Shown here: positions 1-64,000 of the stretch, piece by piece | How the letters are laid out: every line of letters starts with the position of its first letter | How positions within the stretch are numbered: the stretch's first letter is position 1 | Program-made: the position numbers and the translations under genes | From: Planctomycetota bacterium | GTDB taxonomy: Bacteria; Planctomycetota; E44-bin39 | Reading direction: 5' to 3' | DNA length: 64,000 nucleotides | Assembly: GCA_004376375.1 (NCBI GenBank) | Contig: SOJX01000049.1 | Coordinates: 1-64,000 of the forward strand | The notes under the pieces: model-generated | Database searches by the model: none | The model's input: only the letters and a program-made list of their open reading frames with translations | What the model was told of the DNA's origin: nothing

Positions 1-6
1 ACTGAA

Positions 7-62
7 GAACCGATGAACCGATGAACCGATGAACCGATGAACCGATGAACCGATGAACCGAA
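7..62. repeat. Octamer tandem array (GAACCGAT, about 7 copies)
   Basis: Seven near-perfect head-to-tail copies of the 8-base unit GAACCGAT; the last ends in GAA instead of GAT. The array directly abuts the stop codon of the minus-strand TPR gene at 63-65. It belongs to the class of short degenerate arrays seen at other gene edges in this window (1876, 6543, 12577, 15516, 18671, 25180, 25613, 31385, 54236). The array may continue beyond the left edge of the window. Confidence 0.9.
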
Positions 63-1697
63 TTAGAACGCGATTACCGGTTTTGTCTCGGCGCGCTGGG
101 CGCGGAGCCATGCGCTCCAGCGTGTGGAGGACAGGCCGAAAGATTTGCCGCTTATTTTGGATAGGGCCTTCGATGCGTGCCAGCGCAGGCGCCAGTTGCT
201 GTGGTCGAGGAGATTTATCAAAGGCTGAACCGCCTCCAGCATCTCAGGTATGGTCTTGTAATAGGGAACCTTCGCCTCTTTACGTTCTGCAATCGCGACA
301 AGCATTTTTACGGAGTTGAACCGGTCGACGTCGGTCACCTGCGCGTGCCCGAGCGGGCGGACGTGGCGCTCGATAATGATACGGCGTATAAAAGATTCAG
401 CCTGTTCGCGCAGGCGCCCCTCGATTCGCATGCTTTTTGATGCCGACAGGAATGCCCGGAAGTTCTTTTCCGCCTGGTTCAGGGCCGAATCGCCGGTGGG
501 CGTATCCGAGCCAAGCCCTTCCACGAGATCGAGGTAGCCGAGATAGAACACGACAAGATTGGATTTCGGCTTCAGCTTGCGCAAATCATCGAAACGCTGA
601 CGGGCGTGGGCAAGAACGCGGTCGAGGTCTTCCTGGTGCGCGGTCGTGCGGTCTTCATCCGGAACGCGCATGAGCAGCCTTGCCTGCTCCACGGCTGCTA
701 TTCCCTCAAATCTGTAGGCGTCCGGGTCGTCGGACGAAATGCGCTCCCGCACGCGCTGGAACGTCCCCGCGGCGTGGCGGAGAAGGTCGCGGTTGGAAGC
801 CTTTATGCCGAGCGCGAGTTGCGTGCGGCCGAGCGCGAGCTGCGATTCCATGCATCTGGGGAAACGGGCGACCGACAGCTTGAGGTCTTTGATTGCCTTG
901 TCCGTTTTGCCCGCGAGAAGAAGTGATTTGCCCCGGTAGTAAAGAAGCAGGCCGACCAGGTTTTCGTTTGTAAGCGGTTTGAAATAGTAGCCGTGTTCGA
1001 CCGCCTGCTCGTTGGCCTTGATTTCCCGGCGCTCGCGGGCTTTCGCGTCGTCCGGGTAAAAGATGAGATGGATGTGCCGCTCCGGCTCGGAATACTGAAA
1101 TGCGAGCCCGTCCGGCGTCCATACCGGGTCAAAACCGTAGCGCAGCACAAGGCTTGCGTTGTCGCGGGTGCAGGCTTCGAGAATGGCTGCCTCCAGCAGG
1201 CCGAGCCCGAAATTGCTTGCACGGTATTTATCGAACATGAGATCGATTCTGTATTCGTCGGCCGCACCCGTGTCGGGCACGACGAACATCTGCCAGCTGT
1301 AGGTGAGTTCGCGCACCATTCGCCGGAACCTTTCGGCCGCGGCGTTTTCAGGTCCGTATTTCTTTTCGAAGTCCGCATCAATCTTTTTGACAATGGGATC
1401 GGTGCTTGTCTTGTCGGGCTTGAGCGGGAGTATGTTGACGAGGCGCAGCGTCCACTGGCTGAATCTTGCCCTGTATTTCAGCTTGGGGTAAGTCGGCCTG
1501 GCCTCTTCGGTAAACAGAAACAGAATGTCTTCGAGCCGCAGGTCGTGCAGGTCGAGTTCGCGCTGCGTCATCTTGGCGACGTCGGCGAACTTTGGCTGTT
1601 TCGGCTGTTTTGCACCCGCGGCGCTTGCGGTGGAAACGGATGCCGTGGCCGTCATGACGCAGGCCGTAAGCAGGATTATAATACTTGAAGCGCGCAT
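63..1697 (-). CDS. Secreted TPR/HEAT-repeat protein
   Basis: I chose the ATG at 1697 because GAGAGGGA lies about 8 bases upstream; an upstream in-frame ATG at 1724 has no such site. The 544-residue product begins with a signal peptide (MRASSIIILLTACVMTATAS). It has a globular N-terminal half without recognisable motifs, TPR-like helices around residues 245-440 (for example GKSLLLAGKTDKAIKDLK), and a HEAT-like unit near the C-terminus (LINLLDHSNWRLRWHASKAL). It is probably an extracytoplasmic scaffold. The gene is transcribed divergently from the gene at 1901. I see no enzymatic motif. The export prediction is inference from the signal peptide. Confidence 0.8.
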   Translation of the reverse strand: MRASSIIILLTACVMTATASVSTASAAGAKQPKQPKFADVAKMTQRELDLHDLRLEDILFLFTEEARPTYPKLKYRARFSQWTLRLVNILPLKPDKTSTDPIVKKIDADFEKKYGPENAAAERFRRMVRELTYSWQMFVVPDTGAADEYRIDLMFDKYRASNFGLGLLEAAILEACTRDNASLVLRYGFDPVWTPDGLAFQYSEPERHIHLIFYPDDAKARERREIKANEQAVEHGYYFKPLTNENLVGLLLYYRGKSLLLAGKTDKAIKDLKLSVARFPRCMESQLALGRTQLALGIKASNRDLLRHAAGTFQRVRERISSDDPDAYRFEGIAAVEQARLLMRVPDEDRTTAHQEDLDRVLAHARQRFDDLRKLKPKSNLVVFYLGYLDLVEGLGSDTPTGDSALNQAEKNFRAFLSASKSMRIEGRLREQAESFIRRIIIERHVRPLGHAQVTDVDRFNSVKMLVAIAERKEAKVPYYKTIPEMLEAVQPLINLLDHSNWRLRWHASKALSKISGKSFGLSSTRWSAWLRAQRAETKPVIAF

Positions 1698-1841
1698 CTG
1701 TGTATCCCTCTCAGTATAGAGCACCGGACTGATAAAACAAACTCCTCATTATATGATATCGGCAGGCGCGGGGCCGGACTTTGCCTATTGTCGCAACTTT
1801 TTTTGCAGACTCCACTTATGTCCGGCGATTCCAATGGAACG

Positions 1842-1870
1842 TTGACATGTGGAACCGTGTGTAATAACAT
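1842..1870 (+). promoter_or_regulatory. Sigma70-type promoter for the gene at 1901
   Basis: A perfect -35 TTGACA (1842-1847), a 17-base spacer and a -10 TAACAT (1865-1870). It lies just upstream of the heptamer array that carries the start codon at 1901. Confidence 0.6.
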
Positions 1871-1875
1871 ATGGA

Positions 1876-1903
1876 AAGGATGAAGTATGAAGGCTGAAGG
1901 ATG
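1876..1903 (+). repeat. Heptamer array that provides RBS and ATG
   Basis: Four tandem 7-base units of the form AAGNNTG: AAGGATG, AAGTATG, AAGGCTG, AAGGATG. The last unit contains the ATG of the gene at 1901, and the AAGG of the preceding unit sits 7 bases upstream of it, in place of a Shine-Dalgarno site. The same arrangement occurs at 18671-18698 and, on the minus strand, at 25613-25640. Confidence 0.85.
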
Positions 1904-3469
1904 ATTGATAATAAAACTCTCAGCAAAATCGCCTCTTTGAGCATCCCGATATTCGCCGCAGTTGTGGCTGTAATTGCCATATCAAGGCGGGATGCCGGGA
2001 CCGCGTCTGACCGGTGCGGCATAAAGAGCACGCCTGCAACTGAAAAAAGAGTTTCTGATATTTTTGAAACCGGCCTCCCCGATCTACCCGGGGCCGGGCG
2101 CGGGAAAACTCCACCGGCGCGGCTTTCGGGTTCCGGAGCGTCGCGGAGCGGAACACCCTCGAATCAATCGAACGTAACCCCGCCTGCAAAAGCGTCCATG
2201 CTCGAATCGGTAAAACCCCCGAAGCCGGTCGGCACGGTGGACGAATACATCAACGCCCTGTTCGAGTGGTACGAGCAGATGATTTTCGCAAACGTCGATA
2301 CAAGGGAAAAAATCGAATCAAAACTCGTCGATCTTGTCCGGGCCTATTCAAAGAAATGCAGAAGCGAAGACAAAAGGTATATACTCTGGGTCGGCGTGTT
2401 CGAGCGGGCATATAATGACAGCCTCAAATCCGCTCTCCTCTCGGGCTGGCCCAGGAAAGGTCTCTATGACCTGAGTTTCCTGAATAAAATCGCCCTGGAC
2501 GTCAAGATAAGCGCGGAATCCGCAGCCGCCCCCAGACGCCTCGCCTTCAAGCTGCTTGTCGTGAAGTACCGCATGGCCTCGGAGCTGCCGGAGTTCGTGC
2601 TCGACCAGATGTACATCGAGGCAACTTTGTACGGCCGTTCGTTTCTATACGATACGGCGCTGAAAACACTGTCTGACCTCACGGGCGGTGCAATCCCGCG
2701 GACAGTGCCCGCCGGCAAGGACCTTGTCGCGTATGTACACGAGCTTGACACGAATTTCTACGTCGGGCGGTATCACAAAAGACCTGCGACCGGTTTTACG
2801 CAGGTTGCTTCGAAGGAAGAATTCAAGAAAGCCCTGAATGAACTCGAAGGAACGGGGCGTAAAAAATTGATCGACCTTCTGCTCGATAAGGGAACCTCAG
2901 CCCCCAGGCGGCAGGCGGCCGGGAAGCACCTGGCCGGGGACCGCTCGGGGATAAGCATGCTTTTGAAGTCGTTCAGGAAGAAAGATATTTCCATCGAGAG
3001 CTTCCTTCACGTCACGCGCGCGCTTGCGGAAGCCGCGTTTTCAAACAGGGCGAGGGAAAAGATAGTTAATATTGTTTTCAGAAGGTTCAGGAAATCAAAG
3101 TCACGGGCCGAAAAGCTGGCCATCCTGGACCAGTTCTGGTGGCTTACAAGGGGCGAGGGACAGAGGCTGCTGGAGACGGCCGTGCGCGACACCGACCCGC
3201 TCGTGCGCCTCAAGGCCTATTACGTGGCCGCCAAAGTGCAGGACGACCCGATGACCGTGCTCGCGGACCTCAGGAAAATCAAAATCAAGAACCTGAATAT
3301 GCAGGAAAGGATTCTTATCGAGGGCGTGCTGTCGCGGCTGTACAAGATAATCCAGGACAGGCTCGGCCCGGCCATCGGCACCGAGCAGGTCTGGCGGTGG
3401 TACAGCTACAACAAACAGGACGAATACGAGCGGGTGCTGGATTGTTACGAGAATTACCTTGATGATTAG
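1901..3469 (+). CDS. Membrane-anchored HEAT-like protein
   Basis: The 522-residue product has one N-terminal membrane segment (residues 8-27, ASLSIPIFAAVVAVIAI), then a Pro/Ser/Gly-rich linker to about residue 105, then an all-helical region. The C-terminal part has HEAT-like pairs (residues 345-470; AVRDTDPLVRLKAYYVAAK is typical). No catalytic motif is visible. The ATG lies inside a heptamer repeat array, and a good promoter (1842-1870) precedes it. The protein is probably anchored in the inner membrane with the helical domain outside the cytoplasm. This is inferred from topology only, and the function is unknown. Confidence 0.75.
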   Translation: MIDNKTLSKIASLSIPIFAAVVAVIAISRRDAGTASDRCGIKSTPATEKRVSDIFETGLPDLPGAGRGKTPPARLSGSGASRSGTPSNQSNVTPPAKASMLESVKPPKPVGTVDEYINALFEWYEQMIFANVDTREKIESKLVDLVRAYSKKCRSEDKRYILWVGVFERAYNDSLKSALLSGWPRKGLYDLSFLNKIALDVKISAESAAAPRRLAFKLLVVKYRMASELPEFVLDQMYIEATLYGRSFLYDTALKTLSDLTGGAIPRTVPAGKDLVAYVHELDTNFYVGRYHKRPATGFTQVASKEEFKKALNELEGTGRKKLIDLLLDKGTSAPRRQAAGKHLAGDRSGISMLLKSFRKKDISIESFLHVTRALAEAAFSNRAREKIVNIVFRRFRKSKSRAEKLAILDQFWWLTRGEGQRLLETAVRDTDPLVRLKAYYVAAKVQDDPMTVLADLRKIKIKNLNMQERILIEGVLSRLYKIIQDRLGPAIGTEQVWRWYSYNKQDEYERVLDCYENYLDD

Positions 3470-3597
3470 ATTCTGCCTGCAGGCGGGAAGAACGGTCGCC
3501 GCGACGGCGAAACTACGGGTTCACGAATACGCGGCCTGAAAATATACCCAAAAAAAGCAAAAGCACGGTTTTGCTTTTGATTTTCGAAAGGAATACC

Positions 3598-4944
3598 ATG
3601 CACAGGCGTTCATTTCTGATTTTCACGGCCCTTGTGCTCATCCTTGTTCTTATTGCGGCGAACTGCAGCAAAAGCAAAAAGAGCAAACCGTTTTTCCTGC
3701 CCGGAACCGGCACAGGCACCGGAACAGGCGGCCTTGTCGGCATGGTAATGGTTGATCCCGACAGTGCAAGGTGGCTTGTCTATAATAAGGACGACAACGG
3801 CGACGGCAAGCCTGATCCGTTCTACATGTGCGGCCCCGGCGACCCCGAGGGATTCCTGTATCGTGGTACGCGCAACGCCGACGGGACGCGCAGCGGCGAC
3901 CAGATGACCCTCATTAATAAAATGAAAGGAACCGGCGCGAATTGCATCTACCTGATGGCCATCCGCTCCCACGGCGGCGACGGAGGCGCCACTGAGAACC
4001 CCTTCGAGGGCTCCGACCCCGCTAATCCACTGGACCAGGATATTCTCGACCAGTGGGAAACCTGGTTCACGGAGATGGACGACAATGGAATCGTGATCTA
4101 CTTCTTCTTTTACGACGATGCCATAAACGTGGCAGGCAACCTGGGCTGGCCGCTGGTCGGCGGGAACCTGCACAGCCGGGAGAAGTATTTCATCGAAGGA
4201 ATTGTGAACGAATTCGAGCACCACAAGCATCTTATCTGGTGCGTTATGGAAGAAGTCCAGGAAATGGGCGCGGACCATCTGGCCCACGCGTCAAAGATTG
4301 CGGAGACAATCCGCACAGCCGATGACAACGACCACCTGATTGCAGTGCACCAGTTAGGCGGCCTGACATTCCTGTTCCCCGACGATCCGAACATCGACCA
4401 GTTCGCGATTCAGTATAACGAAAGCACTGCCGCCCTTCTTCATTCGGGCTGTCTTACGGCGTGGAATTCCGCCAACGGAAGGTACAGCATCAACATGTCC
4501 GAGGCCGCGGGCTGGGGCACCGGTGCGACGGCCCGCCAGAAAAACTGGGCCTGCGCCATGGGTGGTGCATACGTGATGGTTTACGGCATGGACATTGTGA
4601 GCACCAGCGTGAGCGACCTCGAGGACTGCGGGCGGCTCGTCAGTTTCATGGAATCGACGAACTTCAACGAGATGGCCCCGCACGATGAACTTGCCCACGG
4701 CGGCACCCAGTACGTGCTGGCAAAACCCGGCGACAGTTACATCGCTTACGCATCAAGCCTTGCCGGAGAAATCGGGCTGAAGAGCATGACCGCAGGCACA
4801 TACTATTTCAAGTGGTTCGACTGCGCGACCGGAACCGCCGTCGAGCAGAATGACGTAACGGTCAACTCCGGCGACCAGACCTGGACAACCCCCGGCGGCA
4901 TCGGCGCGGAAGTTGCCGTCTATATCAATCGTTCAGGCGGATAG
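3598..4944 (+). CDS. DUF4038-like (glycoside-hydrolase-type) lipoprotein
   Basis: I chose the ATG at 3598 because AAAGGA precedes it at good spacing. The 448-residue product has a lipoprotein signal peptide (lipobox LIAANC) followed by a Lys/Gly/Thr-rich linker. The main region (about 45-360) resembles the TIM-barrel DUF4038/apiosidase-like family: WLVYNKDDNGDGKPDPFYMCG near the start, then alternating strands such as IVIYFFFYDD and HLIWCVMEE. The last 85 residues resemble the collagen-binding-like C-terminal domain that often follows DUF4038 (GDSYIAYASS, TYYFKWFDCATGT). Family knowledge suggests a surface carbohydrate-active enzyme; the substrate is unknown. Its N-terminus resembles that of the lipoprotein at 54546. 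Confidence 0.65.
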   Translation: MHRRSFLIFTALVLILVLIAANCSKSKKSKPFFLPGTGTGTGTGGLVGMVMVDPDSARWLVYNKDDNGDGKPDPFYMCGPGDPEGFLYRGTRNADGTRSGDQMTLINKMKGTGANCIYLMAIRSHGGDGGATENPFEGSDPANPLDQDILDQWETWFTEMDDNGIVIYFFFYDDAINVAGNLGWPLVGGNLHSREKYFIEGIVNEFEHHKHLIWCVMEEVQEMGADHLAHASKIAETIRTADDNDHLIAVHQLGGLTFLFPDDPNIDQFAIQYNESTAALLHSGCLTAWNSANGRYSINMSEAAGWGTGATARQKNWACAMGGAYVMVYGMDIVSTSVSDLEDCGRLVSFMESTNFNEMAPHDELAHGGTQYVLAKPGDSYIAYASSLAGEIGLKSMTAGTYYFKWFDCATGTAVEQNDVTVNSGDQTWTTPGGIGAEVAVYINRSGG

Positions 4945-5014
4945 GTTTGACAAGTATGATGAGGATATTAATAAAATTGATTAGTTGCGTCGGAGTATCA
5001 GGCGATTGAACACA

Positions 5015-5100
5015 TTACACCCGCTTTTCATCCTCCATGCGATCGCGCTTTGAATACAGACATCCGCAGTAATTCTTGTCAAAGAACAGGTGGGCGTTCC
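5015..5100 (-). pseudogene. QueH-like C-terminal remnant (NYCGC motif)
   Basis: Read on the minus strand, this stretch encodes a short open tail ending in TAA with the motif KNYCGCLYS. That resembles the RQNYCGCKYS signature at the end of the intact queH at 6555-7106. No start codon or upstream domain is present, and the 5' side runs into a terminator hairpin and an AT-rich promoter. It may be the truncated end of a second QueH-like gene or of another Cys-motif protein. The match rests on about nine residues. Confidence 0.3.
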
Positions 5101-5127
5101 TATTTATTTGTGGAACGCGGTTTTTTT
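5094..5127 (+). terminator. Rho-independent terminator
   Basis: GCGTTCC and GGAACGC form a 7-bp stem around an 11-base AT-rich loop, followed by GG and seven T residues. It lies about 150 bases after the DUF4038-like lipoprotein gene on the same strand and probably ends its transcript. Confidence 0.65.
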
Positions 5128-5147
5128 ATTTGCCGTCATTGAAATCA

Positions 5148-5156
5148 TGTTATAAT
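5148..5156 (+). promoter_or_regulatory. Extended -10 promoter, with aborted 10-codon ORF
   Basis: TGT-TATAAT forms a perfect extended -10 element; the -35 region (TTGCCG at 5130-5135, 15-base spacing) is weak. Seven bases downstream, at 5163-5195, is a 10-codon ORF (MEDITYWELR, then TAG) that stops right where a repeated motif begins at 5196. This suggests that an earlier gene was cut off by insertion. The promoter may now drive hicB at 5237. Confidence 0.45.
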
Positions 5157-5195
5157 GAAAACATGGAAGACATAACTTACTGGGAATTACGCTAG

Positions 5196-5214
5196 AAAAT
5201 AGGCGGCTGTCCCC
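5196..5214 (+). repeat. Repeated motif AAAATAGG...CTGTCCC, copy 1
   Basis: AAAATAGGCGGCTGTCCCC directly precedes the hicB ribosome binding site. A related copy (AAAATAGG, 3 bases, ACTGTCCCT) lies at 5495-5514, between hicB and the nuclease gene. The pair brackets hicB in direct orientation. A similar gacagtgcccc word forms the hairpin at 35318-35348. Confidence 0.5.
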
Positions 5215-5236
5215 TGTTTTCGAAGGAGGAAGTTCG

Positions 5237-5440
5237 GTGAAACTGAAAGTAATCATTCACGAGCCGGAAGAAGGCGGCTTCTGGGCCGAGGTTCCCGCCA
5301 TTCCGGGCTGCGCGACACAAGGTGAGACTTTCGAGGAACTTCTTCAAAACCTGTACGAGGCCGTCGAGGGCTGTCTTTCCGTCGAGGTGCAGGAGGTGAA
5401 GCACACGGGTAATGACCGCGTCGTGGAGATTGTCGTATGA
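5237..5440 (+). CDS. hicB: Orphan HicB-family antitoxin
   Basis: The GTG start at 5237 follows AGGAGG (5225-5230) at ideal spacing. The 67-residue product is a single HicB domain: MKLKVIIHEPEEGGFWAEVP, then GCATQGETFEELLQN, the strand-strand-helix pattern of the partial RNase H-like fold. HicB proteins normally neutralise a HicA mRNA interferase encoded next to them. Here no HicA reading frame is present on either side; what follows is a 19-codon open stretch and then the nuclease gene. It may be a solitary antitoxin, an immunity relic, or a regulator. AAAATAGG...CTGTCCC repeats flank it. Confidence 0.8.
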   Translation: MKLKVIIHEPEEGGFWAEVPAIPGCATQGETFEELLQNLYEAVEGCLSVEVQEVKHTGNDRVVEIVV

Positions 5441-5494
5441 AGGATACGGGAACAAGAAAACAAGGAATATGGCCAAAGGCGTCGGGGGAAAAGT

Positions 5495-5514
5495 AAAATA
5501 GGTATACTGTCCCT
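5495..5514 (+). repeat. Repeated motif AAAATAGG...CTGTCCC, copy 2
   Basis: AAAATAGG, TAT, ACTGTCCCT: the downstream partner of the motif at 5196-5214. It ends 18 bases before the ATG of the nuclease gene and contains TATACT, which could also act as a -10 element. Confidence 0.45.
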
Positions 5515-5532
5515 GGAATAACTGGAGCTACC

Positions 5533-6390
5533 ATGCCAAAATCCAGATACATTAAGCTCGACACCATAAATCTTAAGAGCCATCCTGAATTCAATGAAAA
5601 GTGGGTACAGGACCGGATTGCTGAAGATCCGTCGATTCTTGGTCTGGGTGAATTAATACTTAAGGACAAAGAACGCCTACAGCCTTCCGCGGGGAGACTT
5701 GATTTTCTCATGCAGGAACCCGAGAGTAACAGAAGATATGAAGTTGAAATTCAATTGGGTAAGACAAATGAATCTCATATTATTCGGACAATTGAGTACT
5801 GGGATATAGAGAGGAAAAGGTTCCCACAGTATGACCATTGTGCCGTAATTGTTGCTGAGGACATAACGAGCCGTTTTTTAAACGTCATCAGTCTATTTAA
5901 TGGAATGATCCCGATTATTGCAATTCAGATGAGCGCCTTGAAGTTTGAAGATAATATTGCACTTTCATTTACAACCGTACTCGACGAGTTAACGCTAGGT
6001 TTTGATGAAGATGAACAAGTTGAGCCAACTGATAGGTCGTACTGGGAAAAGAGAGGCACAAAACAGACCATAGCCCTCGCAGACAAAATGCTTGATATGG
6101 TTCATACGTTTGCACCGGAACTGGAATTCAAGTACAATAAGTTTCACATTGGGCTTGCTCAGAAAGGTAAACCAAATAATTTTGTAGTTTTTTATCCAAA
6201 AAAGTCGTTTTTCAGGGCAGAGATACGCATTAAACCTTCGAGTGACATTCAAAAAATGCTCGATAATGCCGGGTTAGAATTCGATTATTACAAACCTGAT
6301 AGGAGATACCGCATTAGGCTGAATAAGGATGATATTGCTGGCAACGTCGAGTTATTGACAAAGCTTTTGAAGATTTCTTATGAGAATTAA
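5533..6390 (+). CDS. Putative PD-(D/E)XK nuclease-like protein
   Basis: The 285-residue product has a restriction-endonuclease-like core near residues 50-95: an acidic and polar run ending GRLDFLMQ, then YEVEIQLGKTNESHIIRT, consistent with D-(E)x(Q/K) catalytic positions. The C-terminal third (FHIGLAQKGKPNNFVVFYP onward) resembles the small DUF5655-type domain that follows such nucleases. Base composition is clearly more AT-rich than the flanking genes, which suggests recent acquisition. A GGAG site precedes the ATG. It neighbours an orphan hicB. Activity and target are unknown; a role in DNA processing or defence is inference. Confidence 0.6.
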   Translation: MPKSRYIKLDTINLKSHPEFNEKWVQDRIAEDPSILGLGELILKDKERLQPSAGRLDFLMQEPESNRRYEVEIQLGKTNESHIIRTIEYWDIERKRFPQYDHCAVIVAEDITSRFLNVISLFNGMIPIIAIQMSALKFEDNIALSFTTVLDELTLGFDEDEQVEPTDRSYWEKRGTKQTIALADKMLDMVHTFAPELEFKYNKFHIGLAQKGKPNNFVVFYPKKSFFRAEIRIKPSSDIQKMLDNAGLEFDYYKPDRRYRIRLNKDDIAGNVELLTKLLKISYEN

Positions 6391-6465
6391 GTTCAGGGAA
6401 TTCCGGGAACAGTATACGTATTTTTATTGAAATGCCGGGGGTTTGGGTTATTATTCGGCGGACGA

Positions 6466-6530
6466 TATTTAGCGGCGCAGCTTGCTGCGCGTTAAATAAA
6501 ATAACGGCGGGCAAGCCCGCCCGCTAAATA
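6466..6530. repeat. REP-like double-hairpin palindrome
   Basis: Outer arms TATTTAGCGG and CCGCTAAATA enclose two perfect inner hairpins, GCGCAGC-TT-GCTGCGC and GCGGGC-AA-GCCCGC. It lies between the convergent ends of the nuclease gene and queH. GC-rich inner palindromes of similar style occur at 40319 and 55920. The position suggests a repetitive extragenic palindrome that may also limit transcription from both sides. Confidence 0.7.
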
Positions 6531-6542
6531 TATTATTGAAAT

Positions 6543-6570
6543 ATTCATAATTCATCATTCATAATTCATC
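6543..6570. repeat. Heptamer array overlapping the 3' end of queH
   Basis: Four 7-base units alternating ATTCATA and ATTCATC. Read on the minus strand, the array encodes the last residues of QueH (RMNYE) and its TGA stop, so the repeat has become part of the gene's end. Confidence 0.8.
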
Positions 6571-7106
6571 CTTGAATATTTGCAGCCGCAGTAATTCTGG
6601 CGGTAAAGGCCGAGTTCTTTTGACATCTCGACCGACCTTTTGAAACCGTCTTTTTTCTTGAAATCGGATTCCACGTACGACGCGCCGGCGGCGGCCTCGC
6701 TGCCGATCAGGTTTATCGCGACCGCGTCCTTATGCGGGCTTACGGTAAGGGTGGTTGCGAATGAGTCGAAGCCTTCGCGCGCGGCGGCTGCGGCGGTCCG
6801 CTCGAGCCGGAAGCGGAAGCAGGCGATGCATCTCGCGCCGCCTTCAGGCTCGTCTTCAAGCCCCTGCACCGCCAGGGCCCAGGCCCCGGGGTCGTAATCA
6901 GCTTCGAGGATTTCTGCGTCAAGCTTCTTCGCCACTACGGGCAGGTCCGCGATCCGCCTGGCGAATTCCTCCCCCGTATCGATGTTCGAGTTTTCGAAAT
7001 AAAGGGTAACGTCGTACGAACTCGCGAGGCGCTCGGCCGCAACGGTTGCGTCGGGCGCGCAGCAGACATGCAGAAGGAGTTTCGGTTTTTTATCCGACAG
7101 GATCAG
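6555..7106 (-). CDS. queH: Epoxyqueuosine reductase QueH
   Basis: QueH reduces epoxyqueuosine to queuosine in tRNA anticodons, using an iron-sulfur cofactor; it is the non-orthologous replacement for QueG. The frame carries the family motifs in order: LLLHVCCAPD near the start, CIACFRFRLERTA, TTLTVSPHKD, DFKKKDGFKRS and RQNYCGCKYS at the end. The first ATG (6935) lies inside the protein and would remove the essential N-terminal CC motif. The frame is open to 7106, where CTG overlaps the TGA of the upstream gene (CTGA) with GGGAAAGA just before it. I infer a rare CTG start with translational coupling. A heptamer array forms the C-terminal codons. Confidence 0.85.
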   Translation of the reverse strand: MILSDKKPKLLLHVCCAPDATVAAERLASSYDVTLYFENSNIDTGEEFARRIADLPVVAKKLDAEILEADYDPGAWALAVQGLEDEPEGGARCIACFRFRLERTAAAAAREGFDSFATTLTVSPHKDAVAINLIGSEAAAGASYVESDFKKKDGFKRSVEMSKELGLYRQNYCGCKYSRMNYE

Positions 7107-9016
7107 TCTTTCCCGAACAGTTTGCGCCAGAAGCCTTTCGTCTTCTTTCTTCCAGCGCTTATTCGTTTTGCTATTTCCTTAACGTGGCCGTCCTGCGGCG
7201 CCGTTTCCAGCGCGCGTGCGATTTCGGCTTCCGCTTCCTTCTGGCGGCCCTGCTCGAACAGGCAGAAAGCGAGGTTCGACCTGATGCCCACGCGGCCCGG
7301 CTCGGCCTCGAGCACTTTCTGGTAGTTTTTTTCCGCCTCGGCGTGGTTCCCCTTCAGGCTTTGGATGACCGCGATTTCATTATAGGCGTCGAGGTTGTCC
7401 GGCGCCAGCCGGAGGACCTGGCCGAAATCTTCGAGGGCCTCGTCTTCCCGCTTGAAGTTCCTTCGGGCGATTCCCAGGAAATACCATGCGGGCCAGAAAT
7501 CCTGATTCGTCTGAACGACGGTCTCCAGGAACTCAAGCTGGGTTTCATCGACGCCCTGCATCACCGACTCGCAGGCCTTGCGGAACCTGTTTTCAAAGTC
7601 CGGGATGGCCATCTGGAGCATGCGCCTTGCCGAAGCGTTGCTGGCCTCCGATTCGGGCGTGAGCTTCCCCGCGCGCTCGAAAAGCTCTTTTGCCTTGTCG
7701 TGGTCGCCCGCGGCCTGAAAGCAGGATCCGAGGGCAACCAGCGCGTCCGAATCATCGCCGAAACGGTCAAGCTGTTCGGAAAGCAGCGGCATCAGGGCGA
7801 GCGCGCGCTCACGGTCGCTTTCGAAAAAATCCGCCAGGTGGAGGTAGATGCCCCAGAAATGCTCGGGCGCCTTGATTCCCTGTTCGAACAGGAGCGCGGC
7901 CGCGCTGTTGTTCCCGCGCTCCATTTCCAGGCGGCCAAGGTGGCCGTAGCAGGTCGGCGACTCCGGCACGGCCCGAAGCGCGGCGCGCCAGTGCTGTTCG
8001 GCGGCGTCAAGATCGCCTTCGTTCGCCTTGAGAACTCCGAGCCGGTCGAGCAGGTCGTGGAAGGGATCGCAGTCGGCGACCGCGTCCTCGAAAATCTTGT
8101 AGGCTTCCTTTTTACGTCCGAGTTCTTCGAGCAGAAGTCCAAGTCGAAACGGATAGATACCGAGCTTCGGCTCAATTTCCGCGGCGCGGCGCCACGAGCG
8201 CTCGACGTCTTCGGTCCGCTCGACACGGAAGTAGGCTTCACCGAGCATATAATGAGCATAGTGATTATCGGGCGCGATTTCGACGGCGGTCTCGAGTGCC
8301 CGCAAGGCTTCGGATTTCCACTCGGGATTTCCCTCGGGGAGCACGAGTATATTGATAGACAGCTTCGCGAGTTCATGCACCGCCGGGGAGCACTTCGGGG
8401 CAAGGCGCAGCGCGGCAAGAAACGGCTCGAAGGTTTCGGCCGTTACCGTGTCCGCGACTCCCGACTCCGCTGCCGCCGTCATATCGAGTCCGTCAATGAG
8501 GTGGCGGAGAACTTCCGGGTTCTCGGAACCGAATATGAACTCCGGCCCGGGAATTTCTACCGTTTCAGTCTTGAGCAGGCACGCAATATCAAAACCGAGG
8601 CTGATGAGATCATGCGGGAGGGTTTCCCATTTCGCGTTCCACTCACCTTTGCCCATGCGGTACCCCGCCGCGATATTCGTAAGTTCCCAGTCCACGCGGA
8701 TGGGGTCAATTCCGGTCAGAGTCCCGAACAGCATGAAGTCGGCATCGGGTTCTCTTTCCCTGACAAGCTGATAGAGCTGTTCGGCATCCGCTTTGCCGGA
8801 GAACCCGAGAAAACCGCGGTGCCTGACATGCGCGGAGTCGTCGTCGTCCGTGACGGCAACGATCAGGATGGGCGCGGAAGTGGCCATATCTTCCTGGGTC
8901 CTGAAAACCTCCGCGAGAAGACGAGGGATGATGCGCGCATATTTCGGCGCCTCCCGGTCGGACAACTCTTCCGCCAGGACAAAAGGAGCAAAGACGATGG
9001 AGATGGTCTCGGCCAT
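7103..9016 (-). CDS. TPR-repeat protein
   Basis: The 637-residue cytoplasmic protein has no signal peptide. The first 190 residues are a mixed alpha/beta region that I do not recognise (ILIVAVTDDDDSAH, FMLFGTLTGIDPIRVDW). From about residue 240 to the end there are many TPR units, for example HYAHYMLGEAYFRVERTEDV, WYFLGIARRNFKREDEALED and AYNEIAVIQSLKGNHAEAEK. The start codon directly follows the stop of mnmE (TAA ATG) and its stop overlaps the start of queH, so all three are co-translated with yidC. The role in a tRNA-modification operon is unclear; a protein-interaction scaffold is likely. Confidence 0.85.
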   Translation of the reverse strand: MAETISIVFAPFVLAEELSDREAPKYARIIPRLLAEVFRTQEDMATSAPILIVAVTDDDDSAHVRHRGFLGFSGKADAEQLYQLVREREPDADFMLFGTLTGIDPIRVDWELTNIAAGYRMGKGEWNAKWETLPHDLISLGFDIACLLKTETVEIPGPEFIFGSENPEVLRHLIDGLDMTAAAESGVADTVTAETFEPFLAALRLAPKCSPAVHELAKLSINILVLPEGNPEWKSEALRALETAVEIAPDNHYAHYMLGEAYFRVERTEDVERSWRRAAEIEPKLGIYPFRLGLLLEELGRKKEAYKIFEDAVADCDPFHDLLDRLGVLKANEGDLDAAEQHWRAALRAVPESPTCYGHLGRLEMERGNNSAAALLFEQGIKAPEHFWGIYLHLADFFESDRERALALMPLLSEQLDRFGDDSDALVALGSCFQAAGDHDKAKELFERAGKLTPESEASNASARRMLQMAIPDFENRFRKACESVMQGVDETQLEFLETVVQTNQDFWPAWYFLGIARRNFKREDEALEDFGQVLRLAPDNLDAYNEIAVIQSLKGNHAEAEKNYQKVLEAEPGRVGIRSNLAFCLFEQGRQKEAEAEIARALETAPQDGHVKEIAKRISAGRKKTKGFWRKLFGKD

Positions 9017-10393
9017 TTATTTCCCTATGCAGAAACTGGAGAATATCACATCGAGCAGGTCATCGGTTGTACTTTCGCCGATAATGCATCCGATTTCGTG
9101 CAGGCATTCGCGCAGCTCGAAAGCAAGGCGTTCGTCCGCGCCCGCCTGGTGCAGTCCGCCGCGAATCCGGTTTATCGCCTCTTTCGCGCCGTCGATGTGG
9201 CGGGCGTGGCGCGCGCTGATGGAGCCGTAGTCGGCGGACAAATCGACCTTGCCTTCGCGGACAAGCAGGGTCACCGCGTCAAGCAGCCTTTCCCTCCCCT
9301 CCCCCCGGATGCACGAGGTTTCCACCCGCAACGCCGTCTGCCAGGAATCCGGCATTCTGCCGCGGCCGGGGAGGTCGATTTTGTTCAACGCGAGAACCGC
9401 CGGCTTGTCCACGGATTCGAAAAGCCCGTGCTCGTCATCGGATACGTCCAGGTTTATATCGTGTACGAAGATGATAATGTCGGCTTCTTCGTGAGTCCGG
9501 AGAGCCGCTTTACGGGCCTGACCGGCAATATATCCCGTTTCCGCCGTTTTACCCACGCCTGCCGGGTCGATAAGCTTCAGCGATATGCCGTCATGGACGA
9601 GTTCCGCCGTAACCGGGTCGCGCGTCGTTCCCGGTTCCGGCCTGACGACCGCGTGGTCGCTTCCCGCAAGCATGTTCAGGAGCGAGCTTTTGCCGGCGTT
9701 CGGCAGGCCGAAGAACGCCACGCGAATTACGCTCTCATCCGCGGGTCGGCCGGGCGCGCTGCCGGCTTCCTCGAGCGCGGACACGATTGCCTCGAGTTCG
9801 CTTTGAAGCTCGCCCGGGTCGAGCTCGCCGGCCTCGTCTTCGTCGAAGTCGAGATCGACTTCAACCCTTGCAAGCAGTTCGAGTGTTCTGTCGCGCAGGC
9901 TGGTGAGGACGCGGCTGCGTTCCCCGCGCAGTGCGAACTGTGCGGCGCGCAGCGCGGCCGTGTCGGACGCGTTGATTACGGCCATCACGGCTTCGGCCTG
10001 CGCCAGGTCGATGCGGCCGTTCTGAAACGCCCGCCTCGTGAATTCACCCGGTCCGGCCGGGCGCGCGCCCGCCCCGTAGAGCGTTTGAAGAATGAGTTTC
10101 AGTATTACGGGCGCTCCGGCGGCGTGCAGCTCCACGACGTCTTCCCGCGTGTAGGACGCGGGGGCCCGCATGACGTATGCCACAACCGGCAGACGCAGCC
10201 CGCCGGCGAGTTTCAGCGTTCCGGGAATTGCCGTATATCTGCCGGCCGTCCTCACGACGGCGGGGAAGGCGGCGCCGGCCATTCTGATGGCCTGCGGTCC
10301 CGAAAGCCTGATTATTGCAACGGGCGCAGCGCCACGCGGTGTGCTGACGGCGACAATCGTATCTGTTTCCGCTGGATGGTTTTTGCGCCGCAT
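9017..10393 (-). CDS. mnmE: tRNA modification GTPase MnmE
   Basis: MnmE, with MnmG, installs the aminomethyl-type modification at U34 of certain tRNAs. All landmarks are visible: an N-terminal folate-binding domain (DTIVAVSTPRGAAPVAIIRLS), G1 GLPNAGKSS, G2 EPGTTRD, G4 NKID, and the C-terminal CIGK whose Cys is required for modification. The G3 motif reads DPAG rather than the usual DTAG. Two starts are possible, GTG at 10411 (overlapping yidC by 16 bases) and ATG at 10393; neither has a clear Shine-Dalgarno, and I prefer the ATG because family members begin close to it. The order yidC-mnmE is widely conserved in bacteria. Confidence 0.95.
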   Translation of the reverse strand: MRRKNHPAETDTIVAVSTPRGAAPVAIIRLSGPQAIRMAGAAFPAVVRTAGRYTAIPGTLKLAGGLRLPVVAYVMRAPASYTREDVVELHAAGAPVILKLILQTLYGAGARPAGPGEFTRRAFQNGRIDLAQAEAVMAVINASDTAALRAAQFALRGERSRVLTSLRDRTLELLARVEVDLDFDEDEAGELDPGELQSELEAIVSALEEAGSAPGRPADESVIRVAFFGLPNAGKSSLLNMLAGSDHAVVRPEPGTTRDPVTAELVHDGISLKLIDPAGVGKTAETGYIAGQARKAALRTHEEADIIIFVHDINLDVSDDEHGLFESVDKPAVLALNKIDLPGRGRMPDSWQTALRVETSCIRGEGRERLLDAVTLLVREGKVDLSADYGSISARHARHIDGAKEAINRIRGGLHQAGADERLAFELRECLHEIGCIIGESTTDDLLDVIFSSFCIGK

Positions 10394-10395
10394 GT

Positions 10396-12417
10396 TTATC
10401 TGTATGGCCACTTCTTTGGCTTTTTATTCTTCTTTTTTTTGGCAAGAGAGACGGCGGGGACGTTTTTGTCCTTTGAAGGTTTGCGCGCTTTTTTCCGATC
10501 CGGTCCGCCCGCATCCGGGTCAGGCGGTGGTCCGGCCGCGGCCGCGGCTTCCTCGGCTTCCCGTTTCTTTTTCAGCATCCTGTGCTCGATCAGGCCGATC
10601 AGGGTGGAGGCGAAAAAGTAAAGCGTAAGACCGCTTGGAAGCGTGTAGAACATGAACCCGAAAAGGACGGGGAACATGAACATCATCATGCGCTGCGAGG
10701 CCTGCTGCTGCTTGTCCTGCGGCTTGGGCTGGAGCTTCATCTGCAGGATCATCACCGCGACGCAGGCGATGGGCAGAATGTTCACCGGATACGTGGCGAT
10801 GTGCGTAATCGTATCGGGCTGGGAGAGGTCCGAAATCCAGCCCGGGATGAACGGCTGGTGGCGAAGCTCGATCGAGTAGGTCAGGCAGCGCCACAGCCCG
10901 ATGAAAACGGGAAGCTGCAGAAGCATCGGCAGGCAACCGCCGAGGGGGAGCATGGACATGCCGCGCTCGCGGAAAAGCTTCTGCTGCTCGGCGAGGAATT
11001 TCTTCTGGTTGCTCTTGTATTTTTCCTTCAGCGCGTCGAGCTCGGGCTTGACCTCCTGCATCTGCTTCTGGTATTTTTCCATCGACGCCGTCTGGCGCTT
11101 CGATATCGGGTGCAGGCCGAGCCGGATGAGCGCGGTCATAGCGATAATCGCGACGCCGTAGTTTCGGAAAATGGAGTAGAACATCCGGAGGATCCAGTAA
11201 AACAGGTCGGCGAGCCACCAGAACCAGCCGCGGTCGTAATCGTAAACGTGTCCGAATCCCGCCGGCTCGGTCAGGTGTGGAAATTTCGGTCCGGCGAAAA
11301 AGCGGAAGTTGAATGTTTCGGAAGCGCCCGGGGCAAGTTGAATAGTATTCAGGCGGTCCTTGCCCACCTGGGTGAAGTAAACGCACGCGTTGATTTTGTC
11401 GCCGATGATTGGTTTCGGCGCCCTCGGGTCCGGGTCGTGGATGGGGCGCACCTCGACGCGCTTATACATCAGGTTGTATTTCTCGTCGGCGAGCATTTTG
11501 CCGGTAGCGTCGACCGGCATCATGAAAAGCCCGAAGTAGGTGTTGTCGATCCCGGCGTATTGGACCGGCTTGTCTTCGTCGAAAGCAGCCGAAGCTGCCC
11601 CTCCCCCGCATGCGCACGGCCCGAGACACCCGCCGCCCCCGCCCGACGTTACGGAGGTAAGGGGCGTTACGTTTACGTCGTCGTCCTTGCGCAGCACGGC
11701 GGCGAAGCGGTTTGCGCTCGTGTTGGGGCTTTCGTTTGTGATGCCGCCGGCGCCTCCGATTTCAAAGACCGTCGTACGCATAACGTTGTCGGGATTGAAA
11801 AAGGTCACGTTGACGTCGAAAAGATATCCTTTTTCAGGGACGACAATGCTTTTTTCGATCCTGATGCCCGAGTCGGCGATTACGCTAAATTTCACCGAGC
11901 GGTTGTCAGGTGAAGCTGCCGCTACTTCCCAGTTGACTTCTGCGAGGAAGTCGACGCTTGCGTTCATACCGAGCGCGCCCAGCCTCTCGCGCAGGAGCAG
12001 CGAATGCTGCAACTTGGGGTCGCGGTCCTTTGCTTTTTCCGGGCTCTCAACGTATGTAAGCTGGAGCGGGCTTTTCCAGTCGGTGCCGGTAAAGCGGTAC
12101 TTGCCTTCCTCGTTCTTCTCGATGAGGGAAATTGCCGAAAGCGCGGCCCCGTAGTTGGTCCATGAGAGCCCGAGCACGTCGTTTCTGAGCGTGCCCGTTT
12201 TTGCGGCGACGGATTTGCGCGTCACCTTCGGCTGGGGCTGCCCGCTGGGAGGTTTGACCCCGGGCCTCGGCTCGTCTTTTTTCTGACTCTGCCGTTTCTG
12301 CGCCTCTTTTTTCCTGTATTCCGCCATCTTCTTGTTCCGCGGCATGAACACGAAAACTTCGAAGATGAGGAACACGACGAGGCAGAGAATTACGGCGATG
12401 CAGGAATTTCGGTCCAT
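10396..12417 (-). CDS. yidC: Membrane protein insertase YidC
   Basis: YidC inserts and folds inner-membrane proteins, alone or with SecYEG. The 673-residue product has an N-terminal membrane segment (residues 5-25), a basic linker, a large periplasmic domain (about 70-400), and the conserved Oxa1 core with five membrane segments (about 415-610), including GGCLPMLLQLPVFIGLW and FPVLFGFMFYTLPSGLTLYF. The tail is long and very basic (Lys-rich), as in ribosome-contacting YidC forms. The periplasmic domain contains an odd glycine and cysteine-rich insertion (SGGGGGCLGPCACGGGAA). It heads the yidC-mnmE-TPR-queH operon. Confidence 0.95.
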   Translation of the reverse strand: MDRNSCIAVILCLVVFLIFEVFVFMPRNKKMAEYRKKEAQKRQSQKKDEPRPGVKPPSGQPQPKVTRKSVAAKTGTLRNDVLGLSWTNYGAALSAISLIEKNEEGKYRFTGTDWKSPLQLTYVESPEKAKDRDPKLQHSLLLRERLGALGMNASVDFLAEVNWEVAAASPDNRSVKFSVIADSGIRIEKSIVVPEKGYLFDVNVTFFNPDNVMRTTVFEIGGAGGITNESPNTSANRFAAVLRKDDDVNVTPLTSVTSGGGGGCLGPCACGGGAASAAFDEDKPVQYAGIDNTYFGLFMMPVDATGKMLADEKYNLMYKRVEVRPIHDPDPRAPKPIIGDKINACVYFTQVGKDRLNTIQLAPGASETFNFRFFAGPKFPHLTEPAGFGHVYDYDRGWFWWLADLFYWILRMFYSIFRNYGVAIIAMTALIRLGLHPISKRQTASMEKYQKQMQEVKPELDALKEKYKSNQKKFLAEQQKLFRERGMSMLPLGGCLPMLLQLPVFIGLWRCLTYSIELRHQPFIPGWISDLSQPDTITHIATYPVNILPIACVAVMILQMKLQPKPQDKQQQASQRMMMFMFPVLFGFMFYTLPSGLTLYFFASTLIGLIEHRMLKKKREAEEAAAAAGPPPDPDAGGPDRKKARKPSKDKNVPAVSLAKKKKNKKPKKWPYR

Positions 12418-12534
12418 GTGATTCTATGCGGTATCCGGGGTGCGAGTTGCGATAATTTCACGCCATCCAGAGCGCGAATTCAGTTTAGCACCACAGGAGT
12501 TGTTTGCAAGGCTTTTTTTCGGCATGACTGATTA

Positions 12535-12565
12535 TAAAAAAGCGGCCGGAATAGTTCCGGCCGCT
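12535..12565 (-). terminator. Terminator after the selenoprotein gene
   Basis: AGCGGCCGGAA and TTCCGGCCGCT form an 11-bp stem with a 3-base loop (12541-12564). On the minus strand it is followed by six T residues. It ends the transcript of the minus-strand pilZ and thioredoxin-like genes before yidC. Confidence 0.8.
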
Positions 12566-12576
12566 TATACTTAAGA

Positions 12577-12638
12577 AAGTATGAAGGATGAAGGCTGAAG
12601 TATGAAGTAAAGGATTTCATACTTCACACTTCATCCTT
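12577..12638. repeat. Self-inverted heptamer array
   Basis: Left arm (12577-12609): AAGTATG, AAGGATG, AAGGCTG, AAGTATG, AAGTA. Right arm (12618-12638): CATACTT, CACACTT, CATCCTT, the same unit inverted. The arms are about 8 bases apart and can form a long imperfect hairpin. It lies between the terminator and the stop codon of the thioredoxin-like gene. Confidence 0.85.
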
Positions 12639-12641
12639 TTT

Positions 12642-13199
12642 TTACTCGTCCTTCTTATCTTCGTCCTTCTTGTCTTCGTCTTTCTTGTCTTCTTTTTCTT
12701 TTGCTTCTTCTTCCTCCTTTTTTTTCTTATCGCGTTTCTTCTTCTCTTTCTTCCAGGCCGATTTATTCTTTCTTTTCAGTTTCTTGAGCTTTGACAGCAT
12801 GTCGGTTGGTCTGCAAACCCCGGTGATCTTGGTGGTATATTTTCCGTTGAACAGGCAGAACACCACGGTCGGCATTGTCTTGTACCTGTACTTCTTTACC
12901 CATTCCGCGTTTTCTTTTTCGTTGGGGTTGATTACGATCCAGATAAAATTGTCATTCTCAGCAGCCACCTTTGCGTGCGAGAACACTCGCCGCCTCATGT
13001 CATCTCACTGGCCTCAGTCGCTGCTTCCCCACGGTGTCAGGAAGCCAATTACAACGGGCTTGCCGTTTTCGTCGGCTTCGTCGAACGCGGCCTTGACGTC
13101 GGAACGCCACGGCAGCTTGTCGGGATTGTCCTCGCCGTACAGCACTACCGGGGTCGCAAGCAGAAGAACAAGGGTTATGGTTATCGCCAGTTTCCTCAT
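12642..13199 (-). CDS. Secreted thioredoxin-like selenoprotein, UxxU motif
   Basis: One frame runs from ATG 13199 (AGGAG 8 bases upstream) to TAA 12642, interrupted only by two TGA codons at 13014-13016 and 13005-13007, residues 62 and 65 of 185. Read as selenocysteine they give SSD-U-GQ-U-DDMRRRVF, which aligns with the SDW-C-GW-C-KKL...VF pattern of Thioredoxin_7-type proteins. Other fold landmarks are intact on both sides: KPVVIGFL before, the cis-proline strand MPTVVF after. A signal peptide (MRKLAITITLVLLLATPVVL) predicts export. The C-terminus is a low-complexity Lys/Glu/Asp tail. A hairpin at 12973-12993 has the features of a bacterial SECIS. The alternative is a gene with two nonsense mutations. 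SelB/SelA genes are not in this window. Confidence 0.8.
12973..12993 (-). promoter_or_regulatory. Candidate bacterial SECIS hairpin
   Basis: In the mRNA, GCGAG-UGUU-CUCGC forms a 5-bp upper stem with a 4-base loop whose second base is G. A single bulged A separates it from a 3-bp lower stem (GCG/CGC-type pairs). The loop begins 19 bases after the second UGA and 28 after the first, both inside the window usually given for bacterial SECIS elements (about 16-37 bases, G in the first two loop positions). One element could serve both UGA codons. Confidence 0.65.
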
Positions 13200-13249
13200 G
13201 AATTTTTCTCCTTTTAGCATGTCAAAAGTAGGCGGTCGTCCAAGCGAAA

Positions 13250-13621
13250 TTATCCTTCCCCGCCGAAGGTTCGGGCGAGGATTTCGTCGAGGTCTTTCAG
13301 CCCCTCGGGAGTTACGTTGGTGAAGTTCATTCCCATTTTGAAAAAACCCGAATCTCCCCCGGTTGGTTCGACCCTTACGACTTCGGTCAGAAAGCTTATC
13401 GGTCTTTCCCTGTCCGGCAGCATAAACCTTGCGATCAGCAAAGTCCCGACGGGCAGCTCGATATCGACTTCGATGAGAACGCCGGAGGCGGACAGGTTGG
13501 CTGACTGGTATGCAACCAGGCGGTCTGTTCCCTCCGGTTCCGTATAGGCTATCTCGACCTTAACGTCCGCGTCGAGCCGCCTGAACCGCCTGCGGTTCTG
13601 TTCGCGCGTATCTTCGTCCAA
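13250..13621 (-). CDS. PilZ-domain protein
   Basis: PilZ domains bind cyclic di-GMP. The 123-residue product has the two binding landmarks: the arginine-rich start RRRFRRLD (RxxxR type) and SANLSASGVLIEV (the [DN]xSxxG motif), followed by a six-strand barrel pattern. The start appears to be TTG at 13621, with GGAGGA about 8 bases upstream. Fifty bases separate it from the thioredoxin-like selenoprotein gene downstream, so the two are probably one transcript. Confidence 0.85.
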   Translation of the reverse strand: MDEDTREQNRRRFRRLDADVKVEIAYTEPEGTDRLVAYQSANLSASGVLIEVDIELPVGTLLIARFMLPDRERPISFLTEVVRVEPTGGDSGFFKMGMNFTNVTPEGLKDLDEILARTFGGEG

Positions 13622-13726
13622 TTCTCCCGTCCTCCGGGCATGCGTCGAGGCGGCGACCCGCTTCTCTGACGCCTATTAAGCCATTTTATTCACACCGGTG
13701 TCGATAAAAAGTTCGTAAAACTTTTG

Positions 13727-15385
13727 TCATTCTTTTTCTTCGATAATCGTCGCCGTGAAAACGTAGACCGTAACCTCGGGGTCCTTTTCCCACGCGTCGC
13801 GCGCAAGCCCGGCCTTTTCCGAGGCGCATGACGAGAGGAACAGTCTCTTGAGCTCATCTTCGGATTTGTCCGGGTAATGCTTCCTGAAGTGATCGAAGAC
13901 CTGCGGGAGGTAAACGCCCCGCCTCCACCCCTTGGAAATCACGATTCCGTGCTTGCCGGGGATAAGGTCGAGCGGTTTTTCAATCGGCACGTTCTTTGAA
14001 AGCACGGATATCTCGATATGCAGGCTGTCCAGCTCTTTCCGGGTAACGGTGGGAAACCTGCTGTCTTCCGTCGCGGCGGAGACTGCCATTTTCTGGACGA
14101 TTTTGTAAAGCGGCTCGGTTGCGTTGTCGGTGAAGCGCCCGATGCAGCCCCTGAGCGCGTGAGTCTTTTTGACCGTCAGGGTTACGAAGCAACCCAGCTT
14201 TTCCTTCGCGATGTCGGACTTCGGCTCGTGCGACGGGACCGGCTTGCCGCCGAGCACCTGTTCGAGCGTTTTTCTGGCCAGGGTCAGGAGTTCCTTTGCC
14301 GCGGCCTCATCCATTACCGCCTCCTTTTTTCGGTAGCCGAGTTCCTTTGCCGCCGTGGTGATATGCCCGTCAACGACCGCCGCGAGATCCTTGAGTTCTT
14401 TGCCGGAGCCCGGATACCAGGACCCGGCGTACATTGCTTTACGGACGAGTTTGCTCGCACTCGCGGATTTCGGTTTTACCGCTTTGCCTGACGGGCCGGC
14501 GCCTTTCCTGCGCGTAAGCGCGACCGCACAGTAGCCTACGACCCGGGATTTATCACCCTTTGCGGTACCGCCGGAATTTGCGTACTTGAGTACGTGAACC
14601 TTGTCGGCGCCGAGCTTTTTCGCGGCGGCAAAACCGGCGACGGCCGCGTCCAGTCCGCAGAGCGCGCAGTCGAGTCCCTTGATTCCGGCCCCTCGCTGGG
14701 TCTTTTCGTTTTTGCGGAGCGCCTGCGGATCGAGCTTTTTCATAACTTCGATTGTCGCCGCATCGGCTTTTTTCGCATCTTCGTAACCCGGGAAATGCGA
14801 CATATCCGTTGAAATGACAATCAGCGCTTTCCGGCCGGTCATAACCTTTACAAGGGCGTCGGCGACTTTCGAGTCGTCACCTTCCGCGGTTTGTCTGTAC
14901 AGTATCGGAACTATCTTCGCGTCCGGCAGGGCGCGCTGAATGAACGGGACCTGGATTTCGAGTGAATGCTCCATCTTGTGTGCGGCCTCGCTGAACCCGA
15001 TTCGGTCGCTCGCTTCACGGAGCGCGGTTCCCGCCGTTTGGTCGATTTCAGCCTTTCCGAGGGGCGTCTCGTAGGCGGCGCCGTCGTATACCGACGCGCC
15101 GCTGACGGAAACCCTATGGGGAGACCCGATAAGAAAAACGGTATCAACGTCGAGCTGCGAAAGGACGGCGTATCCGTAGCCTGCGACGGGCGCGGAAAAG
15201 TCATAACCGGCATGCGGCACGACGATCGCGACGACTTCGCGGTCTTCCGGGATTGGCCCGTCCGTCCATTTCTTCCGGGGAGAGAGCTTTTTTTCCTTAT
15301 CGGATTCGTCGCCGGAAGTGAACGCGAAATATGTTCCGGCGGCGGCAACGGCAAGGATAATCAGGATTATGCCGAAAGTGCGCAT
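13727..15385 (-). CDS. Membrane-anchored Memo-AMMECR1 fusion (AmmeMemoRadiSam system)
   Basis: The ATG at 15385 has GAGGTG at good spacing; the GTG at 15394 is part of that site. The 552-residue product has an N-terminal membrane anchor (about 3-25), a Memo-like domain (45-300) with IVVPHAGYDFSAPVAGYGYA, GSPHRVSVSG, EHSLEIQVPFIQ and GYCAVALT, then a C-terminal AMMECR1 domain (370-550) with the diagnostic LRGCIGRF. The segment RKAMYAGSWYPGSGKELKDL, which normally begins Memo proteins, lies after the Memo body, suggesting circular permutation. It is divergent from the partner radical SAM operon at 15620. The biochemical role of this system is not established. Confidence 0.85.
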   Translation of the reverse strand: MRTFGIILIILAVAAAGTYFAFTSGDESDKEKKLSPRKKWTDGPIPEDREVVAIVVPHAGYDFSAPVAGYGYAVLSQLDVDTVFLIGSPHRVSVSGASVYDGAAYETPLGKAEIDQTAGTALREASDRIGFSEAAHKMEHSLEIQVPFIQRALPDAKIVPILYRQTAEGDDSKVADALVKVMTGRKALIVISTDMSHFPGYEDAKKADAATIEVMKKLDPQALRKNEKTQRGAGIKGLDCALCGLDAAVAGFAAAKKLGADKVHVLKYANSGGTAKGDKSRVVGYCAVALTRRKGAGPSGKAVKPKSASASKLVRKAMYAGSWYPGSGKELKDLAAVVDGHITTAAKELGYRKKEAVMDEAAAKELLTLARKTLEQVLGGKPVPSHEPKSDIAKEKLGCFVTLTVKKTHALRGCIGRFTDNATEPLYKIVQKMAVSAATEDSRFPTVTRKELDSLHIEISVLSKNVPIEKPLDLIPGKHGIVISKGWRRGVYLPQVFDHFRKHYPDKSEDELKRLFLSSCASEKAGLARDAWEKDPEVTVYVFTATIIEEKE

Positions 15386-15515
15386 GACTTTCACCTCGAC
15401 ACATGTGTTACGGCTGTTTTATTATGATACCGCGGCCCTGAAATGTTTTCAAGCCTTTTCCGTTGCCCGGCGGAGGCGGGGCTTGACGGCAACTAATACA
15501 TATGGTTAGATTAGT

Positions 15516-15607
15516 AGTTAGTGGTTAGTAGTTAGTCGTTAGTGAAGAAAAACCACTAACTGCTAACTACTAACCACTAACGACTAACCACTAACGACTA
15601 ACGACTA
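15516..15607. repeat. Self-inverted heptamer array (AGTTAGT family)
   Basis: Left arm: AGTTAGT, GGTTAGT, AGTTAGT, CGTTAGT (15516-15543). Right arm (15552-15607): eight units of the inverse form such as ACCACTA, ACTACTA, ACGACTA. The arms are separated by about 8 bases. The last unit runs straight into AGGAG, the ribosome binding site of the gene at 15620. It fills most of the divergent intergenic region of the AmmeMemoRadiSam locus. Confidence 0.9.
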
Positions 15608-15619
15608 AGGAGCAGCGTT

Positions 15620-17500
15620 ATGTGGTCGCACGTTTTCGCGGGTTTCACAATCGGCCTTTCCGCAGGGCTGGGCTGTGTTGCAACGTGCGCGCCGATATTT
15701 CTCGCGGCAGGCCTCCAGGGCGCGGACGGACCCAGGCGCGGCGTATGGGCGCTTCTGCAGCTCCTTTTCGGCCGGCTTGCAGGTTACGTGGCGTTCGGCC
15801 TCGCGCTGGGCGCGGTCGGCAAGGCGCTCCTGCCCTCCGGCGTGAACATACTTCCTTTTTTCGGCATTGCAGAGATTCTGCTGGCAGCTTTTCTTGTTGC
15901 TTACGGCCTGGGGTTTGCCGCGAACCGCTCGAAGTTCTGTGCAGGGCTCGGGGCTGCAAACCGTTTCGCCCGTTTTCCGTTTTTCATAGGACTGCTGACC
16001 GGCTTTGCGTTGTGTCCTCCGTTTCTTGCTGCAGCGGTGGTAGCGCTCCGGGCGGAAAGTATTTCGGGCTCCGCTATCATATTTACGGCCTTTTTTGCAG
16101 GAACTTCCGTCTACGCTCTGCCGTTTTTCGTAGTCCCGTTTGCGGGCAAGGTTGTTTCAAGCGGCGCGCTCAGGCGGCTCGGGCAGGCCGCGGTTTTTGT
16201 GATGGCTGCGTGGTTCTTTATAAAAGGCGTCAGCGTTTTCTCGCCCGTGCCGAAAGTGTGGGAGCCGCCCTACCCCGAGAGCGCGGACCTCGCGGCCGTC
16301 GAGCCGGGCGCGACGCGTTTCGAATTTCTGAAGGCGCCGAGACGGAAATGGAATGCATACGAAGAAAAGACAGGCGCGCCCGCAATGGAGCGGCGAATCG
16401 GAATCATTTACTATTCCCAGGATACCTTCCCCGAAGGGCGCGCGCCGAAGGGTTATGCGGGGCCGGTCCCGTCCCTCGTTTCGCTGGATAACAGTGGAAA
16501 GATTCGCGGAATCTCGCTCCACCATAATATCGAAACCGGAAGCTATGCGGCACGGCTGGACCCGGTTTTTCTGCAGAGCCTGAAGGGCAAGCCTTATACC
16601 GACCCGTTCAGGGTCGGCGAAGATATCGACGCCATAACGGGCGCGACGAAGACACTGGACGCGTTTTTAATTTCGCTTCGCGAAACGGTGCGCGACGCCG
16701 CGTTGAACGACATGGGCCTTCCAGGACTGGCGATAGCCTCGTCAGACGTTAAACTGTCTTCAATCGGTCCTTTGCTGGCGCTTATTCCCCTGACTGCCTG
16801 CGCGTTGATCGTATATTTCATGGGGCTGACAAGGATTCGATACGTAATCCTCGGCGTAACGGTTATCGTGCTGGGTTTCGCATTTAGAACCTATCTGGAT
16901 TTGTCCGGTTTCCTCGGCGCCATACACAGCGGGGCGGATATCTTTACTACCGCTCCACAGTTTGCGCTTCTTCTCTTCATTGCGCTGGCCGGCTCCGCAG
17001 CTTTCGGCAGGTTTTACTGCGGCTATTTCTGCCCGTTCGGCGCGCTGTCCGAGCTTGTATCGAAAATACCGACGCCGAAGATCGCGCTTTCACGACGCGG
17101 GGACGGATTCTTCCGTCCCGCGAAATACATCGTGCTTGCCGGGCTCATCGTCGCTTATCTTATGACACGAAACGCCGGCGTCTTTTTCATCGAGCCCTTC
17201 GCAATCACCTTCGCCGCGCCGGGGCAGCTGTCGCTCATGTGGAGCGGCGGCTCGATGCTTGTGATTTTCGCCGGGCTGATGCTTGCCGTTAATCTTGCGA
17301 TCCCGCGTTTCTGGTGCCGGTATCTCTGCCCGACGGGCGCGTGCCTTTCGGTTCTGAGCCTTCTGGGAATATGGTATACTGAAAGAAAAGAGTCTGCGTG
17401 CCACGGCTGTTACAACCAGGGATTCGGGCGGCGGCACGAGTGTTTCAACTGCCTTCCGGTCCGCGGAGCTGCGCCGGATGGAATAAAAGATGAAACGTAA
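15620..17500 (+). CDS. DsbD-like/FMN-binding/NapH-type membrane electron-transfer protein
   Basis: This 626-residue protein combines three modules. Residues 1-210 are a multi-pass DsbD_2/TauE-like domain with two cysteines in GLGCVATCAPIF and a later CPP in the membrane. Residues 265-365 resemble an FMN-binding domain: DAITGATKT carries the Thr that in RnfG/NosR receives covalent FMN. Residues 380-626 resemble NapH/NosR: GYFCPFGALSEL, RYLCPTGACLSV, and a cysteine cluster CHGC...CFNC for iron-sulfur centres. It could carry electrons across the membrane. The start has AGGAG; the end overlaps the radical SAM gene by 11 bases. Confidence 0.8.
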   Translation: MWSHVFAGFTIGLSAGLGCVATCAPIFLAAGLQGADGPRRGVWALLQLLFGRLAGYVAFGLALGAVGKALLPSGVNILPFFGIAEILLAAFLVAYGLGFAANRSKFCAGLGAANRFARFPFFIGLLTGFALCPPFLAAAVVALRAESISGSAIIFTAFFAGTSVYALPFFVVPFAGKVVSSGALRRLGQAAVFVMAAWFFIKGVSVFSPVPKVWEPPYPESADLAAVEPGATRFEFLKAPRRKWNAYEEKTGAPAMERRIGIIYYSQDTFPEGRAPKGYAGPVPSLVSLDNSGKIRGISLHHNIETGSYAARLDPVFLQSLKGKPYTDPFRVGEDIDAITGATKTLDAFLISLRETVRDAALNDMGLPGLAIASSDVKLSSIGPLLALIPLTACALIVYFMGLTRIRYVILGVTVIVLGFAFRTYLDLSGFLGAIHSGADIFTTAPQFALLLFIALAGSAAFGRFYCGYFCPFGALSELVSKIPTPKIALSRRGDGFFRPAKYIVLAGLIVAYLMTRNAGVFFIEPFAITFAAPGQLSLMWSGGSMLVIFAGLMLAVNLAIPRFWCRYLCPTGACLSVLSLLGIWYTERKESACHGCYNQGFGRRHECFNCLPVRGAAPDGIKDET

Positions 17501-18665
17501 CACAGTACTTTTCGTAATCATATTTGCGATTGCCGTCGCGCTTGGCGCGGGTGCGCTCTCACAGGCAATCTCGCTGGGAAAGGAGCAGGCGCACGATTAT
17601 GCGCCGCCGATCACGCTCGAGGAGATACGCGCGGCCGCGCTCTCGCTCCATCCCGCGATGTACTGGCGCTCGCTCGGCGACGGGCGGATAAAATGCGACC
17701 TCTGTCCGGTAAGGTGCGTGCTCTGGCCCGGCCGTCGCGGCGCATGCAAAGTGCGCGTAAACCTCGACGGAAAACTCTACTCGCTGGTCCATTCCCGCAT
17801 CGCCGGACTCGGGGTCGACCCGATAGAAAAGAAACCGCTTTTCCACGTGGTTCCGGGCTCGGGCGCGTACTCGATTGCCACGGTCGGCTGCAACCTCGGC
17901 TGCATCTTCTGCCAGAACTGGGAGATTTCACAGGCCGACCCCGTGGAGTTCCATTCCGACCCCAGGCGAAGGCTGGTCCAGTCGCCCGAAGAGGTGGTGG
18001 CAAGCGCGAAGCGCTCCGGCTGCACCTCGATTGCATTCACCTACACCGAGCCGACGATTTTCTACGAATACATGCTCGAGACCGCAAAGCTGGCAAAAGC
18101 TGAAGGCCTGAAGACTCTCTGGATTACCTGCGGGTACATCAATCCCGAGCCGCTGCGCGAGCTTGTGCCGTACCTCGACGCGGCGAACGTCGACCTCAAG
18201 GGTTTTTCGGAAAAGTTCTACCAGACCTATTGCGGCGGCACGCTTGCCCCGGTCCTCGAAACTCTGAAGACGCTCAGGAAAATGGGGGTCTGGGTCGAGG
18301 TGACGAACCTTGTTGTCCCCGGCGCGAATGACTCTGATGAGATGCTGCAAAAGTTGTGCGAATGGGTGCGGGACAACCTCGGCGATGAAACGCCTGTGCA
18401 TTTTTCGCGTTACCATCCCGATTACAAACTGCGCCGCCCGGCGACGCCCGCAAAAACGCTGAAAAGGGCGAAAGGGATCGCGAAGGAAACCGGCCTGAAG
18501 CACATATACATCGGCAACTACTGGGTGCCGGACGGCGAAACGACTTTCTGCCCGAAATGCGAGCGCGAGATTATCGTGCGCGTTGGATATAGTATCAGGG
18601 CTAATAATATCAGGGATGGGAAATGCCCGTCGTGTGAAACTGAAATCTCCGGACGATGGAAATAG
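17490..18665 (+). CDS. AmmeMemoRadiSam system radical SAM enzyme
   Basis: The 391-residue product is a PflA-like radical SAM protein. TVGCNLGCIFCQNWEIS holds the CxxxCxxC cluster; upstream is the CDLCPVRCVLWPGRRGACKV cysteine region typical of this subfamily, and CPKC...CPSC at the C-terminus looks like a zinc ribbon. Unusually it begins with a hydrophobic segment (residues 4-27, TVLFVIIFAIAVALGAGAL) that looks like a signal anchor, although radical SAM enzymes are cytoplasmic. It overlaps the preceding electron-transfer gene. Its partners AMMECR1 and Memo lie divergently at 13727. Family substrates are unknown. Confidence 0.85.
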   Translation: MKRNTVLFVIIFAIAVALGAGALSQAISLGKEQAHDYAPPITLEEIRAAALSLHPAMYWRSLGDGRIKCDLCPVRCVLWPGRRGACKVRVNLDGKLYSLVHSRIAGLGVDPIEKKPLFHVVPGSGAYSIATVGCNLGCIFCQNWEISQADPVEFHSDPRRRLVQSPEEVVASAKRSGCTSIAFTYTEPTIFYEYMLETAKLAKAEGLKTLWITCGYINPEPLRELVPYLDAANVDLKGFSEKFYQTYCGGTLAPVLETLKTLRKMGVWVEVTNLVVPGANDSDEMLQKLCEWVRDNLGDETPVHFSRYHPDYKLRRPATPAKTLKRAKGIAKETGLKHIYIGNYWVPDGETTFCPKCEREIIVRVGYSIRANNIRDGKCPSCETEISGRWK

Positions 18666-18670
18666 GAACA

Positions 18671-18698
18671 AAGTATGAAGTATGAAGGCTGAAGGATG
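18671..18698 (+). repeat. Heptamer array that provides RBS and ATG
   Basis: AAGTATG, AAGTATG, AAGGCTG, AAGGATG. The last unit holds the ATG of the gene at 18696, with AAGG 7 bases upstream, the same arrangement as at 1876-1903. Confidence 0.85.
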
Positions 18699-20966
18699 AA
18701 ACTTCAGGAAAAAGAGAACCCGATAGACCTCAACACAAAAAGCATGGTCGTTTTTGCGCTCCTCGGCGCGGCGGCGCTGGTCCTGCAGGTCGTGTTGTTG
18801 CGGGAACTGCTTTCCAGCTTCGGAGGCACCGAGCTGGTCGTCGGAACGACGCTCGCCGTCTGGCTCATACTCGGTGCGGCAGGGATCGGGCTTCGCGGAT
18901 TTATCCATAAATTCGCGGCGGGAAGCGGCATATCGCTCCCGGTCATTCTCTGCGCGTCCGCCGTTCTTTCGCCGATAGCTCTCCTGCTTGCACGCGGGGT
19001 GCTTCGGATGTTCGGCCTTCTGCCCGGCCTGGTTCCTTCCGTACCGCTGATGCTCGTCGGGTCGGCTGTTGTGCTTATTCCCGTTTCCGTCCCGCTCGCG
19101 TTCGCGCTTGCCGCGGCCGCGGCGTCATGCAGGAACAAGAAGCGCGACGTCCCGAGGCTTGTAATCGCAGAAGCTATCGGCGCGAGCGTCGTGGGGATTC
19201 TGCTGCTTTTACCGCATATCAGAACGCTGGGTGCCGTCCGCCTGACGTTTGTTTCATGCACCCTGCTGTTTGCGGCGGCGGCAATCCGGTGGCACGACTC
19301 CGGGAAACGGAAACGGGTAATTGCATTACCTGTTGCGATTGCCGGTATTCTACTGCTGGGAGTTGTTATTGAATTTCCTTCCGCCGGGCTCGAGCGGTGG
19401 ACGCAGGGCTGGCGCTTTTCCGGCGAAACCGTCATCGCCGTAGAGGATACGAGCTATGGCGCCGCGGTCGTCACCGAGCGGGAAGGGCGAAGACTGCTTT
19501 TCATGAACGGCCGGCAGGTCGGGACTTCGGAGCCGGGGCGGGACGTAGAGGAAATTGTTTTCATCCCTCTTCTCGAGATGAAGAAGCCCCCGGAAAATAT
19601 CCTGGTGATCGGAGGCCTGTTCAGCGGCGTGGTTGAACTTGCGGCGCAGATGAATATTCCCGTGACGGTTGTGGAAACCGACAGCCGGCTGCATGAACTC
19701 GGCATCGAATATCTTCGCGGCGGCAGATCGTTTCCGGATAATGTCCGGCTTGTGATAAAAGACCCGGCCCTTTTCGTTCAGCAGACGAAGAAGGATTTTG
19801 ATTACATCCTGCTGAATCTTTCCGAGCCTGTATCGGCCGCCGAAGCCAGGTTTCTTACAAAAGAATTCCTGGGTGCCCTGCCGCTCGGGATGGAGGATTC
19901 CGTCGTTGCGATCCATCTTCCATACAGCACGAACCTCGCCGGATGGTCGGACGCCGTTGTTGATATTATCCGCTCAATCCGTTACTCGCTGTTTTTTCGC
20001 GCGATGATGCCGCGGTGCTATGCGGGCGAGAGCTCGGGTGTTTTTGCGGTTTCCAGGCAGAAAGTTTATTTCGGTACGACCAAGGCTGGTAAGTGGCAGC
20101 CGGAGAAAATTACAAATGAAATCGCTCCCAGGCTGGATGCGGCGTTTTTCAGAAAAATCAGAAGCGGAATGCGAACGAAAAACCTGAACGCTGCGCTCGA
20201 GGATAATAAAGGCCGTCAGGTGCTGGGTGAGGAGTCGAGCGCTTTCAAGCCCCTCTCGCTCCGCGCGGCGCTGGGCCATTACGCCGCGGCAACCGGAAGC
20301 GGCGCCGGTATATTCAGGGTTGTGGGCAAGATCAGGTTCTGGCACCTGATCGTGTTCGGCGTCCTGCTGGGATTGTGCTGGATGATTCTGGGGTATGCAT
20401 GGCCGCCGCTCGGGGCCGGGGGCGCGATATTTTCCGTGGCCTTTTTCGGGATGGTGCTTGAAATCGCGCTCATGATGGTTTTTTACGCGGTCGCGGGAAC
20501 GCTTTACCTTGCCGTCGGAGCGATGCTTGCCGCGTTCATGATCGGGTACGCAGTCGGCTGCAGGCGCACCGGCGGAATACAGAATACTGCAAAGGCGATA
20601 AGGCTGCTGAAGTATATGATGTGGATCTGTTTCATCGCAACCATACTGCTTGGAATATTCGGTGAGCCGCTGCTCTCGTCGCGATTGATGCCGACGGTCG
20701 TTTACTGCACTATTCTTCTCGTAGTCGGCGGTTTCGTCGGCGCGGCGTATCCAATCGCCCACGGCGCCCTCCTCTCGGTCTCGAAGGACCCGGAAAGACG
20801 CGGCGCGACCGCGTATGCTTTCGACCTTTCGGGCGCCGCCCTCGGGGCACTCCTTGCCGGATTCGTATTCATGCCTGCAATCGGTTTTTCACAGACCTGC
20901 TTTGTTATTGCCTGCATACTGGCCTGCGGCGTCGAGCCGTTTGTCGCCCGTAAAGAAAAATCCTGA
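18696..20966 (+). CDS. Spermidine-synthase-like multi-pass membrane protein
   Basis: The 756-residue product has about seven N-terminal membrane segments, a soluble central domain (about 235-450), and about seven C-terminal membrane segments. The central domain follows the spermidine synthase layout: a strand and substrate region (LLFMNGRQVGTSEPGRDVEE), then NILVIGGLFSG in place of the SAM-binding GGGDG, VVETD, and FDYILLNLSEP in place of the usual catalytic Asp region. The degenerate motifs suggest altered or lost aminopropyl transfer. It directly follows the radical SAM gene and is probably co-transcribed. Its ATG lies in a heptamer array. Confidence 0.8.
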   Translation: MKLQEKENPIDLNTKSMVVFALLGAAALVLQVVLLRELLSSFGGTELVVGTTLAVWLILGAAGIGLRGFIHKFAAGSGISLPVILCASAVLSPIALLLARGVLRMFGLLPGLVPSVPLMLVGSAVVLIPVSVPLAFALAAAAASCRNKKRDVPRLVIAEAIGASVVGILLLLPHIRTLGAVRLTFVSCTLLFAAAAIRWHDSGKRKRVIALPVAIAGILLLGVVIEFPSAGLERWTQGWRFSGETVIAVEDTSYGAAVVTEREGRRLLFMNGRQVGTSEPGRDVEEIVFIPLLEMKKPPENILVIGGLFSGVVELAAQMNIPVTVVETDSRLHELGIEYLRGGRSFPDNVRLVIKDPALFVQQTKKDFDYILLNLSEPVSAAEARFLTKEFLGALPLGMEDSVVAIHLPYSTNLAGWSDAVVDIIRSIRYSLFFRAMMPRCYAGESSGVFAVSRQKVYFGTTKAGKWQPEKITNEIAPRLDAAFFRKIRSGMRTKNLNAALEDNKGRQVLGEESSAFKPLSLRAALGHYAAATGSGAGIFRVVGKIRFWHLIVFGVLLGLCWMILGYAWPPLGAGGAIFSVAFFGMVLEIALMMVFYAVAGTLYLAVGAMLAAFMIGYAVGCRRTGGIQNTAKAIRLLKYMMWICFIATILLGIFGEPLLSSRLMPTVVYCTILLVVGGFVGAAYPIAHGALLSVSKDPERRGATAYAFDLSGAALGALLAGFVFMPAIGFSQTCFVIACILACGVEPFVARKEKS

Positions 20967-20982
20967 AGAATGTGACGATAAA

Positions 20983-22683
20983 TTATCGCGGCTTGTAGGT
21001 TTTGTTGCGTTTCGGGATTCCGTAGTCCGTCGGGATGTCGGCAAACGCGACGGGGATTGAGGTAATCCCGTTGTGGACGTAGAAATGCAGGTGCGGTCCT
21101 CTCGTCCAGCCGGTGAGGCCGATTCTGCCGATCAGCTTCCGTTGTTTTACTTCCTCGCCCACTTTTACTTTTACGCTGTCATGCTTCAGGTGGTAGTAGA
21201 CGCCGTACGTATCGTCCTCATGCCGGATTATCACGAAGTTTGCATCCGCGATATATTTATCCGAGTTTCCGCCGGAACGGGAATCAGACTTGACGGCGAC
21301 GACTGTGCCGCCTCGCGCCGCATGGACGGGCGTGTCGGGCGGGCCGTGGAAGTCGACGGCGAATCGGGACCATCCGCGGTGCGACGTCCTTGAAGGCCCT
21401 ATCGCCCAGGCGTTCGTGCATTTTCGCGCGCCACCGGTAAATGGAATCCTGTAGGGCGATCTTGCGCCGCTATCGTCCAGCAGGTACTCGAGCTCGTATG
21501 TTTCACTGGCGCCTGTTTTGTGGCGAATCCATTTCACTACCCCGACGTCCGGGACGACCCACTCCTCCAGGACGAGTTTTCCCGTCGTATCTCTTGTATC
21601 AATGCGCATGGACACGTAACTTCTGTACGGGGTTCCCACAATCTCGACACTCTCGACTTTTCTTTTCATCCCTTTGTAGCCGGGAACCGTCTTCCATTCC
21701 TTTCCCTTTTCAAGTGGAAACAGGTAAAGATAAAACGGTCCTTTAAACAGGAACGGATGCCTGTTCATCTGGATAAATGCGTCCTTTTTCAGGATGTATT
21801 TAATCGTCTTGACGCCCGTTCCGAAATCACCCAGAAAAGTGTTGATTGCGTAATCGGAGATTCCAATGGTGCCGCGGTAGCCGCCGCCGGAGTAGGAGTA
21901 GTAATGAATGCGTCCCCGCTTCGGTAATAACTCAGCCTGTTTAATACTTGAAACAGCATCGCCGGTTGCATCCGTACCGGGCTCAACCGTTCCCGTAAGC
22001 TCCCGCGTTTCAACGACGCCTGAAACAGGGCTCACCGATTCCGATTTTACCAGCCCGACGCCTTTTGCGTACCAGCGGTAGGTTACCGCTTTCTCGCACC
22101 TTTTCTGAAACTCGGGCGGTAATCCTTTCGCTTTCACCTTCATTTCAACCTTGAGGCAGCGGTATCGGCCTGCCGGGACTTCCAGGATTTCCTCTGCGGC
22201 AACCCTGTAGGAGGTAGTCTTCGTCAGTGCGCGGCTCTGCGAGACCCCGAAAACGGCGGGGATGCTGCCGCCTTCCCACTTTGCGCCGATTTTCAGCGGA
22301 AAGGCAAGGCGTTTTTCCTTTACCCATTCGCGGACGACAACGTCGCTTACCAGTTTCGTGAACGCGTAGCTGTGGACGTTTATCTCTTTTCCGGTGACTT
22401 CGCGGTATACTTCGAAAAGCGGGCTTTGGACAACGTAGGCGGATTTCACCTTTGCCGCGGGTATGGACGCCGTGCCCGCGCAGGTCACCGACAGGGTGTC
22501 ACGCGCGGAAACTCCGTTCCCCGTTTTTGTCACCTTGTAGGTCAGGATGCGGCCCGGCCTGGGAGTCAGGTCGGATGATTCAAGAACGAGCGGAGCGTTG
22601 TTTAAAGGCGCATCCCGCTTTGAAGCGGCGGTGAGAATCGCCGCCGCGGCGGTGAGAAGGATGAATCCGGTGAAACGCTTCAT
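20983..22683 (-). CDS. Secreted M23 (LytM-type) metallopeptidase
   Basis: I chose the ATG at 22683 because it opens a clear signal peptide (MKRFTGFILLTAAAAILTAA). Of 566 residues, the first 400 form an unrecognised beta-rich region. The last 150 are an M23 domain: HRGWSRFAVDFHGPPDTPVH, then IIRHEDDTYGVYYHLKHDSV, VKQRKLIGRIGLTG and the zinc-binding end GPHLHFYV. M23 enzymes cleave peptidoglycan peptides. The stop lies 16 bases from the stop of the convergent gene at 20966. A divergent promoter region with an inverted repeat (22717-22739) lies upstream. Confidence 0.85.
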   Translation of the reverse strand: MKRFTGFILLTAAAAILTAASKRDAPLNNAPLVLESSDLTPRPGRILTYKVTKTGNGVSARDTLSVTCAGTASIPAAKVKSAYVVQSPLFEVYREVTGKEINVHSYAFTKLVSDVVVREWVKEKRLAFPLKIGAKWEGGSIPAVFGVSQSRALTKTTSYRVAAEEILEVPAGRYRCLKVEMKVKAKGLPPEFQKRCEKAVTYRWYAKGVGLVKSESVSPVSGVVETRELTGTVEPGTDATGDAVSSIKQAELLPKRGRIHYYSYSGGGYRGTIGISDYAINTFLGDFGTGVKTIKYILKKDAFIQMNRHPFLFKGPFYLYLFPLEKGKEWKTVPGYKGMKRKVESVEIVGTPYRSYVSMRIDTRDTTGKLVLEEWVVPDVGVVKWIRHKTGASETYELEYLLDDSGARSPYRIPFTGGARKCTNAWAIGPSRTSHRGWSRFAVDFHGPPDTPVHAARGGTVVAVKSDSRSGGNSDKYIADANFVIIRHEDDTYGVYYHLKHDSVKVKVGEEVKQRKLIGRIGLTGWTRGPHLHFYVHNGITSIPVAFADIPTDYGIPKRNKTYKPR

Positions 22684-22716
22684 AAAACCAATCCGGGAAA
22701 TGATCCTGAAGTTGGA

Positions 22717-22739
22717 TTGTATACATAGTCGATACAATT
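22717..22739. promoter_or_regulatory. Operator-like inverted repeat between divergent genes
   Basis: ATTGTAT, 9 bases, ATACAAT: a perfect 7-bp inverted repeat between the M23 peptidase gene (minus) and the operon starting at 22811 (plus). On the minus strand it overlaps TTGTAA-16-TACAAT, a possible promoter. A regulator binding here could act on both genes; this is inference. Confidence 0.4.
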
Positions 22740-22754
22740 ACAAGGGAAAAGGAA

Positions 22755-22784
22755 TTGACAAGATACATGTGTGAGGCATATAAT
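22755..22784 (+). promoter_or_regulatory. Consensus sigma70 promoter
   Basis: Perfect TTGACA (22755-22760) and perfect TATAAT (22779-22784) with an 18-base spacer, 27 bases before the ATG at 22811. It is the closest match to the canonical promoter that I found in the window. Confidence 0.75.
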
Positions 22785-22810
22785 CTACAAAACGGTTGGG
22801 AGGCGATATT

Positions 22811-22993
22811 ATGTGGCGATGGCTGATTATTATTGCGCTGCTTGGCTTCAAGCTCAACATACCTATTTGCTGCGTGAGATTCAACTACGAGGCGGTGTCG
22901 GACAAGCCCGCCGTCGAGAAGCGTATCCCGCCGGCGGAGGCGGAGCGTTTTGATCGGCTTGTGCCCTATCTCGACCACAAGCCCCACAAGTAG
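22811..22993 (+). CDS. Short N-terminal ORF, possibly the 5' part of the next gene
   Basis: The ATG at 22811 has a strong GGGAGG site. The 60-residue product starts with a hydrophobic signal or lipoprotein-like segment (MWRWLIIIALLGFKLNIPIC, then C) and ends in TAG. The next gene (23015) is in the same frame, only seven codons further on, has no good ribosome binding site and no signal peptide. The two may be one 534-residue secreted protein interrupted by an amber codon, or two separate products. I cannot decide from sequence alone. Confidence 0.55.
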   Translation: MWRWLIIIALLGFKLNIPICCVRFNYEAVSDKPAVEKRIPPAEAERFDRLVPYLDHKPHK

Positions 22994-23014
22994 CCGTCCA
23001 CACCGCAGGACGCC

Positions 23015-24415
23015 ATGATTGCGTCATCCCTGAAACAGGCTATCGCGCTGGACCAGTACCCCGAGCCCATTGCGGCCGGGATTCGGGAGTCTGTTTTTGC
23101 CATTGTTTCCCACCTCGATACGATTGTAAAAGACCCCGAGGACCTGGAATCCCGCGCCCAGCTGAACCGGCTTTTCTGGCCCCTGGCGTCCAGGATTGCC
23201 GAATCCAGGGTCGCACTTGCCTCGGGCACGCGTCTTAATTTTTCCCGCTCCGAGATGATGCTGATAAACTTCGGTTACATTGACGGGCGGATTTTCTCAG
23301 GTACGGAGGCGGACCTGGACGAAATAATTGATGACATCGCCTGGCCGCCTGAGATGCCGGATGTAGAGTTCATTTATCTTACCGAATGGGCCGAAAAGAG
23401 ATATATGAAGCTTATAAAGGTTCCGCAGATGCATTTGCTCGGTCACGAGCTTGCGTCGGCGCGGCAGACGCTTCGCAAGTGCACAGAGGAGTTCGAGTCC
23501 TTGTGCAGGGCACGCGCCATTACCGCCGGAAGCGGCGCCGAGGCGAAGAAATACCTCAGTACCGTCGAACAGATTGATGACATCCTCCCGCTGTATACAG
23601 TTATTGCGACCAAGCTTCGCACCGCGTCCCTCAGGCCGGATGAGTACCGTGGTTACAGGAACATGAAAAATGTGCTCGGCAAACTCGAAGATGATAGAGA
23701 CCGTTTCATACGGGGACGCGACGGCTCGGTGAAACTCAGGCATATAGACAGGAAAACGACCTTTGCATTGCTGAAAATACCCAAGTACGAAATGGAGATC
23801 GACCGCCTGGACAAAGAGATTCGATCCCTCATGCAGCGGCGCAAAGAGATAACTACGGACGTAAAACAGCAGGCCGTACGCGATGAAGTCAACCTGTGCC
23901 GCCGCCTGCTTCGCTCCGCCAGCGGCATATCGCTGGAGGCATTTCCGCACACGTATCTCAGTTCTCCTCCCGCGTTCACAAAGGCGAGAGTCGCCGAAAC
24001 CGTGCGGCAGGTGCTTATGTACGACCATGTGCTCAAGCACATGATTTCGGACGGCTCCTGTGATCCGCTCCGCTTTGTTTTTCTGCCCGGCCGCGGGAAT
24101 GCCTTTTATGATGTATCATCGAAGGCCGCGTTTGTTCCCGTTCTCGCTTATTCGGCCGATCCTGTCGAGCCGCTTGTCCGCGCGATCGGGCATTTCAGGC
24201 TTGTACAAACCGCCGGCCTGATCCAGTCCTATCACGAGCTTTCGCACATATCAAAGTACCGCAGCCGCTTTGTGCTGCGCAGGACTTTCACGAGGGATTA
24301 CTGGCACTGGTTCGACCGGGAGGCAAGGGGCTTCAGAAAACTGTCGCGCAACGTACGCGCCTGGTTTGCCGAACACGTTTTCCGCCCGTTAAACGAGGAG
24401 GAGGTCGCCCAGTGA
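23015..24415 (+). CDS. Unknown helical protein (466 residues)
   Basis: I do not recognise this protein. It is mainly helical, rich in Arg, Glu and Leu, with a coiled-coil-like stretch around residues 250-300 (EIDRLDKEIRSLMQRRKEIT) and aromatic segments near the C-terminus (RDYWHWFDREARGF). There is no membrane segment within this frame. It follows, in the same frame, a short ORF that carries a signal-like N-terminus, and its stop overlaps the GTG of the HEAT lipoprotein gene (GTGA). The context suggests a three-part envelope operon driven by the promoter at 22755. Similar helical proteins can be chaperones or scaffolds, but I have no evidence for either. Confidence 0.65.
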   Translation: MIASSLKQAIALDQYPEPIAAGIRESVFAIVSHLDTIVKDPEDLESRAQLNRLFWPLASRIAESRVALASGTRLNFSRSEMMLINFGYIDGRIFSGTEADLDEIIDDIAWPPEMPDVEFIYLTEWAEKRYMKLIKVPQMHLLGHELASARQTLRKCTEEFESLCRARAITAGSGAEAKKYLSTVEQIDDILPLYTVIATKLRTASLRPDEYRGYRNMKNVLGKLEDDRDRFIRGRDGSVKLRHIDRKTTFALLKIPKYEMEIDRLDKEIRSLMQRRKEITTDVKQQAVRDEVNLCRRLLRSASGISLEAFPHTYLSSPPAFTKARVAETVRQVLMYDHVLKHMISDGSCDPLRFVFLPGRGNAFYDVSSKAAFVPVLAYSADPVEPLVRAIGHFRLVQTAGLIQSYHELSHISKYRSRFVLRRTFTRDYWHWFDREARGFRKLSRNVRAWFAEHVFRPLNEEEVAQ

Positions 24416-25194
24416 ATTCCCTCTTCGTAAAAACGTGTCTGCTGATGATTCTGATGCTGCCCGCCGGGTGTGCGGCGCCGCCCGCGCTCCCTCCTCCCCC
24501 GGACAACAGACAGTATATTCTGGCCGAGGAGGAGCGTGCAGCGGAACAGCATTTGCGCCTTGCCGTTTTGATAAGGGACCACAAAATCGGGGAAATCGTC
24601 AGGCTGTTGAATTACCCGGACCCGTCGGTCGTCGCCGCGTCGACGGAGGCACTGGTTCGACTCGACGACCCCAGTGTCGCGGAGGCGCTCGAGCGGCGGC
24701 TCGACAAGGCCGTCAGCGCCGGGCTGATTGAGATGGAAAGCGGCCGGCCTCTTCCCGAGCAGCCCGTAAGGAGCCTGACGCACGCGGTGGCGCATTTCAC
24801 ACGACCGGAATCGGCCGTTATCCTCGGACGGGCGCTTCGCCTGCCGATCGCGCAGGTGAGGCACGATTCAGTCGTCGGCATAGCCGAAAGCAGAAGCGTT
24901 GATGCGTATCGGCTCCTGCTCAAGGCTTTCAACAGCCTGGTTGCCTCGACTAAAGCGCGGGATACCGACACTGATGCGGAACTGCCGGAATACATGGTTA
25001 TTGAATCAATCGGCCGCCTGCGTACGGTTGAAGCGATGAAGTTTCTTCAGGGCGTGCTCCAGCACAAGCGGCATGACCTGCGGATTCGCGCAGGCCGCGC
25101 CCTTGCGCCCTATCACCACCTGTTTCCCGGCCGTTTCGACCCGCTCCGTTTCCGCGTACCCACCGAAGGTAACCCAACAAAGGATGAAGGCTGA
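24412..25194 (+). CDS. HEAT-repeat lipoprotein
   Basis: The GTG at 24412 overlaps the TGA of the previous gene and follows GAGGAGGAGG. The 260-residue product has a lipoprotein signal peptide (lipobox LPAGC), then HEAT-like units, for example IVRLLNYPDPSVVAASTEAL, SVVGIAESRSVDAYRLLL and MKFLQGVLQHKRHDLRIRAG. The last codons (TKDEG and the stop) are formed by a heptamer repeat array, so the natural C-terminus may have been replaced. It is probably a periplasm-facing scaffold that works with the preceding gene. Confidence 0.8.
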   Translation: MNSLFVKTCLLMILMLPAGCAAPPALPPPPDNRQYILAEEERAAEQHLRLAVLIRDHKIGEIVRLLNYPDPSVVAASTEALVRLDDPSVAEALERRLDKAVSAGLIEMESGRPLPEQPVRSLTHAVAHFTRPESAVILGRALRLPIAQVRHDSVVGIAESRSVDAYRLLLKAFNSLVASTKARDTDTDAELPEYMVIESIGRLRTVEAMKFLQGVLQHKRHDLRIRAGRALAPYHHLFPGRFDPLRFRVPTEGNPTKDEG

Positions 25195-25225
25195 ATAAAG
25201 GATGAAGTCTGAAGGATGAAGGATG
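25180..25225 (+). repeat. Heptamer array, left flank of the S23 gene
   Basis: AAGGATG, AAGGCTG, a 4-base break, then AAGGATG, AAGTCTG, AAGGATG, AAGGATG. It covers the last codons of the HEAT lipoprotein gene and ends 4 bases before the stop of the convergent S23 gene. Confidence 0.85.
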
Positions 25226-25228
25226 AAA

Positions 25229-25615
25229 TTATTTTTCACCTTTCTTTTTGGCATTTATAATAATTGCCGTGATAATTGCGACTAGCTCTTCGGTCTCTGA
25301 AATGGGTGGTTCTAACCGCTTTTTGTCGACAATCTCGGAAGCTGTCAGCAAGCGAAGCCAATACAGGCTTTCTCTTGCTTCCTTCTGCGCGAGTGCATAC
25401 TTGTGAACGAAATCGGCCCTGCTTTCTCCCGATTGCGCTTCTTCAATATTTGCACCGATTGAAGTTGCGGATTTTAGATACTGCTTGCCGATGATCCAAC
25501 CTGCGCCGTCTTTTCCTTCCTGGAGCGTCTGGTAAAGCTTTATTGCCCGCAAAGCGTATTCAAACGCACGCTCTCTAATATCCCTCGGCTTACCTTCAGG
25601 TCTATTCTTTTTCAT
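25229..25615 (-). CDS. Four-helix bundle protein (S23/23S rRNA IVP family)
   Basis: The 128-residue product matches the four-helix bundle family first found in intervening sequences of 23S rRNA genes and related to the Avd accessory proteins of diversity-generating retroelements. Visible hallmarks are FEYALRAIKLYQTL, QYLKSATSIGANIEEAQSGE, ADFVHKYALAQKEARESLYW and the long last helix TEELVAIITAIIINAKK. It forms pentameric barrels in known members; the exact function is unclear. The ATG lies inside a heptamer array that also supplies AAGG 7 bases upstream. No reverse transcriptase or rRNA gene is nearby. Confidence 0.9.
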   Translation of the reverse strand: MKKNRPEGKPRDIRERAFEYALRAIKLYQTLQEGKDGAGWIIGKQYLKSATSIGANIEEAQSGESRADFVHKYALAQKEARESLYWLRLLTASEIVDKKRLEPPISETEELVAIITAIIINAKKKGEK

Positions 25616-25640
25616 CCTTCAACCTTCATACTTCATACTT
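25613..25640 (-). repeat. Heptamer array, right flank of the S23 gene
   Basis: Read on the minus strand: AAGTATG, AAGTATG, AAGGTTG, AAGGATG, ending in the ATG of the S23 gene. It ends 3 bases before the stop codon of the phosphoesterase gene. Confidence 0.85.
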
Positions 25641-25642
25641 TC

Positions 25643-26425
25643 TTACACGCCTTTTATCAGCCGCTCTCCGAGGAAGTCGTTGAGGTGGGGTTTTTCTCTT
25701 ATCTTGGCAGCCGTCTTTTCGACGTCGTACTCGACGCGGTGCCAGGTCATCGTTTTCGTTTCCCCGTCGAAGGTCACGTAGCAGGCGCGTGGGTCGCCGT
25801 CGCGCGGCTGGCCCACCGATGAGACGTTCACGAGGTACTTCCGGCCTTCTTCGAAGGTGAACGTTCCGTTCACCTGGGAAGGATGTATAAATTTCGCCTC
25901 TTCAAAGATGATGCCGGGCGTGTGCGTGTGCCCGACGATGCACAGCCACCTGGTCAGTTCAAAGGCATCGACCAGCTTCTTGGACAGCTCGCCCATTACC
26001 TCGTCGAGGTCGGTGCGAAGCAGGTATTCCTCGATCGGGTTCTGCGGCCCGCCGTGGACGAAAAGGATTCTGCCCTCTTCTTCCTCGTGCCTGCTTTTCA
26101 TTTCATTGCTCAGGAAGTTCCACCGCTTTTTCTTCGTCCTGGCGGAAAACAGGCCGGGTTTAAGGAGTTTGCGGTGCCAGTCGACGGCGTCGCGCGCATA
26201 CGCGCTGAATCCGTATGCCTGGTTGAGGGTAGCATACTCGTGGTTGCCCATCAGGTTGAGGTCGAGGTTCATTGCAATATCCAGGCAGGGCTCGGGGTCG
26301 GGCCCGTAACCGACGACGTCACCGAGACAGTAGACCTTCGTTATGGCCGGGTTGGTCCTGATATGGTCCATCACGGCCGTGAAAGCCTCGATGTTCGCGT
26401 GTATGTCGCTAACCAGAGCGAGCAT
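25643..26425 (-). CDS. Calcineurin-like metallophosphoesterase
   Basis: The 260-residue product has all metal-binding motifs of the YfcE/diadenosine-type phosphoesterases: SDIHAN, GDVVGYGP, GNHEYA, VHGG and VGHTHTP. Such enzymes hydrolyse phosphodiesters or phosphomonoesters with two metal ions; the substrate cannot be read from sequence. I chose the ATG at 26425, which overlaps the end of truA by 17 bases and follows GGGGC, as in a coupled operon. An in-frame start at 26464 would add 13 residues. Confidence 0.9.
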   Translation of the reverse strand: MLALVSDIHANIEAFTAVMDHIRTNPAITKVYCLGDVVGYGPDPEPCLDIAMNLDLNLMGNHEYATLNQAYGFSAYARDAVDWHRKLLKPGLFSARTKKKRWNFLSNEMKSRHEEEEGRILFVHGGPQNPIEEYLLRTDLDEVMGELSKKLVDAFELTRWLCIVGHTHTPGIIFEEAKFIHPSQVNGTFTFEEGRKYLVNVSSVGQPRDGDPRACYVTFDGETKTMTWHRVEYDVEKTAAKIREKPHLNDFLGERLIKGV

Positions 26426-27185
26426 TATCGAGCCCCGGATCAAAAGAGTCGTATGAAATCTCAACCAGCGTCAGCCCGCATGCGGGAAGAGTCGGCCCGG
26501 CCCGGCCGCGGTCGCGTGATTCGAGTATCGTACTCATATCTTCAGGTTTCAGACGCCCGCGCCCCATATCAAGCAGCGTCCCCGCAATTGCCCTGACCAT
26601 GTTGTAAAGAAACGCCGTTCCAGCCACGTCCATGTGGACGAAAGCCCCTTCCAGCGTCGCCGAAAGGCTCGTGAGCGTGCGGACGGTGTTTTGCCCTGCC
26701 TTAACCTCAGCGGCGAACGCGGCAAAGTCATGTTCTCCCTCGAGCGTTTTCATTGCCGCCTGTATCGCTTCCAGGTCAACCGGATGCTTCCAGTGGAGCG
26801 CGAAGCGTCCCGTGACCGGCCGGCGCACCGCACTGGTGTCGACCGTGTAGCGATAGCGCTTGCCCCGCGCGGAAAAACGCGAGTTGAACCCGGGCGGAAC
26901 CTCGACCGCCTCTCTTACCGCAATGTCTCCGGGCAGCTTGTCATTCAACGCGCGAACGAGGTTGGCGCAGGGGATCGGGTGTTCGGTCGCGAAGTTCGCG
27001 ACCTGGCCGAGGGCGTGAACGCCCGCATCCGTCCGCGAAGCGCCCTGTATGTCAATCTCTCCGCCGAGCAGAGCGGAGAGCGCGGCTTCGAGCTTCCCCT
27101 CTATCGTTTCCGGGACGTCTTTCTGCCTTTGCCAGCCGTGGTAACGCGTCCCGTCGTATTCAATCGTAAGCTTGATATTGCGCAA
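26409..27185 (-). CDS. truA: tRNA pseudouridine(38-40) synthase TruA
   Basis: TruA isomerises uridines 38-40 in the tRNA anticodon arm. The product (258 residues, normal length) carries LTIEYDGTRYHGWQRQ at the N-terminus, the catalytic Asp in ASRTDAGVHALGQV, and the C-terminal FLYNMVRAIAGTLLDMGRG. The start is TTG at 27185 with AAAGGA about 9 bases upstream. It is co-transcribed with the phosphoesterase gene, which overlaps its end. Confidence 0.95.
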   Translation of the reverse strand: MRNIKLTIEYDGTRYHGWQRQKDVPETIEGKLEAALSALLGGEIDIQGASRTDAGVHALGQVANFATEHPIPCANLVRALNDKLPGDIAVREAVEVPPGFNSRFSARGKRYRYTVDTSAVRRPVTGRFALHWKHPVDLEAIQAAMKTLEGEHDFAAFAAEVKAGQNTVRTLTSLSATLEGAFVHMDVAGTAFLYNMVRAIAGTLLDMGRGRLKPEDMSTILESRDRGRAGPTLPACGLTLVEISYDSFDPGLDNARSG

Positions 27186-27333
27186 GCGAGCATGTCCTTT
27201 TCGATGAAGTCCATTTTCGTTTCTTGTTTATCCGTGTCAATAAAAAATTCGGAAATTTGGTGTCCCCTCCCTGCTCCGATTTAATCTATACATAATTCCC
27301 GGAATCCGCTTTCGCGAATCAGTATGGTGCGGC

Positions 27334-28341
27334 CTAATACAATACCGTTTCAGCGATCTGGACTGCGTTGAGAGCGGCGCCTTTTAAAAGCTGGTCGGCA
27401 ACGACCCACATGGCGATGCCGTTGTCAAGGGCCGTATCTTTTCTCAGGCGCCCCACAAACACTTCGTCGCGTCCGGTGGCATGGATCGCCATCGGGTATT
27501 TATTCTCCCCGGGGTCATCGACGACTATAACACCGGGTGATTTCTCCAGCACCGAGCGCACTTCATCCATGCGTGCGGGCTTTTCGAGCTCCAGCCATAC
27601 GGCTTCCGAATGGGCGCGAACAACCGGTATGCGCACGCACGTGGTTGAAATCTTTATCGAGTCGTCGTGCAGTATCTTGTGCGTTTCCCGCGACATCTTG
27701 TGTTCTTCGTTCGTATAACCGTCTTCTACGAAGAAGTCGACGTGCGGGAGCGCGTTGAACGCGATCTGGTGCGGATAGACTTCAACCGAAGGTTGCCTGC
27801 CACTCATGATATCGCGCACCTGCCGGTCGAGTTCTTCCATCGCGGCCTTGCCGGTCCCTGAAACCGCCTGGTACGTTGCGCAGATAATCCGCTTGACTCC
27901 GAAGGCCCTGTGAATCGGCGCGACCGCGACAACCATCTGAATGGTGGAGCAGTTCGGGTTTGCAATCAGGCCGGAATGCTTTTTCGCATCTTCCGGGTTG
28001 ACTTCCGGGACGACAAGCGGAACGTCCGGCTCCATCCTGAACGCGGACGAGTTGTCGACGACAAGCGCGCCGGCTTCTACCGCGCTCGGCGCGAATTCCT
28101 TCGAGCGCGAGCTTCCCGCGGAGAAGAACGCCACGTCTACGCCGCCGAAAGAATCCTGCGAAAGCACCTGCACCGGAATATCTTCGCCCCGGAAGGAAAC
28201 GGTTTTACCCGCGCTTCTTTCGGAGGCGAGGGGCAGAAGTTTTCCAACCGGGTAGTCGCGCTTCGCCAGTATCGCAAGCAGTTCCTGCCCGACGGCGCCG
28301 GTAACGCCTGCAATAGCTACGGTTTGTTTGTCTTTTTTCAT
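27334..28341 (-). CDS. asd: Aspartate-semialdehyde dehydrogenase
   Basis: This enzyme reduces aspartyl phosphate to aspartate semialdehyde on the route to lysine, diaminopimelate, threonine and methionine. The 335-residue product has the NADP-binding GVTGAVGQELL, the catalytic Cys in ANPNCSTIQM, the substrate loop AVSGTGKAAMEEL and the C-terminal DNGIAMWVVADQL. Length and motifs are standard. It follows mogA by 15 bases on the same strand, an unusual pairing of amino-acid and molybdenum-cofactor genes. Confidence 0.95.
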   Translation of the reverse strand: MKKDKQTVAIAGVTGAVGQELLAILAKRDYPVGKLLPLASERSAGKTVSFRGEDIPVQVLSQDSFGGVDVAFFSAGSSRSKEFAPSAVEAGALVVDNSSAFRMEPDVPLVVPEVNPEDAKKHSGLIANPNCSTIQMVVAVAPIHRAFGVKRIICATYQAVSGTGKAAMEELDRQVRDIMSGRQPSVEVYPHQIAFNALPHVDFFVEDGYTNEEHKMSRETHKILHDDSIKISTTCVRIPVVRAHSEAVWLELEKPARMDEVRSVLEKSPGVIVVDDPGENKYPMAIHATGRDEVFVGRLRKDTALDNGIAMWVVADQLLKGAALNAVQIAETVLY

Positions 28342-28356
28342 CCGGTCACGTTCCCG

Positions 28357-28890
28357 TCACACTTCGCCGTGTTTCGAGATTTCCTCCGCGCAGTCCTGCA
28401 CCCGGCCGGCGATTAGCTCCAGCGTGTGCGGAATTGCGGGAAAAACCGCTTCAAGGCATTCCAGCGCGCCTTTCTTCGAGCCGGGCACGTTAATGATAAG
28501 CGTTTGTCCGACAGTCCCCGCCAGTGCGCGGCTGATAATCCCGTGCGGAGTTTTCCTGATGCTTACCGCGCGCATGTGCTCGCCGAAGCCCGGGATCTCG
28601 GTTTCGATTACCTGCCGCGTCGCATCCGGCGTAACGTCGCGCGGCGAAACACCGGTCCCGCCGGTGGTTACTATCAGGCTGCATTCCGATGAGCACTCAC
28701 GCAGAATGCCGCATATCGCGTCGATTTCGTCGGGTACGATTTCGTAGCGGGCTACCCCGAACCCGCGTTCTTCGAGGAACTTCTTCAGGGCCGGCCCGCT
28801 TGTGTCTTCCCGCTCTCCTTTGGAGCCTTTATCGCTTACGGTGATTACGGCGGCCGGAAATACTGTGCCCTTTCCTTTTTTTTTTGGCAT
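28357..28890 (-). CDS. mog: Molybdopterin adenylyltransferase (MogA/MoaB type)
   Basis: Proteins of this family adenylylate molybdopterin before molybdate insertion. The 177-residue product has AAVITVSDKGSKGEREDTSG, the nucleotide loop VTTGGTGVSPRDVTPDAT and INVPGSKKGALECLEAVFP. A clear GGAG site precedes the ATG. The MOSC gene that follows at 28966 is upstream in transcription, so the two form a small cofactor cluster. Whether it is MogA or MoaB cannot be settled from these motifs. Confidence 0.9.
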   Translation of the reverse strand: MPKKKGKGTVFPAAVITVSDKGSKGEREDTSGPALKKFLEERGFGVARYEIVPDEIDAICGILRECSSECSLIVTTGGTGVSPRDVTPDATRQVIETEIPGFGEHMRAVSIRKTPHGIISRALAGTVGQTLIINVPGSKKGALECLEAVFPAIPHTLELIAGRVQDCAEEISKHGEV

Positions 28891-28965
28891 GAAACTGCTC
28901 CTTTTTTGTGACTGCAGTATTATTTTTTTTCTCTTTCTTATATATGTTGTAAAGTAACTTCAGAT

Positions 28966-29757
28966 TCAAACTTCGCCTATCCACTTTTGCAAATTTTTAA
29001 AATTATCTATTAGTTTGCTTTTGGAAATTCCAGAATCTTTGTGTGTAATTAATGCAATTCGATAGTCTTCATGCTTACTGCATATTTCAATCATCTTAAG
29101 AAAATTCCCAAACTTGCTAGGTTCCGACCACTCATAATTATAATCAGGAGCTATAAAGGAGGCAACCTGATCTTTCGAAAGTTCTTCTTTGTGATATTCA
29201 TAGCCAGTTCGAACGGAATGACCATCTATCCTTCGAACCATAATACCCCATTTTTCTTCCTCGATTTCCAACGACAAAGCGCCGCCCATTACAGTTATAA
29301 ACCCTTTTATTTTCATATCTTCCTCCCTTCCAATTATAATAGTGTCACTTGGTCTTACATGGCCTCCGACGACAACTTTGCAGAAAATTCCCTCGCGTGG
29401 CATAACGCAATCACCGACTGTTTCGTATATCGCGCACCGGTCGTGGCATTCTTTCCCGATCTGTGTAACCTTGAGAACCGGGCTGCCGGAGAGTTTCAGT
29501 ATCGTACCGACGGGCAGTTCCTTTAGTACGATCCCCTCGGTCAGGAAGTTTTCGCCGAACGCGCCCGGGGGGAGTTCCGCGCCCTTTCCCCGCATCGGCT
29601 CGACGGATTCGGTGGCGAGCAGCGAAACCTGCCGGTGCCAGTCCCCCGCGTGCGCGTCGCCTCCGATACCGTGGCCGGGAAGGAGCTCGGCGCTCTCAAC
29701 CGGTTTCTTCGCAGTTCCCTTTTGATCGCTTTTGCAGACGGCGATTATCCGCCCCAT
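28966..29757 (-). CDS. MOSC-domain protein fused to an AT-rich unknown domain
   Basis: Residues 1-147 form a complete MOSC domain (GDAHAGDWHRQVSLLATESV, GAFGENFLTEGI, CHDRCAIYETVGDCVMPREG with the sulfur-carrier-type Cys). MOSC proteins handle sulfur for molybdenum enzymes. Residues 148-263 are a different, unrecognised domain in much more AT-rich DNA. It begins MKIKGFITVMGG, and this Met has its own strong GGGAGGAAG site 4-5 bases upstream. So a second protein of 116 residues (28966-29316) may be made from the same frame. The fusion may result from loss of the MOSC stop codon. The start at 29757 follows GGGG; the end of comM lies 10 bases away. Confidence 0.75.
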   Translation of the reverse strand: MGRIIAVCKSDQKGTAKKPVESAELLPGHGIGGDAHAGDWHRQVSLLATESVEPMRGKGAELPPGAFGENFLTEGIVLKELPVGTILKLSGSPVLKVTQIGKECHDRCAIYETVGDCVMPREGIFCKVVVGGHVRPSDTIIIGREEDMKIKGFITVMGGALSLEIEEEKWGIMVRRIDGHSVRTGYEYHKEELSKDQVASFIAPDYNYEWSEPSKFGNFLKMIEICSKHEDYRIALITHKDSGISKSKLIDNFKNLQKWIGEV

Positions 29758-29767
29758 TATAACCCCG

Positions 29768-31297
29768 TTACGCATCGCGCAGGTCGAAACAGCGGTATTG
29801 GATTGCCTCTGAAACGTGTTCGGTCGTCAGGACGTCGCTTCCGGCCAGGTCGGCGATGGTTCGGGCGACCTTCAGCACGCGTGCATGCGCGCGTGCCGAA
29901 AGCGCGAAACGGTCCACAGCTTCGCGAAGGAGCGGCTTCGTACCGTCCCCGAGTACGCAGAACTCCTTCATTTCGCTTTCCGTCATTCCCGCGTTTGTGC
30001 ATGTCACGCGACCCTTGAAGCGCCGGTCCGATGTCTCGCGCACCTTTTCGACCTGCTTGCGCATTTCCCCGCTTGTCGCCGACTTGGCCGGGCCGGTAAG
30101 GTCGTCGTATGAGACGGCGCCCACCTCGATCTGGAGGTCGATCCTGTCCATTAGCGGCCCCGAGATTCTCGACCTGTATTTCTCGATCATGTACGGCGTG
30201 CAGCGGCATTCGCGTTTAGGGTGCGTCATGTAGCCGCACGGGCACGGGTTCATTGCCGCAACAAGCGTAAAATTTGCGGGAAAAGAGCTCGTGCCGGCCG
30301 CACGCGAGATAACGATCTCGCGGTCCTCGAGCGGCTGCCTGAGCAGTTCCAGCGTTCGGCGATTGAATTCGGGCAGCTCGTCCAGGAAAAGCACGCCGAG
30401 GTGCGCCATTGACACTTCGCCCGGCCGCGGCACCGCCCCTCCCCCGACAAGTCCGGGCTCTGATATCGTGTGGTGCGGCGAGCGGAACGGGCGCGTTGTT
30501 ACCAGCGTCTGCCCGCGTTTTATCATTCCCTGTATGGAGGCGATTTTCGTGACTTCAAGCGCTTCCTCGATGGAGAGCTCGGGCAGAATCGTCGGCAGGC
30601 GCTGGGCAAGCATCGACTTGCCGCTTCCGGGAGGGCCGACCATCATGAGATTGTGCCCGCCGGCAGCGGCTATGACAAGCGCGCGCTTGGCCTGTTCGTG
30701 CCCGCGGACGTCCGCGAAATCCACGGGCGCGCTTTCGCGTTTCTTCCAGAGAGATGCAAGGTCAACCCGCGAGGGCTCCATTACTTTTTTCCCGGCAAGG
30801 AGCCTCGCCGCGTCCACGAGGTCGGATACTGCATACACCTCGATATCTTCCACGGCCGCGGCTTCCTGGGCGTTGTCTCGTGGGACGACAATCCCTTTGA
30901 ACCCCGCATCACGCGCGGCAAGCGCCATCGGCAGGCAGCCGCGGACCAGACGGACCGTTCCGTCGAGCGCAAGCTCACCAATCACGGCAAAGTCGGAAAT
31001 ATTCTGAAATACAAGTTGATCACTCGCAGCCAGGACGCCCAGTGCGATAGGCAGGTCGTATACAGGCCCTTCCTTTTTCAGATCCGCCGGGGCGAGATTA
31101 ACAGTCGTGCGGCCGCGGGGAAGCTGGTAGCCCGAGGCTTTCAAAGCCAGAAACACCCGCTCACGGCTCTCGTTAATGGCCTTATCGGGCAGCCCGACTA
31201 TCACGACGCCGCCAAGGCGTTTGGTTATGCCGACCTCGATCTCGATTGGAACGGCCGAGATGCCGGTCAGTGTTACGCTGGGAATTTTTGCAAGCAT
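29768..31297 (-). CDS. comM: YifB/ComM-family Mg-chelatase-like ATPase
   Basis: ComM is a hexameric AAA+ helicase that aids branch migration during natural transformation. The ATG at 31297 gives the normal family start MLAKIPSVTLTGI. The product (509 residues) has the N-terminal ChlI-like domain (VVIVGLPDKAINESRERV), Walker A GPPGSGKSMLA, Walker B GVLFLDELPEF, and the four-cysteine stretch NPCPCGYMTHPKRECRCTP typical of the family. An ATG at 31366 would add 23 residues without family support. Confidence 0.93.
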   Translation of the reverse strand: MLAKIPSVTLTGISAVPIEIEVGITKRLGGVVIVGLPDKAINESRERVFLALKASGYQLPRGRTTVNLAPADLKKEGPVYDLPIALGVLAASDQLVFQNISDFAVIGELALDGTVRLVRGCLPMALAARDAGFKGIVVPRDNAQEAAAVEDIEVYAVSDLVDAARLLAGKKVMEPSRVDLASLWKKRESAPVDFADVRGHEQAKRALVIAAAGGHNLMMVGPPGSGKSMLAQRLPTILPELSIEEALEVTKIASIQGMIKRGQTLVTTRPFRSPHHTISEPGLVGGGAVPRPGEVSMAHLGVLFLDELPEFNRRTLELLRQPLEDREIVISRAAGTSSFPANFTLVAAMNPCPCGYMTHPKRECRCTPYMIEKYRSRISGPLMDRIDLQIEVGAVSYDDLTGPAKSATSGEMRKQVEKVRETSDRRFKGRVTCTNAGMTESEMKEFCVLGDGTKPLLREAVDRFALSARAHARVLKVARTIADLAGSDVLTTEHVSEAIQYRCFDLRDA

Positions 31298-31384
31298 AGT
31301 CTCACGAAATTTAAAAACTTTCCCCGGAATTTCCCGCCAAGCGCGGAGTATATCACGCGTTTTCAAAGAGTGTCAAGGTTAAAA

Positions 31385-31476
31385 GGTCACTCGGTCACTC
31401 GGTCACTCGGTCCTCCGGTCTTATTAAATTAAGAATATGACCGAAAGACCGAGAGACCGAGGGACCGAATGACCGA
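31385..31476. repeat. Self-inverted octamer array (GGTCACTC family)
   Basis: Left arm: three GGTCACTC and one GGTCCTCC (31385-31416). Right arm: GACCGAAA, GACCGAGA, GACCGAGG, GACCGAAT, GACCGA (31439-31476), a degenerate inverse of the left unit. The AT-rich loop is about 20 bases. It lies between the divergent comM and Memo genes. The unit is 8 bases, like the array at 7-62. Confidence 0.85.
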
Positions 31477-31527
31477 TCCGCGATTTCACTTGCGTTGAGA
31501 TACAGGTGGCGATAGAATGTTCCAATC

Positions 31528-32820
31528 ATGGACGAGGCACCACAGTTCCCGCTTCCCGAGAAACCCGCCCTGAGGCCTGATTTGCAGGCGTTCCCCGTTA
31601 AGCTCGAGGACGGCGGCGAAGCGTTTCTTTTTAACGACCCGCTCTCTCTTGCCCCGGGAAACCCGGTCGTTCCCACCGGGGCCATGGCGATAATCGAATT
31701 TCTCGACGGCAAGAACGATATGCGTGAAATCCAGGCGGAAGTCGTTCGCCACTTCGACGGGACGCTGGTCCCGCTTGAAATCATAGAAGACCTCGTCCGG
31801 CAGCTTGACGAGAATTACATGCTTCTTTCCGACCGGCTTCAGCATTTTTTCACTTCCTATGCGGCCCAGCCCATCCGGGAACCGATACATGCGGGACAGG
31901 CGTACCCGGAAAACCCGGATGAACTAAGGCCGTTTCTCGACACGGGTTTTACACACGAAGACGGCCCGGGAGAAACGAAGGTTTCGGCAGACGGCAAGGA
32001 ACTGGTAGCGCTTATCGCGCCGCACATCGACATGAACGTTGCCGCAAGCTCGTTTGCCTGGGCGTATCGCGCCGTCCAGGACAATGAGCCCGCCGATCTG
32101 TACGTCATTCTCGGCGTCGCCCACATGGCCGCACAGACACACCTCGGGGAGTATATCCCGCTACTCCTCACCAGGAAGGATTTCGCCACGCCGCTGGGCA
32201 CTCTGGAGACGGACGCGGATTTTGTCGACTCGCTCGCAAAGCGGTTGAAATTCGACGCCTTTGCCGGCGAGCTTATCCACCGCCAGGAACACTCCGTCGA
32301 GCTTCAGGCCGTGTGGCTTGCGCACATGCTCGGAGGGAAGAAAGAATTCAAGATAGCGGCCGGGCTGATCGGCGGGTTCCACGAGCAGGTCAATGAGAAA
32401 AAACGGCCGGAAGAAGACCCTAATATCGTTAACATGATTGAATCCCTTCGCGGCGCAATCAAGGACTATCCCGGGCGCGTCTGCGTGATATCCGGGTCCG
32501 ACCTCGCTCACGTGGGCCCGAAATTCGACGGTACTCCGGCTCTTGATGATGAGACTGTAAAACGCGTCGAATCGAAGGACCGGGAAATGCTTGCCCACCT
32601 CGAAGGTCTCGACCACGGCGCTTTCTATGATTACATCGTCGATGAGAAAAACGAGCGCAATATCTGCGGGTACGGCTCGATTTACACCACGCTTGCAGTA
32701 ACGTCCCCGACGGACGCGCGGCTTCTGGCCTACGACCAGTTCCACGAAGAACCGACCCAGTCACTGGTGAGCTTCACCTCAATGGCCTTCTTCTGCAAAC
32801 CCACGGGGGGTAAGAAATGA
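31528..32820 (+). CDS. Memo-family protein with PqqD-like N-terminus
   Basis: The 430-residue product begins with about 100 residues that look like a PqqD/winged-helix module (FLDGKNDMREIQAEVVRHFD, IIEDLVRQLDENYMLL). The Memo domain then follows in canonical order: IHAGQAYPENPDELRPFLD, LIAPHIDMNVAASSFAWAYR, ILGVAHMAA, RQEHSVELQAVWL and CGYGSIYTTLAV. Memo is related to extradiol dioxygenases. This copy has no AMMECR1 domain and no radical SAM partner next to it. Its stop overlaps the ATG of the HEAT lipoprotein gene (ATGA), so the two are coupled. Confidence 0.85.
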   Translation: MDEAPQFPLPEKPALRPDLQAFPVKLEDGGEAFLFNDPLSLAPGNPVVPTGAMAIIEFLDGKNDMREIQAEVVRHFDGTLVPLEIIEDLVRQLDENYMLLSDRLQHFFTSYAAQPIREPIHAGQAYPENPDELRPFLDTGFTHEDGPGETKVSADGKELVALIAPHIDMNVAASSFAWAYRAVQDNEPADLYVILGVAHMAAQTHLGEYIPLLLTRKDFATPLGTLETDADFVDSLAKRLKFDAFAGELIHRQEHSVELQAVWLAHMLGGKKEFKIAAGLIGGFHEQVNEKKRPEEDPNIVNMIESLRGAIKDYPGRVCVISGSDLAHVGPKFDGTPALDDETVKRVESKDREMLAHLEGLDHGAFYDYIVDEKNERNICGYGSIYTTLAVTSPTDARLLAYDQFHEEPTQSLVSFTSMAFFCKPTGGKK

Positions 32821-34178
32821 TCGGCCGGTCTCTGGCGGCCGCGCTGCTTGTCCTTGCGCCTTCCTTATGCGGGTGTGCATATCTTACCGACCGCGTCCGC
32901 GATTTTGCCGACATATTCCATGGAGAGCTGCATCTCGGGCCCGGTATACACGCCAACGCGCAGGTGACGCGCTTCTGCAACGCGGGGTTGGGCTTCAGAG
33001 CCACGGAGGCCTACGGTTTTATCGGCCGCCGGGCCGGCAAATGGGAGGACCGCCGATTCGATTGTTCGGCGCCTGTCCCTTATTTCGGCCCCCGCATCGG
33101 ACTCGGGTGGTCCAGCCGCAACCGGTTAAGCGGCACTGTTGAGCAGTCGCCTGCGGACGTTTTCAGCCGGTGGGCCGGCGATTATCATCCTCTTTCCGAT
33201 TCAAACCGCCGCCCCGGCGATATCGGCGGCGGGGTCTGCGCGCTTTTCATCGGAATAAGTTTTCATGTTTCATTATTCGAGCTGGCCGATTTTATAAGCG
33301 GCCTGGCATGTATCGATATTATGCAGGACGACGACGCGGGATTGCTCAGGCGGTTCGATTCGGCGGATGCGGATAAACGTCTTGCAGCATACGAGAAATT
33401 CTTTTCCCGGCGCGGCGACTGCGCCGGCGCGTGGGAGCCGACCGAATATGAGCGCGCGCTGCTGGACGACGCCGGTTTCGCGTATCCTGATAAATTCGCA
33501 CTAAAGCTTCTCAACGACCCGGACGACCGCATCGCAAAACTCGGCGCGCAGATGCTGCCCGTGCCGGCGCAGTTCGATTTCATTTCCCTTGCGGCCCGGC
33601 TCGGGGAGTCGACTCCGGCCCGTTTCAGCGCCGAGGCGTTCGGGGAAATGGACGCTCTGCCGCGCGATGAAAACAGCGAGAAAAAAATCAACCGCGCCAT
33701 CGAATTACTCGGCGCCGGCCTTCCCCCGGAGCATTTTGTTTCGCGTAAAAACCCGGGCGCGGTGCCGGGCCTTATTTCAGCAATAAAGGGAAAGAAAACC
33801 CGGGAAGAAATCTCCACGTATCTTGCGGCATTGAACAAGCAGAAAGACGCCCGCGCCGTTCCGGCTCTTGTCTCGCTCCTCGGTGAAGTGGAAGATAACG
33901 CGAAACCCGACGTCCTCTATTCGCTCCTCAGGCACGAGTCGTACGGCGACGGCGACCTCGGCGCCTTTCGCGGATTCATAAAGGAACGCCATAACACGGA
34001 TACGGCTTCCTGGTACGCGATTGAGATCATTGTGCGGGGGGGCGACGGTGCAATGCTGGGCCGGGTGCAGAAGGCGGCGGAGACCCGCGGCCAATGGCTG
34101 CCTGTGCAGGTGGCGAAACTCATCCTCAGCCGCCGCAGTTTCGCCGTTGAAGACCTGCTGCCCTACCGCGACCGTTAG
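32817..34178 (+). CDS. Lipoprotein with C-terminal HEAT repeats
   Basis: The 453-residue product has a lipoprotein signal peptide ending in LCGC, an N-terminal glycine-rich beta-type domain (about 25-160; HLGPGIHANAQVTRFCNAGL, FGPRIGLGWSSRNRL), and a helical second half with HEAT-like units (VPGLISAIKGKKTREEISTY, VPALVSLLGEVEDNAKPDVL). It overlaps the Memo gene by 4 bases. The N-terminal domain may be an outer-membrane-associated barrel-like module; I cannot assign a function. Confidence 0.75.
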   Translation: MIGRSLAAALLVLAPSLCGCAYLTDRVRDFADIFHGELHLGPGIHANAQVTRFCNAGLGFRATEAYGFIGRRAGKWEDRRFDCSAPVPYFGPRIGLGWSSRNRLSGTVEQSPADVFSRWAGDYHPLSDSNRRPGDIGGGVCALFIGISFHVSLFELADFISGLACIDIMQDDDAGLLRRFDSADADKRLAAYEKFFSRRGDCAGAWEPTEYERALLDDAGFAYPDKFALKLLNDPDDRIAKLGAQMLPVPAQFDFISLAARLGESTPARFSAEAFGEMDALPRDENSEKKINRAIELLGAGLPPEHFVSRKNPGAVPGLISAIKGKKTREEISTYLAALNKQKDARAVPALVSLLGEVEDNAKPDVLYSLLRHESYGDGDLGAFRGFIKERHNTDTASWYAIEIIVRGGDGAMLGRVQKAAETRGQWLPVQVAKLILSRRSFAVEDLLPYRDR

Positions 34179-34197
34179 ACCTTTTTAAAAAAACTCT

Positions 34198-34225
34198 TTG
34201 AGCTCAGCGCCTTCGGATGTATCAT
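34198..34225 (+). promoter_or_regulatory. Candidate promoter for arsC
   Basis: TTGAGC (34198-34203), a 16-base spacer and TATCAT (34220-34225). It is the only promoter-like pair in the 93 bases between the HEAT lipoprotein gene and arsC. Confidence 0.4.
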
Positions 34226-34271
34226 AATAGTATAGATTTGATGTCATTGCGCTTCAGAGCAGGGGTTTGTC

Positions 34272-34673
34272 ATGAAAAACGTGCTGTTCGTATGTGTGAA
34301 CAATTCGTGCCGCAGCCAGATGGCGGAAGCGTTTGCACGAAGGCATGCGCCTGAAAATATACAGATTTACTCTGCCGGCACCAACCCGACAGGTATTCAC
34401 CCCCGCGTATTCGAGGTTATGGGCGAAATTGGCGCACCTGTTGAAGGTCAGTATTCCAAGTCGCTTGACGAAGTTCCGCTGGACCGAATTGATACATGCA
34501 TAACGATATGCGGCAGCAAGGATTCCTGCCCGTCCATTCCCGGCGCAGCCCACCAGAACTGGGGATTGCCCAATCCTGCCGCTGCATTCGGCACCAAAGA
34601 TGAGGTATTGACGACATTCAGAAGTGTCCGCGATGAAATTAATAAACGTGTAAAGGCTTTGTTTGGAAAGTAA
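34272..34673 (+). CDS. arsC: Arsenate reductase (thioredoxin-coupled, LMW-phosphatase fold)
   Basis: The 133-residue product has the phosphatase loop VCVNNSCRSQMAEAF (CX5R), the second cysteine region CGSKDSCPSIPG, and a final active-site region NWGLPNPAAA close to the usual DP motif. In this family three cysteines relay electrons while arsenate is reduced to arsenite. No arsenite pump or ArsR is beside it; the next gene is a cytochrome with a metal-binding tail. Confidence 0.85.
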   Translation: MKNVLFVCVNNSCRSQMAEAFARRHAPENIQIYSAGTNPTGIHPRVFEVMGEIGAPVEGQYSKSLDEVPLDRIDTCITICGSKDSCPSIPGAAHQNWGLPNPAAAFGTKDEVLTTFRSVRDEINKRVKALFGK

Positions 34674-34782
34674 AAAAATTCCGAATAAACTGGCATAAGT
34701 ACCGTCTAAAACTGTAAATTCAGAGCAATTTCAGACCCCCTGTAATAACACACGAATGGGAACTCCGGTTCGAGGAGATGAC

Positions 34783-35274
34783 ATGAAAGCACAACCTTTT
34801 TTCCTGATACTACTTATAGTGGCTTTTTCCATGCTGGCGCCGGCCGGAGAAAAAGAAGATAAATCCCGGAAAAAGGCCGATAAGAAGAAACCTTCACCCG
34901 GAAAAGTGATGCAGGGAAAGATTATCTTTAACAACAGCGGTTATTTCAAGCCGGGCAGCAAGTCCTGTGCATCGTGCCATGTAACCGCCGGAAAGAACAG
35001 CCTGGCCGGCAGCGCCGACCGCTTGTCGGAAAAGGAGTTACGCAAGGAGATAAACTACTGCATTAAAGAGCGCATCAAAGGCAAGGAGAGGAAAGAAACT
35101 TCGACCGTAATGCGCGCCCTTGTCGCTTATCTGCAGTCGCTGAAAAAGGATAAGGACTGCAAGATCAGATATATCTACATATGCCCGGATGCCTGCGAAG
35201 GGGAAAAGTCGTACAAGAACCCGGGCGGTTGCCCGGAGTGTAAGAAAAAGATGCGCCGGATCAGGATTGATTAA
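34783..35274 (+). CDS. Cytochrome c with C-terminal heavy-metal-binding-like ribbon
   Basis: The ATG at 34783 has GAGGAG at good spacing. The 163-residue product has a signal peptide, a Lys-rich linker and a small class I cytochrome c core with the haem motif CASCH (near residue 67) and a possible Met ligand in STVMRALVAYLQSL. The last 30 residues contain ICPDACEGE...GGCPECKKKM, which resembles the heavy-metal-binding HMBD ribbon (YxCPM...CPxCGM). The combination suggests a periplasmic electron carrier with a metal site. Its position after arsC hints at metalloid chemistry, but this is inference. Confidence 0.75.
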   Translation: MKAQPFFLILLIVAFSMLAPAGEKEDKSRKKADKKKPSPGKVMQGKIIFNNSGYFKPGSKSCASCHVTAGKNSLAGSADRLSEKELRKEINYCIKERIKGKERKETSTVMRALVAYLQSLKKDKDCKIRYIYICPDACEGEKSYKNPGGCPECKKKMRRIRID

Positions 35275-35317
35275 GAACCTGCTGAAAGTCCGTGCAGAAT
35301 ATTACTCCTTAAAGTGA

Positions 35318-35378
35318 AAAGAGACAGTGCCCCCTACACTGTCTCTTTCCGCCGATTCCGTTGAGATAGGCCTATCTC
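35318..35378. repeat. Two adjacent palindromes after the cytochrome gene
   Basis: AAAGAGACAGTG and CACTGTCTCTTT form a perfect 12-bp stem with a 7-base loop (35318-35348). Fifteen bases later is the perfect 16-base palindrome GAGATAGGCCTATCTC (35363-35378). The first could end the cytochrome transcript; the gacagtgcccc word recalls the motif flanking hicB at 5196. Confidence 0.65.
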
Positions 35379-35381
35379 TTT

Positions 35382-35732
35382 TCAGAATCCTTTTAAACCA
35401 ACCGCCCCCGATATCTCCGGCACGGCATCGGGCAATTTTCCCATTGCCCGGTAAACCTTGCTCCGGTCGATAATCCTGCCCTTGGAGCGGAAGTATGGCG
35501 CATTGGGTATCCCCGTGCGCACTTCCCCTCTCATTTTTTTCGTGATTGTCCGCGGCATCATGAATGCGGCTTTTGCATTCGCGCTCTGCCGCGGATTGCA
35601 CCTCCCAGCAGCAGTCGGCCGAGACTTTCGTTTTGGCCGGTGCTTTTTTGAACTGTGGGGTTGCCAATCAACCCGGACAAGTATATTCAGGAGGTGCTGA
35701 CTCGTCAACAGATTTCTGCGCGCGTATTTCAA
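35382..35732 (-). CDS. Weak ORF of unknown nature
   Basis: The 116-residue frame has a basic N-terminal half and a C-terminal half (TGIPNAPYFRSKGRIIDRSK, then VYRAMGKLPDAVPEIS) that looks protein-like, but I do not recognise it. There is no good ribosome binding site, and overlapping frames on both strands are open. It may be a fragment of a transposase or nothing. The annotation is tentative. Confidence 0.2.
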   Translation of the reverse strand: MKYARRNLLTSQHLLNILVRVDWQPHSSKKHRPKRKSRPTAAGRCNPRQSANAKAAFMMPRTITKKMRGEVRTGIPNAPYFRSKGRIIDRSKVYRAMGKLPDAVPEISGAVGLKGF

Positions 35733-35842
35733 CGGCGGCTGCGCATGCAGCGGCGGAAAAAAGCATCCTTATCTAACTTGAGCGATGTATGCGACGTGTA
35801 TTTTGCTAAAATGACAATCGGGCTGAAAGGCGCTTAATTACT

Positions 35843-35865
35843 GGCATAGAGCGCGATGCCTTTTT
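35843..35865 (+). terminator. Terminator-like hairpin
   Basis: GGCAT, 8-base loop, ATGCC, then five T residues. It follows the stop (TAA at 35835-35837) of a short plus-strand frame, which is the only hint that something on that strand was once transcribed here. Confidence 0.4.
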
Positions 35866-36253
35866 CAACTTGCTCGTCGCATTTAGTGATTGATATCACG
35901 ACCTGTCGGAAATCATAATCTGTGTTTGACTTTATCGCCAGACGTTTGAAGGTGTTTGACACGGCATGTAAAAGTTAGTGCGAACTGCAATCTTCAATAA
36001 CGGAAAGAATTTTTTTGAACAGAAATGAAATATATTTTGGATTGTCTCGCGGAAGGGAGGGTCCGGGATGGTACGATATGGATTCGTGTCATGAAAAACG
36101 CCCAAAGTAGTTCAGCCGTATTCAGTTTCGGCGATTTTGACTTTTGATTGCCAAAATACTTTACAGAATAATACGTGAGACCGGTGCGGCAGCGTCAAAG
36201 TTAAACGTATACTGATGTATCAAATGTAAAAAAAAGATACGTATGTAAAAAGG

Positions 36254-36649
36254 TCAGTGCATTTGTGAGCGGATTACGTAACGGAAGATTTCGTCCTGCC
36301 CCTCTTTCGTTATCTCGCGGAACTTCAACCCCATGGCGCACTTGTCCGCGCCCTCGGGTATTGCTTCGATCCAGGCCACGCGTGTAAGCGCTTTGACGGG
36401 ATTTATAAGCTTGGGAATGAGGATATTTACTCCAACGACAATGTGCTGCATCAGAAGCGGCGTAATCCAGTCCGGTTTCGGCAACTGCCCGAGGAGCAGG
36501 AGGCCGCTGCCCGATATATTTCTTGTAACGCCCCCGCGAACTTTATCGTCGCCGAGATCAAGCTCGCGGGAGAGAAATCTATAGCGTACGGGTATGTCGA
36601 CTTTAATGCGGACAAATTCCCTTTTCTCTGTCTCGTATTCGAAACTCAT
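36254..36649 (-). CDS. PilZ-domain protein
   Basis: The 131-residue product has the PilZ arginine start KREFVRIKVDIPVRYRF and the second motif TRNISGSGLLLLG (NxSxxG), then the strand pattern ending CAMGLKFREI. It should bind cyclic di-GMP. It is the second PilZ protein in this window and lies alone downstream of fhs in transcription order, about 125 bases away and beyond a hairpin. Confidence 0.85.
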   Translation of the reverse strand: MSFEYETEKREFVRIKVDIPVRYRFLSRELDLGDDKVRGGVTRNISGSGLLLLGQLPKPDWITPLLMQHIVVGVNILIPKLINPVKALTRVAWIEAIPEGADKCAMGLKFREITKEGQDEIFRYVIRSQMH

Positions 36650-36726
36650 TGACCTTACTCCCCTAAACCCGCCGTATTAGGCGCTTCCGCAAAGCGGCGG
36701 TTTGACTTGATATTCCGAAGCAATTC

Positions 36727-36765
36727 TCCCGGGGAAGCGTAAACGGCGCTCCCCCGGGATTTTTT
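36727..36765. terminator. Strong hairpin between fhs and pilZ
   Basis: TCCCGGGG with AGCG pairs to CGCT with CCCCGGGA across a 7-base loop. The T tract follows on the plus strand, while fhs ends on the minus strand just beside it, so as a terminator for fhs it lacks a U tail. It may work by stem strength or as an mRNA 3'-end stabiliser. Confidence 0.5.
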
Positions 36766-36776
36766 CAAAGATTAGC

Positions 36777-38474
36777 CTAGAAAAGCCCGACAACCTTGCC
36801 TGTTTCAAGATCAATGTCGATATTTGTGCCGGCAGGAATCGTCGGCAGCCCGGGCATTGTGCTCATCTGACCGCAAAGCGGGTAAATGAAACCGGCGCCT
36901 ACACTTGCACGAACCTCCCTGATCGGAAGCGTGAATCCTTCCGGGCGTCCGACCAGTTTTGGATCATGTGACAGTGAGAGGTGAGTCTTAGCCATGCAGA
37001 GAGGCAGGTTACCGAAACCGGATGCCTCAAACTGCTTTATCTGGCGATTTGCCAGCGGTGTGTAAGAAACATCCGCGGCGCCGTAGATTTTCGTGGCGAC
37101 TGTCTCGATTTTTTCCTTTAAGGGCTTTTTGACATCATAGAGAAACTTGAAGTTCGAAGGCTTGTCGCAGGCTGCAACAAAGGCTTCTGCCACCTCGCGC
37201 CCGCCTTCGCCGCCGTCGGCGTGCACGTCCGATACGGCAATCGACTCAGCGCCTGCATCATCGGCAATTCGCCTGACAGCTTCGACTTCGTCGTCAGTAT
37301 CGGTGCCGAACCGGTTTATGATAACGACGGTCGGAACGCCGAACTTATTGACGTTTTCTATGTGTTTCGCCAGGTTGGCGCCGCCTTCTTCAACGTCGCC
37401 CGGGTTGTTTTCTGTAAGCTCCTTGGGCAGCGGTTTGCCGGCAACGACCTTGTATTTGCCGCTGTGGTGTTTCAATGCGCGGACAGTTGCCACGAGCCCC
37501 ACGGCATCGGGAACAAGACCGCTTGTGCGGCATTTGATGTCGAAAAACTTCTCGGCACCCATGTCCGCCCCGAAGCCTGCTTCGGTTGTGACATAATCGG
37601 TAAGCCTGAGTGCGATCTGGTCGGCGATGATGGAAGAGTTGCCGTGCGCGATGTTTGCAAACGGACCGGCATGAACAAATGCGGGCTGGCCTTCAAGCGT
37701 CTGCATGAGCGTCGGCTTGATAGCGTCCATCATCAGGACGGTGGCGCTGCCTGCGACTTTCAGGTCTTCGGTAGTTACGGGTTTGCCGTCGCGGTTGAAA
37801 CCGACCACGATTCTGCCGATACGCTCGCGCATATCCTTCAGTCCTGAAGTTAGCGCAAGAATCGCCATGATTTCGCTGGCCACGGTAATGTCAAAGCCGG
37901 TCTGGCGCGGATAGCCGTTCGCGCGTCCGCCGAGGCCGATTACAATGTCACGCAAGGCGCGGTCTGATACGTCCATCACCCTGCGCCAGTTGACATTAAG
38001 AGGATCCAGGTTGTGAGGATTGCCCTTCAGAATTGAAGTGTCGAGGAACGCGGCAATCAGGTTGTGGGCGGCTGTGATGGCATGGATATCGCCGGTCAGA
38101 TGGAGGTTGAAGTCCTCCATCGGAATGACCTGCGAGTACCCGCCACCGGCCGCGCCACCCTTGATGCCGAAAACCGGACCCATGGAAGGCTGGCGGATGC
38201 AGGTAATTACATTCTTACCGATTTTCCCGAAACCCTGGGTCAGACCGATTGTGCTGACCGTTTTACCTTCACCGAGCGGTGTCGGCGTGATTGCAGTAAT
38301 CAGAATGTACTTCCCCTTTGGCCGGTCCTTCAACCGGTCAAGGATATCGAGCTTTACTTTTGCCTTGTAGTCGCCGGAAAGCTCGAGTTCGTCGCGGTTG
38401 ACGCCCGCTTTTTCGGCGATCTCCCATATCGGCTGCATTGTTGCAGCCTGGGCGATGTCGAGGTCCGATTTCAT
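36777..38474 (-). CDS. fhs: Formate-tetrahydrofolate ligase
   Basis: Fhs joins formate to tetrahydrofolate using ATP, feeding one-carbon metabolism and, in acetogens, the Wood-Ljungdahl pathway. The 565-residue product has the phosphate loop TPTPLGEGKTVSTIGL, RQPSMGPVFGIKGGAAGGGY and the C-terminal PTIPAGTNIDIDLETG. Length is normal. GGAGGG precedes the ATG. No other folate-pathway genes are adjacent. Confidence 0.97.
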   Translation of the reverse strand: MKSDLDIAQAATMQPIWEIAEKAGVNRDELELSGDYKAKVKLDILDRLKDRPKGKYILITAITPTPLGEGKTVSTIGLTQGFGKIGKNVITCIRQPSMGPVFGIKGGAAGGGYSQVIPMEDFNLHLTGDIHAITAAHNLIAAFLDTSILKGNPHNLDPLNVNWRRVMDVSDRALRDIVIGLGGRANGYPRQTGFDITVASEIMAILALTSGLKDMRERIGRIVVGFNRDGKPVTTEDLKVAGSATVLMMDAIKPTLMQTLEGQPAFVHAGPFANIAHGNSSIIADQIALRLTDYVTTEAGFGADMGAEKFFDIKCRTSGLVPDAVGLVATVRALKHHSGKYKVVAGKPLPKELTENNPGDVEEGGANLAKHIENVNKFGVPTVVIINRFGTDTDDEVEAVRRIADDAGAESIAVSDVHADGGEGGREVAEAFVAACDKPSNFKFLYDVKKPLKEKIETVATKIYGAADVSYTPLANRQIKQFEASGFGNLPLCMAKTHLSLSHDPKLVGRPEGFTLPIREVRASVGAGFIYPLCGQMSTMPGLPTIPAGTNIDIDLETGKVVGLF

Positions 38475-38501
38475 CGTGGTGCCCTCCTGGTTTTGATTAA
38501 A

Positions 38502-38518
38502 GGTAAGATATCTTATCC
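38502..38518. promoter_or_regulatory. Palindrome upstream of fhs
   Basis: GG-TA-AGATATCT-TA-TCC is nearly symmetric, with a perfect AAGATATCTT core. It lies 28 bases before the fhs ATG in the divergent region shared with the porin gene and could be an operator; no regulator is known. Confidence 0.3.
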
Positions 38519-38685
38519 TAAAAGGTTATTATTCTTTTCCCGCATTTCCCCGGCGCCGGAGCAGTACGAACGCCTCCCCCGGTCCTTACTCCATAAACGG
38601 GCGAAAATTCTAGCATATCCGACATATACCGTCAATGAAAAATCGAAATACCCGGGTATAGCTTTATGTTTCATCTGGAATTTAT

Positions 38686-38714
38686 TTGCAGCATGGTCAC
38701 GGCTTCGCTATAAG
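38686..38714 (+). promoter_or_regulatory. Promoter of the outer-membrane protein gene
   Basis: TTGCAG (38686-38691), a 17-base spacer and TATAAG (38709-38714), 34 bases upstream of the ATG at 38749, followed by a GGAGG site. Confidence 0.6.
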
Positions 38715-38748
38715 AACGTAAGCAAACCTGTTACGCCACGGAGGGTGT

Positions 38749-40299
38749 ATGAGACTTTCTATCAGCTTTCTGGTAATTCTATGGTTGATTATCCCTGCTT
38801 CGGCCGGCGAAATTACGCCTGATAAAGAAAAGGAGCCGGAGGTCAAGGTTGATTCCGAATCCGATAACGACCAGCTCAAGGACCTGGTGAGACAAATCCT
38901 GCGTGAGCTCGAAGAGGAAAAGGAAGAGAAAAAGAAGACAGAAACTGAAAAACCCACCGCCGCGGAAAAGGAACCCGAGAAAGATGATAAGGAGCCCCTG
39001 TTCGGCTTCCCGATGAAGAATAACAGGAAAGGCTTCAGGTTCTACCTGGGCGGGTTACTTGACATCGAGCATATCTGGCATGAAACAAACGAAGGCAATG
39101 TGGATTTCATTACGGGAAAAGAATCGGGCGAATGGGAAGGGATTTTCAGGCTGAAGGAGTTCAAACTCATTCCCGAGGCGCGCTTCGGCTCTTTTGCCAC
39201 TTTGAAGGGGGAACTCGTATTCAAGAATATTGGAAACTACCGGACTAAGGGACACACGCATACGGTGGATGTTACTACCGGAAGCGTCTCGGAAACAACT
39301 TCGGAGTCCGACGATGAATACAAGACCAGCGCCGGGATAGAGGAATTTCACATAACGTTTCATCTCCCTTATGAGCACAAGCTGAAAATCGGACTCTATG
39401 AAAGATGGATGAGGCCGTCCCGTAAAACGGAAACATATCCCATGCTCGGCACCGCGTTCTGGTGGGACGAAACCATGCAGGTCCTTCTCACGGGCGAAAA
39501 ACTCACGGACTGGGGATTATACTACGCTCTCGGTTGGGGAACGGGCCTGACGTTCGGCAGCAAGGACATCGGTAACCGCAAAAGCCCTGCGACGGCGGGT
39601 GCGAACGCGGGCGAAGACCGGATATTCCACGACGACGACTGGGGAGATGAAAAAAAATGGGAATATACCGCCGGCCTGGGCTTCCGGTACGGCCTTAACC
39701 CCGAAAAGGACAAGAAGAGAAAAAAGGAGTATCTCGACCTGCGTGTATACTATTTCAACTCCCGAATGCTGGATGATGAAATCCAGTATCTGCAGGATCA
39801 TGTCTCCGGCTATCTCGGCACGCTCCAGCACCAGCACCGGGCCGGAGGAAGGTTCGAGTATTCCAGAAAAGGTTTTTATGCGGAAGCCGAATACGTGTGG
39901 GCCCGCGATGCCAGACTGGACCGGTACGGCTCATCTTTCGCGCTTGGATACAAGTTCAAGCTCGGCCCGGAAGGCAGGGGATATGAATACGGCAAAGAAA
40001 AGACCTGTATCTTCAAGTCTGTTTTCCCGCTGGTAAGGTTCGACGTCATGGAGCACAGCCTGCGCGGCTTCGTGATTGATAGTGCTTCCGGTCTGCCGGT
40101 GAAATACAGGAAGAATGTTAATGACCCGGCCGTGTGGGATCGGACCCAGCTTACGCTTGCGGTCATAACCGAGCTGACCGACAATATGGAACTGAAACTC
40201 GAATACGTAATCCGGGACGAAAATACGGGCGGCTTTACTTCGGCGGAAAGAAATGTTGATAATGACGAGATTCTTTTATTTTTCAGCTTCAAGTTTTAG
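38749..40299 (+). CDS. Outer-membrane beta-barrel (porin-like) protein
   Basis: The 516-residue product has a signal peptide (ending PASAG), a Glu/Lys-rich coiled-coil-like segment (residues 25-80; a periplasmic anchor is likely), and then alternating strands with aromatic girdles to the end. It terminates in LLFFSFKF, the C-terminal Phe signature used by the BAM machinery. The layout matches phosphate-selective porin OprP/OprO-type or alginate-porin-type families, but I cannot fix the substrate. It shows that the cell has an outer membrane. It has its own promoter and a GGAGG site. Confidence 0.8.
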   Translation: MRLSISFLVILWLIIPASAGEITPDKEKEPEVKVDSESDNDQLKDLVRQILRELEEEKEEKKKTETEKPTAAEKEPEKDDKEPLFGFPMKNNRKGFRFYLGGLLDIEHIWHETNEGNVDFITGKESGEWEGIFRLKEFKLIPEARFGSFATLKGELVFKNIGNYRTKGHTHTVDVTTGSVSETTSESDDEYKTSAGIEEFHITFHLPYEHKLKIGLYERWMRPSRKTETYPMLGTAFWWDETMQVLLTGEKLTDWGLYYALGWGTGLTFGSKDIGNRKSPATAGANAGEDRIFHDDDWGDEKKWEYTAGLGFRYGLNPEKDKKRKKEYLDLRVYYFNSRMLDDEIQYLQDHVSGYLGTLQHQHRAGGRFEYSRKGFYAEAEYVWARDARLDRYGSSFALGYKFKLGPEGRGYEYGKEKTCIFKSVFPLVRFDVMEHSLRGFVIDSASGLPVKYRKNVNDPAVWDRTQLTLAVITELTDNMELKLEYVIRDENTGGFTSAERNVDNDEILLFFSFKF

Positions 40300-40318
40300 A
40301 ATATTATAAAACTGTTAC

Positions 40319-40340
40319 GCGGGCGGGCAGGCCCGCACGC
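40319..40340. terminator. GC palindrome between convergent genes
   Basis: GCGGGCGGGC and its near-perfect inverse GCCCGCACGC form a stem with one mismatch. It lies between the 3' ends of the porin (plus) and rmuC (minus), where it could stop transcripts from both sides. It resembles the inner palindrome at 6466-6530. Confidence 0.5.
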
Positions 40341-40348
40341 CGGATATA

Positions 40349-41698
40349 CTAATCTTCCTCTTTATTAAATTCAGCCGGGATTTCGCGGATCGGCTTTTCT
40401 ATCATTTTTACTTCCTTGATTTCTGATGATTCCGGTACGGTTCCGAGCTCAACCAGCCTGACCCCGCTGGGCCTCACGCGCGTTTCCCATGATCGTACCG
40501 CTTTGTTGAAGGTTTCTCTCGCCTTATCCAGGCTCGAACCGACTCCGGCGAAATGGAAGCCGAACTTCTGTACCCTTTCAAATAGTTCTTTCGCTGCTTC
40601 TGCTATTCTCCCGGCATTTTCGGCCATTTTGCTCTGCTGCCAGACAAGCGCGGCACTGCGGAGAAGTGCGATCAGATTAATCGGGCTTGCCAGGATAACG
40701 TTCTGTCTTGTTCCGTCTTCGATAAGGTTTCCGTCATACATAAGCGCGGCACTGAAGAACGATTCCGCGGGCAGGAACATCACGACGAAATCCATCGATC
40801 CTTCCTGTTTCCAGTATTCTTTCCTGGCCAGCGCCTTCATATGATCCCGCACCTTCTTCGCATGTTGCTTCAGCGCTTCCTCCTTTTCACTATTATCCTG
40901 AGTCTCGAAAGCCTTGACATAATCGTCCCTCGGCACCTTTGAGTCGACAAGGATGAAGCGATTACCCGGAACATTTATCTTCAGGTCGGGTCTGATCGTG
41001 CGCTCATCACGCGACTCGGCCGTGGCCTGTTCCTCAAAATCGCAGTATCTGGACATCCCCGCCGCTTCGACCGCGTTGCGCAATGCCAGTTCGCCCCATT
41101 GGCCGCGTACCTGCGGCTTGCTGAGGGCATCGGCGAGTTTGCGCGCCTCGCCGGCAAGCATTTTGATTTGATCGTCGACTTTACCGTAGTCGCTTTTCAG
41201 GCTCTTTTCCATTTCCAGGACGTGTTTTTCATAACTTTCAAGCGTCGTCCTGAGCGGCTCAATGCGTTTGTCCAGATCGCCCTTCGTGGTTTCGAGAATT
41301 GTAGCGAGTGTTTCCTTGGCAAGCTTCAGGAACTCGTCACCGCTGCTTTTCAGTGCTTTGCCGGCGAGTGCGTCGAATGTATCGCTCAGCTTTTTCTGGG
41401 ATTCTTCAATTAACATGCGTTGCTCCTGCAGGTTTTTTCTTTCTTCTTCCAGACGGGCTTCGAAGGCAGTCCGCGCGGAACGTTCGGTATCGAGTTCTTT
41501 TCTCAAGCCGTCGATTTCACTTTCTTTTTCTTCCAGCTGTCCGCGTACCTCTTCGAGGCGTCCCTGAGAAGATTCGGCCTTTGCGTTGAGCTCGGAATTC
41601 TCCCTTGCGCGCATTGCGGCCGCACGTGCGGAAGCGATGAGCCATCCTGCAAGAGCGCCGATAACAAGTCCGGCAACGGCATATACTGCGTAAATCAT
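40349..41698 (-). CDS. rmuC: DNA recombination protein RmuC
   Basis: RmuC proteins limit inversion between short repeats and have a nuclease-like fold. The ATG at 41698 follows GGGGG and gives the usual N-terminal membrane segment (MIYAVYAVAGLVIGALAGWL). Residues 25-190 are coiled coil. The RmuC domain follows with VRGQWGELALRNAVEAAGM, RPDLKINVPGNRFILVDSKV and MDFVVMFLPAESFFSAAL. An ATG at 41755 would bury the membrane segment. Confidence 0.93.
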   Translation of the reverse strand: MIYAVYAVAGLVIGALAGWLIASARAAAMRARENSELNAKAESSQGRLEEVRGQLEEKESEIDGLRKELDTERSARTAFEARLEEERKNLQEQRMLIEESQKKLSDTFDALAGKALKSSGDEFLKLAKETLATILETTKGDLDKRIEPLRTTLESYEKHVLEMEKSLKSDYGKVDDQIKMLAGEARKLADALSKPQVRGQWGELALRNAVEAAGMSRYCDFEEQATAESRDERTIRPDLKINVPGNRFILVDSKVPRDDYVKAFETQDNSEKEEALKQHAKKVRDHMKALARKEYWKQEGSMDFVVMFLPAESFFSAALMYDGNLIEDGTRQNVILASPINLIALLRSAALVWQQSKMAENAGRIAEAAKELFERVQKFGFHFAGVGSSLDKARETFNKAVRSWETRVRPSGVRLVELGTVPESSEIKEVKMIEKPIREIPAEFNKEED

Positions 41699-41864
41699 TT
41701 TACCCCCGTATGTTGAACCGGGAAAACTGAAAACAAACGAGTCCGGGCGCAACATTCTGGAAGACGCCGCGCAAAACCATTATAACTTGTCAAGGATTCA
41801 TGTCCAGAAAATAGGTTTATTGCGGCTGGATTTCCGCAGTAAAGGCCCCTGGATAAGAAAGCAA

Positions 41865-41893
41865 TTGCATTCCCCCAAAACTCGTGGTAATAT
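41865..41893 (+). promoter_or_regulatory. Promoter of the kinase signalling cluster
   Basis: TTGCAT (41865-41870), a 17-base spacer and TAATAT (41888-41893). The next gene starts at 41928 after AAGGAGAG. The five plus-strand genes from 41928 to 54143 could all be read from here. Confidence 0.6.
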
Positions 41894-41927
41894 TACTGAA
41901 CAGGGGAAATGTAAGGAGAGTTAGTGT

Positions 41928-44648
41928 ATGACGACACCGGCTGAATTGAACTTTGGAAAGATAGCGATTAGCCATAAATTCATGACCCCGGTCCAGGTCA
42001 ACGAGTGCCTGGAAGTACAGCGTAAGATGCGTGAATTCGGCCTCGACGAGAAAAAGCTGGGCGAGGTCGCGATCGAAAAAGGATTTATCTCTTCACACCA
42101 GCGCACGTTAATCCTGAATATTCAGCGCGCCGAAGTGGAAAAACTGCGCAAAAAACGCGAGTTGGAACTGGCTGTCATCGAGCAGGAGGCCCGTGAACTT
42201 GCGACCGAGTCGGACGAAGAACCGGAACCGAAAGCGGCCGCACCCTCGGCAAAACCCGCCGGACGCCGCTCGTCGAGAAAGGCCTCGGCAATCCGTAAAC
42301 GGCCTTCGCGCCGTTCCAGCGCGAGAGCGCGCCCTTCGAGCCGAACCCCAAAGCGGGATTCAGCCATCCGGCAGGCGCCTGCCAGGGAAATCGACCCGGA
42401 AAGAGCCGCACAGCTTGATGAAGAACGACGCATCCGCCGCGAAGAAGAGCGCGAGCTCAAGATGCAGTCCAACCAGATGAAAATGGTCGTCGGCGCTATT
42501 ATGGGCGTGGCCGCATTGATTGTTATTGCCGTTATCGCACTGTCGGTTAATTGGGGCGGCGACCCTCAATCGACCGACAATATCGGCGATGAGCCCGGCG
42601 TCTCCGAACGGTCCGGAAAGGACAAAGAAAAACGCGCAGCTGAAAACCAGGCGGCTAATCTGTTCGGCAGCGCCCAGAGGTGCTACAACGAAGGCGATTA
42701 CCGGGGCGCAAGAGCTTTACTCAAGCAGATCTTCCAAAGCCCCGGCATGCGGGCGACCAGTTACCTGACAAGGGCCCAGTCGCTTGATAACAACGCCAGA
42801 AAGAAAATCGATGAGGCGGAAAGAGCCGGCCCTGTCGAGCCGGTGAATCCGAATAATACGGCAAACGGCGTCCAGCCCAGGATCAGTAAAGAAGCCCAGG
42901 AATTGTACACGAAGATCGTAATGGAGACCTTCGGCCTCAGAAGGGAAAAACAACTCTGGGACGCCGTGGTGGCGTTGGACCAGTTTCCAGACAGATATCA
43001 AGACACACCTGAATGGACAAAAGTGCAGGAAGAGAAGAAAAAACTCAGACTGGAAATAGGGCAGCTGCTTGAAGCCGATATCCGCGAAATCAAGGCATAT
43101 CTGGCAAAAAAGATGTTCAAGAAGGCGAAAGAAACCGCCGCTTCTATCCGCATTTATGCCAGTTCCGAACAGGTTGACAGGATACAGCAGTTAATCGCCA
43201 AAGGCATCGAGGATATGACGGCGGAAGAGATTGATACCGGCCTCGACGAAGGCGAGATGCTCCAGAAACTGTCAACGGCAAAGGCATATTTTGAAAGAGG
43301 TTTTCTCAAGAAAGCCCGCAAGATTTATGAAACACTCGCGCGGGACGATGATTTCATGAAGAAACATCCCCAGATCATTCGCGACCTGGACATTATCGCC
43401 CGCGTCACGCGGCTTTACAAGGCGGTGGGCGAGGCTATTCTCATGCTCCGTAAATCCACCTCCGCCTCGATCGGCCTCTATAAAAGGGGCAGGGTAAAGG
43501 GGAAAGTCATCACGGTAAACCTGAACGAAGTCCACATGAAAGACCAGTACACGGGGGACGACATCAAGTTCCATATTTCGGAAATCGACACGAAAGACCT
43601 GATTATTCTCGCCCAGAAACGCATGAACCCGGACCACGCGGAGACTGACATCGCAATCGGGCTGGTGTATCTCATGCGCGATCAGAAGGAAAAAGCCCGG
43701 GAACGCTTTTTCCAGGCGATGAAGCGGAGAAGGGACAAACCTCTTAGGATTGACCTCTTAATCGAAATGACGGACCCGAAAGCGGACGGTATCAGGACGC
43801 CGCCCAGACGCGTAAACGTAATGGATTTTTCGGAAACCGTCGAAGGCAAGGCTATCGAAGAAGCCAGGAAGGCATTCAGAGAAAAAGACTACAAGACTGC
43901 CTACCGCCTGCTCATGGACGCGCGCAGGAAATACGATACCAGCGCTGCATGGCTCCTGGCGGAGCGGGAAATCAACGATATGCTTGAAAAGTGCGCCGCA
44001 CAGCTCAAGAAGGCCTCTGCGTTATTTGCCGGCAAGTATATCGATATGGGCGACGGCACCGTGCGGGTTTATTACGACTGGTCCGATGAGACGCAACTCG
44101 GCGATTGGAAGGAATACAGCCTTGATACCGTCTATGACCTCATCCCTTACCCCTGGGAACTGGTGGATCAGGAAATCAAGGGGCGCGGGTCCAAGGTCTA
44201 TCTGTGGAACGGTATAATCGACGGCGATGTTACCATAGAGTTCGAAGCGGTCGGCGGCGGCGAGTGCCCGAGCATTCAGGCAACGTTATGCGATGATGGG
44301 GAAGGCGTGAACTATCTCTTCGGCGTCGGCGTAAAACGCCTCGGGCCCAAGAGAAATTCCATTACGCACTATGTAAAAAAGGGCACCAATAAAGTTCTGG
44401 TGAAAGAAAGCGCAAACGATATCAAGGTCGGCCAACGCTACATCGTCAAGATCGAAAAAGTCGGAAGCAAGCTGCGGCTATGGGTTGACGGAAAGCTCTG
44501 CGTTGAAACCGAGAATGACGACCTGGTTTCAGGGCATGTCGGTTTGTTTGCCGGCGGCTCGGGCCAGGGCGTGCTTTTCGATAACGTCAAGATTACCGGC
44601 AAACTGTCGAAGAAGTGGCTTCGCAGGCATAAGCGGTCGAAGAAGTGA
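41928..44648 (+). CDS. Transmembrane protein with sensor-like N-module and concanavalin-like C-domain
   Basis: The 906-residue product has four parts. Residues 8-65 are a small helical module (NFGKIAISHKFMTPVQVNEC, then LGEVAIEKGFISSHQ), also seen in the kinases at 44747 and 56881. Residues 90-180 are a very basic Arg/Ser/Pro linker. Residues 186-207 are a single membrane segment. Outside are TPR-like helices (220-690) and a C-terminal LamG/DUF1080-like beta-sandwich (720-890; GQRYIVKIEKVGSKLRLWVD). It has no kinase domain but otherwise mirrors the kinase that follows, so it may be a substrate or co-receptor. Confidence 0.75.
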   Translation: MTTPAELNFGKIAISHKFMTPVQVNECLEVQRKMREFGLDEKKLGEVAIEKGFISSHQRTLILNIQRAEVEKLRKKRELELAVIEQEARELATESDEEPEPKAAAPSAKPAGRRSSRKASAIRKRPSRRSSARARPSSRTPKRDSAIRQAPAREIDPERAAQLDEERRIRREEERELKMQSNQMKMVVGAIMGVAALIVIAVIALSVNWGGDPQSTDNIGDEPGVSERSGKDKEKRAAENQAANLFGSAQRCYNEGDYRGARALLKQIFQSPGMRATSYLTRAQSLDNNARKKIDEAERAGPVEPVNPNNTANGVQPRISKEAQELYTKIVMETFGLRREKQLWDAVVALDQFPDRYQDTPEWTKVQEEKKKLRLEIGQLLEADIREIKAYLAKKMFKKAKETAASIRIYASSEQVDRIQQLIAKGIEDMTAEEIDTGLDEGEMLQKLSTAKAYFERGFLKKARKIYETLARDDDFMKKHPQIIRDLDIIARVTRLYKAVGEAILMLRKSTSASIGLYKRGRVKGKVITVNLNEVHMKDQYTGDDIKFHISEIDTKDLIILAQKRMNPDHAETDIAIGLVYLMRDQKEKARERFFQAMKRRRDKPLRIDLLIEMTDPKADGIRTPPRRVNVMDFSETVEGKAIEEARKAFREKDYKTAYRLLMDARRKYDTSAAWLLAEREINDMLEKCAAQLKKASALFAGKYIDMGDGTVRVYYDWSDETQLGDWKEYSLDTVYDLIPYPWELVDQEIKGRGSKVYLWNGIIDGDVTIEFEAVGGGECPSIQATLCDDGEGVNYLFGVGVKRLGPKRNSITHYVKKGTNKVLVKESANDIKVGQRYIVKIEKVGSKLRLWVDGKLCVETENDDLVSGHVGLFAGGSGQGVLFDNVKITGKLSKKWLRRHKRSKK

Positions 44649-44685
44649 TTTCTGCGCCTTTTGCAGCGGATGAACGAGAATCCCC

Positions 44686-44734
44686 GTAGGGGCAGGCAAC
44701 ACTTGCGCGCGCGCCGTGTGTTCTGTGCCCCTGC
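44686..44734. repeat. REP-like imperfect hairpin
   Basis: GTAGGGGCA...ACAC and GTGT...TGCCCCTGC pair around a GC-rich alternating loop (gcgcgcgcgc). It fills the gap between the two first genes of the signalling cluster, ending 12 bases before the ATG at 44747, where it may weaken read-through or translation. Confidence 0.55.
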
Positions 44735-44746
44735 AATTCTAATGTA

Positions 44747-47611
44747 ATGGCTGAAGTCCCACCACAAATCTCTGAGCCGTTTCTACGCCTCGCCGTTGAA
44801 AGAGGTTACCTTGACGCGTCACAGGCTGAGCGGCTGGTCACCCCGCCCTCCGGCTGCAGCGACCTCGATGACCTGGACGTTGCATTACGGTGCATACGGG
44901 AGGGTCTCCTCAGCTCGGAACAGGTGATTGAGCTCCGCCGTGCATGCGGCCACGCGCCGGTACGTAATTTCGCCGAGTTTGAGATCGAATATCCGATTGG
45001 ACGCGGCAGCACTGGTGTCGTTTACAAGGCCCGCCGAACCGGCTCCGGGTTGAGGGTCGCACTCAAAATCCTGCCCGGGTGGATGTCAGAAGACAACGCG
45101 GCGGTGGACCGCTTCCTGAGAGAGGCCAAGATTCTGGGGAAGCTGAACCATCCGAATATCGTAAAAGCAATCGATGCAGGCACGGCGGAAGGGCGTTACT
45201 ACCTGGCAATGGAGCACCTTGACGGCGGTTCCTTGCGGGATCTCGTAAAAAACCGTGGAATGCTTGGCGAATATGAAGCTCTCCGCATAGTCCGGGCCGT
45301 CGCACAGGCGCTGCGCGACACGCTCTCGCACGGGATTGTTCACCGGGACGTAAAACCGCGCAATATTCTGTTTACTTATGACGGGATTCCCAAGCTCGCG
45401 GACCTGGGGCTTGCCCGGGCAAGCGGCTACGTCCCTCAGGACGGTCCGCCGCGCGCCATCGGTACGCCGAACTATATTTCGCCGGAGCAGGCGTCGGGAC
45501 AGGCGGACGTTGACGTCAGGAGCGATATCTATTCGCTCGGTGCAACGCTTTTTTACGCCGTTACGGGGCGTCCGCCGTTCGAGGGCAAGGATGCGCACAA
45601 ACTGATGGCCGCCCATCGCGCACTGCCGATTCCGAATCCGGGATCGATTAATCCGGAAATCTCCGACGGGTGCGCAAACCTTATCCTCTGGATGATGGAA
45701 AAAGACCCGGCCCGCCGCCCTCAGAAACCGGACGATGTTATTGCACGGATTGACAGAATGATGGCCCTTCCCCGCCTGTTGACCGTGCGGCTTGAAAAAG
45801 CCCTTTTCCCGGCCAGTGTATTACTCTTTCTGATTCTGGCTCTTCTCGGCGCCTTCATGATCGCCATGAGATGGAATCCACGGAACGTTTCCTCTCCCCT
45901 GCGCCCGCCGATAAGGCAACGGGTTGAGCCGAAGAAAGTGGGAAGATCGGGGTCTGAGGTTCCGGCAGATGTGATTACCCCCGAACAGGTAGCCGAAACT
46001 TCCGTCAATCCCTACAAGTCTGAATCGGAAACGGAAACCGCGGAGCAGTCGAAGCCGGAGCTGCCGCCAAAGCCTCCGGTAGAACCGGTTGACGAAACTA
46101 CGGAACCCGAGCCGATATCCGTTACTGAAACTGAACCTGCTCAGGCTTCCGAGCACCCAGGCGATACGAGCGTAGAACCGTCTCAGGCGACAGCGGTTGC
46201 CAATGAAAAAGAAGAGGCGGTCCTTGCGCCTTATTATTCACTTGTTTACGCGATTACGCCTTTTCTCGAAGAGCGGCGTTATAAAGAAGTTCTGGACCGT
46301 CTGGACCAGGCGCTTGAATCGGGCGCTCTGAATTCGAAGGTCCGCGATCATGTCTTGTGGGAGCAGGCTTTTGTGCGGGAGGTGGCAAACCTTTTCAACA
46401 GGACTTCCAACCAACTGCTGCTCCGGATCGACAAGAATGTCGAGTTTGAATTCAGGAAAGGCATTCGCGCCTCCGGCAAACTTACGCGCGTGGACCGCGG
46501 CGGCGCGCGTTTTCAAATGGACGGCGGTGGGTACTTCGAGATTAAATCCCTCTCGGTGGAATTCATTGTGAATCTCCTTGAATTGCGCGCCGAAAGTGGG
46601 CAACCGCGGCTCCTTGTGGCCAGCCTCATGCTCGCCGACGGTTCTCTTTACGAAGCGGAACGGGAGCTCAACGCGTCAGCGGCCGAAGGTGTTACCGACA
46701 ACAGGCTGTTGAAGCGTCTTGAAAGGGCAAAGAAGCGCAAAGCCCGCCTCGAAACGGAGCAATTGAATTCTGCACGGCGGGATAACGAGTCTTCGGCGAT
46801 GAAACTCTTTACCGATGCCGAAACGGCGTATAGGAACCAGGCCTTGATTGCCGCTGCCGCGAAATATCGCAAACTGATCCGGGAATACGGTAAAACGGAA
46901 ACGGCGAAAAAGAACCGTGAAAGCATCCAGGACCATTTCGTTCAGGCTGCCCATGCGGTATTGAAAAAACGCGGAGTTACCCACGCCAGTGCCGTAGAAG
47001 AGCCGGAAGATAAATCGGGTGTGCCTACCTATTTGTATTATTTCGAGAAGCAGGCTGAAGAGGAAATGAAGGATTTTGATTGTGATTCGACCCGCTGGCG
47101 GATACGGCGGGGCGCCCTCGAGCATTTCGGCACTGACCTCTGGAAGTATCCTGTCCGCTCGAGGGTAAAATTCGAACGTGTCGACGAGATTCATCTGACG
47201 TACCGTGTTGATTTTCCGAACCGGCTCGGTATTTCGTTCTGCGGCATTTCAGTTGTGTTCTTTTTCGTCAAAAACCAGGTTGCAATCTATGCCGGGGAAC
47301 TCGTCGAATACCGGTCCAAAGTACAGCCTGAAATCCTCGGCGCGCCGCCCGCGAAGAGCAAAGTCGAAACTTCGGGCCTGCATTCCATCAGAATTATCCG
47401 AAACGGCGACCGTTTCCGAATACTCATTGACGAATCATTCATGGAAGACGTTCTTATCCCGGATGCGGAAACCGCGGGCCACATTGAGATCCGCGATAAT
47501 AAAAGATGCCGCATTGCGGATATAAAGATTACCGCCATTCTGGAAAAAAAATGGGCCAAAGGAGAACGCGCACGGCTCGAGGATGCAATCGCGAAAGAGG
47601 CGGAGTTTTAA
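44747..47611 (+). CDS. Transmembrane Ser/Thr protein kinase
   Basis: The 954-residue protein has the N-terminal helical module (about 8-65), a Hanks-type kinase domain (80-340) with GRGSTGVVY, VALKIL, HRDVKPRN, APE-region SPEQ, and DLG instead of DFG; then a membrane segment (357-377), a long Glu/Pro linker, helical repeats, and a C-terminal concanavalin-like domain (760-940; GLHSIRIIRNGDRFRILIDE). Kinase inside, beta-sandwich outside is the usual bacterial receptor-kinase layout. No clear Shine-Dalgarno precedes the ATG. It follows the related non-kinase protein at 41928. Confidence 0.9.
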   Translation: MAEVPPQISEPFLRLAVERGYLDASQAERLVTPPSGCSDLDDLDVALRCIREGLLSSEQVIELRRACGHAPVRNFAEFEIEYPIGRGSTGVVYKARRTGSGLRVALKILPGWMSEDNAAVDRFLREAKILGKLNHPNIVKAIDAGTAEGRYYLAMEHLDGGSLRDLVKNRGMLGEYEALRIVRAVAQALRDTLSHGIVHRDVKPRNILFTYDGIPKLADLGLARASGYVPQDGPPRAIGTPNYISPEQASGQADVDVRSDIYSLGATLFYAVTGRPPFEGKDAHKLMAAHRALPIPNPGSINPEISDGCANLILWMMEKDPARRPQKPDDVIARIDRMMALPRLLTVRLEKALFPASVLLFLILALLGAFMIAMRWNPRNVSSPLRPPIRQRVEPKKVGRSGSEVPADVITPEQVAETSVNPYKSESETETAEQSKPELPPKPPVEPVDETTEPEPISVTETEPAQASEHPGDTSVEPSQATAVANEKEEAVLAPYYSLVYAITPFLEERRYKEVLDRLDQALESGALNSKVRDHVLWEQAFVREVANLFNRTSNQLLLRIDKNVEFEFRKGIRASGKLTRVDRGGARFQMDGGGYFEIKSLSVEFIVNLLELRAESGQPRLLVASLMLADGSLYEAERELNASAAEGVTDNRLLKRLERAKKRKARLETEQLNSARRDNESSAMKLFTDAETAYRNQALIAAAAKYRKLIREYGKTETAKKNRESIQDHFVQAAHAVLKKRGVTHASAVEEPEDKSGVPTYLYYFEKQAEEEMKDFDCDSTRWRIRRGALEHFGTDLWKYPVRSRVKFERVDEIHLTYRVDFPNRLGISFCGISVVFFFVKNQVAIYAGELVEYRSKVQPEILGAPPAKSKVETSGLHSIRIIRNGDRFRILIDESFMEDVLIPDAETAGHIEIRDNKRCRIADIKITAILEKKWAKGERARLEDAIAKEAEF

Positions 47612-47630
47612 TGGATTTCAAGGAGAATTC

Positions 47631-49280
47631 ATGAGCGAAAAATCCAAAGAAAGCCCGACAAAGGTCAGCAGGGAAGTAAAACAAACAATACGCGAAAGAG
47701 TCGAGCAGGCGCGTGCAGCCCACAGGAAACGAACCACCCGCTTGTGGCTGTTTGTTCTTGTTCCGGTTGTCGTGCTGACAGTTGCAGTTATTATTTTTTG
47801 GAACTCTCTGGCATTTATATGGGTCTCGTTCAACCTGGAATACGGTGACCAGGACACAAGGCTCGATTACCTGCAGATAATGGTTAACCGTAAGGACAAA
47901 CGCGCCCGGGATTACTTCATCAGGGCGCTGGACGGTAACATCTTCGAGCGCCACCTTGGATTGCAGGGCCTCGATTTCGCGGGTGATGCATCGCTCTGCG
48001 GTAAGTTTATTGATATATATAACGACACCACGGATAATTACATCAACCTCGATACCCGCATCAGCAACCGGCAGCTTGCGCTCGAACTTCTTATGCAATA
48101 CGGAGGCGCAGACTATATGGATTTCTTTCTGAAATTAATTCCGGATAATCAGTTCTGGCAGATTGGACTTGAGTACCTTGAAAAAAACGCCGATGTCTCC
48201 ATGCTGCCGAGGCTTTTCGACATGGCAAATTCAAGCGATGCCGTAAAGCGCCATACGGCGGTGAAAACCCTTTTCTGGCTCAGGGACGAAAAGAAATGGA
48301 TCAGGGAAAGCAAAGAGGTTGTGGAAGTCGGCGCCGGCCTGTGCGCGGATAATGATTCCTGCGTCCGCATGTGGGCCTGCAGACTTGTGGAAGCCCTGGG
48401 GGGGCGCAAGTATGTGCCCTTGCTGCTGGAGCGGCTCGAAGACGAGGACATGGCCGTGGTCGCGTTTGCCGCTTATGCTTGTGAAAAACTGCAGGACCCG
48501 CGCGCCATCGACGGGCTGGTGAAAGTCCTGAGGCTGACTGACGTGCCGGCGTCAAGGGCCGCAAGGGATGCGCTTCTCAAAATCGGATCTTTCGCTGCGA
48601 TACCCGGCCTTTTCGCGGTAGCGCGCGAATCGAATCTTGACGTGGAGTGCCGACTCGGAGCGCTCAGGGTAATTGTAAAACTGCGGGAACCTGAAACCGA
48701 CCGTATCGCCCTGGAACTGCCGAATGTGCAGAAGGATCTGATTTCAATAATACGCTCGGTCGACCCCAACTCGCCCGTGGAGTCGGACTCCGACATGAGA
48801 GTCAGAATCAGGGTGGCGGAAATTATCTGCTCTATACTTTTCGGGTGCATCCAGGAGGCGATACCCGAGAAAGCGGGCTACGAGGAGATGGCGACTCGCG
48901 CCGCAAGACCTGCTGAGAGTGCGATACCGAGAATAAGCAAAGCCTGGTCGAAACCGGAAATAATGGACGTGATTTTCAGGGCCTTTGCCGAGGAATCAAA
49001 CATTAAAGTAAAAAGCCTGCTGGCAAACGCTCTTGCGGGCGCAAAGCACGGCAAACTGGTCGATTATCTCCTGATATGGGCGCCGGATGCCCGGTCTTCG
49101 GAGCGGGGAATTATCGACGACGCCCTGGCAATAGTGACCCATGACCGGGACAACCCCAGGGGTATTGATTTCGGGTTTAAAGATGCGAGCAATCCGGATG
49201 AAATCGCCGAGGCGGCCCGGAAGGTTGAAAAATGGATTGCTGAAAACGCCGGCGCAAACAATAGTGATGGAGAAAAGTAA
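47631..49280 (+). CDS. Membrane-anchored HEAT-repeat protein
   Basis: The ATG at 47631 has AAGGAG at 6 bases. The 549-residue product has a basic N-terminus, one membrane segment (about 38-60; LWLFVLVPVVVLTVAVIIF), and then HEAT/PBS-lyase-type repeats through the rest, such as VVAFAAYACEKLQDPRAIDG and VPASRAARDALLKIGSFAAI. It is the fourth-from-last member of a co-oriented cluster with two kinases and is probably an interaction platform outside the cytoplasm. Confidence 0.85.
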   Translation: MSEKSKESPTKVSREVKQTIRERVEQARAAHRKRTTRLWLFVLVPVVVLTVAVIIFWNSLAFIWVSFNLEYGDQDTRLDYLQIMVNRKDKRARDYFIRALDGNIFERHLGLQGLDFAGDASLCGKFIDIYNDTTDNYINLDTRISNRQLALELLMQYGGADYMDFFLKLIPDNQFWQIGLEYLEKNADVSMLPRLFDMANSSDAVKRHTAVKTLFWLRDEKKWIRESKEVVEVGAGLCADNDSCVRMWACRLVEALGGRKYVPLLLERLEDEDMAVVAFAAYACEKLQDPRAIDGLVKVLRLTDVPASRAARDALLKIGSFAAIPGLFAVARESNLDVECRLGALRVIVKLREPETDRIALELPNVQKDLISIIRSVDPNSPVESDSDMRVRIRVAEIICSILFGCIQEAIPEKAGYEEMATRAARPAESAIPRISKAWSKPEIMDVIFRAFAEESNIKVKSLLANALAGAKHGKLVDYLLIWAPDARSSERGIIDDALAIVTHDRDNPRGIDFGFKDASNPDEIAEAARKVEKWIAENAGANNSDGEK

Positions 49281-49281
49281 C

Positions 49282-50001
49282 GTGGATGCGCCCCGCGCCG
49301 TCCGTACAAGATGGGAAGTTCTTGCGTTGCTTATCATTATCGGCGCATCCGTTGCGTTCGGATATCAGATTCGCCGCCGAATGCTGCTTGCGAACTATAT
49401 CCAGATGTTACGCTCGGACTACGACGTCGTTTCCTCCGAGGGTATTTCCAAGCTATCGGCTCTCTGCCCCATGGCCGCACCGAGCCTCTCTGCGATCGCA
49501 CAGAATAAATCTGAAACGCCAAGGTTGCGCAAATCCGCACTCGAGGCGCTTCATATGTCAGGTGACGGAGAGTGCACCGGTATTGTTAACAATCTGGCGC
49601 TTAGTCCCGGCGATGAAGTACTTCAGATAGCGGCGCTTGAGGTCTTCGCCAAGTCGGAAGACCCCAGGAATCATGCGGCGGTCCGTAATGTAATCATGAG
49701 ATCGGACAATGATTCCATCAGGATGAAGGCCATACGGCTTTACGGGCGCTACCCTCTCGAGCACATTGTTCCCGACTTTATAAAGGTGCTGGAAGATCCC
49801 AACATCATGGTTGCACTGGAAGCGCGCGACGTCCTGGAGCAGGTAACGAATCTCGATTTCGGTCACTTCCACGACGCGATGCAGCCGGCAGTATTGCGTG
49901 AGGCAAGGGCTGATTTTATCAGGCGGGCCGGGGCCTGGTGGGCAAAATGCCGGAAAGAGCGCGGTCTCCCCGAGCTGCCCGGACCCGAAAAGAAGCAATG
50001 A
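49282..50001 (+). CDS. Small membrane-anchored HEAT-repeat protein
   Basis: Two starts are possible: ATG 49267, inside the previous gene and without a ribosome site, and GTG 49282, directly after the previous stop with GGAGAAAAG upstream; I prefer the GTG. The roughly 239-residue product has one membrane segment (WEVLALLIIIGASVAFGYQI) and HEAT units (ALEVFAKSEDPRNHAAVRNV). It looks like a shorter sister of the preceding protein. Its TGA overlaps the ATG of the large kinase gene (ATGA). Confidence 0.8.
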   Translation: MDAPRAVRTRWEVLALLIIIGASVAFGYQIRRRMLLANYIQMLRSDYDVVSSEGISKLSALCPMAAPSLSAIAQNKSETPRLRKSALEALHMSGDGECTGIVNNLALSPGDEVLQIAALEVFAKSEDPRNHAAVRNVIMRSDNDSIRMKAIRLYGRYPLEHIVPDFIKVLEDPNIMVALEARDVLEQVTNLDFGHFHDAMQPAVLREARADFIRRAGAWWAKCRKERGLPELPGPEKKQ

Positions 50002-53000
50002 CCCAACAGAAGCTGATACAGAATCGTTATCAACTTATCCGGGAGCTTGGCCGGGGCGACATGAGCGCCGTATTTCAGGTTGCGGACACGCATGTCTCCA
50101 GGAAACGGCTCGCGCTCAAGGTCGCACTTGCCCCGCTGCATGAGGAAGCTCTGAACCGGGAGTATTCCGCGCTCCGAAAGCTCCGGCACCCCAACCTTGT
50201 CGAAGTCTATGATTACGGCTTTGACGAGGAAACAAGCCGTCATTTCTTTACCAGCGAATATGTCGAAGGCGATACGCTGTTTGATATCGCACCGCGCATC
50301 TCGAGCGAGGAGTTGTTCCGCATAATCGTCCAGGCGCTCCAGACGCTGGCTTTTATCCATGCGAAAGGTTTTCTGCACTACGACATAAAGCCTGAAAACC
50401 TGCTCGTCATGCGCGGCCGCGACGGAGATTACCTCCTGAAAATAATCGACTTCGGCCTTGCAGGCTCCATGACGCGGACGCAGGCCTCCATCCGCGGCTC
50501 GCTGGACTATATCGCGCCCGAGGTGCTCCGGGGGCAGAGTGCAACCCAGCGCTCCGAGCTTTACTCGTTCGGGCAGACTCTCCGCGCAATACTGGCGGCG
50601 CTTCCGGACGAGGTAATGGATTCGCCTCAGGTAATGCAGATCGCCGCTCTTACCGGCCGCCTTTGCGCCGAAGATCCGGGAGCGCGCTACGAATCGGCGG
50701 CAGAGGCCCTTGCGAGCCTGGGCGCGGCGTCCGGCCAGAGCCTGGATGCAATGCCCGCCCACTCTGCGGTTGCGTCGATTTTCAGCGACAGGCTGATTGG
50801 TCGTGAGGGTGAGCTTCGCGAGCTTACCGGCCATTTTGAGAAAATTTTCCTGCGCAAATCGCCCGAAGATTCAGGCCGTGGAAAATCGAAGATTGTCCTC
50901 AAACGGGACGGTCCCGGGGTCCAGACTCACGAGACAAACCCCCTTGTCGTCGTTACCGGCGAATTCGGAATTGGTAAAACGCGCCTCCTGGAGGAGCTGC
51001 GCCATCATGCCCAGATAAACCACGTGCACTTCATTCCAACGCGCTTCCTCGAGCGTGCGCCGGGGCTTCCGCCCGTTTTCGAGTTCATCGAGCGCGCGAT
51101 GAAGCTCCTGCCGGAAGGGCATGCGATAAGGGATGAACTCGAGCGTGAGTTGGCCGGTATTCGTGAGCCGTACGATATGACCCGAGCGGTACGCGGCGAA
51201 CTGGCATTGCCGCATCAGGCGCGCCTGAAGTTCCTGATGCGCTCCGTCGAGTTCCTTATCCAGGAGTCGGAAGAATATCCGTTCGTTGCCTCTTTCTCCG
51301 ACCTGCAATGGGGCGACCCGTTCACGCTGGAGTTCATCAATTACCTGGTGCGCGGCGTCACGGACGCGCTCAGTGACGGCAGGCGCGCCCCGATAATGAT
51401 TGTCGGCTCCTGCCGGGTCGAGGAGATGGGCGGGTCCCCGTTCCAGAAGCTCAAGAATGAAATGGTGGAGGAAGACCTCCTGTCGGAGACCGTGCTCGGC
51501 CCTCTGGTGCTGGAAGACCTTTTCTCTTTCCTGCACTCGATGCTGCGCACGCCGGAGGTGCCGCGTGAGCTGGTCGAGCGCATATATTCCAATTCGCGCG
51601 GCAACCCGTTCTTTATCACCGAAATCCTGAAGATGATGTGTTCCGAGGAAATACTTGTTTTCAGGGAAGGCGAATGGTCGGTGCCCGAGAAAGCCCTGAG
51701 ATCACAGGTGCTCGAACATGCCGAGCTGCCCCGCTCGATCGAGTTCGTTTTCAAGCGCCAGCTTGAAATGCTGCCGCGCAATGCGCTTCTTGTCCTGCGA
51801 AACCTCGCCGTCATCAGAAGGCCTACGGACGTTGTTTTTCTGCGCGCTTTTCCGGAGCTGGCAGATTTCGATTTGGAAGCGGTAGTCAAGGACCTTTGCG
51901 AGCGCAGAATCCTGGTCGAGGAAGACGGTAAATTCTGGTTTTCCCAAATCGGAATGGCCAAGGTTATTGCGCGCGCGCTGCATGAAGATGAGCGGGTGCG
52001 CCTCCATACCATTGCCGCGGAGCTGCTCGAGGAACTTCCGGAGAAGGATCTCGAGGCTTACGCCGATCTTGCGCACCACTCAAAAGCCTCCGGTAATGCC
52101 GAAGCCGCACAGAAATACACGCTGCTGGCGGGGAAACTTTTCGCAGAAGCCTATGAAAACGACAAAGCGCTGGCTTTTTACGATGATGCGCTTGAAATGG
52201 TGGGAACCGAGAGGCGCGACCTCGACATCTGGACCTTTATCCAGGAAAAGCGGGCAGACCTCTTTCGCGTGCTCGGAAGGTTCGACGACGCGCTTGAAAC
52301 GCTGGCATCCGTACTCGACCGTTTCAGCGAGCTCAGGATTACCGAAGAACGCACGGCCCGCCTTCTCCGCTCACAGGGCTCGATTCTCGAAAGGCTGGGA
52401 CGCTACACGGAAAGCCGCGAGGCTTATAAGGAAGGCCTGAAAACGCTGGGTGTTTATACCCGGTCGTCCGAGAAAGTCCAGACCCTTGCCGCGCTCGGAC
52501 GCGTCAGCATGTACCAGGGCGATTATAACGACGCCATGACTCACGCCCTCGATGCGCTGAAAGTTCTCGGAGAAAGCGATGAAGGCCTGGACCATGCGCG
52601 TGTATATTCCATTATCGCGAACACCCACTACTTCCTGGGCAATTTCAAGCAGGCGCTGGAATTTCATGCCCGCGCACTCGATATCCGCAGGGAACGCGGC
52701 ACTCTTTACGAGCAGGCCGACAGCCTCAATGCAATCGGCCTGATTCGCTTCTCGGAAGCCCGGTACAGCCTTGCAGTGGAATCGTTCAAGAACGTGATAA
52801 ACATTACGGAAAAATCCGGTGACATTTTCGGACGCGCTTACTCGCTCGTGAACCTGGCCGAGACCTTCTTCTCGCTGGGCATGTACGCGGAATCCGACTC
52901 GCACCTCGAAGTCGCGATGGAGATAGGCGAGAAAAACGATATGAAGTACGTCCGTTCGCTGTGTTATATTCTCGCCGGCCGCCATTCGATGCGCAGTGAG

Positions 53001-54143
53001 AGGAACGAAGAAGCGCTGGAATTCTTCAAAAAGGCGCGCGGCCTCTATTCGCCCATGGGCAACCGCGACGGCCTTTGCCGCATAAGCCTTACCATTGCGG
53101 AGCTGGAAATGGCCCGCAACCGGCTTGACGCGGTCGATGGATGGCTTGAGGACGCGGGGAAACTTGCTGAGAAGCTGGAGTCGAAGATTCTGCTTTCCCG
53201 ATGGCATCTGCTCCGCGGACGGCTTAATTTCAGAAAGGGGGCGCCGCCGAAGGACGCTATCGAAGATTTCAATTCCGGCCTTGCCCTCCTCCAGGAAAAC
53301 CTGGCGCCGGACCTGGTGATCGAGTTGAACCGCGAATTGGGCGACTCGTACGTTACCATCAGGGATATGGAATCGGCCGAAAAACATCACGGGATTGCGT
53401 CCCGACTTGTCCGCGACGTCGCGGGGCGCCTCGAGCCTGAGATGGCGAACGTGTTCATCAAGGAGCATACGGAACGCGAGACAGGTATTCGACGCGCAGG
53501 CCCCGCGCAGCAAAAGACCGAGCATACGGAAGAACGCACGACTGTTTCCGAACGCAACCAGGAAGTCATCGAGCTCCTGGCGGAAGATAATCGACGCCTG
53601 CGGGAGATTATCAAACTCGGAACCAGGCTGGAGCCGGGCCTGGCCTGGGAAGACTTTTTATGCGCAGCGTTTGAAACGCTTATTGACGTCACCGGAGCGC
53701 TGCGGGTTTTTTATCTGCGCCGGACAGGCAAGCACCCGGAAGTGGAATTCGGCCTTTCGTATACGGGCGACGTTGTCAGACCGGAAGACGCGGATATCTC
53801 GCTTACTCTTGCGGAACGCTCCATGATCTCCGGTAAGCCGATTTTATCGCGGGACGCTGCACGCGATTCGAGGTTCGCAAAGTATGCAAGCGTTACCGGA
53901 TTTCGGATCCAGTCCGTCATGGTAATGCCCTTCTCACTACCCGGAGAAGACCCATGTGCAATCTACCTTGACCATCCTTACCGCCGCGACGCCTTCCATG
54001 AAGACCACATTCCCCTCGTTGAAGCGGTGATCGGTTATCTGCACCTGGCCGCCGATTACCAGAACTGGAGAGAGGGCCAGTCCGAGGAAGATACCCGCCG
54101 TTTCACGGAAGATAAATTCGGCGGCTACAACCTCGATTTTTAA
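49998..54143 (+). CDS. Kinase-STAND ATPase-TPR-GAF signalling protein
   Basis: This 1381-residue cytoplasmic protein has a Hanks-type kinase domain (10-265; GRGDMSAVF, HYDIKPEN, DFGLAG), an AAA/STAND-type ATPase region (275-640; P-loop TGEFGIGKTRLLEEL near 320), about ten TPR units (690-1150; MTHALDALKVLGESDEG, FKQALEFHARALDIRRERGT), and a C-terminal GAF-like domain (1220-1370). The layout matches large PknK-type and FHA-less multi-domain kinases. It has no membrane segment. It is translationally coupled to the HEAT protein before it. The ligand of the GAF domain is unknown. Confidence 0.92.
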   Translation: MTQQKLIQNRYQLIRELGRGDMSAVFQVADTHVSRKRLALKVALAPLHEEALNREYSALRKLRHPNLVEVYDYGFDEETSRHFFTSEYVEGDTLFDIAPRISSEELFRIIVQALQTLAFIHAKGFLHYDIKPENLLVMRGRDGDYLLKIIDFGLAGSMTRTQASIRGSLDYIAPEVLRGQSATQRSELYSFGQTLRAILAALPDEVMDSPQVMQIAALTGRLCAEDPGARYESAAEALASLGAASGQSLDAMPAHSAVASIFSDRLIGREGELRELTGHFEKIFLRKSPEDSGRGKSKIVLKRDGPGVQTHETNPLVVVTGEFGIGKTRLLEELRHHAQINHVHFIPTRFLERAPGLPPVFEFIERAMKLLPEGHAIRDELERELAGIREPYDMTRAVRGELALPHQARLKFLMRSVEFLIQESEEYPFVASFSDLQWGDPFTLEFINYLVRGVTDALSDGRRAPIMIVGSCRVEEMGGSPFQKLKNEMVEEDLLSETVLGPLVLEDLFSFLHSMLRTPEVPRELVERIYSNSRGNPFFITEILKMMCSEEILVFREGEWSVPEKALRSQVLEHAELPRSIEFVFKRQLEMLPRNALLVLRNLAVIRRPTDVVFLRAFPELADFDLEAVVKDLCERRILVEEDGKFWFSQIGMAKVIARALHEDERVRLHTIAAELLEELPEKDLEAYADLAHHSKASGNAEAAQKYTLLAGKLFAEAYENDKALAFYDDALEMVGTERRDLDIWTFIQEKRADLFRVLGRFDDALETLASVLDRFSELRITEERTARLLRSQGSILERLGRYTESREAYKEGLKTLGVYTRSSEKVQTLAALGRVSMYQGDYNDAMTHALDALKVLGESDEGLDHARVYSIIANTHYFLGNFKQALEFHARALDIRRERGTLYEQADSLNAIGLIRFSEARYSLAVESFKNVINITEKSGDIFGRAYSLVNLAETFFSLGMYAESDSHLEVAMEIGEKNDMKYVRSLCYILAGRHSMRSERNEEALEFFKKARGLYSPMGNRDGLCRISLTIAELEMARNRLDAVDGWLEDAGKLAEKLESKILLSRWHLLRGRLNFRKGAPPKDAIEDFNSGLALLQENLAPDLVIELNRELGDSYVTIRDMESAEKHHGIASRLVRDVAGRLEPEMANVFIKEHTERETGIRRAGPAQQKTEHTEERTTVSERNQEVIELLAEDNRRLREIIKLGTRLEPGLAWEDFLCAAFETLIDVTGALRVFYLRRTGKHPEVEFGLSYTGDVVRPEDADISLTLAERSMISGKPILSRDAARDSRFAKYASVTGFRIQSVMVMPFSLPGEDPCAIYLDHPYRRDAFHEDHIPLVEAVIGYLHLAADYQNWREGQSEEDTRRFTEDKFGGYNLDF

Positions 54144-54182
54144 GTTCCCGCTTATAACCAACCCCGGGTAAATGAAAAGAAT

Positions 54183-54446
54183 TAAGAGTCTGTAACAAAA
54201 TGAAATTAAACGTCATCGCGAGAAGCGGTCATATAAGGTTTCAGGTTTCAGGTGTCAGGAAATAATAGAATATATCCTAAAACCTGATACCTGAAACCTG
54301 ATACCTTTTATGAAATTGCCGCGTCGGAAGCAATAATCGGTACGACAGACATTCCTGTCTGTCGATTAAATGAACAGACAAGAATGTCAGTTCCACCAAT
54401 TCAATGATTCCTCCTCGCAATGACATTCATTTTGTTATAGGCTCTA
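54183..54446. mobile_element. MITE-like composite inverted-repeat element
   Basis: The outer arms read TAAGAGTCTGTAACAAAATG near 54183 and, inverted, near 54446 (CATTTTGTTATAGGCTCTA), both continuing into GTCAT-GCGAG words. Inside are a self-inverted heptamer array (54236-54305) and a hairpin of GACAGACATTCCTGTCTGTC (about 54345-54364) with a diverged copy after it. There is no coding capacity. The nested structure suggests repeats inserted into repeats. Confidence 0.6.
54236..54305. repeat. Self-inverted heptamer array (AGGTTTC family)
   Basis: Left arm: AGGTTTC, AGGTTTC, AGGTGTC. Right arm: ACCTGAT, ACCTGAA, ACCTGAT, ACCT. The arms are about 25 AT-rich bases apart. It lies inside the composite element at 54183-54446. 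Confidence 0.85.
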
Positions 54447-54474
54447 AATCATCCTGAACACCGCAGGGTTTTGC

Positions 54475-54503
54475 TTGAGATTCGGCGAGGTTTCATGTAC
54501 TAT
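54475..54503 (+). promoter_or_regulatory. Promoter of the lipoprotein gene at 54546
   Basis: TTGAGA (54475-54480), a 17-base spacer and TACTAT (54498-54503), followed by a GGGAGGATGA ribosome site and the ATG at 54546. Confidence 0.55.
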
Positions 54504-54545
54504 ATCGGCTCATGATTTCAACCCGGTGTTTTGGGAGGATGAGTC

Positions 54546-55901
54546 ATGCGTTACAGTACTCTTTTAGCCGTGATAGTTTTCCTTGCTTCCGTGTCCCTTG
54601 CGGCCGGTATCGCCGGTTGCAGCGAGAAAAAGAAAACGCCGTTCTGGATACCGCCGGACGACGGACCGGGTGCGGGTGGCGGCCCGATAAACGGCACCTT
54701 CACCTTCACCGCGATCGAAGCTGAAACCGAAGACCCGATCCCGGGCGTCAGCGTACACGTTGACGACGGCAATGTCAGCGACACGAAAACCACGGATGCC
54801 GATGGTGTCGCGACTTTCACAGGCGTGGTGGGTCCGATCGAACTTACGTTCTGGCGGGTCCCGGAATCGAAATTTACGTTTTTCGATTTCAATTACGCCG
54901 AGCTCACCTTTCCTTTCCCGACTGCGGGCCCGGGCGGTAACGGCAACATCATGGTCGACGTTACAATTACGGGTGTAAATCTGACGTCCGGCGACATAGC
55001 CGGTTTTCTGTTCGCGATATCCGGCAATACGAATTTTTCGAATACCGCGTTCGACATTATCGGAACATCGACCATTCCCAGCCCCATCCCGATCCAGCTA
55101 TCCCTTGGTGAGCCGACGATTTTGATGGCCGTTATCGGGGGTCTTGTAACCATATTCCCCCCCGAACCTGGTATTACCAAGTACGGTGTTGAGACCTATC
55201 CAACCGGAGTTCCGCCTGGAACGACTGATATATCCCTTGCCGTCAGCTCGGCCTCCGGGATCGTGCCTTTTGCATTCTCGGGCACGATCGACAAGAGCGG
55301 GCTCTCTATTTCACCCGGCAACGGCGCCGTTACAATTCTTGCCGACCTCGGCGTTGACGGAATCTTCCCCTTCGGTGTCGGCAGCGCGGACCTTGTTGCC
55401 GATACGTATAGCGGGTCCGCCGTAAGATTCAAACAATACAACCGTTACGGAATGATGGTCGTAGCGGGCAGTTTCGATAACGGCATGTCCGCAACCCTGG
55501 CCTGGGGAACTTACAATACTATTGAGACGATCACACAGGGACCTGTTACGCTCTACGACGTGCCGGTGATGACTTCTCCCGCCCCCGGGGCAATCGGCGT
55601 CCCCGTCACCCCGACCGTCACCTGGAATGCCGCGGGAACCGGGTCAGGCGCGAATTACTACTTTGTTACGATTGCGCAGCTCGCGCCTCCATACAACTGG
55701 GTGGGGCTTATCCCGGCCGGCACTGCCACTGCAACCGTGCCGTCGGTTGCTTCGCTCGGCGCCGGCGCACCTGCCACCATCAACGTCATTGCAGTTACAC
55801 TGGATGATTATAATTATTCGACAATAGACCCGGAAGAGCTGCTTCTTGACTCAACCTATCTTGGAACTTCGGGTATTACGCCGATAACTACTGCACCGTA
55901 A
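54546..55901 (+). CDS. Surface lipoprotein with carboxypeptidase-regulatory-like domain
   Basis: The 451-residue product has a lipoprotein signal peptide (lipobox IAGC), a linker CSEKKKTPFWIPPDDG followed by Gly-rich sequence, then beta-rich modules. The first (about 45-115) looks like a CarboxypepD-regulatory/Ig-like domain (VSVHVDDGNVSDTKTTDADG). The last 110 residues resemble a fibronectin-III-like fold (SPAPGAIGVPVTPTVTWNAA). The lipoprotein at 3598 starts with a very similar post-lipobox pattern. It is probably an outer-surface adhesion or binding protein. Confidence 0.75.
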   Translation: MRYSTLLAVIVFLASVSLAAGIAGCSEKKKTPFWIPPDDGPGAGGGPINGTFTFTAIEAETEDPIPGVSVHVDDGNVSDTKTTDADGVATFTGVVGPIELTFWRVPESKFTFFDFNYAELTFPFPTAGPGGNGNIMVDVTITGVNLTSGDIAGFLFAISGNTNFSNTAFDIIGTSTIPSPIPIQLSLGEPTILMAVIGGLVTIFPPEPGITKYGVETYPTGVPPGTTDISLAVSSASGIVPFAFSGTIDKSGLSISPGNGAVTILADLGVDGIFPFGVGSADLVADTYSGSAVRFKQYNRYGMMVVAGSFDNGMSATLAWGTYNTIETITQGPVTLYDVPVMTSPAPGAIGVPVTPTVTWNAAGTGSGANYYFVTIAQLAPPYNWVGLIPAGTATATVPSVASLGAGAPATINVIAVTLDDYNYSTIDPEELLLDSTYLGTSGITPITTAP

Positions 55902-55919
55902 TCTGATTGATATCAATTC

Positions 55920-55950
55920 TGCAGGGGCGGGTCTGAGACCCGCCCCTGCA
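55920..55950. terminator. Perfect palindrome between convergent genes
   Basis: GCAGGGGCGGGTCT and AGACCCGCCCCTGC pair perfectly around one base, with one more T-A pair outside: 15 bp in all. It lies between the 3' ends of the lipoprotein (plus) and the unknown secreted protein (minus). It is likely a two-way terminator or a REP-type element. Confidence 0.6.
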
Positions 55951-56019
55951 ATTGAAGTATTATGTTTTCTTTTTTTTCAGAGTGCTTCGAAAAGTAATCG
56001 AAGGTCTTTGGCTTTGAGG

Positions 56020-56829
56020 CTATTTTCCCCCAGGCTTTCTCGGCCACGGAAAACGCGGTTTGGGCGGCCTTTTGCCGGGATCAGGCTTTTCCGCGGGTTC
56101 CTCCCATTCCATAGGGTTGCGCTTGCGGCGGCGCCTGTCTTTATCGGGCGGATCTGTCGGTTTTTTCGTCCTTCCCCATTCTTCAAACTTGGGAATGGTT
56201 CTTTTCTGACCGATGTTTTTCAGTTGCTTCAGTGTTTCGACGAGCTGGTCGTACAGGCCGCGTAAGTGTTTCTCGAGGTCTTCCCAGAGGCCCGGGGAAG
56301 TCGCGCTCCAGATTCCGGCGGCGCCCAGCTGGATTCTGCGAAGCTCTTTCCTCAGCTCTTCGTCGGCTTTCCTTCCTAGTTCGTGGCGTTCCCGCTGGGG
56401 GCGGCCTTCGATTTCTTTCATTTTTTTCCTGTAATCGCTTTTGGCCGCGCCCTCCCCGCGTGACTGGAAGTTTTTGACAAAGCTTGTGACCCGTTCCAAC
56501 TCCAGCGCGAAGGTCTTCCGCGCGAGATTTGCACTATATTTAATCCTGCCATGGCGCAGTAAAAGCTGTCTCAGCAGTTTACTCTTATTGCCTTTCAGCC
56601 GTGCGATAACTTTTTTTCTTGTCGGCGGGAAAAAGTCGGCGTTGCTGCCGGCTTTGTTTTTCATTTGGGACTTCAGGTTTGCTTCCATCTCGGCAACCAG
56701 TTCCGCGGCCTTGGACTCGCGTTGGCCTTTTGGAACAGGCCCGCTGTTTTCCCCGGCGTGGAGTTGAAGCCACGGGCACAGAATGACGGCAGCGGCTGCA
56801 ATCATCGTGATGAGATGTAAATCCTTCAT
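56020..56829 (-). CDS. Secreted basic helical protein, unknown
   Basis: The 269-residue product has a signal peptide (MIAAAAVILCPWLQLHAG) and a helical, strongly charged body (for example DYRKKMKEIEGRPQRERHEL). Its C-terminal tail is rich in Pro, Lys, Arg and Trp (PDPGKRPPKPRFPWPRKPGG). I do not recognise it. It follows the kinase gene at 56881 by 51 bases on the same strand and may be its partner. Confidence 0.65.
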   Translation of the reverse strand: MKDLHLITMIAAAAVILCPWLQLHAGENSGPVPKGQRESKAAELVAEMEANLKSQMKNKAGSNADFFPPTRKKVIARLKGNKSKLLRQLLLRHGRIKYSANLARKTFALELERVTSFVKNFQSRGEGAAKSDYRKKMKEIEGRPQRERHELGRKADEELRKELRRIQLGAAGIWSATSPGLWEDLEKHLRGLYDQLVETLKQLKNIGQKRTIPKFEEWGRTKKPTDPPDKDRRRRKRNPMEWEEPAEKPDPGKRPPKPRFPWPRKPGGK

Positions 56830-56880
56830 GCTGATTTCCTGTCCGGTTTTTTCTCACGTATACCGGGGCCGAAGCCCGGC

Positions 56881-59409
56881 TTATTTTCTACCCACCCTGG
56901 GCACTTGCCCGGGTAAATAATAACAGTTACCCATATCCAGTGGAACGGGATGTTCATCATCAACGTCCCATCGAGCGAAAATAACCCGCTTCTCATCGCT
57001 CCTGCTGAAGGTGACCCGTGCAAATACTTTTCGCGGCATGCTCGATTTTGAAAGGGTAACGGCCTTTTTCATTTCATAAGCGTCTTCCTGTCCGGTCATT
57101 TTCCTGAAGCGCATCGTTATCGAGCCTATCCGTAAAGTCGGCTTGCCCGTCGTATACGCCATGAACTTCGTTCGCGCCGTCTTGTCGATTACCATGTAAC
57201 CTTCCCAGGTTACGGTGAATTCACCCTGGAAAGTCCCGAAGTCAAGCGCGATGCATCTCTTGATTCCAGTCTGCGCGCTGTGGAAGACCTGGGTGACCTG
57301 CTTGTATCTTGTTATGTAAATTACGAGCCCGCGCCGGGGGCGGATTAAATCTATCTCCGCGCGTTTTTTCTCCATGAAGGCGGTATTGCCATATTTTAGA
57401 TCCAGGCTCTCGAAGGCATCGGCCGCCCGCAGGAAATCTCTTGAATCGAGCAGCTTTTTTGCGGCCTCGTATTTCTTCTCGGCGGTTTTCTCGATTTCTC
57501 GAAGTACCGCTTCTGCCGCTTTCTCTTCCTTGTCTTCCTGGTTGAGCGCTTCCTTCCTGTTTTTTGTGGATTCGTCGGCGACCCGTATGGCTTCGTAATC
57601 CTTTCGTGCCGCCTCATCCAGCGATTTAATGCCGGTCGACCTGAATAGATCGAGCCTGGTTCTTGCGTCTGCGAATTTGCGGTAACGGCAGTCTTCCACC
57701 GCGGCTTCCCTGGCCTCCATGTAACGCTCGCGTATCAGTACGGGCAGTTTCGCCATGTAGCGGTCCCCGAGCTTCGACGCTTTCTCAGTCCTAGCGTTCA
57801 CCCGTGCCACGGCGAGCAGCTCCATCGACTCCCTGAACCTTCCCGCTTTCACGGCATCTTTTGATTCCTGGATTTTTCTTTCCATGGCGTTGAAATCTTC
57901 CGTGGCATCAGCTTCGAGGCCGGCAATCAGGGCTTCCAGTTCCGCCTCATCGTCCATCAGGAGTATGCCCTCCTCCACGTTGCTCAACAGTTTCTTGAGT
58001 CGCGAAATGATTTCTTCCAGGAAAAGATCTTTTCCGGCGGTGATTTCATGCGCCCTGTTTAATATTTTTTTTGCTTCTTGTTCTCTTTTTCGCCTCAGCT
58101 CCGCCTCTATTTCCTCCGTTCGCCCGGCGCCGGTGATGTCCGACGAGATGCCGGCTGTTCCACCGGAGCCACCTTTTCCCTGGCCGAGGCGGTCCGGCAG
58201 ATACCCGGTTGCACGACCGCCAATAAGGTATACGAGCAGCAGTATGATGATTATCAATGCAACGGCGCCAATCGCGGCGCACACCAGAAGCCGCATGATA
58301 TTGCGCGACGGCTGCGCGCCTTCATCGGTTTCTTCTTCCGGCGCTATTGCTTCTTTCAACAGTATTGAATTGGCCAGAAGAGGAGGCTGGCCGTTCCGGG
58401 CGAGCTCAAGGTCTTTACGGAGTTCAGACGTCGACTGGTAGCGGTCGTTCGGGTCTTTTGCGGTCATCTTCAGGATGACCCGGGCAATTCCGCCGGACAT
58501 CTTCGAAAAAATATTCTTTGGTATCCGGAAAAGTTCTGAAATGTGTTTGCGCATAACCTCGCCGGGCGTTTTACCCTTGAACGGGAGCCGTCCGGTCATG
58601 ATGTAGTAAAGAGTAATCCCGAGCGAATAAACGTCCGCGCGAATGTCGATATCGACGCGCCCGCGGGCCTGTTCGGGGCTGATGTAATGCGGTGTGCCCA
58701 TCGCTATGCCCTGGACCGTGAGTTTTGAATCGGCATTGGTGGTTTTGACAAGTCCCAGGTCGCAGAGCTTGGCAATCCCGTCGGGCGTCAGCATTATATT
58801 GTCCGGCTTGATATCACGATGTACGAGGCCGTGTTTTTCCGCGTGTTCGAGGGCTTTTACAATCTGGATGGCGATATCAAGTGCACGCTTTTCTCCCATG
58901 GGCCCGGTCTTGCGTACTATTTTCGCGCAGGTGTCGCCTTCCACATACTCCATGGCGAAGTAATAAACGCCGGCTGCTTCGCCCGCGTCCAGCACCTGCA
59001 CGACGTTCGGGTGGTTCAGTTTCGCCTGCGATTTGGCCTCACGGAGGAAACGCTGAACAAACTGTTCGTTTTCGGCAAGCTGTGGGGGCAGCACTTTCAG
59101 CGCGACGGTCTTGCGGAGTGAACGCTGTAAGGCGCGGTAGACCGTTCCCATGCCTCCCGCGCCGATACGATCCTTGATATCGTAGCCGGGGATGTGGTTA
59201 ATGCTGAGCCGATCCGCCTCATCGCTTATTGCAAGAAGCGAGTCGTCGTCCAAAATGCCCTCTTCGCATGAAAGGGCAAAGAGGGATTTGGTGATTCCGG
59301 AGCGCCGCAACTCGGCCTGCCGCCTGCGGAGTTCTTTCAATTCCGCTTCGCCGAGCAGGCCCTGCGAGGCCGTTGTGTTACCGAATAATTCGTCGTCTAC
59401 GTATGGCAT
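56881..59409 (-). CDS. Transmembrane Ser/Thr protein kinase
   Basis: The 842-residue protein begins with the same kind of helical module (residues 15-68) as the proteins at 41928 and 44747, then a Hanks-type kinase (73-335) with GAGGMGTVYRA, VALKVL, HRDIKPDN, DLG in place of DFG, and GTPHYISPEQARG. A membrane segment (about 366-392) leads to a coiled-coil-rich extracytoplasmic region (425-690) and a beta-rich C-terminal domain (690-842). Its promoter is at 59432-59460. It should be a receptor-like kinase whose signal is unknown. Confidence 0.92.
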   Translation of the reverse strand: MPYVDDELFGNTTASQGLLGEAELKELRRRQAELRRSGITKSLFALSCEEGILDDDSLLAISDEADRLSINHIPGYDIKDRIGAGGMGTVYRALQRSLRKTVALKVLPPQLAENEQFVQRFLREAKSQAKLNHPNVVQVLDAGEAAGVYYFAMEYVEGDTCAKIVRKTGPMGEKRALDIAIQIVKALEHAEKHGLVHRDIKPDNIMLTPDGIAKLCDLGLVKTTNADSKLTVQGIAMGTPHYISPEQARGRVDIDIRADVYSLGITLYYIMTGRLPFKGKTPGEVMRKHISELFRIPKNIFSKMSGGIARVILKMTAKDPNDRYQSTSELRKDLELARNGQPPLLANSILLKEAIAPEEETDEGAQPSRNIMRLLVCAAIGAVALIIIILLLVYLIGGRATGYLPDRLGQGKGGSGGTAGISSDITGAGRTEEIEAELRRKREQEAKKILNRAHEITAGKDLFLEEIISRLKKLLSNVEEGILLMDDEAELEALIAGLEADATEDFNAMERKIQESKDAVKAGRFRESMELLAVARVNARTEKASKLGDRYMAKLPVLIRERYMEAREAAVEDCRYRKFADARTRLDLFRSTGIKSLDEAARKDYEAIRVADESTKNRKEALNQEDKEEKAAEAVLREIEKTAEKKYEAAKKLLDSRDFLRAADAFESLDLKYGNTAFMEKKRAEIDLIRPRRGLVIYITRYKQVTQVFHSAQTGIKRCIALDFGTFQGEFTVTWEGYMVIDKTARTKFMAYTTGKPTLRIGSITMRFRKMTGQEDAYEMKKAVTLSKSSMPRKVFARVTFSRSDEKRVIFARWDVDDEHPVPLDMGNCYYLPGQVPRVGRK

Positions 59410-59431
59410 ACTTTAACTCTTCAGACTGCCT

Positions 59432-59460
59432 ATTATATTCTACACATGTTAAACGCTAAA
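59432..59460 (-). promoter_or_regulatory. Promoter of the kinase gene at 59409
   Basis: On the minus strand: TTTAGC (59460-59455), a 17-base spacer and a perfect TATAAT (59437-59432), 22 bases before the ATG. Confidence 0.55.
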
Positions 59461-59532
59461 GTCACAAAAAAGTTGTGGACAGAGAGAAAAAAACATTCTG
59501 CTTCAAGTAATCCTTTTTAGGCCGTTTGAGGC

Positions 59533-61110
59533 CTACTGCGAATATTCCAGGACGGTCTGCACAAAACCGGTCTCGTCCTGGGGGCCGATAATCGGGTCTC
59601 TCTTCGGGTCCAGAATTATGTGCGGGACGCTCTTTATTTTGTGGCGGATGGCCAGATGCGGGAATGACGTTATGTCTATGATATCGGCACGGATAAAGTC
59701 ACTGACGTATGCGAATCTCTGGGCAAGGGTTACGACTTGCGGTGAATCCGGGCACATGGGGGTGACGAAAACCTTGAGGTGCATGGGGCTTTTCACTGCC
59801 GCAAGTTTGGCCTGAGTATCGAAGCCCAGTTTGACCTCGCCGCGGCCGACAAGCAGAATCGCCTCCAGCAGGGTCGTGAAAAGATATCCTGACGGAACGC
59901 CGTAGAACCGGATTCCGTTGTCACGCTCGCCCAGAAAAACCAACCCGGGAATCCTTTCGACGTCAAACCGCTTGATTTCCTCGCTGTCTTTTGTGAAATC
60001 CAGGACGTGTAGTTGGGCCTTTCCAGCCGTGAGCGAGGCCGCTTCCTCGAATAAAAGACGCGCCTCCCGGCAGGCGAAACTTTCACGGTCCTGCGTCGCC
60101 AGAAGGAGTTGTACCTTCCCCTGGATACCGGGGAAAAGGCCCTGGTACCGTTTTATTTCTTCCTCCGTCGTCGGCATCTGCTCCTCCTTGATGGGGTTGT
60201 TGCACGTCGGGCAAATATTTTGCGCCTGCTCGGGATTGATGAGCCGCTCTGCAACCTCGGCGTAGCGTGCGCTTGTACGTTCGATTATCTCGGCGGGCAG
60301 TTTCGGTCCCGGCGCCGTTTTATCCCAGTCCAGAGTTTCCAGGTAGTTTCTTACTATCTGCTTGTCGAAAGAGTTCTGTGAACGTCCCGGCTCGTATTCG
60401 TCGGCGGGCCAGAAGCGGGACGAGTCCGGGGTGAGCACTTCGTCAACCAGGACTACTTTCCCGTTTATCATTCCCCACTCAAACTTGGTGTCGGCAATGA
60501 TAACGCCGCGCTCCCGGGCATGTGCCGATGCCTCGTTATAGAGCGCCATCGAACGGTCGCGAAGTTCTTCAGCAATCTCGGCGCCAAGCGCTTCAGCCAT
60601 ATCTTCAAACGTAATCGGCTCGTCGTGACCGCTTTTAGCCTTGGTTGTGGGCGTAAATATGGGCTCTGGCAACTTCGAGCTGTTCTGAAGGCCCGGCGCG
60701 AGCTTGATTCCGCAGACTTCGCCGGATTCCTGATAACTCGCCCAGCCGCTGCCGGCAAGGTAGCCGCGGATTACGCATTCAACCGGAATAACTTCCGCCT
60801 TGCGGACAAGGGTGAAGCGGCCGTCCAGGACTTCGGCGTGGGGCGCAAGTTTCGGCGGGAGTTCCGCGGTGTCCGTGGTTATGACATGATTGGGGCTGGC
60901 GGCTTTTAATTGTCTGCACCAGAATGCGGACAGGCTGGTCAGCAGCTTCCCTTTTCCCGGTATGGGATCGGGGAGGACGACGTCAAAAGCGCTGAGGCGG
61001 TCGGTGGCGATAATGAGAAGTTTGTCGCCGAGGTCGTAAATATCGCGCACTTTGCCGCGGTTGAAAAGCTTCACTCCCTTTAGTCTTGTTTTGGTGACGT
61101 GTTTAGGCAT
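59533..61110 (-). CDS. purC: SAICAR synthetase PurC fused to a PDO-like double thioredoxin
   Basis: Residues 1-297 are a full PurC, which makes SAICAR in purine synthesis: FNRGKVRDIYDLGDKLLIIA, ATDRLSAFDVVL, PIPGKGKLLT, VECVIRGYLAGSGWASYQES, LVDEVLTPDSSRFW. A CPTC motif follows, then a protein-disulfide-oxidoreductase-like region with two thioredoxin folds (about 315-525). Its second active site reads TPMCPDSP, so only one of the usual two cysteines remains. At residue 312, Met (60177) is preceded by AAGGAGGAG at perfect spacing, so a free 214-residue PDO-like protein (59533-60177) is probably also made. It is 29 bases downstream of ruvC. Confidence 0.85.
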   Translation of the reverse strand: MPKHVTKTRLKGVKLFNRGKVRDIYDLGDKLLIIATDRLSAFDVVLPDPIPGKGKLLTSLSAFWCRQLKAASPNHVITTDTAELPPKLAPHAEVLDGRFTLVRKAEVIPVECVIRGYLAGSGWASYQESGEVCGIKLAPGLQNSSKLPEPIFTPTTKAKSGHDEPITFEDMAEALGAEIAEELRDRSMALYNEASAHARERGVIIADTKFEWGMINGKVVLVDEVLTPDSSRFWPADEYEPGRSQNSFDKQIVRNYLETLDWDKTAPGPKLPAEIIERTSARYAEVAERLINPEQAQNICPTCNNPIKEEQMPTTEEEIKRYQGLFPGIQGKVQLLLATQDRESFACREARLLFEEAASLTAGKAQLHVLDFTKDSEEIKRFDVERIPGLVFLGERDNGIRFYGVPSGYLFTTLLEAILLVGRGEVKLGFDTQAKLAAVKSPMHLKVFVTPMCPDSPQVVTLAQRFAYVSDFIRADIIDITSFPHLAIRHKIKSVPHIILDPKRDPIIGPQDETGFVQTVLEYSQ

Positions 61111-61139
61111 TTCAGTTGTCTTCCTTAGCTTATGGCTAT

Positions 61140-61703
61140 TCAGGATTTGTTTCCCCGATTATGCCGTTGTTTCGCCTTGCTGTCAAGTGTACGACCCAAT
61201 AATTTGCTTTTCCTGAACAGGGCGTGGCAGAAGGCAATTGCGAGCGCGTCAGCGGCATCGCTGGGCGAAGGGGCTTCGGGAAGCTTGAGGTGGTGTTTTA
61301 TCGCCTTCTGGACCTGTGTTTTCTGCGCGCGTCCGTTCCCCGTGGTGGCCTTTTTCACCTGGGTCGGATCGTATTCGAAGTACGGCACCCCCGCGCGGGC
61401 AGCCGTGAGAATTATTACTCCGCGTCCCTCGCCCATTGTGAACGCGCTTCGAATCGAGCGGCCAAAAAACGCTTTTTCGACCGCAATCTCGTCCGGCTTA
61501 TAAACACGTATAAGCTCCTCGAGCCGGTCGGCAAGGTGGAGAAGGCGGCGGCTGTATTCAGCCTTTCCGGGCGCCTTGATAGCTCCGTGCCTGACCCACT
61601 TGACGCCGCCCGGCCCCGCCTCCAGGATCCCGAAACCGGCGATACGCGTGCCCGGGTCGATGCCGAGAATCGTTACAGAATTCGCTTGCGGTGAATCAGC
61701 CAC
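61140..61703 (-). CDS. ruvC: Holliday junction resolvase RuvC
   Basis: RuvC cuts Holliday junctions during recombination. The 187-residue product has the catalytic acids in ILGIDPGTRIAGFG, IAVEKAFFGR and SPSDAADALAIAFCH. The GTG start at 61703 shares one base with the TAG stop of der and follows GGGGAAG, so the genes are coupled. RuvA and RuvB are not in the window. Confidence 0.93.
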   Translation of the reverse strand: MADSPQANSVTILGIDPGTRIAGFGILEAGPGGVKWVRHGAIKAPGKAEYSRRLLHLADRLEELIRVYKPDEIAVEKAFFGRSIRSAFTMGEGRGVIILTAARAGVPYFEYDPTQVKKATTGNGRAQKTQVQKAIKHHLKLPEAPSPSDAADALAIAFCHALFRKSKLLGRTLDSKAKQRHNRGNKS

Positions 61704-63037
61704 TATTTCTTCCCCTGTTCAAAGAATGACGTTCGCTCGCGCATGATGAGTTTCAGCGGCACTTCTGCAAACGGGAGTGATTTGCGGAGCGCATTTTCCA
61801 CGTAGCGTATATAATCCGGCGAGAAAAACTCGGGCTTATTGACGAACATAACGATTGTCGGCGGATGCACGTCGACCTGCGATGCAAAATATATTTTCGG
61901 CAGAGCCGTGCCGCGCGACCTGGGCGAGCGTTTGCGAAGAGCGTCCTGAAGCACCTGGTTCACTTTTGCAGTGGGCGCGCGGGTCCCGGCCTGTTTGTAC
62001 AATTCTTCTGCCAGGCCGATCGTGCCCCGGACCCCTTCTCCGGTCATCGCCGACATGAAGGCCAGCGGCACGAAATCGAACCCGCTGAGATGATGCGCGA
62101 TGTATTCCTCGTATGCTTCGGTTCCGGCGTGTTTTGCCAGGTCCCACTTGTTGACGCCGAGCACAAGCGGTTTCTTTTCCCCGAGCACGAAGCGCGCGAT
62201 TTTCTTGTCGGTGGCCGAGATGTCGGCAGCAGCGTCGATAAGCAGAAGACATACGTCTGCGCGCCTGATTGCCGCCTCGGTGCGGACCCGGCTGTAGCGC
62301 TCGATTGCATCTTTCATGCGTGCCCGTTTGCGCAGGCCCGCGGTGTCAATTGCGATGAAAACCTGCCCCGCCCGCTCGAAACGAACGTCCACGGAGTCGC
62401 GCGTGGTGCCCGGAACCTCCGAAACGATTACCCTGTCCTCACCGGCAAGCGTATTAATCAGTGTTGATTTTCCGACGTTGCGCTTGCCGACCACGGCGAG
62501 GCGCATGACCGCTTCAAGGGGTTCATCACGCCCTTCGATGTTTCCAAGGTGCTCAGAGAGGGCCTGAAGCAGCTCAAGGCGGCCTTTACGGCCCTTTGCG
62601 GACACGGGCATCGCTTCGCCGAGGCCAAGCTCGAAGAACTCCACGGCGGCTTCGGCCAGTCTGGGAGTATCGGCCTTGTTGGCGCAGAAGACGACGGGTT
62701 TCAGCAGGCGGCGAAGGCGGTTCGCCACCCGCCGGTCAAGCGGCGTTATCCCGTCGCGCGCGTCTACAAGGAAGCATATTAGGTCCGCGCTTCTGAGCGC
62801 TGTTTCGATCTGCGCTTCGATATGGTCTTCCAGAGATTCGCTGTCAACCACTCCCAGGCCGCCGGTGTCGACCAGCTCGAATCTGAGGTCTTCTTCCTCG
62901 ATAACGGTGCTTATTCTATCGCGGGTTACGCCGGCCGTCGGCTCGACGATGGCAATGCGGCGCCGTGCAAGAAAATTGAACAGCGTCGATTTCCCGACGT
63001 TCGGGCGGCCTACTATGACAACGGTAGGAAGAGGCAT
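61703..63037 (-). CDS. der: Ribosome-assembly GTPase Der (EngA)
   Basis: Der is a double-GTPase needed for 50S ribosome maturation. Both GTPase domains are complete: GRPNVGKST, DTGG and NKAD in the first, GKRNVGKST, DTAGLRKR and NKWD in the second, followed by the KH-like C-terminal domain. The length of 444 residues is normal. A terminator at 63111-63134 separates it from the upstream gene, and it leads the der-ruvC-purC run. Confidence 0.97.
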   Translation of the reverse strand: MPLPTVVIVGRPNVGKSTLFNFLARRRIAIVEPTAGVTRDRISTVIEEEDLRFELVDTGGLGVVDSESLEDHIEAQIETALRSADLICFLVDARDGITPLDRRVANRLRRLLKPVVFCANKADTPRLAEAAVEFFELGLGEAMPVSAKGRKGRLELLQALSEHLGNIEGRDEPLEAVMRLAVVGKRNVGKSTLINTLAGEDRVIVSEVPGTTRDSVDVRFERAGQVFIAIDTAGLRKRARMKDAIERYSRVRTEAAIRRADVCLLLIDAAADISATDKKIARFVLGEKKPLVLGVNKWDLAKHAGTEAYEEYIAHHLSGFDFVPLAFMSAMTGEGVRGTIGLAEELYKQAGTRAPTAKVNQVLQDALRKRSPRSRGTALPKIYFASQVDVHPPTIVMFVNKPEFFSPDYIRYVENALRKSLPFAEVPLKLIMRERTSFFEQGKK

Positions 63038-63110
63038 TGCAGAGTTTCTCTAACAAGTAACCCGTGCCTGGCATACAGAGGTTATCATTTATGGGAAGGG
63101 CATGGAAATA

Positions 63111-63134
63111 AAAAAACTCCCCGTGCGGGGAGTT
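63111..63134. terminator. Bidirectional terminator
   Basis: ACTCCCC-GTGC-GGGGAGT with an A tract before and a T tract after on either strand. On the minus strand it ends the transcript of the Lys/Glu-rich membrane protein gene. Confidence 0.85.
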
Positions 63135-63177
63135 TTTGTTTTTGCAGCGAAGGGCGCCCGGAGATACTTCCCGGCGC

Positions 63178-64000
63178 CTAGTCCTCTTTTTTCTTCCGCT
63201 TGGACGCGCGACCGCCCTTCTTCCTGACGCTTTTCTTCTTCGCTTTATCCTCTTTCTCTTCTTCCTCAGGTTCTTCCTTGGATTCTTCCTCTTTTTTCTT
63301 CTCTCCTTTCTTCTCTTTTTCCTTATCTTCTTTCTTCTTTTTTTTCTTCTCTTCTTTCTTCCCGGCCTCTTCCTTCTTCTCATCCTTGCCGAGCTTTTCG
63401 AAGGAGAAATAGGCGTCTTCCTCCTCGCCTTCGTCGAGGTATACTTCCTCGAGGCGGTCGCCGTCTACGTCCTTACGGAGCAGGAAGTAGGCTACCGTCT
63501 GCGAGCCGATCCAGTAAGCGACGACATACGCTATGATAAGGTAAAAAGCGATGAAATACATGATCTTTACGACAATGGCCAACAGGTAAATCGTGGCAGT
63601 CGGTTTGCCGTATATCCCCCATTTCTTCAGCGCGATCGCATTTTTCATTTGCTTTATTTCATTGTTTATTTGGTCCTTATCCCTGGCCTTGGCGAGCAGG
63701 ACGTTCGGGTCACCCTTATCTTTATCTTTATACTCGTCGTCGAGCTTTGCCAATTGCTCGTACTGATTATCAAGGTCATCGTACATCTGCTCGAGCTCTT
63801 TTTTCATATCTTCGTAGTCTTTATCCGTAAAGTTTTTCCCTTCTTTGTCCTGCCATGGTTTTGAAAGCTGTTTCGTAATCTCCCATTTGTCGACATCCTC
63901 AATAAACGCACGCGGGCCCACGATAAACTTCTGCGGCGTTCCATATGGGCCCGGCTGTTCGTATTCACCGCCCCACTTCGGCCCCATGCCGATGCCGACG
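63178..64000 (-). CDS. Membrane protein with Lys/Glu-rich tail (5' end outside the window)
   Basis: From the first ATG seen (63987) 269 codons are open, and the frame continues to the window edge, so the true start may lie beyond. The protein has a helical acidic/basic part, two hydrophobic segments around residues 130-175 (TIYLLAIVVKIMYFIAFYLI, then AYVVAYWIGSQTVAYFLL), and a long C-terminal low-complexity tail of Lys and Glu. A similar Lys/Glu/Asp tail ends the selenoprotein at 12642. I do not recognise a family. Confidence 0.6.
   Translation of the reverse strand, partial: VGIGMGPKWGGEYEQPGPYGTPQKFIVGPRAFIEDVDKWEITKQLSKPWQDKEGKNFTDKDYEDMKKELEQMYDDLDNQYEQLAKLDDEYKDKDKGDPNVLLAKARDKDQINNEIKQMKNAIALKKWGIYGKPTATIYLLAIVVKIMYFIAFYLIIAYVVAYWIGSQTVAYFLLRKDVDGDRLEEVYLDEGEEEDAYFSFEKLGKDEKKEEAGKKEEKKKKKKEDKEKEKKGEKKKEEESKEEPEEEEKEDKAKKKSVRKKGGRASKRKKKED

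What the first reader, a model, noticed from the sequence alone, without database searches (positions are those of the whole stretch)
12642..13199. Two in-frame UGA codons encode both positions of a thioredoxin CxxC: a UxxU periplasmic selenoprotein
Seen: one frame from a well-placed ATG (13199) to TAA (12642), broken only by TGA at 13016 and 13007. They lie three codons apart, exactly where CxxC stands in Thioredoxin_7-type proteins (SSD-U-GQ-U-DDM...VF). Signal peptide, upstream strand and cis-Pro MPTVVF are intact, with no frameshift. Other genes here stop normally at TGA (for example 7103, 25192), so TGA is not generally reassigned. Known: Sec replaces Cys in redox motifs and UxxU exists in a few selenoproteins. 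Inference: an exported diselenide-type oxidoreductase, of a form I do not know to be described.
Basis: partly seen in the sequence, partly recalled or inferred. Interest (0 to 1): 0.95.

Follow-up and report, generated by a model that had tools for sequence, protein, structure and literature searches.

The report
Thioredoxin with two selenocysteine active-site residues
In a bacterium whose genome carries the selenocysteine genes, a gene for a thioredoxin-like protein has a UGA codon at each of the two active-site cysteine positions, so the protein is predicted to be exported with selenium at both positions, where it would form a diselenide redox centre; a different thioredoxin-like protein family with the same double UGA occurs in many related genomes.

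Summary
Confirmed. Minus-strand frame 13199..12642 is open except for TGA at codons 62 and 65. These fall on the two near-invariant Cys columns of a Thioredoxin_7-type alignment, and a confident AlphaFold model has the usual thioredoxin active-site layout. The same genome has tRNA-Sec(UCA), selA, three selB and a Sec-type selD, while TGA still ends 8 of 33 long window ORFs. A 51% identical paralogue reads UPGC; many homologues in the phylum read UxxC. A second protein of this genome, from Trx7/PDZ family NF041199, reads UVPU. In that family all 66 listed matches with two or three TGAs have two at the motif, with a covarying SECIS-like hairpin that 14 CxxC members lack. The window gene has a hairpin placed for both UGAs, typical of UxxC sites but not diagnostic alone. 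UxxU itself is known (SelL, Prx-like), but the reviews I read in part list it for neither Thioredoxin_7/_2 nor Trx7/PDZ proteins. Verdict: a predicted double-Sec thioredoxin-fold oxidoreductase, a new variant of a known kind. Selenium, export, diselenide and substrate are untested.

The parts
12642..13199 (-). gene of the UxxU thioredoxin-fold protein, 185 residues
13014..13016 (-). UGA codon 62, first position of UxxU
   Evidence: near-invariant Cys/Sec column
13005..13007 (-). UGA codon 65, second position of UxxU
   Evidence: near-invariant Cys/Sec column
12973..12993 (-). SECIS-like hairpin, 8 pairs with one bulged base, loop UGUU; the loop starts 28 and 19 nt after the two UGAs
   Evidence: strength typical of UxxC sites but not decisive
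13208..13213 (-). AAGGAG, likely ribosome-binding site
   Evidence: sequence
13134..13199 (-). likely signal peptide, about residues 1-22
   Evidence: by eye only
12870..12872 (-). Pro110, the invariant proline at the cis-Pro position of thioredoxins
12651..12809 (-). long charged C-terminal helix, residues 131-183
   Evidence: AlphaFold model
12540..12566 (-). terminator-like hairpin with T run after the gene
   Evidence: 2 such sites found against 2.4 expected in shuffles, so weak
15620..17500 (+). DsbD_2/FMN_bind/Fer4_5 membrane protein, possible electron donor (guess)

Best explanation
This is a gene for a thioredoxin-fold protein whose two UGA codons stand exactly at the two active-site cysteine positions, and it most likely makes a predicted exported oxidoreductase with selenocysteine at both (UGQU). 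Shown: the frame, both UGAs on the motif columns, the Sec genes in the same genome, a UxxC paralogue, and UxxU in a second protein of this genome and across the phylum. Inferred: one hairpin whose loop lies 28 and 19 nt after the two UGAs recruits SelB for both; the enzyme acts outside the cytoplasm as a thiol/selenol reductase with an Se-Se resting state, like a free-standing DsbD-gamma domain; it may be reduced by a CcdA/DsbD-type membrane protein such as the one encoded at 15620-17500.
For: Frame and motif columns. Sec machinery. TGA otherwise a stop. Paralogue UPGC and UxxC homologues in the phylum. UVPU in a second own-genome protein and UxxU in 66 of 66 listed NF041199 matches with two or three TGAs, own copy included, with a covarying hairpin: 412 of 462 cells paired, against 18 of 98 in CxxC members. 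UxxC sites have stronger SECIS-placed hairpins than CxxC sites, and the window gene is typical of them. Annotated starts of P0002, P0003 and P0004 lie just after the motif, as expected if a stop interrupts the frame. Thioredoxin fold, pLDDT 90; nearest solved structures DsbD-gamma, then DsbH.
Against: No UxxU orthologue of this very gene was found: two genome-contig scans gave none, and the DNA behind P0003 and P0007 was out of reach. One draft genome only. The hairpin is not significant alone: 12.5% of 400 Cys sites, and 56 of 300 (codon 62) and 17 of 300 (codon 65) synonymous redraws, are as stable. No Rfam SECIS match. P0005 seems to lack the motif. Codon-usage score low: ranks 36 and 56 of 2948. 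Signal peptide by eye. Diselenide, donor and substrate rest on analogy.
Confidence: 0.84

Rival explanations
1. Only UGA62 is used for Sec, as in the UxxC paralogue; codon 65 is a sequencing error or a recent Cys-to-stop change.
For: The paralogue and the other Sec-type homologues read near the window gene have one TGA, at the first position. Only one assembly of the gene was read.
Against: UxxU exists in a second protein of the same genome and in 65 other NF041199 matches. Codon 65 lies 19 nt before the hairpin loop, within reach of one SECIS.
Confidence: 0.08
2. A decaying pseudogene with two chance nonsense mutations.
For: Two stops in one gene; no expression data.
Against: Both are TGA and on the two motif columns; no frameshift or other stop; the paralogue keeps the same kind of codon there; start signal and whole fold intact.
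Confidence: 0.04
3. Two separate open frames: the first stops at UGA62, the second re-initiates after the motif, as gene callers annotate it.
For: P0002, P0003 and P0004 are annotated as starting after the motif; P0007 starts further on.
Against: The fold spans the motif with high confidence; the downstream piece would lack strand 49-53 and the export signal. No Shine-Dalgarno is visible before the internal ATG, while 13199 has AAGGAG.
Confidence: 0.03
4. UGA is read by near-cognate tRNA (for example as Trp) rather than as Sec.
For: Some bacteria read UGA as Trp (recalled).
Against: TGA ends 8 of 33 window ORFs; the positions are Cys columns; tRNA-Sec and SelB are present.
Confidence: 0.01

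Closest known systems
Trx7/PDZ domain-containing (seleno)protein, NF041199
   Same: Thioredoxin_7 domain in the own-genome copy P0008; UxxU in 66 of 66 listed two- or three-TGA matches of this phylum
   Different: has PDZ domains, about 390 model positions; P0001 is not among its matches at E <= 0.1. The 2026 review lists it as CxxU with one Sec (PMC13188914)
Thiol:disulfide interchange selenoprotein, PF13098 (Thioredoxin_2)
   Same: P0001 passes the PF13098 cut-off (28.1 against 27); Sec at the first motif position
   Different: listed as UxxC with one Sec (PMC13188914; PMC9312934)
SelL / Prx-like oxidoreductases with UxxU
   Same: two Sec in UxxU at the thioredoxin-fold active site; diselenide shown for SelL (Shchedrina 2007, recalled; seen only in a reference list)
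   Different: peroxiredoxin-like family (PF00578 in the reviews); no such Pfam match for P0001 at E <= 0.001
DsbD gamma domain and DsbH
   Same: best PDB fold matches; PF03190 (Thioredox_DsbH) 25.5 bits, just below its cut-off 27
   Different: P0001 is not part of a DsbD polypeptide (29.3 bits, cut-off 330); UxxU where these have cysteines (recalled)
TsoB, rhodanese/DsbD fusion-like selenoprotein, NF045694
   Same: best NCBIfam hit, to its C-terminal part (40.2 bits); also listed with two Sec (PMC13188914)
   Different: 572-position fusion listed with UxxxxU; P0001 covers positions 438-571, cut-off 805

Membership tests
Thioredoxin_7 (PF13899) | Pfam gathering score | tested here: met
   31.8 bits against 27, with C for U
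Thioredoxin_7 (PF13899) | active-site CxxC columns and the conserved proline | tested here: met
   U62 and U65 on near-invariant columns, Pro110 invariant; model layout
Selenoprotein | in-frame UGA at a Cys position with Cys or Sec homologues | tested here: met
Selenoprotein | Sec machinery in the same genome | tested here: met
Selenoprotein | SECIS element after the UGA | tested here: inconclusive
   hairpin in the right place, typical of UxxC sites, not significant alone
Selenoprotein | selenium in the protein | not testable with these tools
   needs 75Se or mass spectrometry
SelL / Prx-like UxxU proteins | peroxiredoxin-like domain | tested here: not met
   no PF00578 match at E <= 0.001
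SelL / Prx-like UxxU proteins | diselenide bond between the two Sec | not testable with these tools
   analogy only
Trx7/PDZ, NF041199 | curated cut-off 300 bits with PDZ domains | tested here: not met
   P0001 not among its matches at E <= 0.1; no PDZ match
DsbD | NCBIfam DsbD cut-off (330 bits) | tested here: not met
   29.3 bits; fold of the gamma domain matches
exported protein | cleavable signal peptide | tested here: inconclusive
   by eye only; no predictor run

The most novel reading that the evidence does not exclude
One bacterial phylum has made the double-selenocysteine (UxxU, diselenide) active site routine in exported thioredoxin-fold proteins: it evolved at least twice (the window's small Thioredoxin_7 protein and the Trx7/PDZ family), with one SECIS serving two UGAs three codons apart, giving a periplasmic redox branch that runs on Se-Se bonds.
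Probability: 0.55. Interest if true: 0.8.

Novelty: new variant of a known kind. Interest (0 to 1): 0.66.

Why it matters
Diselenide active sites are rare among described proteins. Here both motif cysteines are replaced by predicted Sec, a second protein of different architecture in the same genome does the same, and its family shows UxxU, CxxU and CxxC forms at the same columns, next to UxxC in the Thioredoxin_7 homologues. That natural series makes it testable what the second selenium buys: redox potential, resistance to over-oxidation, or metal and metalloid chemistry. It also offers many natural cases of one SECIS serving two UGAs. The database entries seen for the window gene and its paralogue start after the motif, so such proteins are probably undercounted.

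Tried and rejected
SECIS by energy alone on the window gene: inconclusive. Rfam: no SECIS match in the window at the gathering cut-off, nor near the motif at E <= 10 in the window gene or the Trx7/PDZ copy. Codon-usage scan for Sec codons: noisy; the window UGAs rank 36 and 56 of 2948; used only for leads. Other '2 TGA' rows: G020:C42 (one TGA at the motif, one near the end of the match) and G370:C6 (CxxC, TGAs near the end) are not UxxU. General UGA reassignment rejected. TGA in a match was not always at the motif: near the end of the match in L102 and L106; at the first Cys column but without a second Cys in L121 (UxxA) and L123 (UxxP); L061 was read in a wrong frame and L067 only in part, neither was pursued. 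In one search, 2 of 27 'UxxC' sites (L072, L087) look like chance frames and several are near-duplicates; none were removed. P0005 was in A1 and A2 but left out of A3. CxxU members of NF041199 pair poorly at the UxxU hairpin columns (29 of 56); their SECIS may lie elsewhere, not tested.

Full report
OBSERVATION. On the minus strand 13199..12642 encodes 185 residues and a TAA; the only in-frame stops are TGA at codons 62 and 65. The ATG has AAGGAG 8 bases upstream. With C for U the protein passes the Pfam cut-offs of Thioredoxin_7 and Thioredoxin_2. The 24-row alignment A3 holds P0001, its paralogue P0006, 20 Thioredoxin_7-type rows from this genome and the phylum (18 with TGA, 2 CxxC) and two metagenome proteins that lack the motif region; U62 and U65 fall on two near-invariant columns, and Pro110 is the one invariant column. 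The rows were picked from search hits, TGA-bearing ones preferred. TGA ends 8 of 33 long window ORFs, so it remains a stop.

DECODING MACHINERY. The window lies in a 5.68-Mb draft genome (157 contigs, 93.79% complete). It holds tRNA-Sec with anticodon UCA, selA, three selB over the cut-off, 34-39% identical to each other, and selD, itself with an in-frame TGA in CAGUAG.

RELATIVES OF THE GENE. A paralogue on contig C51 is 51% identical and has one TGA: UPGC. P0001 matches 41 of 99 genomes at E <= 0.001, the own genome included, the others as distant Thioredoxin_7-like proteins; P0006 matches 31 of 392 at E <= 1e-6; a profile of the group matches 375 of 392 at E <= 1e-8. In the frames read, a TGA inside the thioredoxin domain usually sat at the first Cys of the motif (WUGPC, SPTUAGC, YTDWUGYC and others); the exceptions are listed under Tried and rejected. 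The protein database gave 4 and then 5 close relatives. P0004 matches the paralogue's downstream part, and P0002 is 99% identical to the window protein and begins at its residue 71. P0003 begins right after the motif, as expected if a stop interrupts the true frame; P0007 begins further on and says less; P0005 is irregular there and seems to lack the motif.

A SECOND UxxU IN THE SAME GENOME AND THE PHYLUM. The profile search of the own genome found 18 thioredoxin-like places. One, on C48, reads RUVPUGSF and belongs to Trx7/PDZ family NF041199 (378.1 bits, cut-off 300). That family matches 123 of 392 genomes at E <= 1e-30, 109 over its cut-off. The match listing is truncated. Of the listed matches, 66 carry two TGAs (one of them three): 8 among the 30 loci returned, the own-genome copy and 57 whose first part I fetched. 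All 66 have TGA at both ends of the motif (57 of 57). The 30 returned loci hold 8 UxxU, 8 CxxU and 14 CxxC at the same columns.

SECIS. In the 66 UxxU genes a hairpin of 7 pairs with a 5-nt loop (AGGTT in 37 of 66) lies with its loop 34 and 25 nt after the two UGAs. 412 of 462 cells pair; partner permutation gives 378.1 +/- 3.4 and reaches the observed value in 0 of 500. One pair occurs as GC 40, AT 8, TA 5, CG 5, GT 2 and a broken AC 6. All 7 pairs form in 43 of 66; the own-genome copy forms 5 of 7. CxxC relatives pair in 18 of 98 cells and CxxU ones in 29 of 56. Related sequences can exceed such permutations without structure; the contrast with the CxxC members speaks for function. The RNAalifold energy of 57 sequences was below all 100 synonymous redraws, while single-sequence folding was lower in only 37 of 57 (P = 0.054). 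Among Thioredoxin_7 homologues, 27 UxxC sites have stronger SECIS-placed hairpins than 35 CxxC sites (mean -14.4 against -8.5 kcal/mol, P = 7e-5, GC 0.57 against 0.54; 2 of the 27 look like chance frames and several are near-duplicates). The window gene scores -15.1, a value that 41% of the UxxC and 20% of the CxxC sites reach, with its loop 28 and 19 nt after the UGAs. Alone it is not decisive: 12.5% of 400 sampled Cys sites (of 790), 56 of 300 and 17 of 300 synonymous redraws are as stable; the paralogue's hairpin is unremarkable (55% of Cys sites as stable). The rules used (loop 16-37 nt after the UGA, G in its first two positions) are recalled from bSECISearch.

STRUCTURE AND FUNCTION. AlphaFold2 with 24 sequences: pLDDT 90, pTM 0.79; strand 49-53, motif, helix 63-73, Pro110, strand 111-115 and a long charged helix 131-183. 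The best PDB matches are the gamma domain of DsbD, then DsbH. A DsbD_2/FMN_bind/Fer4_5 membrane protein is encoded 2.4 kb away, on the other strand (15620-17500). From this I infer a periplasmic reductase or electron-transfer domain with a diselenide resting state, kept reduced by a DsbD/CcdA-type partner. Substrate, partner and direction are guesses.

LITERATURE. The 2026 review (PMC13188914; parts 1 and 2 of 3 of section 7; passages) lists UxxU for a Prx-like oxidoreductase, a metal-binding protein (NF041115) and an FmdB-type protein, PF13098 as UxxC, and Trx7/PDZ as CxxU with one Sec. PMC2398784 (passages) reports UxxU in Prx-like 2; PMC7539508 (one passage) in eukaryotic SELENOW; PMC9312934 (passages) in the Prx-like oxidoreductase and a putative mercuric reductase. 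The SelL diselenide paper (Shchedrina 2007) is not held and is recalled. Searches 'diselenide + UxxU', 'selenoprotein + UxxU', 'selenoprotein + Trx7 + PDZ' and 'two selenocysteine residues + thioredoxin + bacteria + SECIS' listed no title that announces a UxxU Thioredoxin_7 or Trx7/PDZ protein; not all listed papers were opened, and most subscription papers are outside that library.

VERDICT. A real, very probably functional double-Sec thioredoxin-fold gene; a new variant of a known kind. The wider pattern, UxxU as a common state of a phylum's Trx7/PDZ proteins with a covarying hairpin, is the more surprising result.

Noticed in passing
G000:C51, about 34482-47444 (L022-L025, L112, L117, L119, L120, L122): Five paralogous thioredoxin-like proteins have an in-frame TGA just after the N-terminal hydrophobic stretch, before a Gly-rich run; in four it makes a Cys-Sec pair (CUGG, CUGS). 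The sixth paralogue, L116 on C65, has none.
   Followed up: partly
G000:C76, C156, C10 (L011, L010, L012): Three SelB-type proteins over the family cut-off, 34-39% identical, one beside selA; possibly different SelBs for different SECIS types (guess).
   Followed up: partly
L095:5522-6244 (-), about 1.7 kb before the C156 selB: A 241-codon frame with three in-frame TGAs; its first part resembles DF family (seleno)proteins (43.5 bits, cut-off 70) and its end MerC (24.9 bits, cut-off 27.6).
   Followed up: partly
L091:3618-5219 (+), contig C51: A multihaem cytochrome-like protein with a C-terminal thioredoxin part reading UEGC; neighbours look by eye like an arsenic operon, not searched.
   Followed up: partly
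L158:1525-2910 (+), L157:2274-3614 (-), L159:924-2039 (-): More thioredoxin-like proteins of this genome with one TGA at the first motif position: UGGC, UPPA and UGGP; the last two have no second Cys.
   Followed up: no
window 13727-15394 (-) and 17490-18665 (+): A Memo-AMMECR1 fusion and a radical SAM protein flank the DsbD_2/FMN_bind protein; this resembles the AmmeMemoRadiSam set (name recalled).
   Followed up: no
P0005 (protein database, 789-bp contig): A homologue of the C-terminal part whose upstream sequence skips the motif; a frameshift, deletion or assembly fault cannot be told apart.
   Followed up: no
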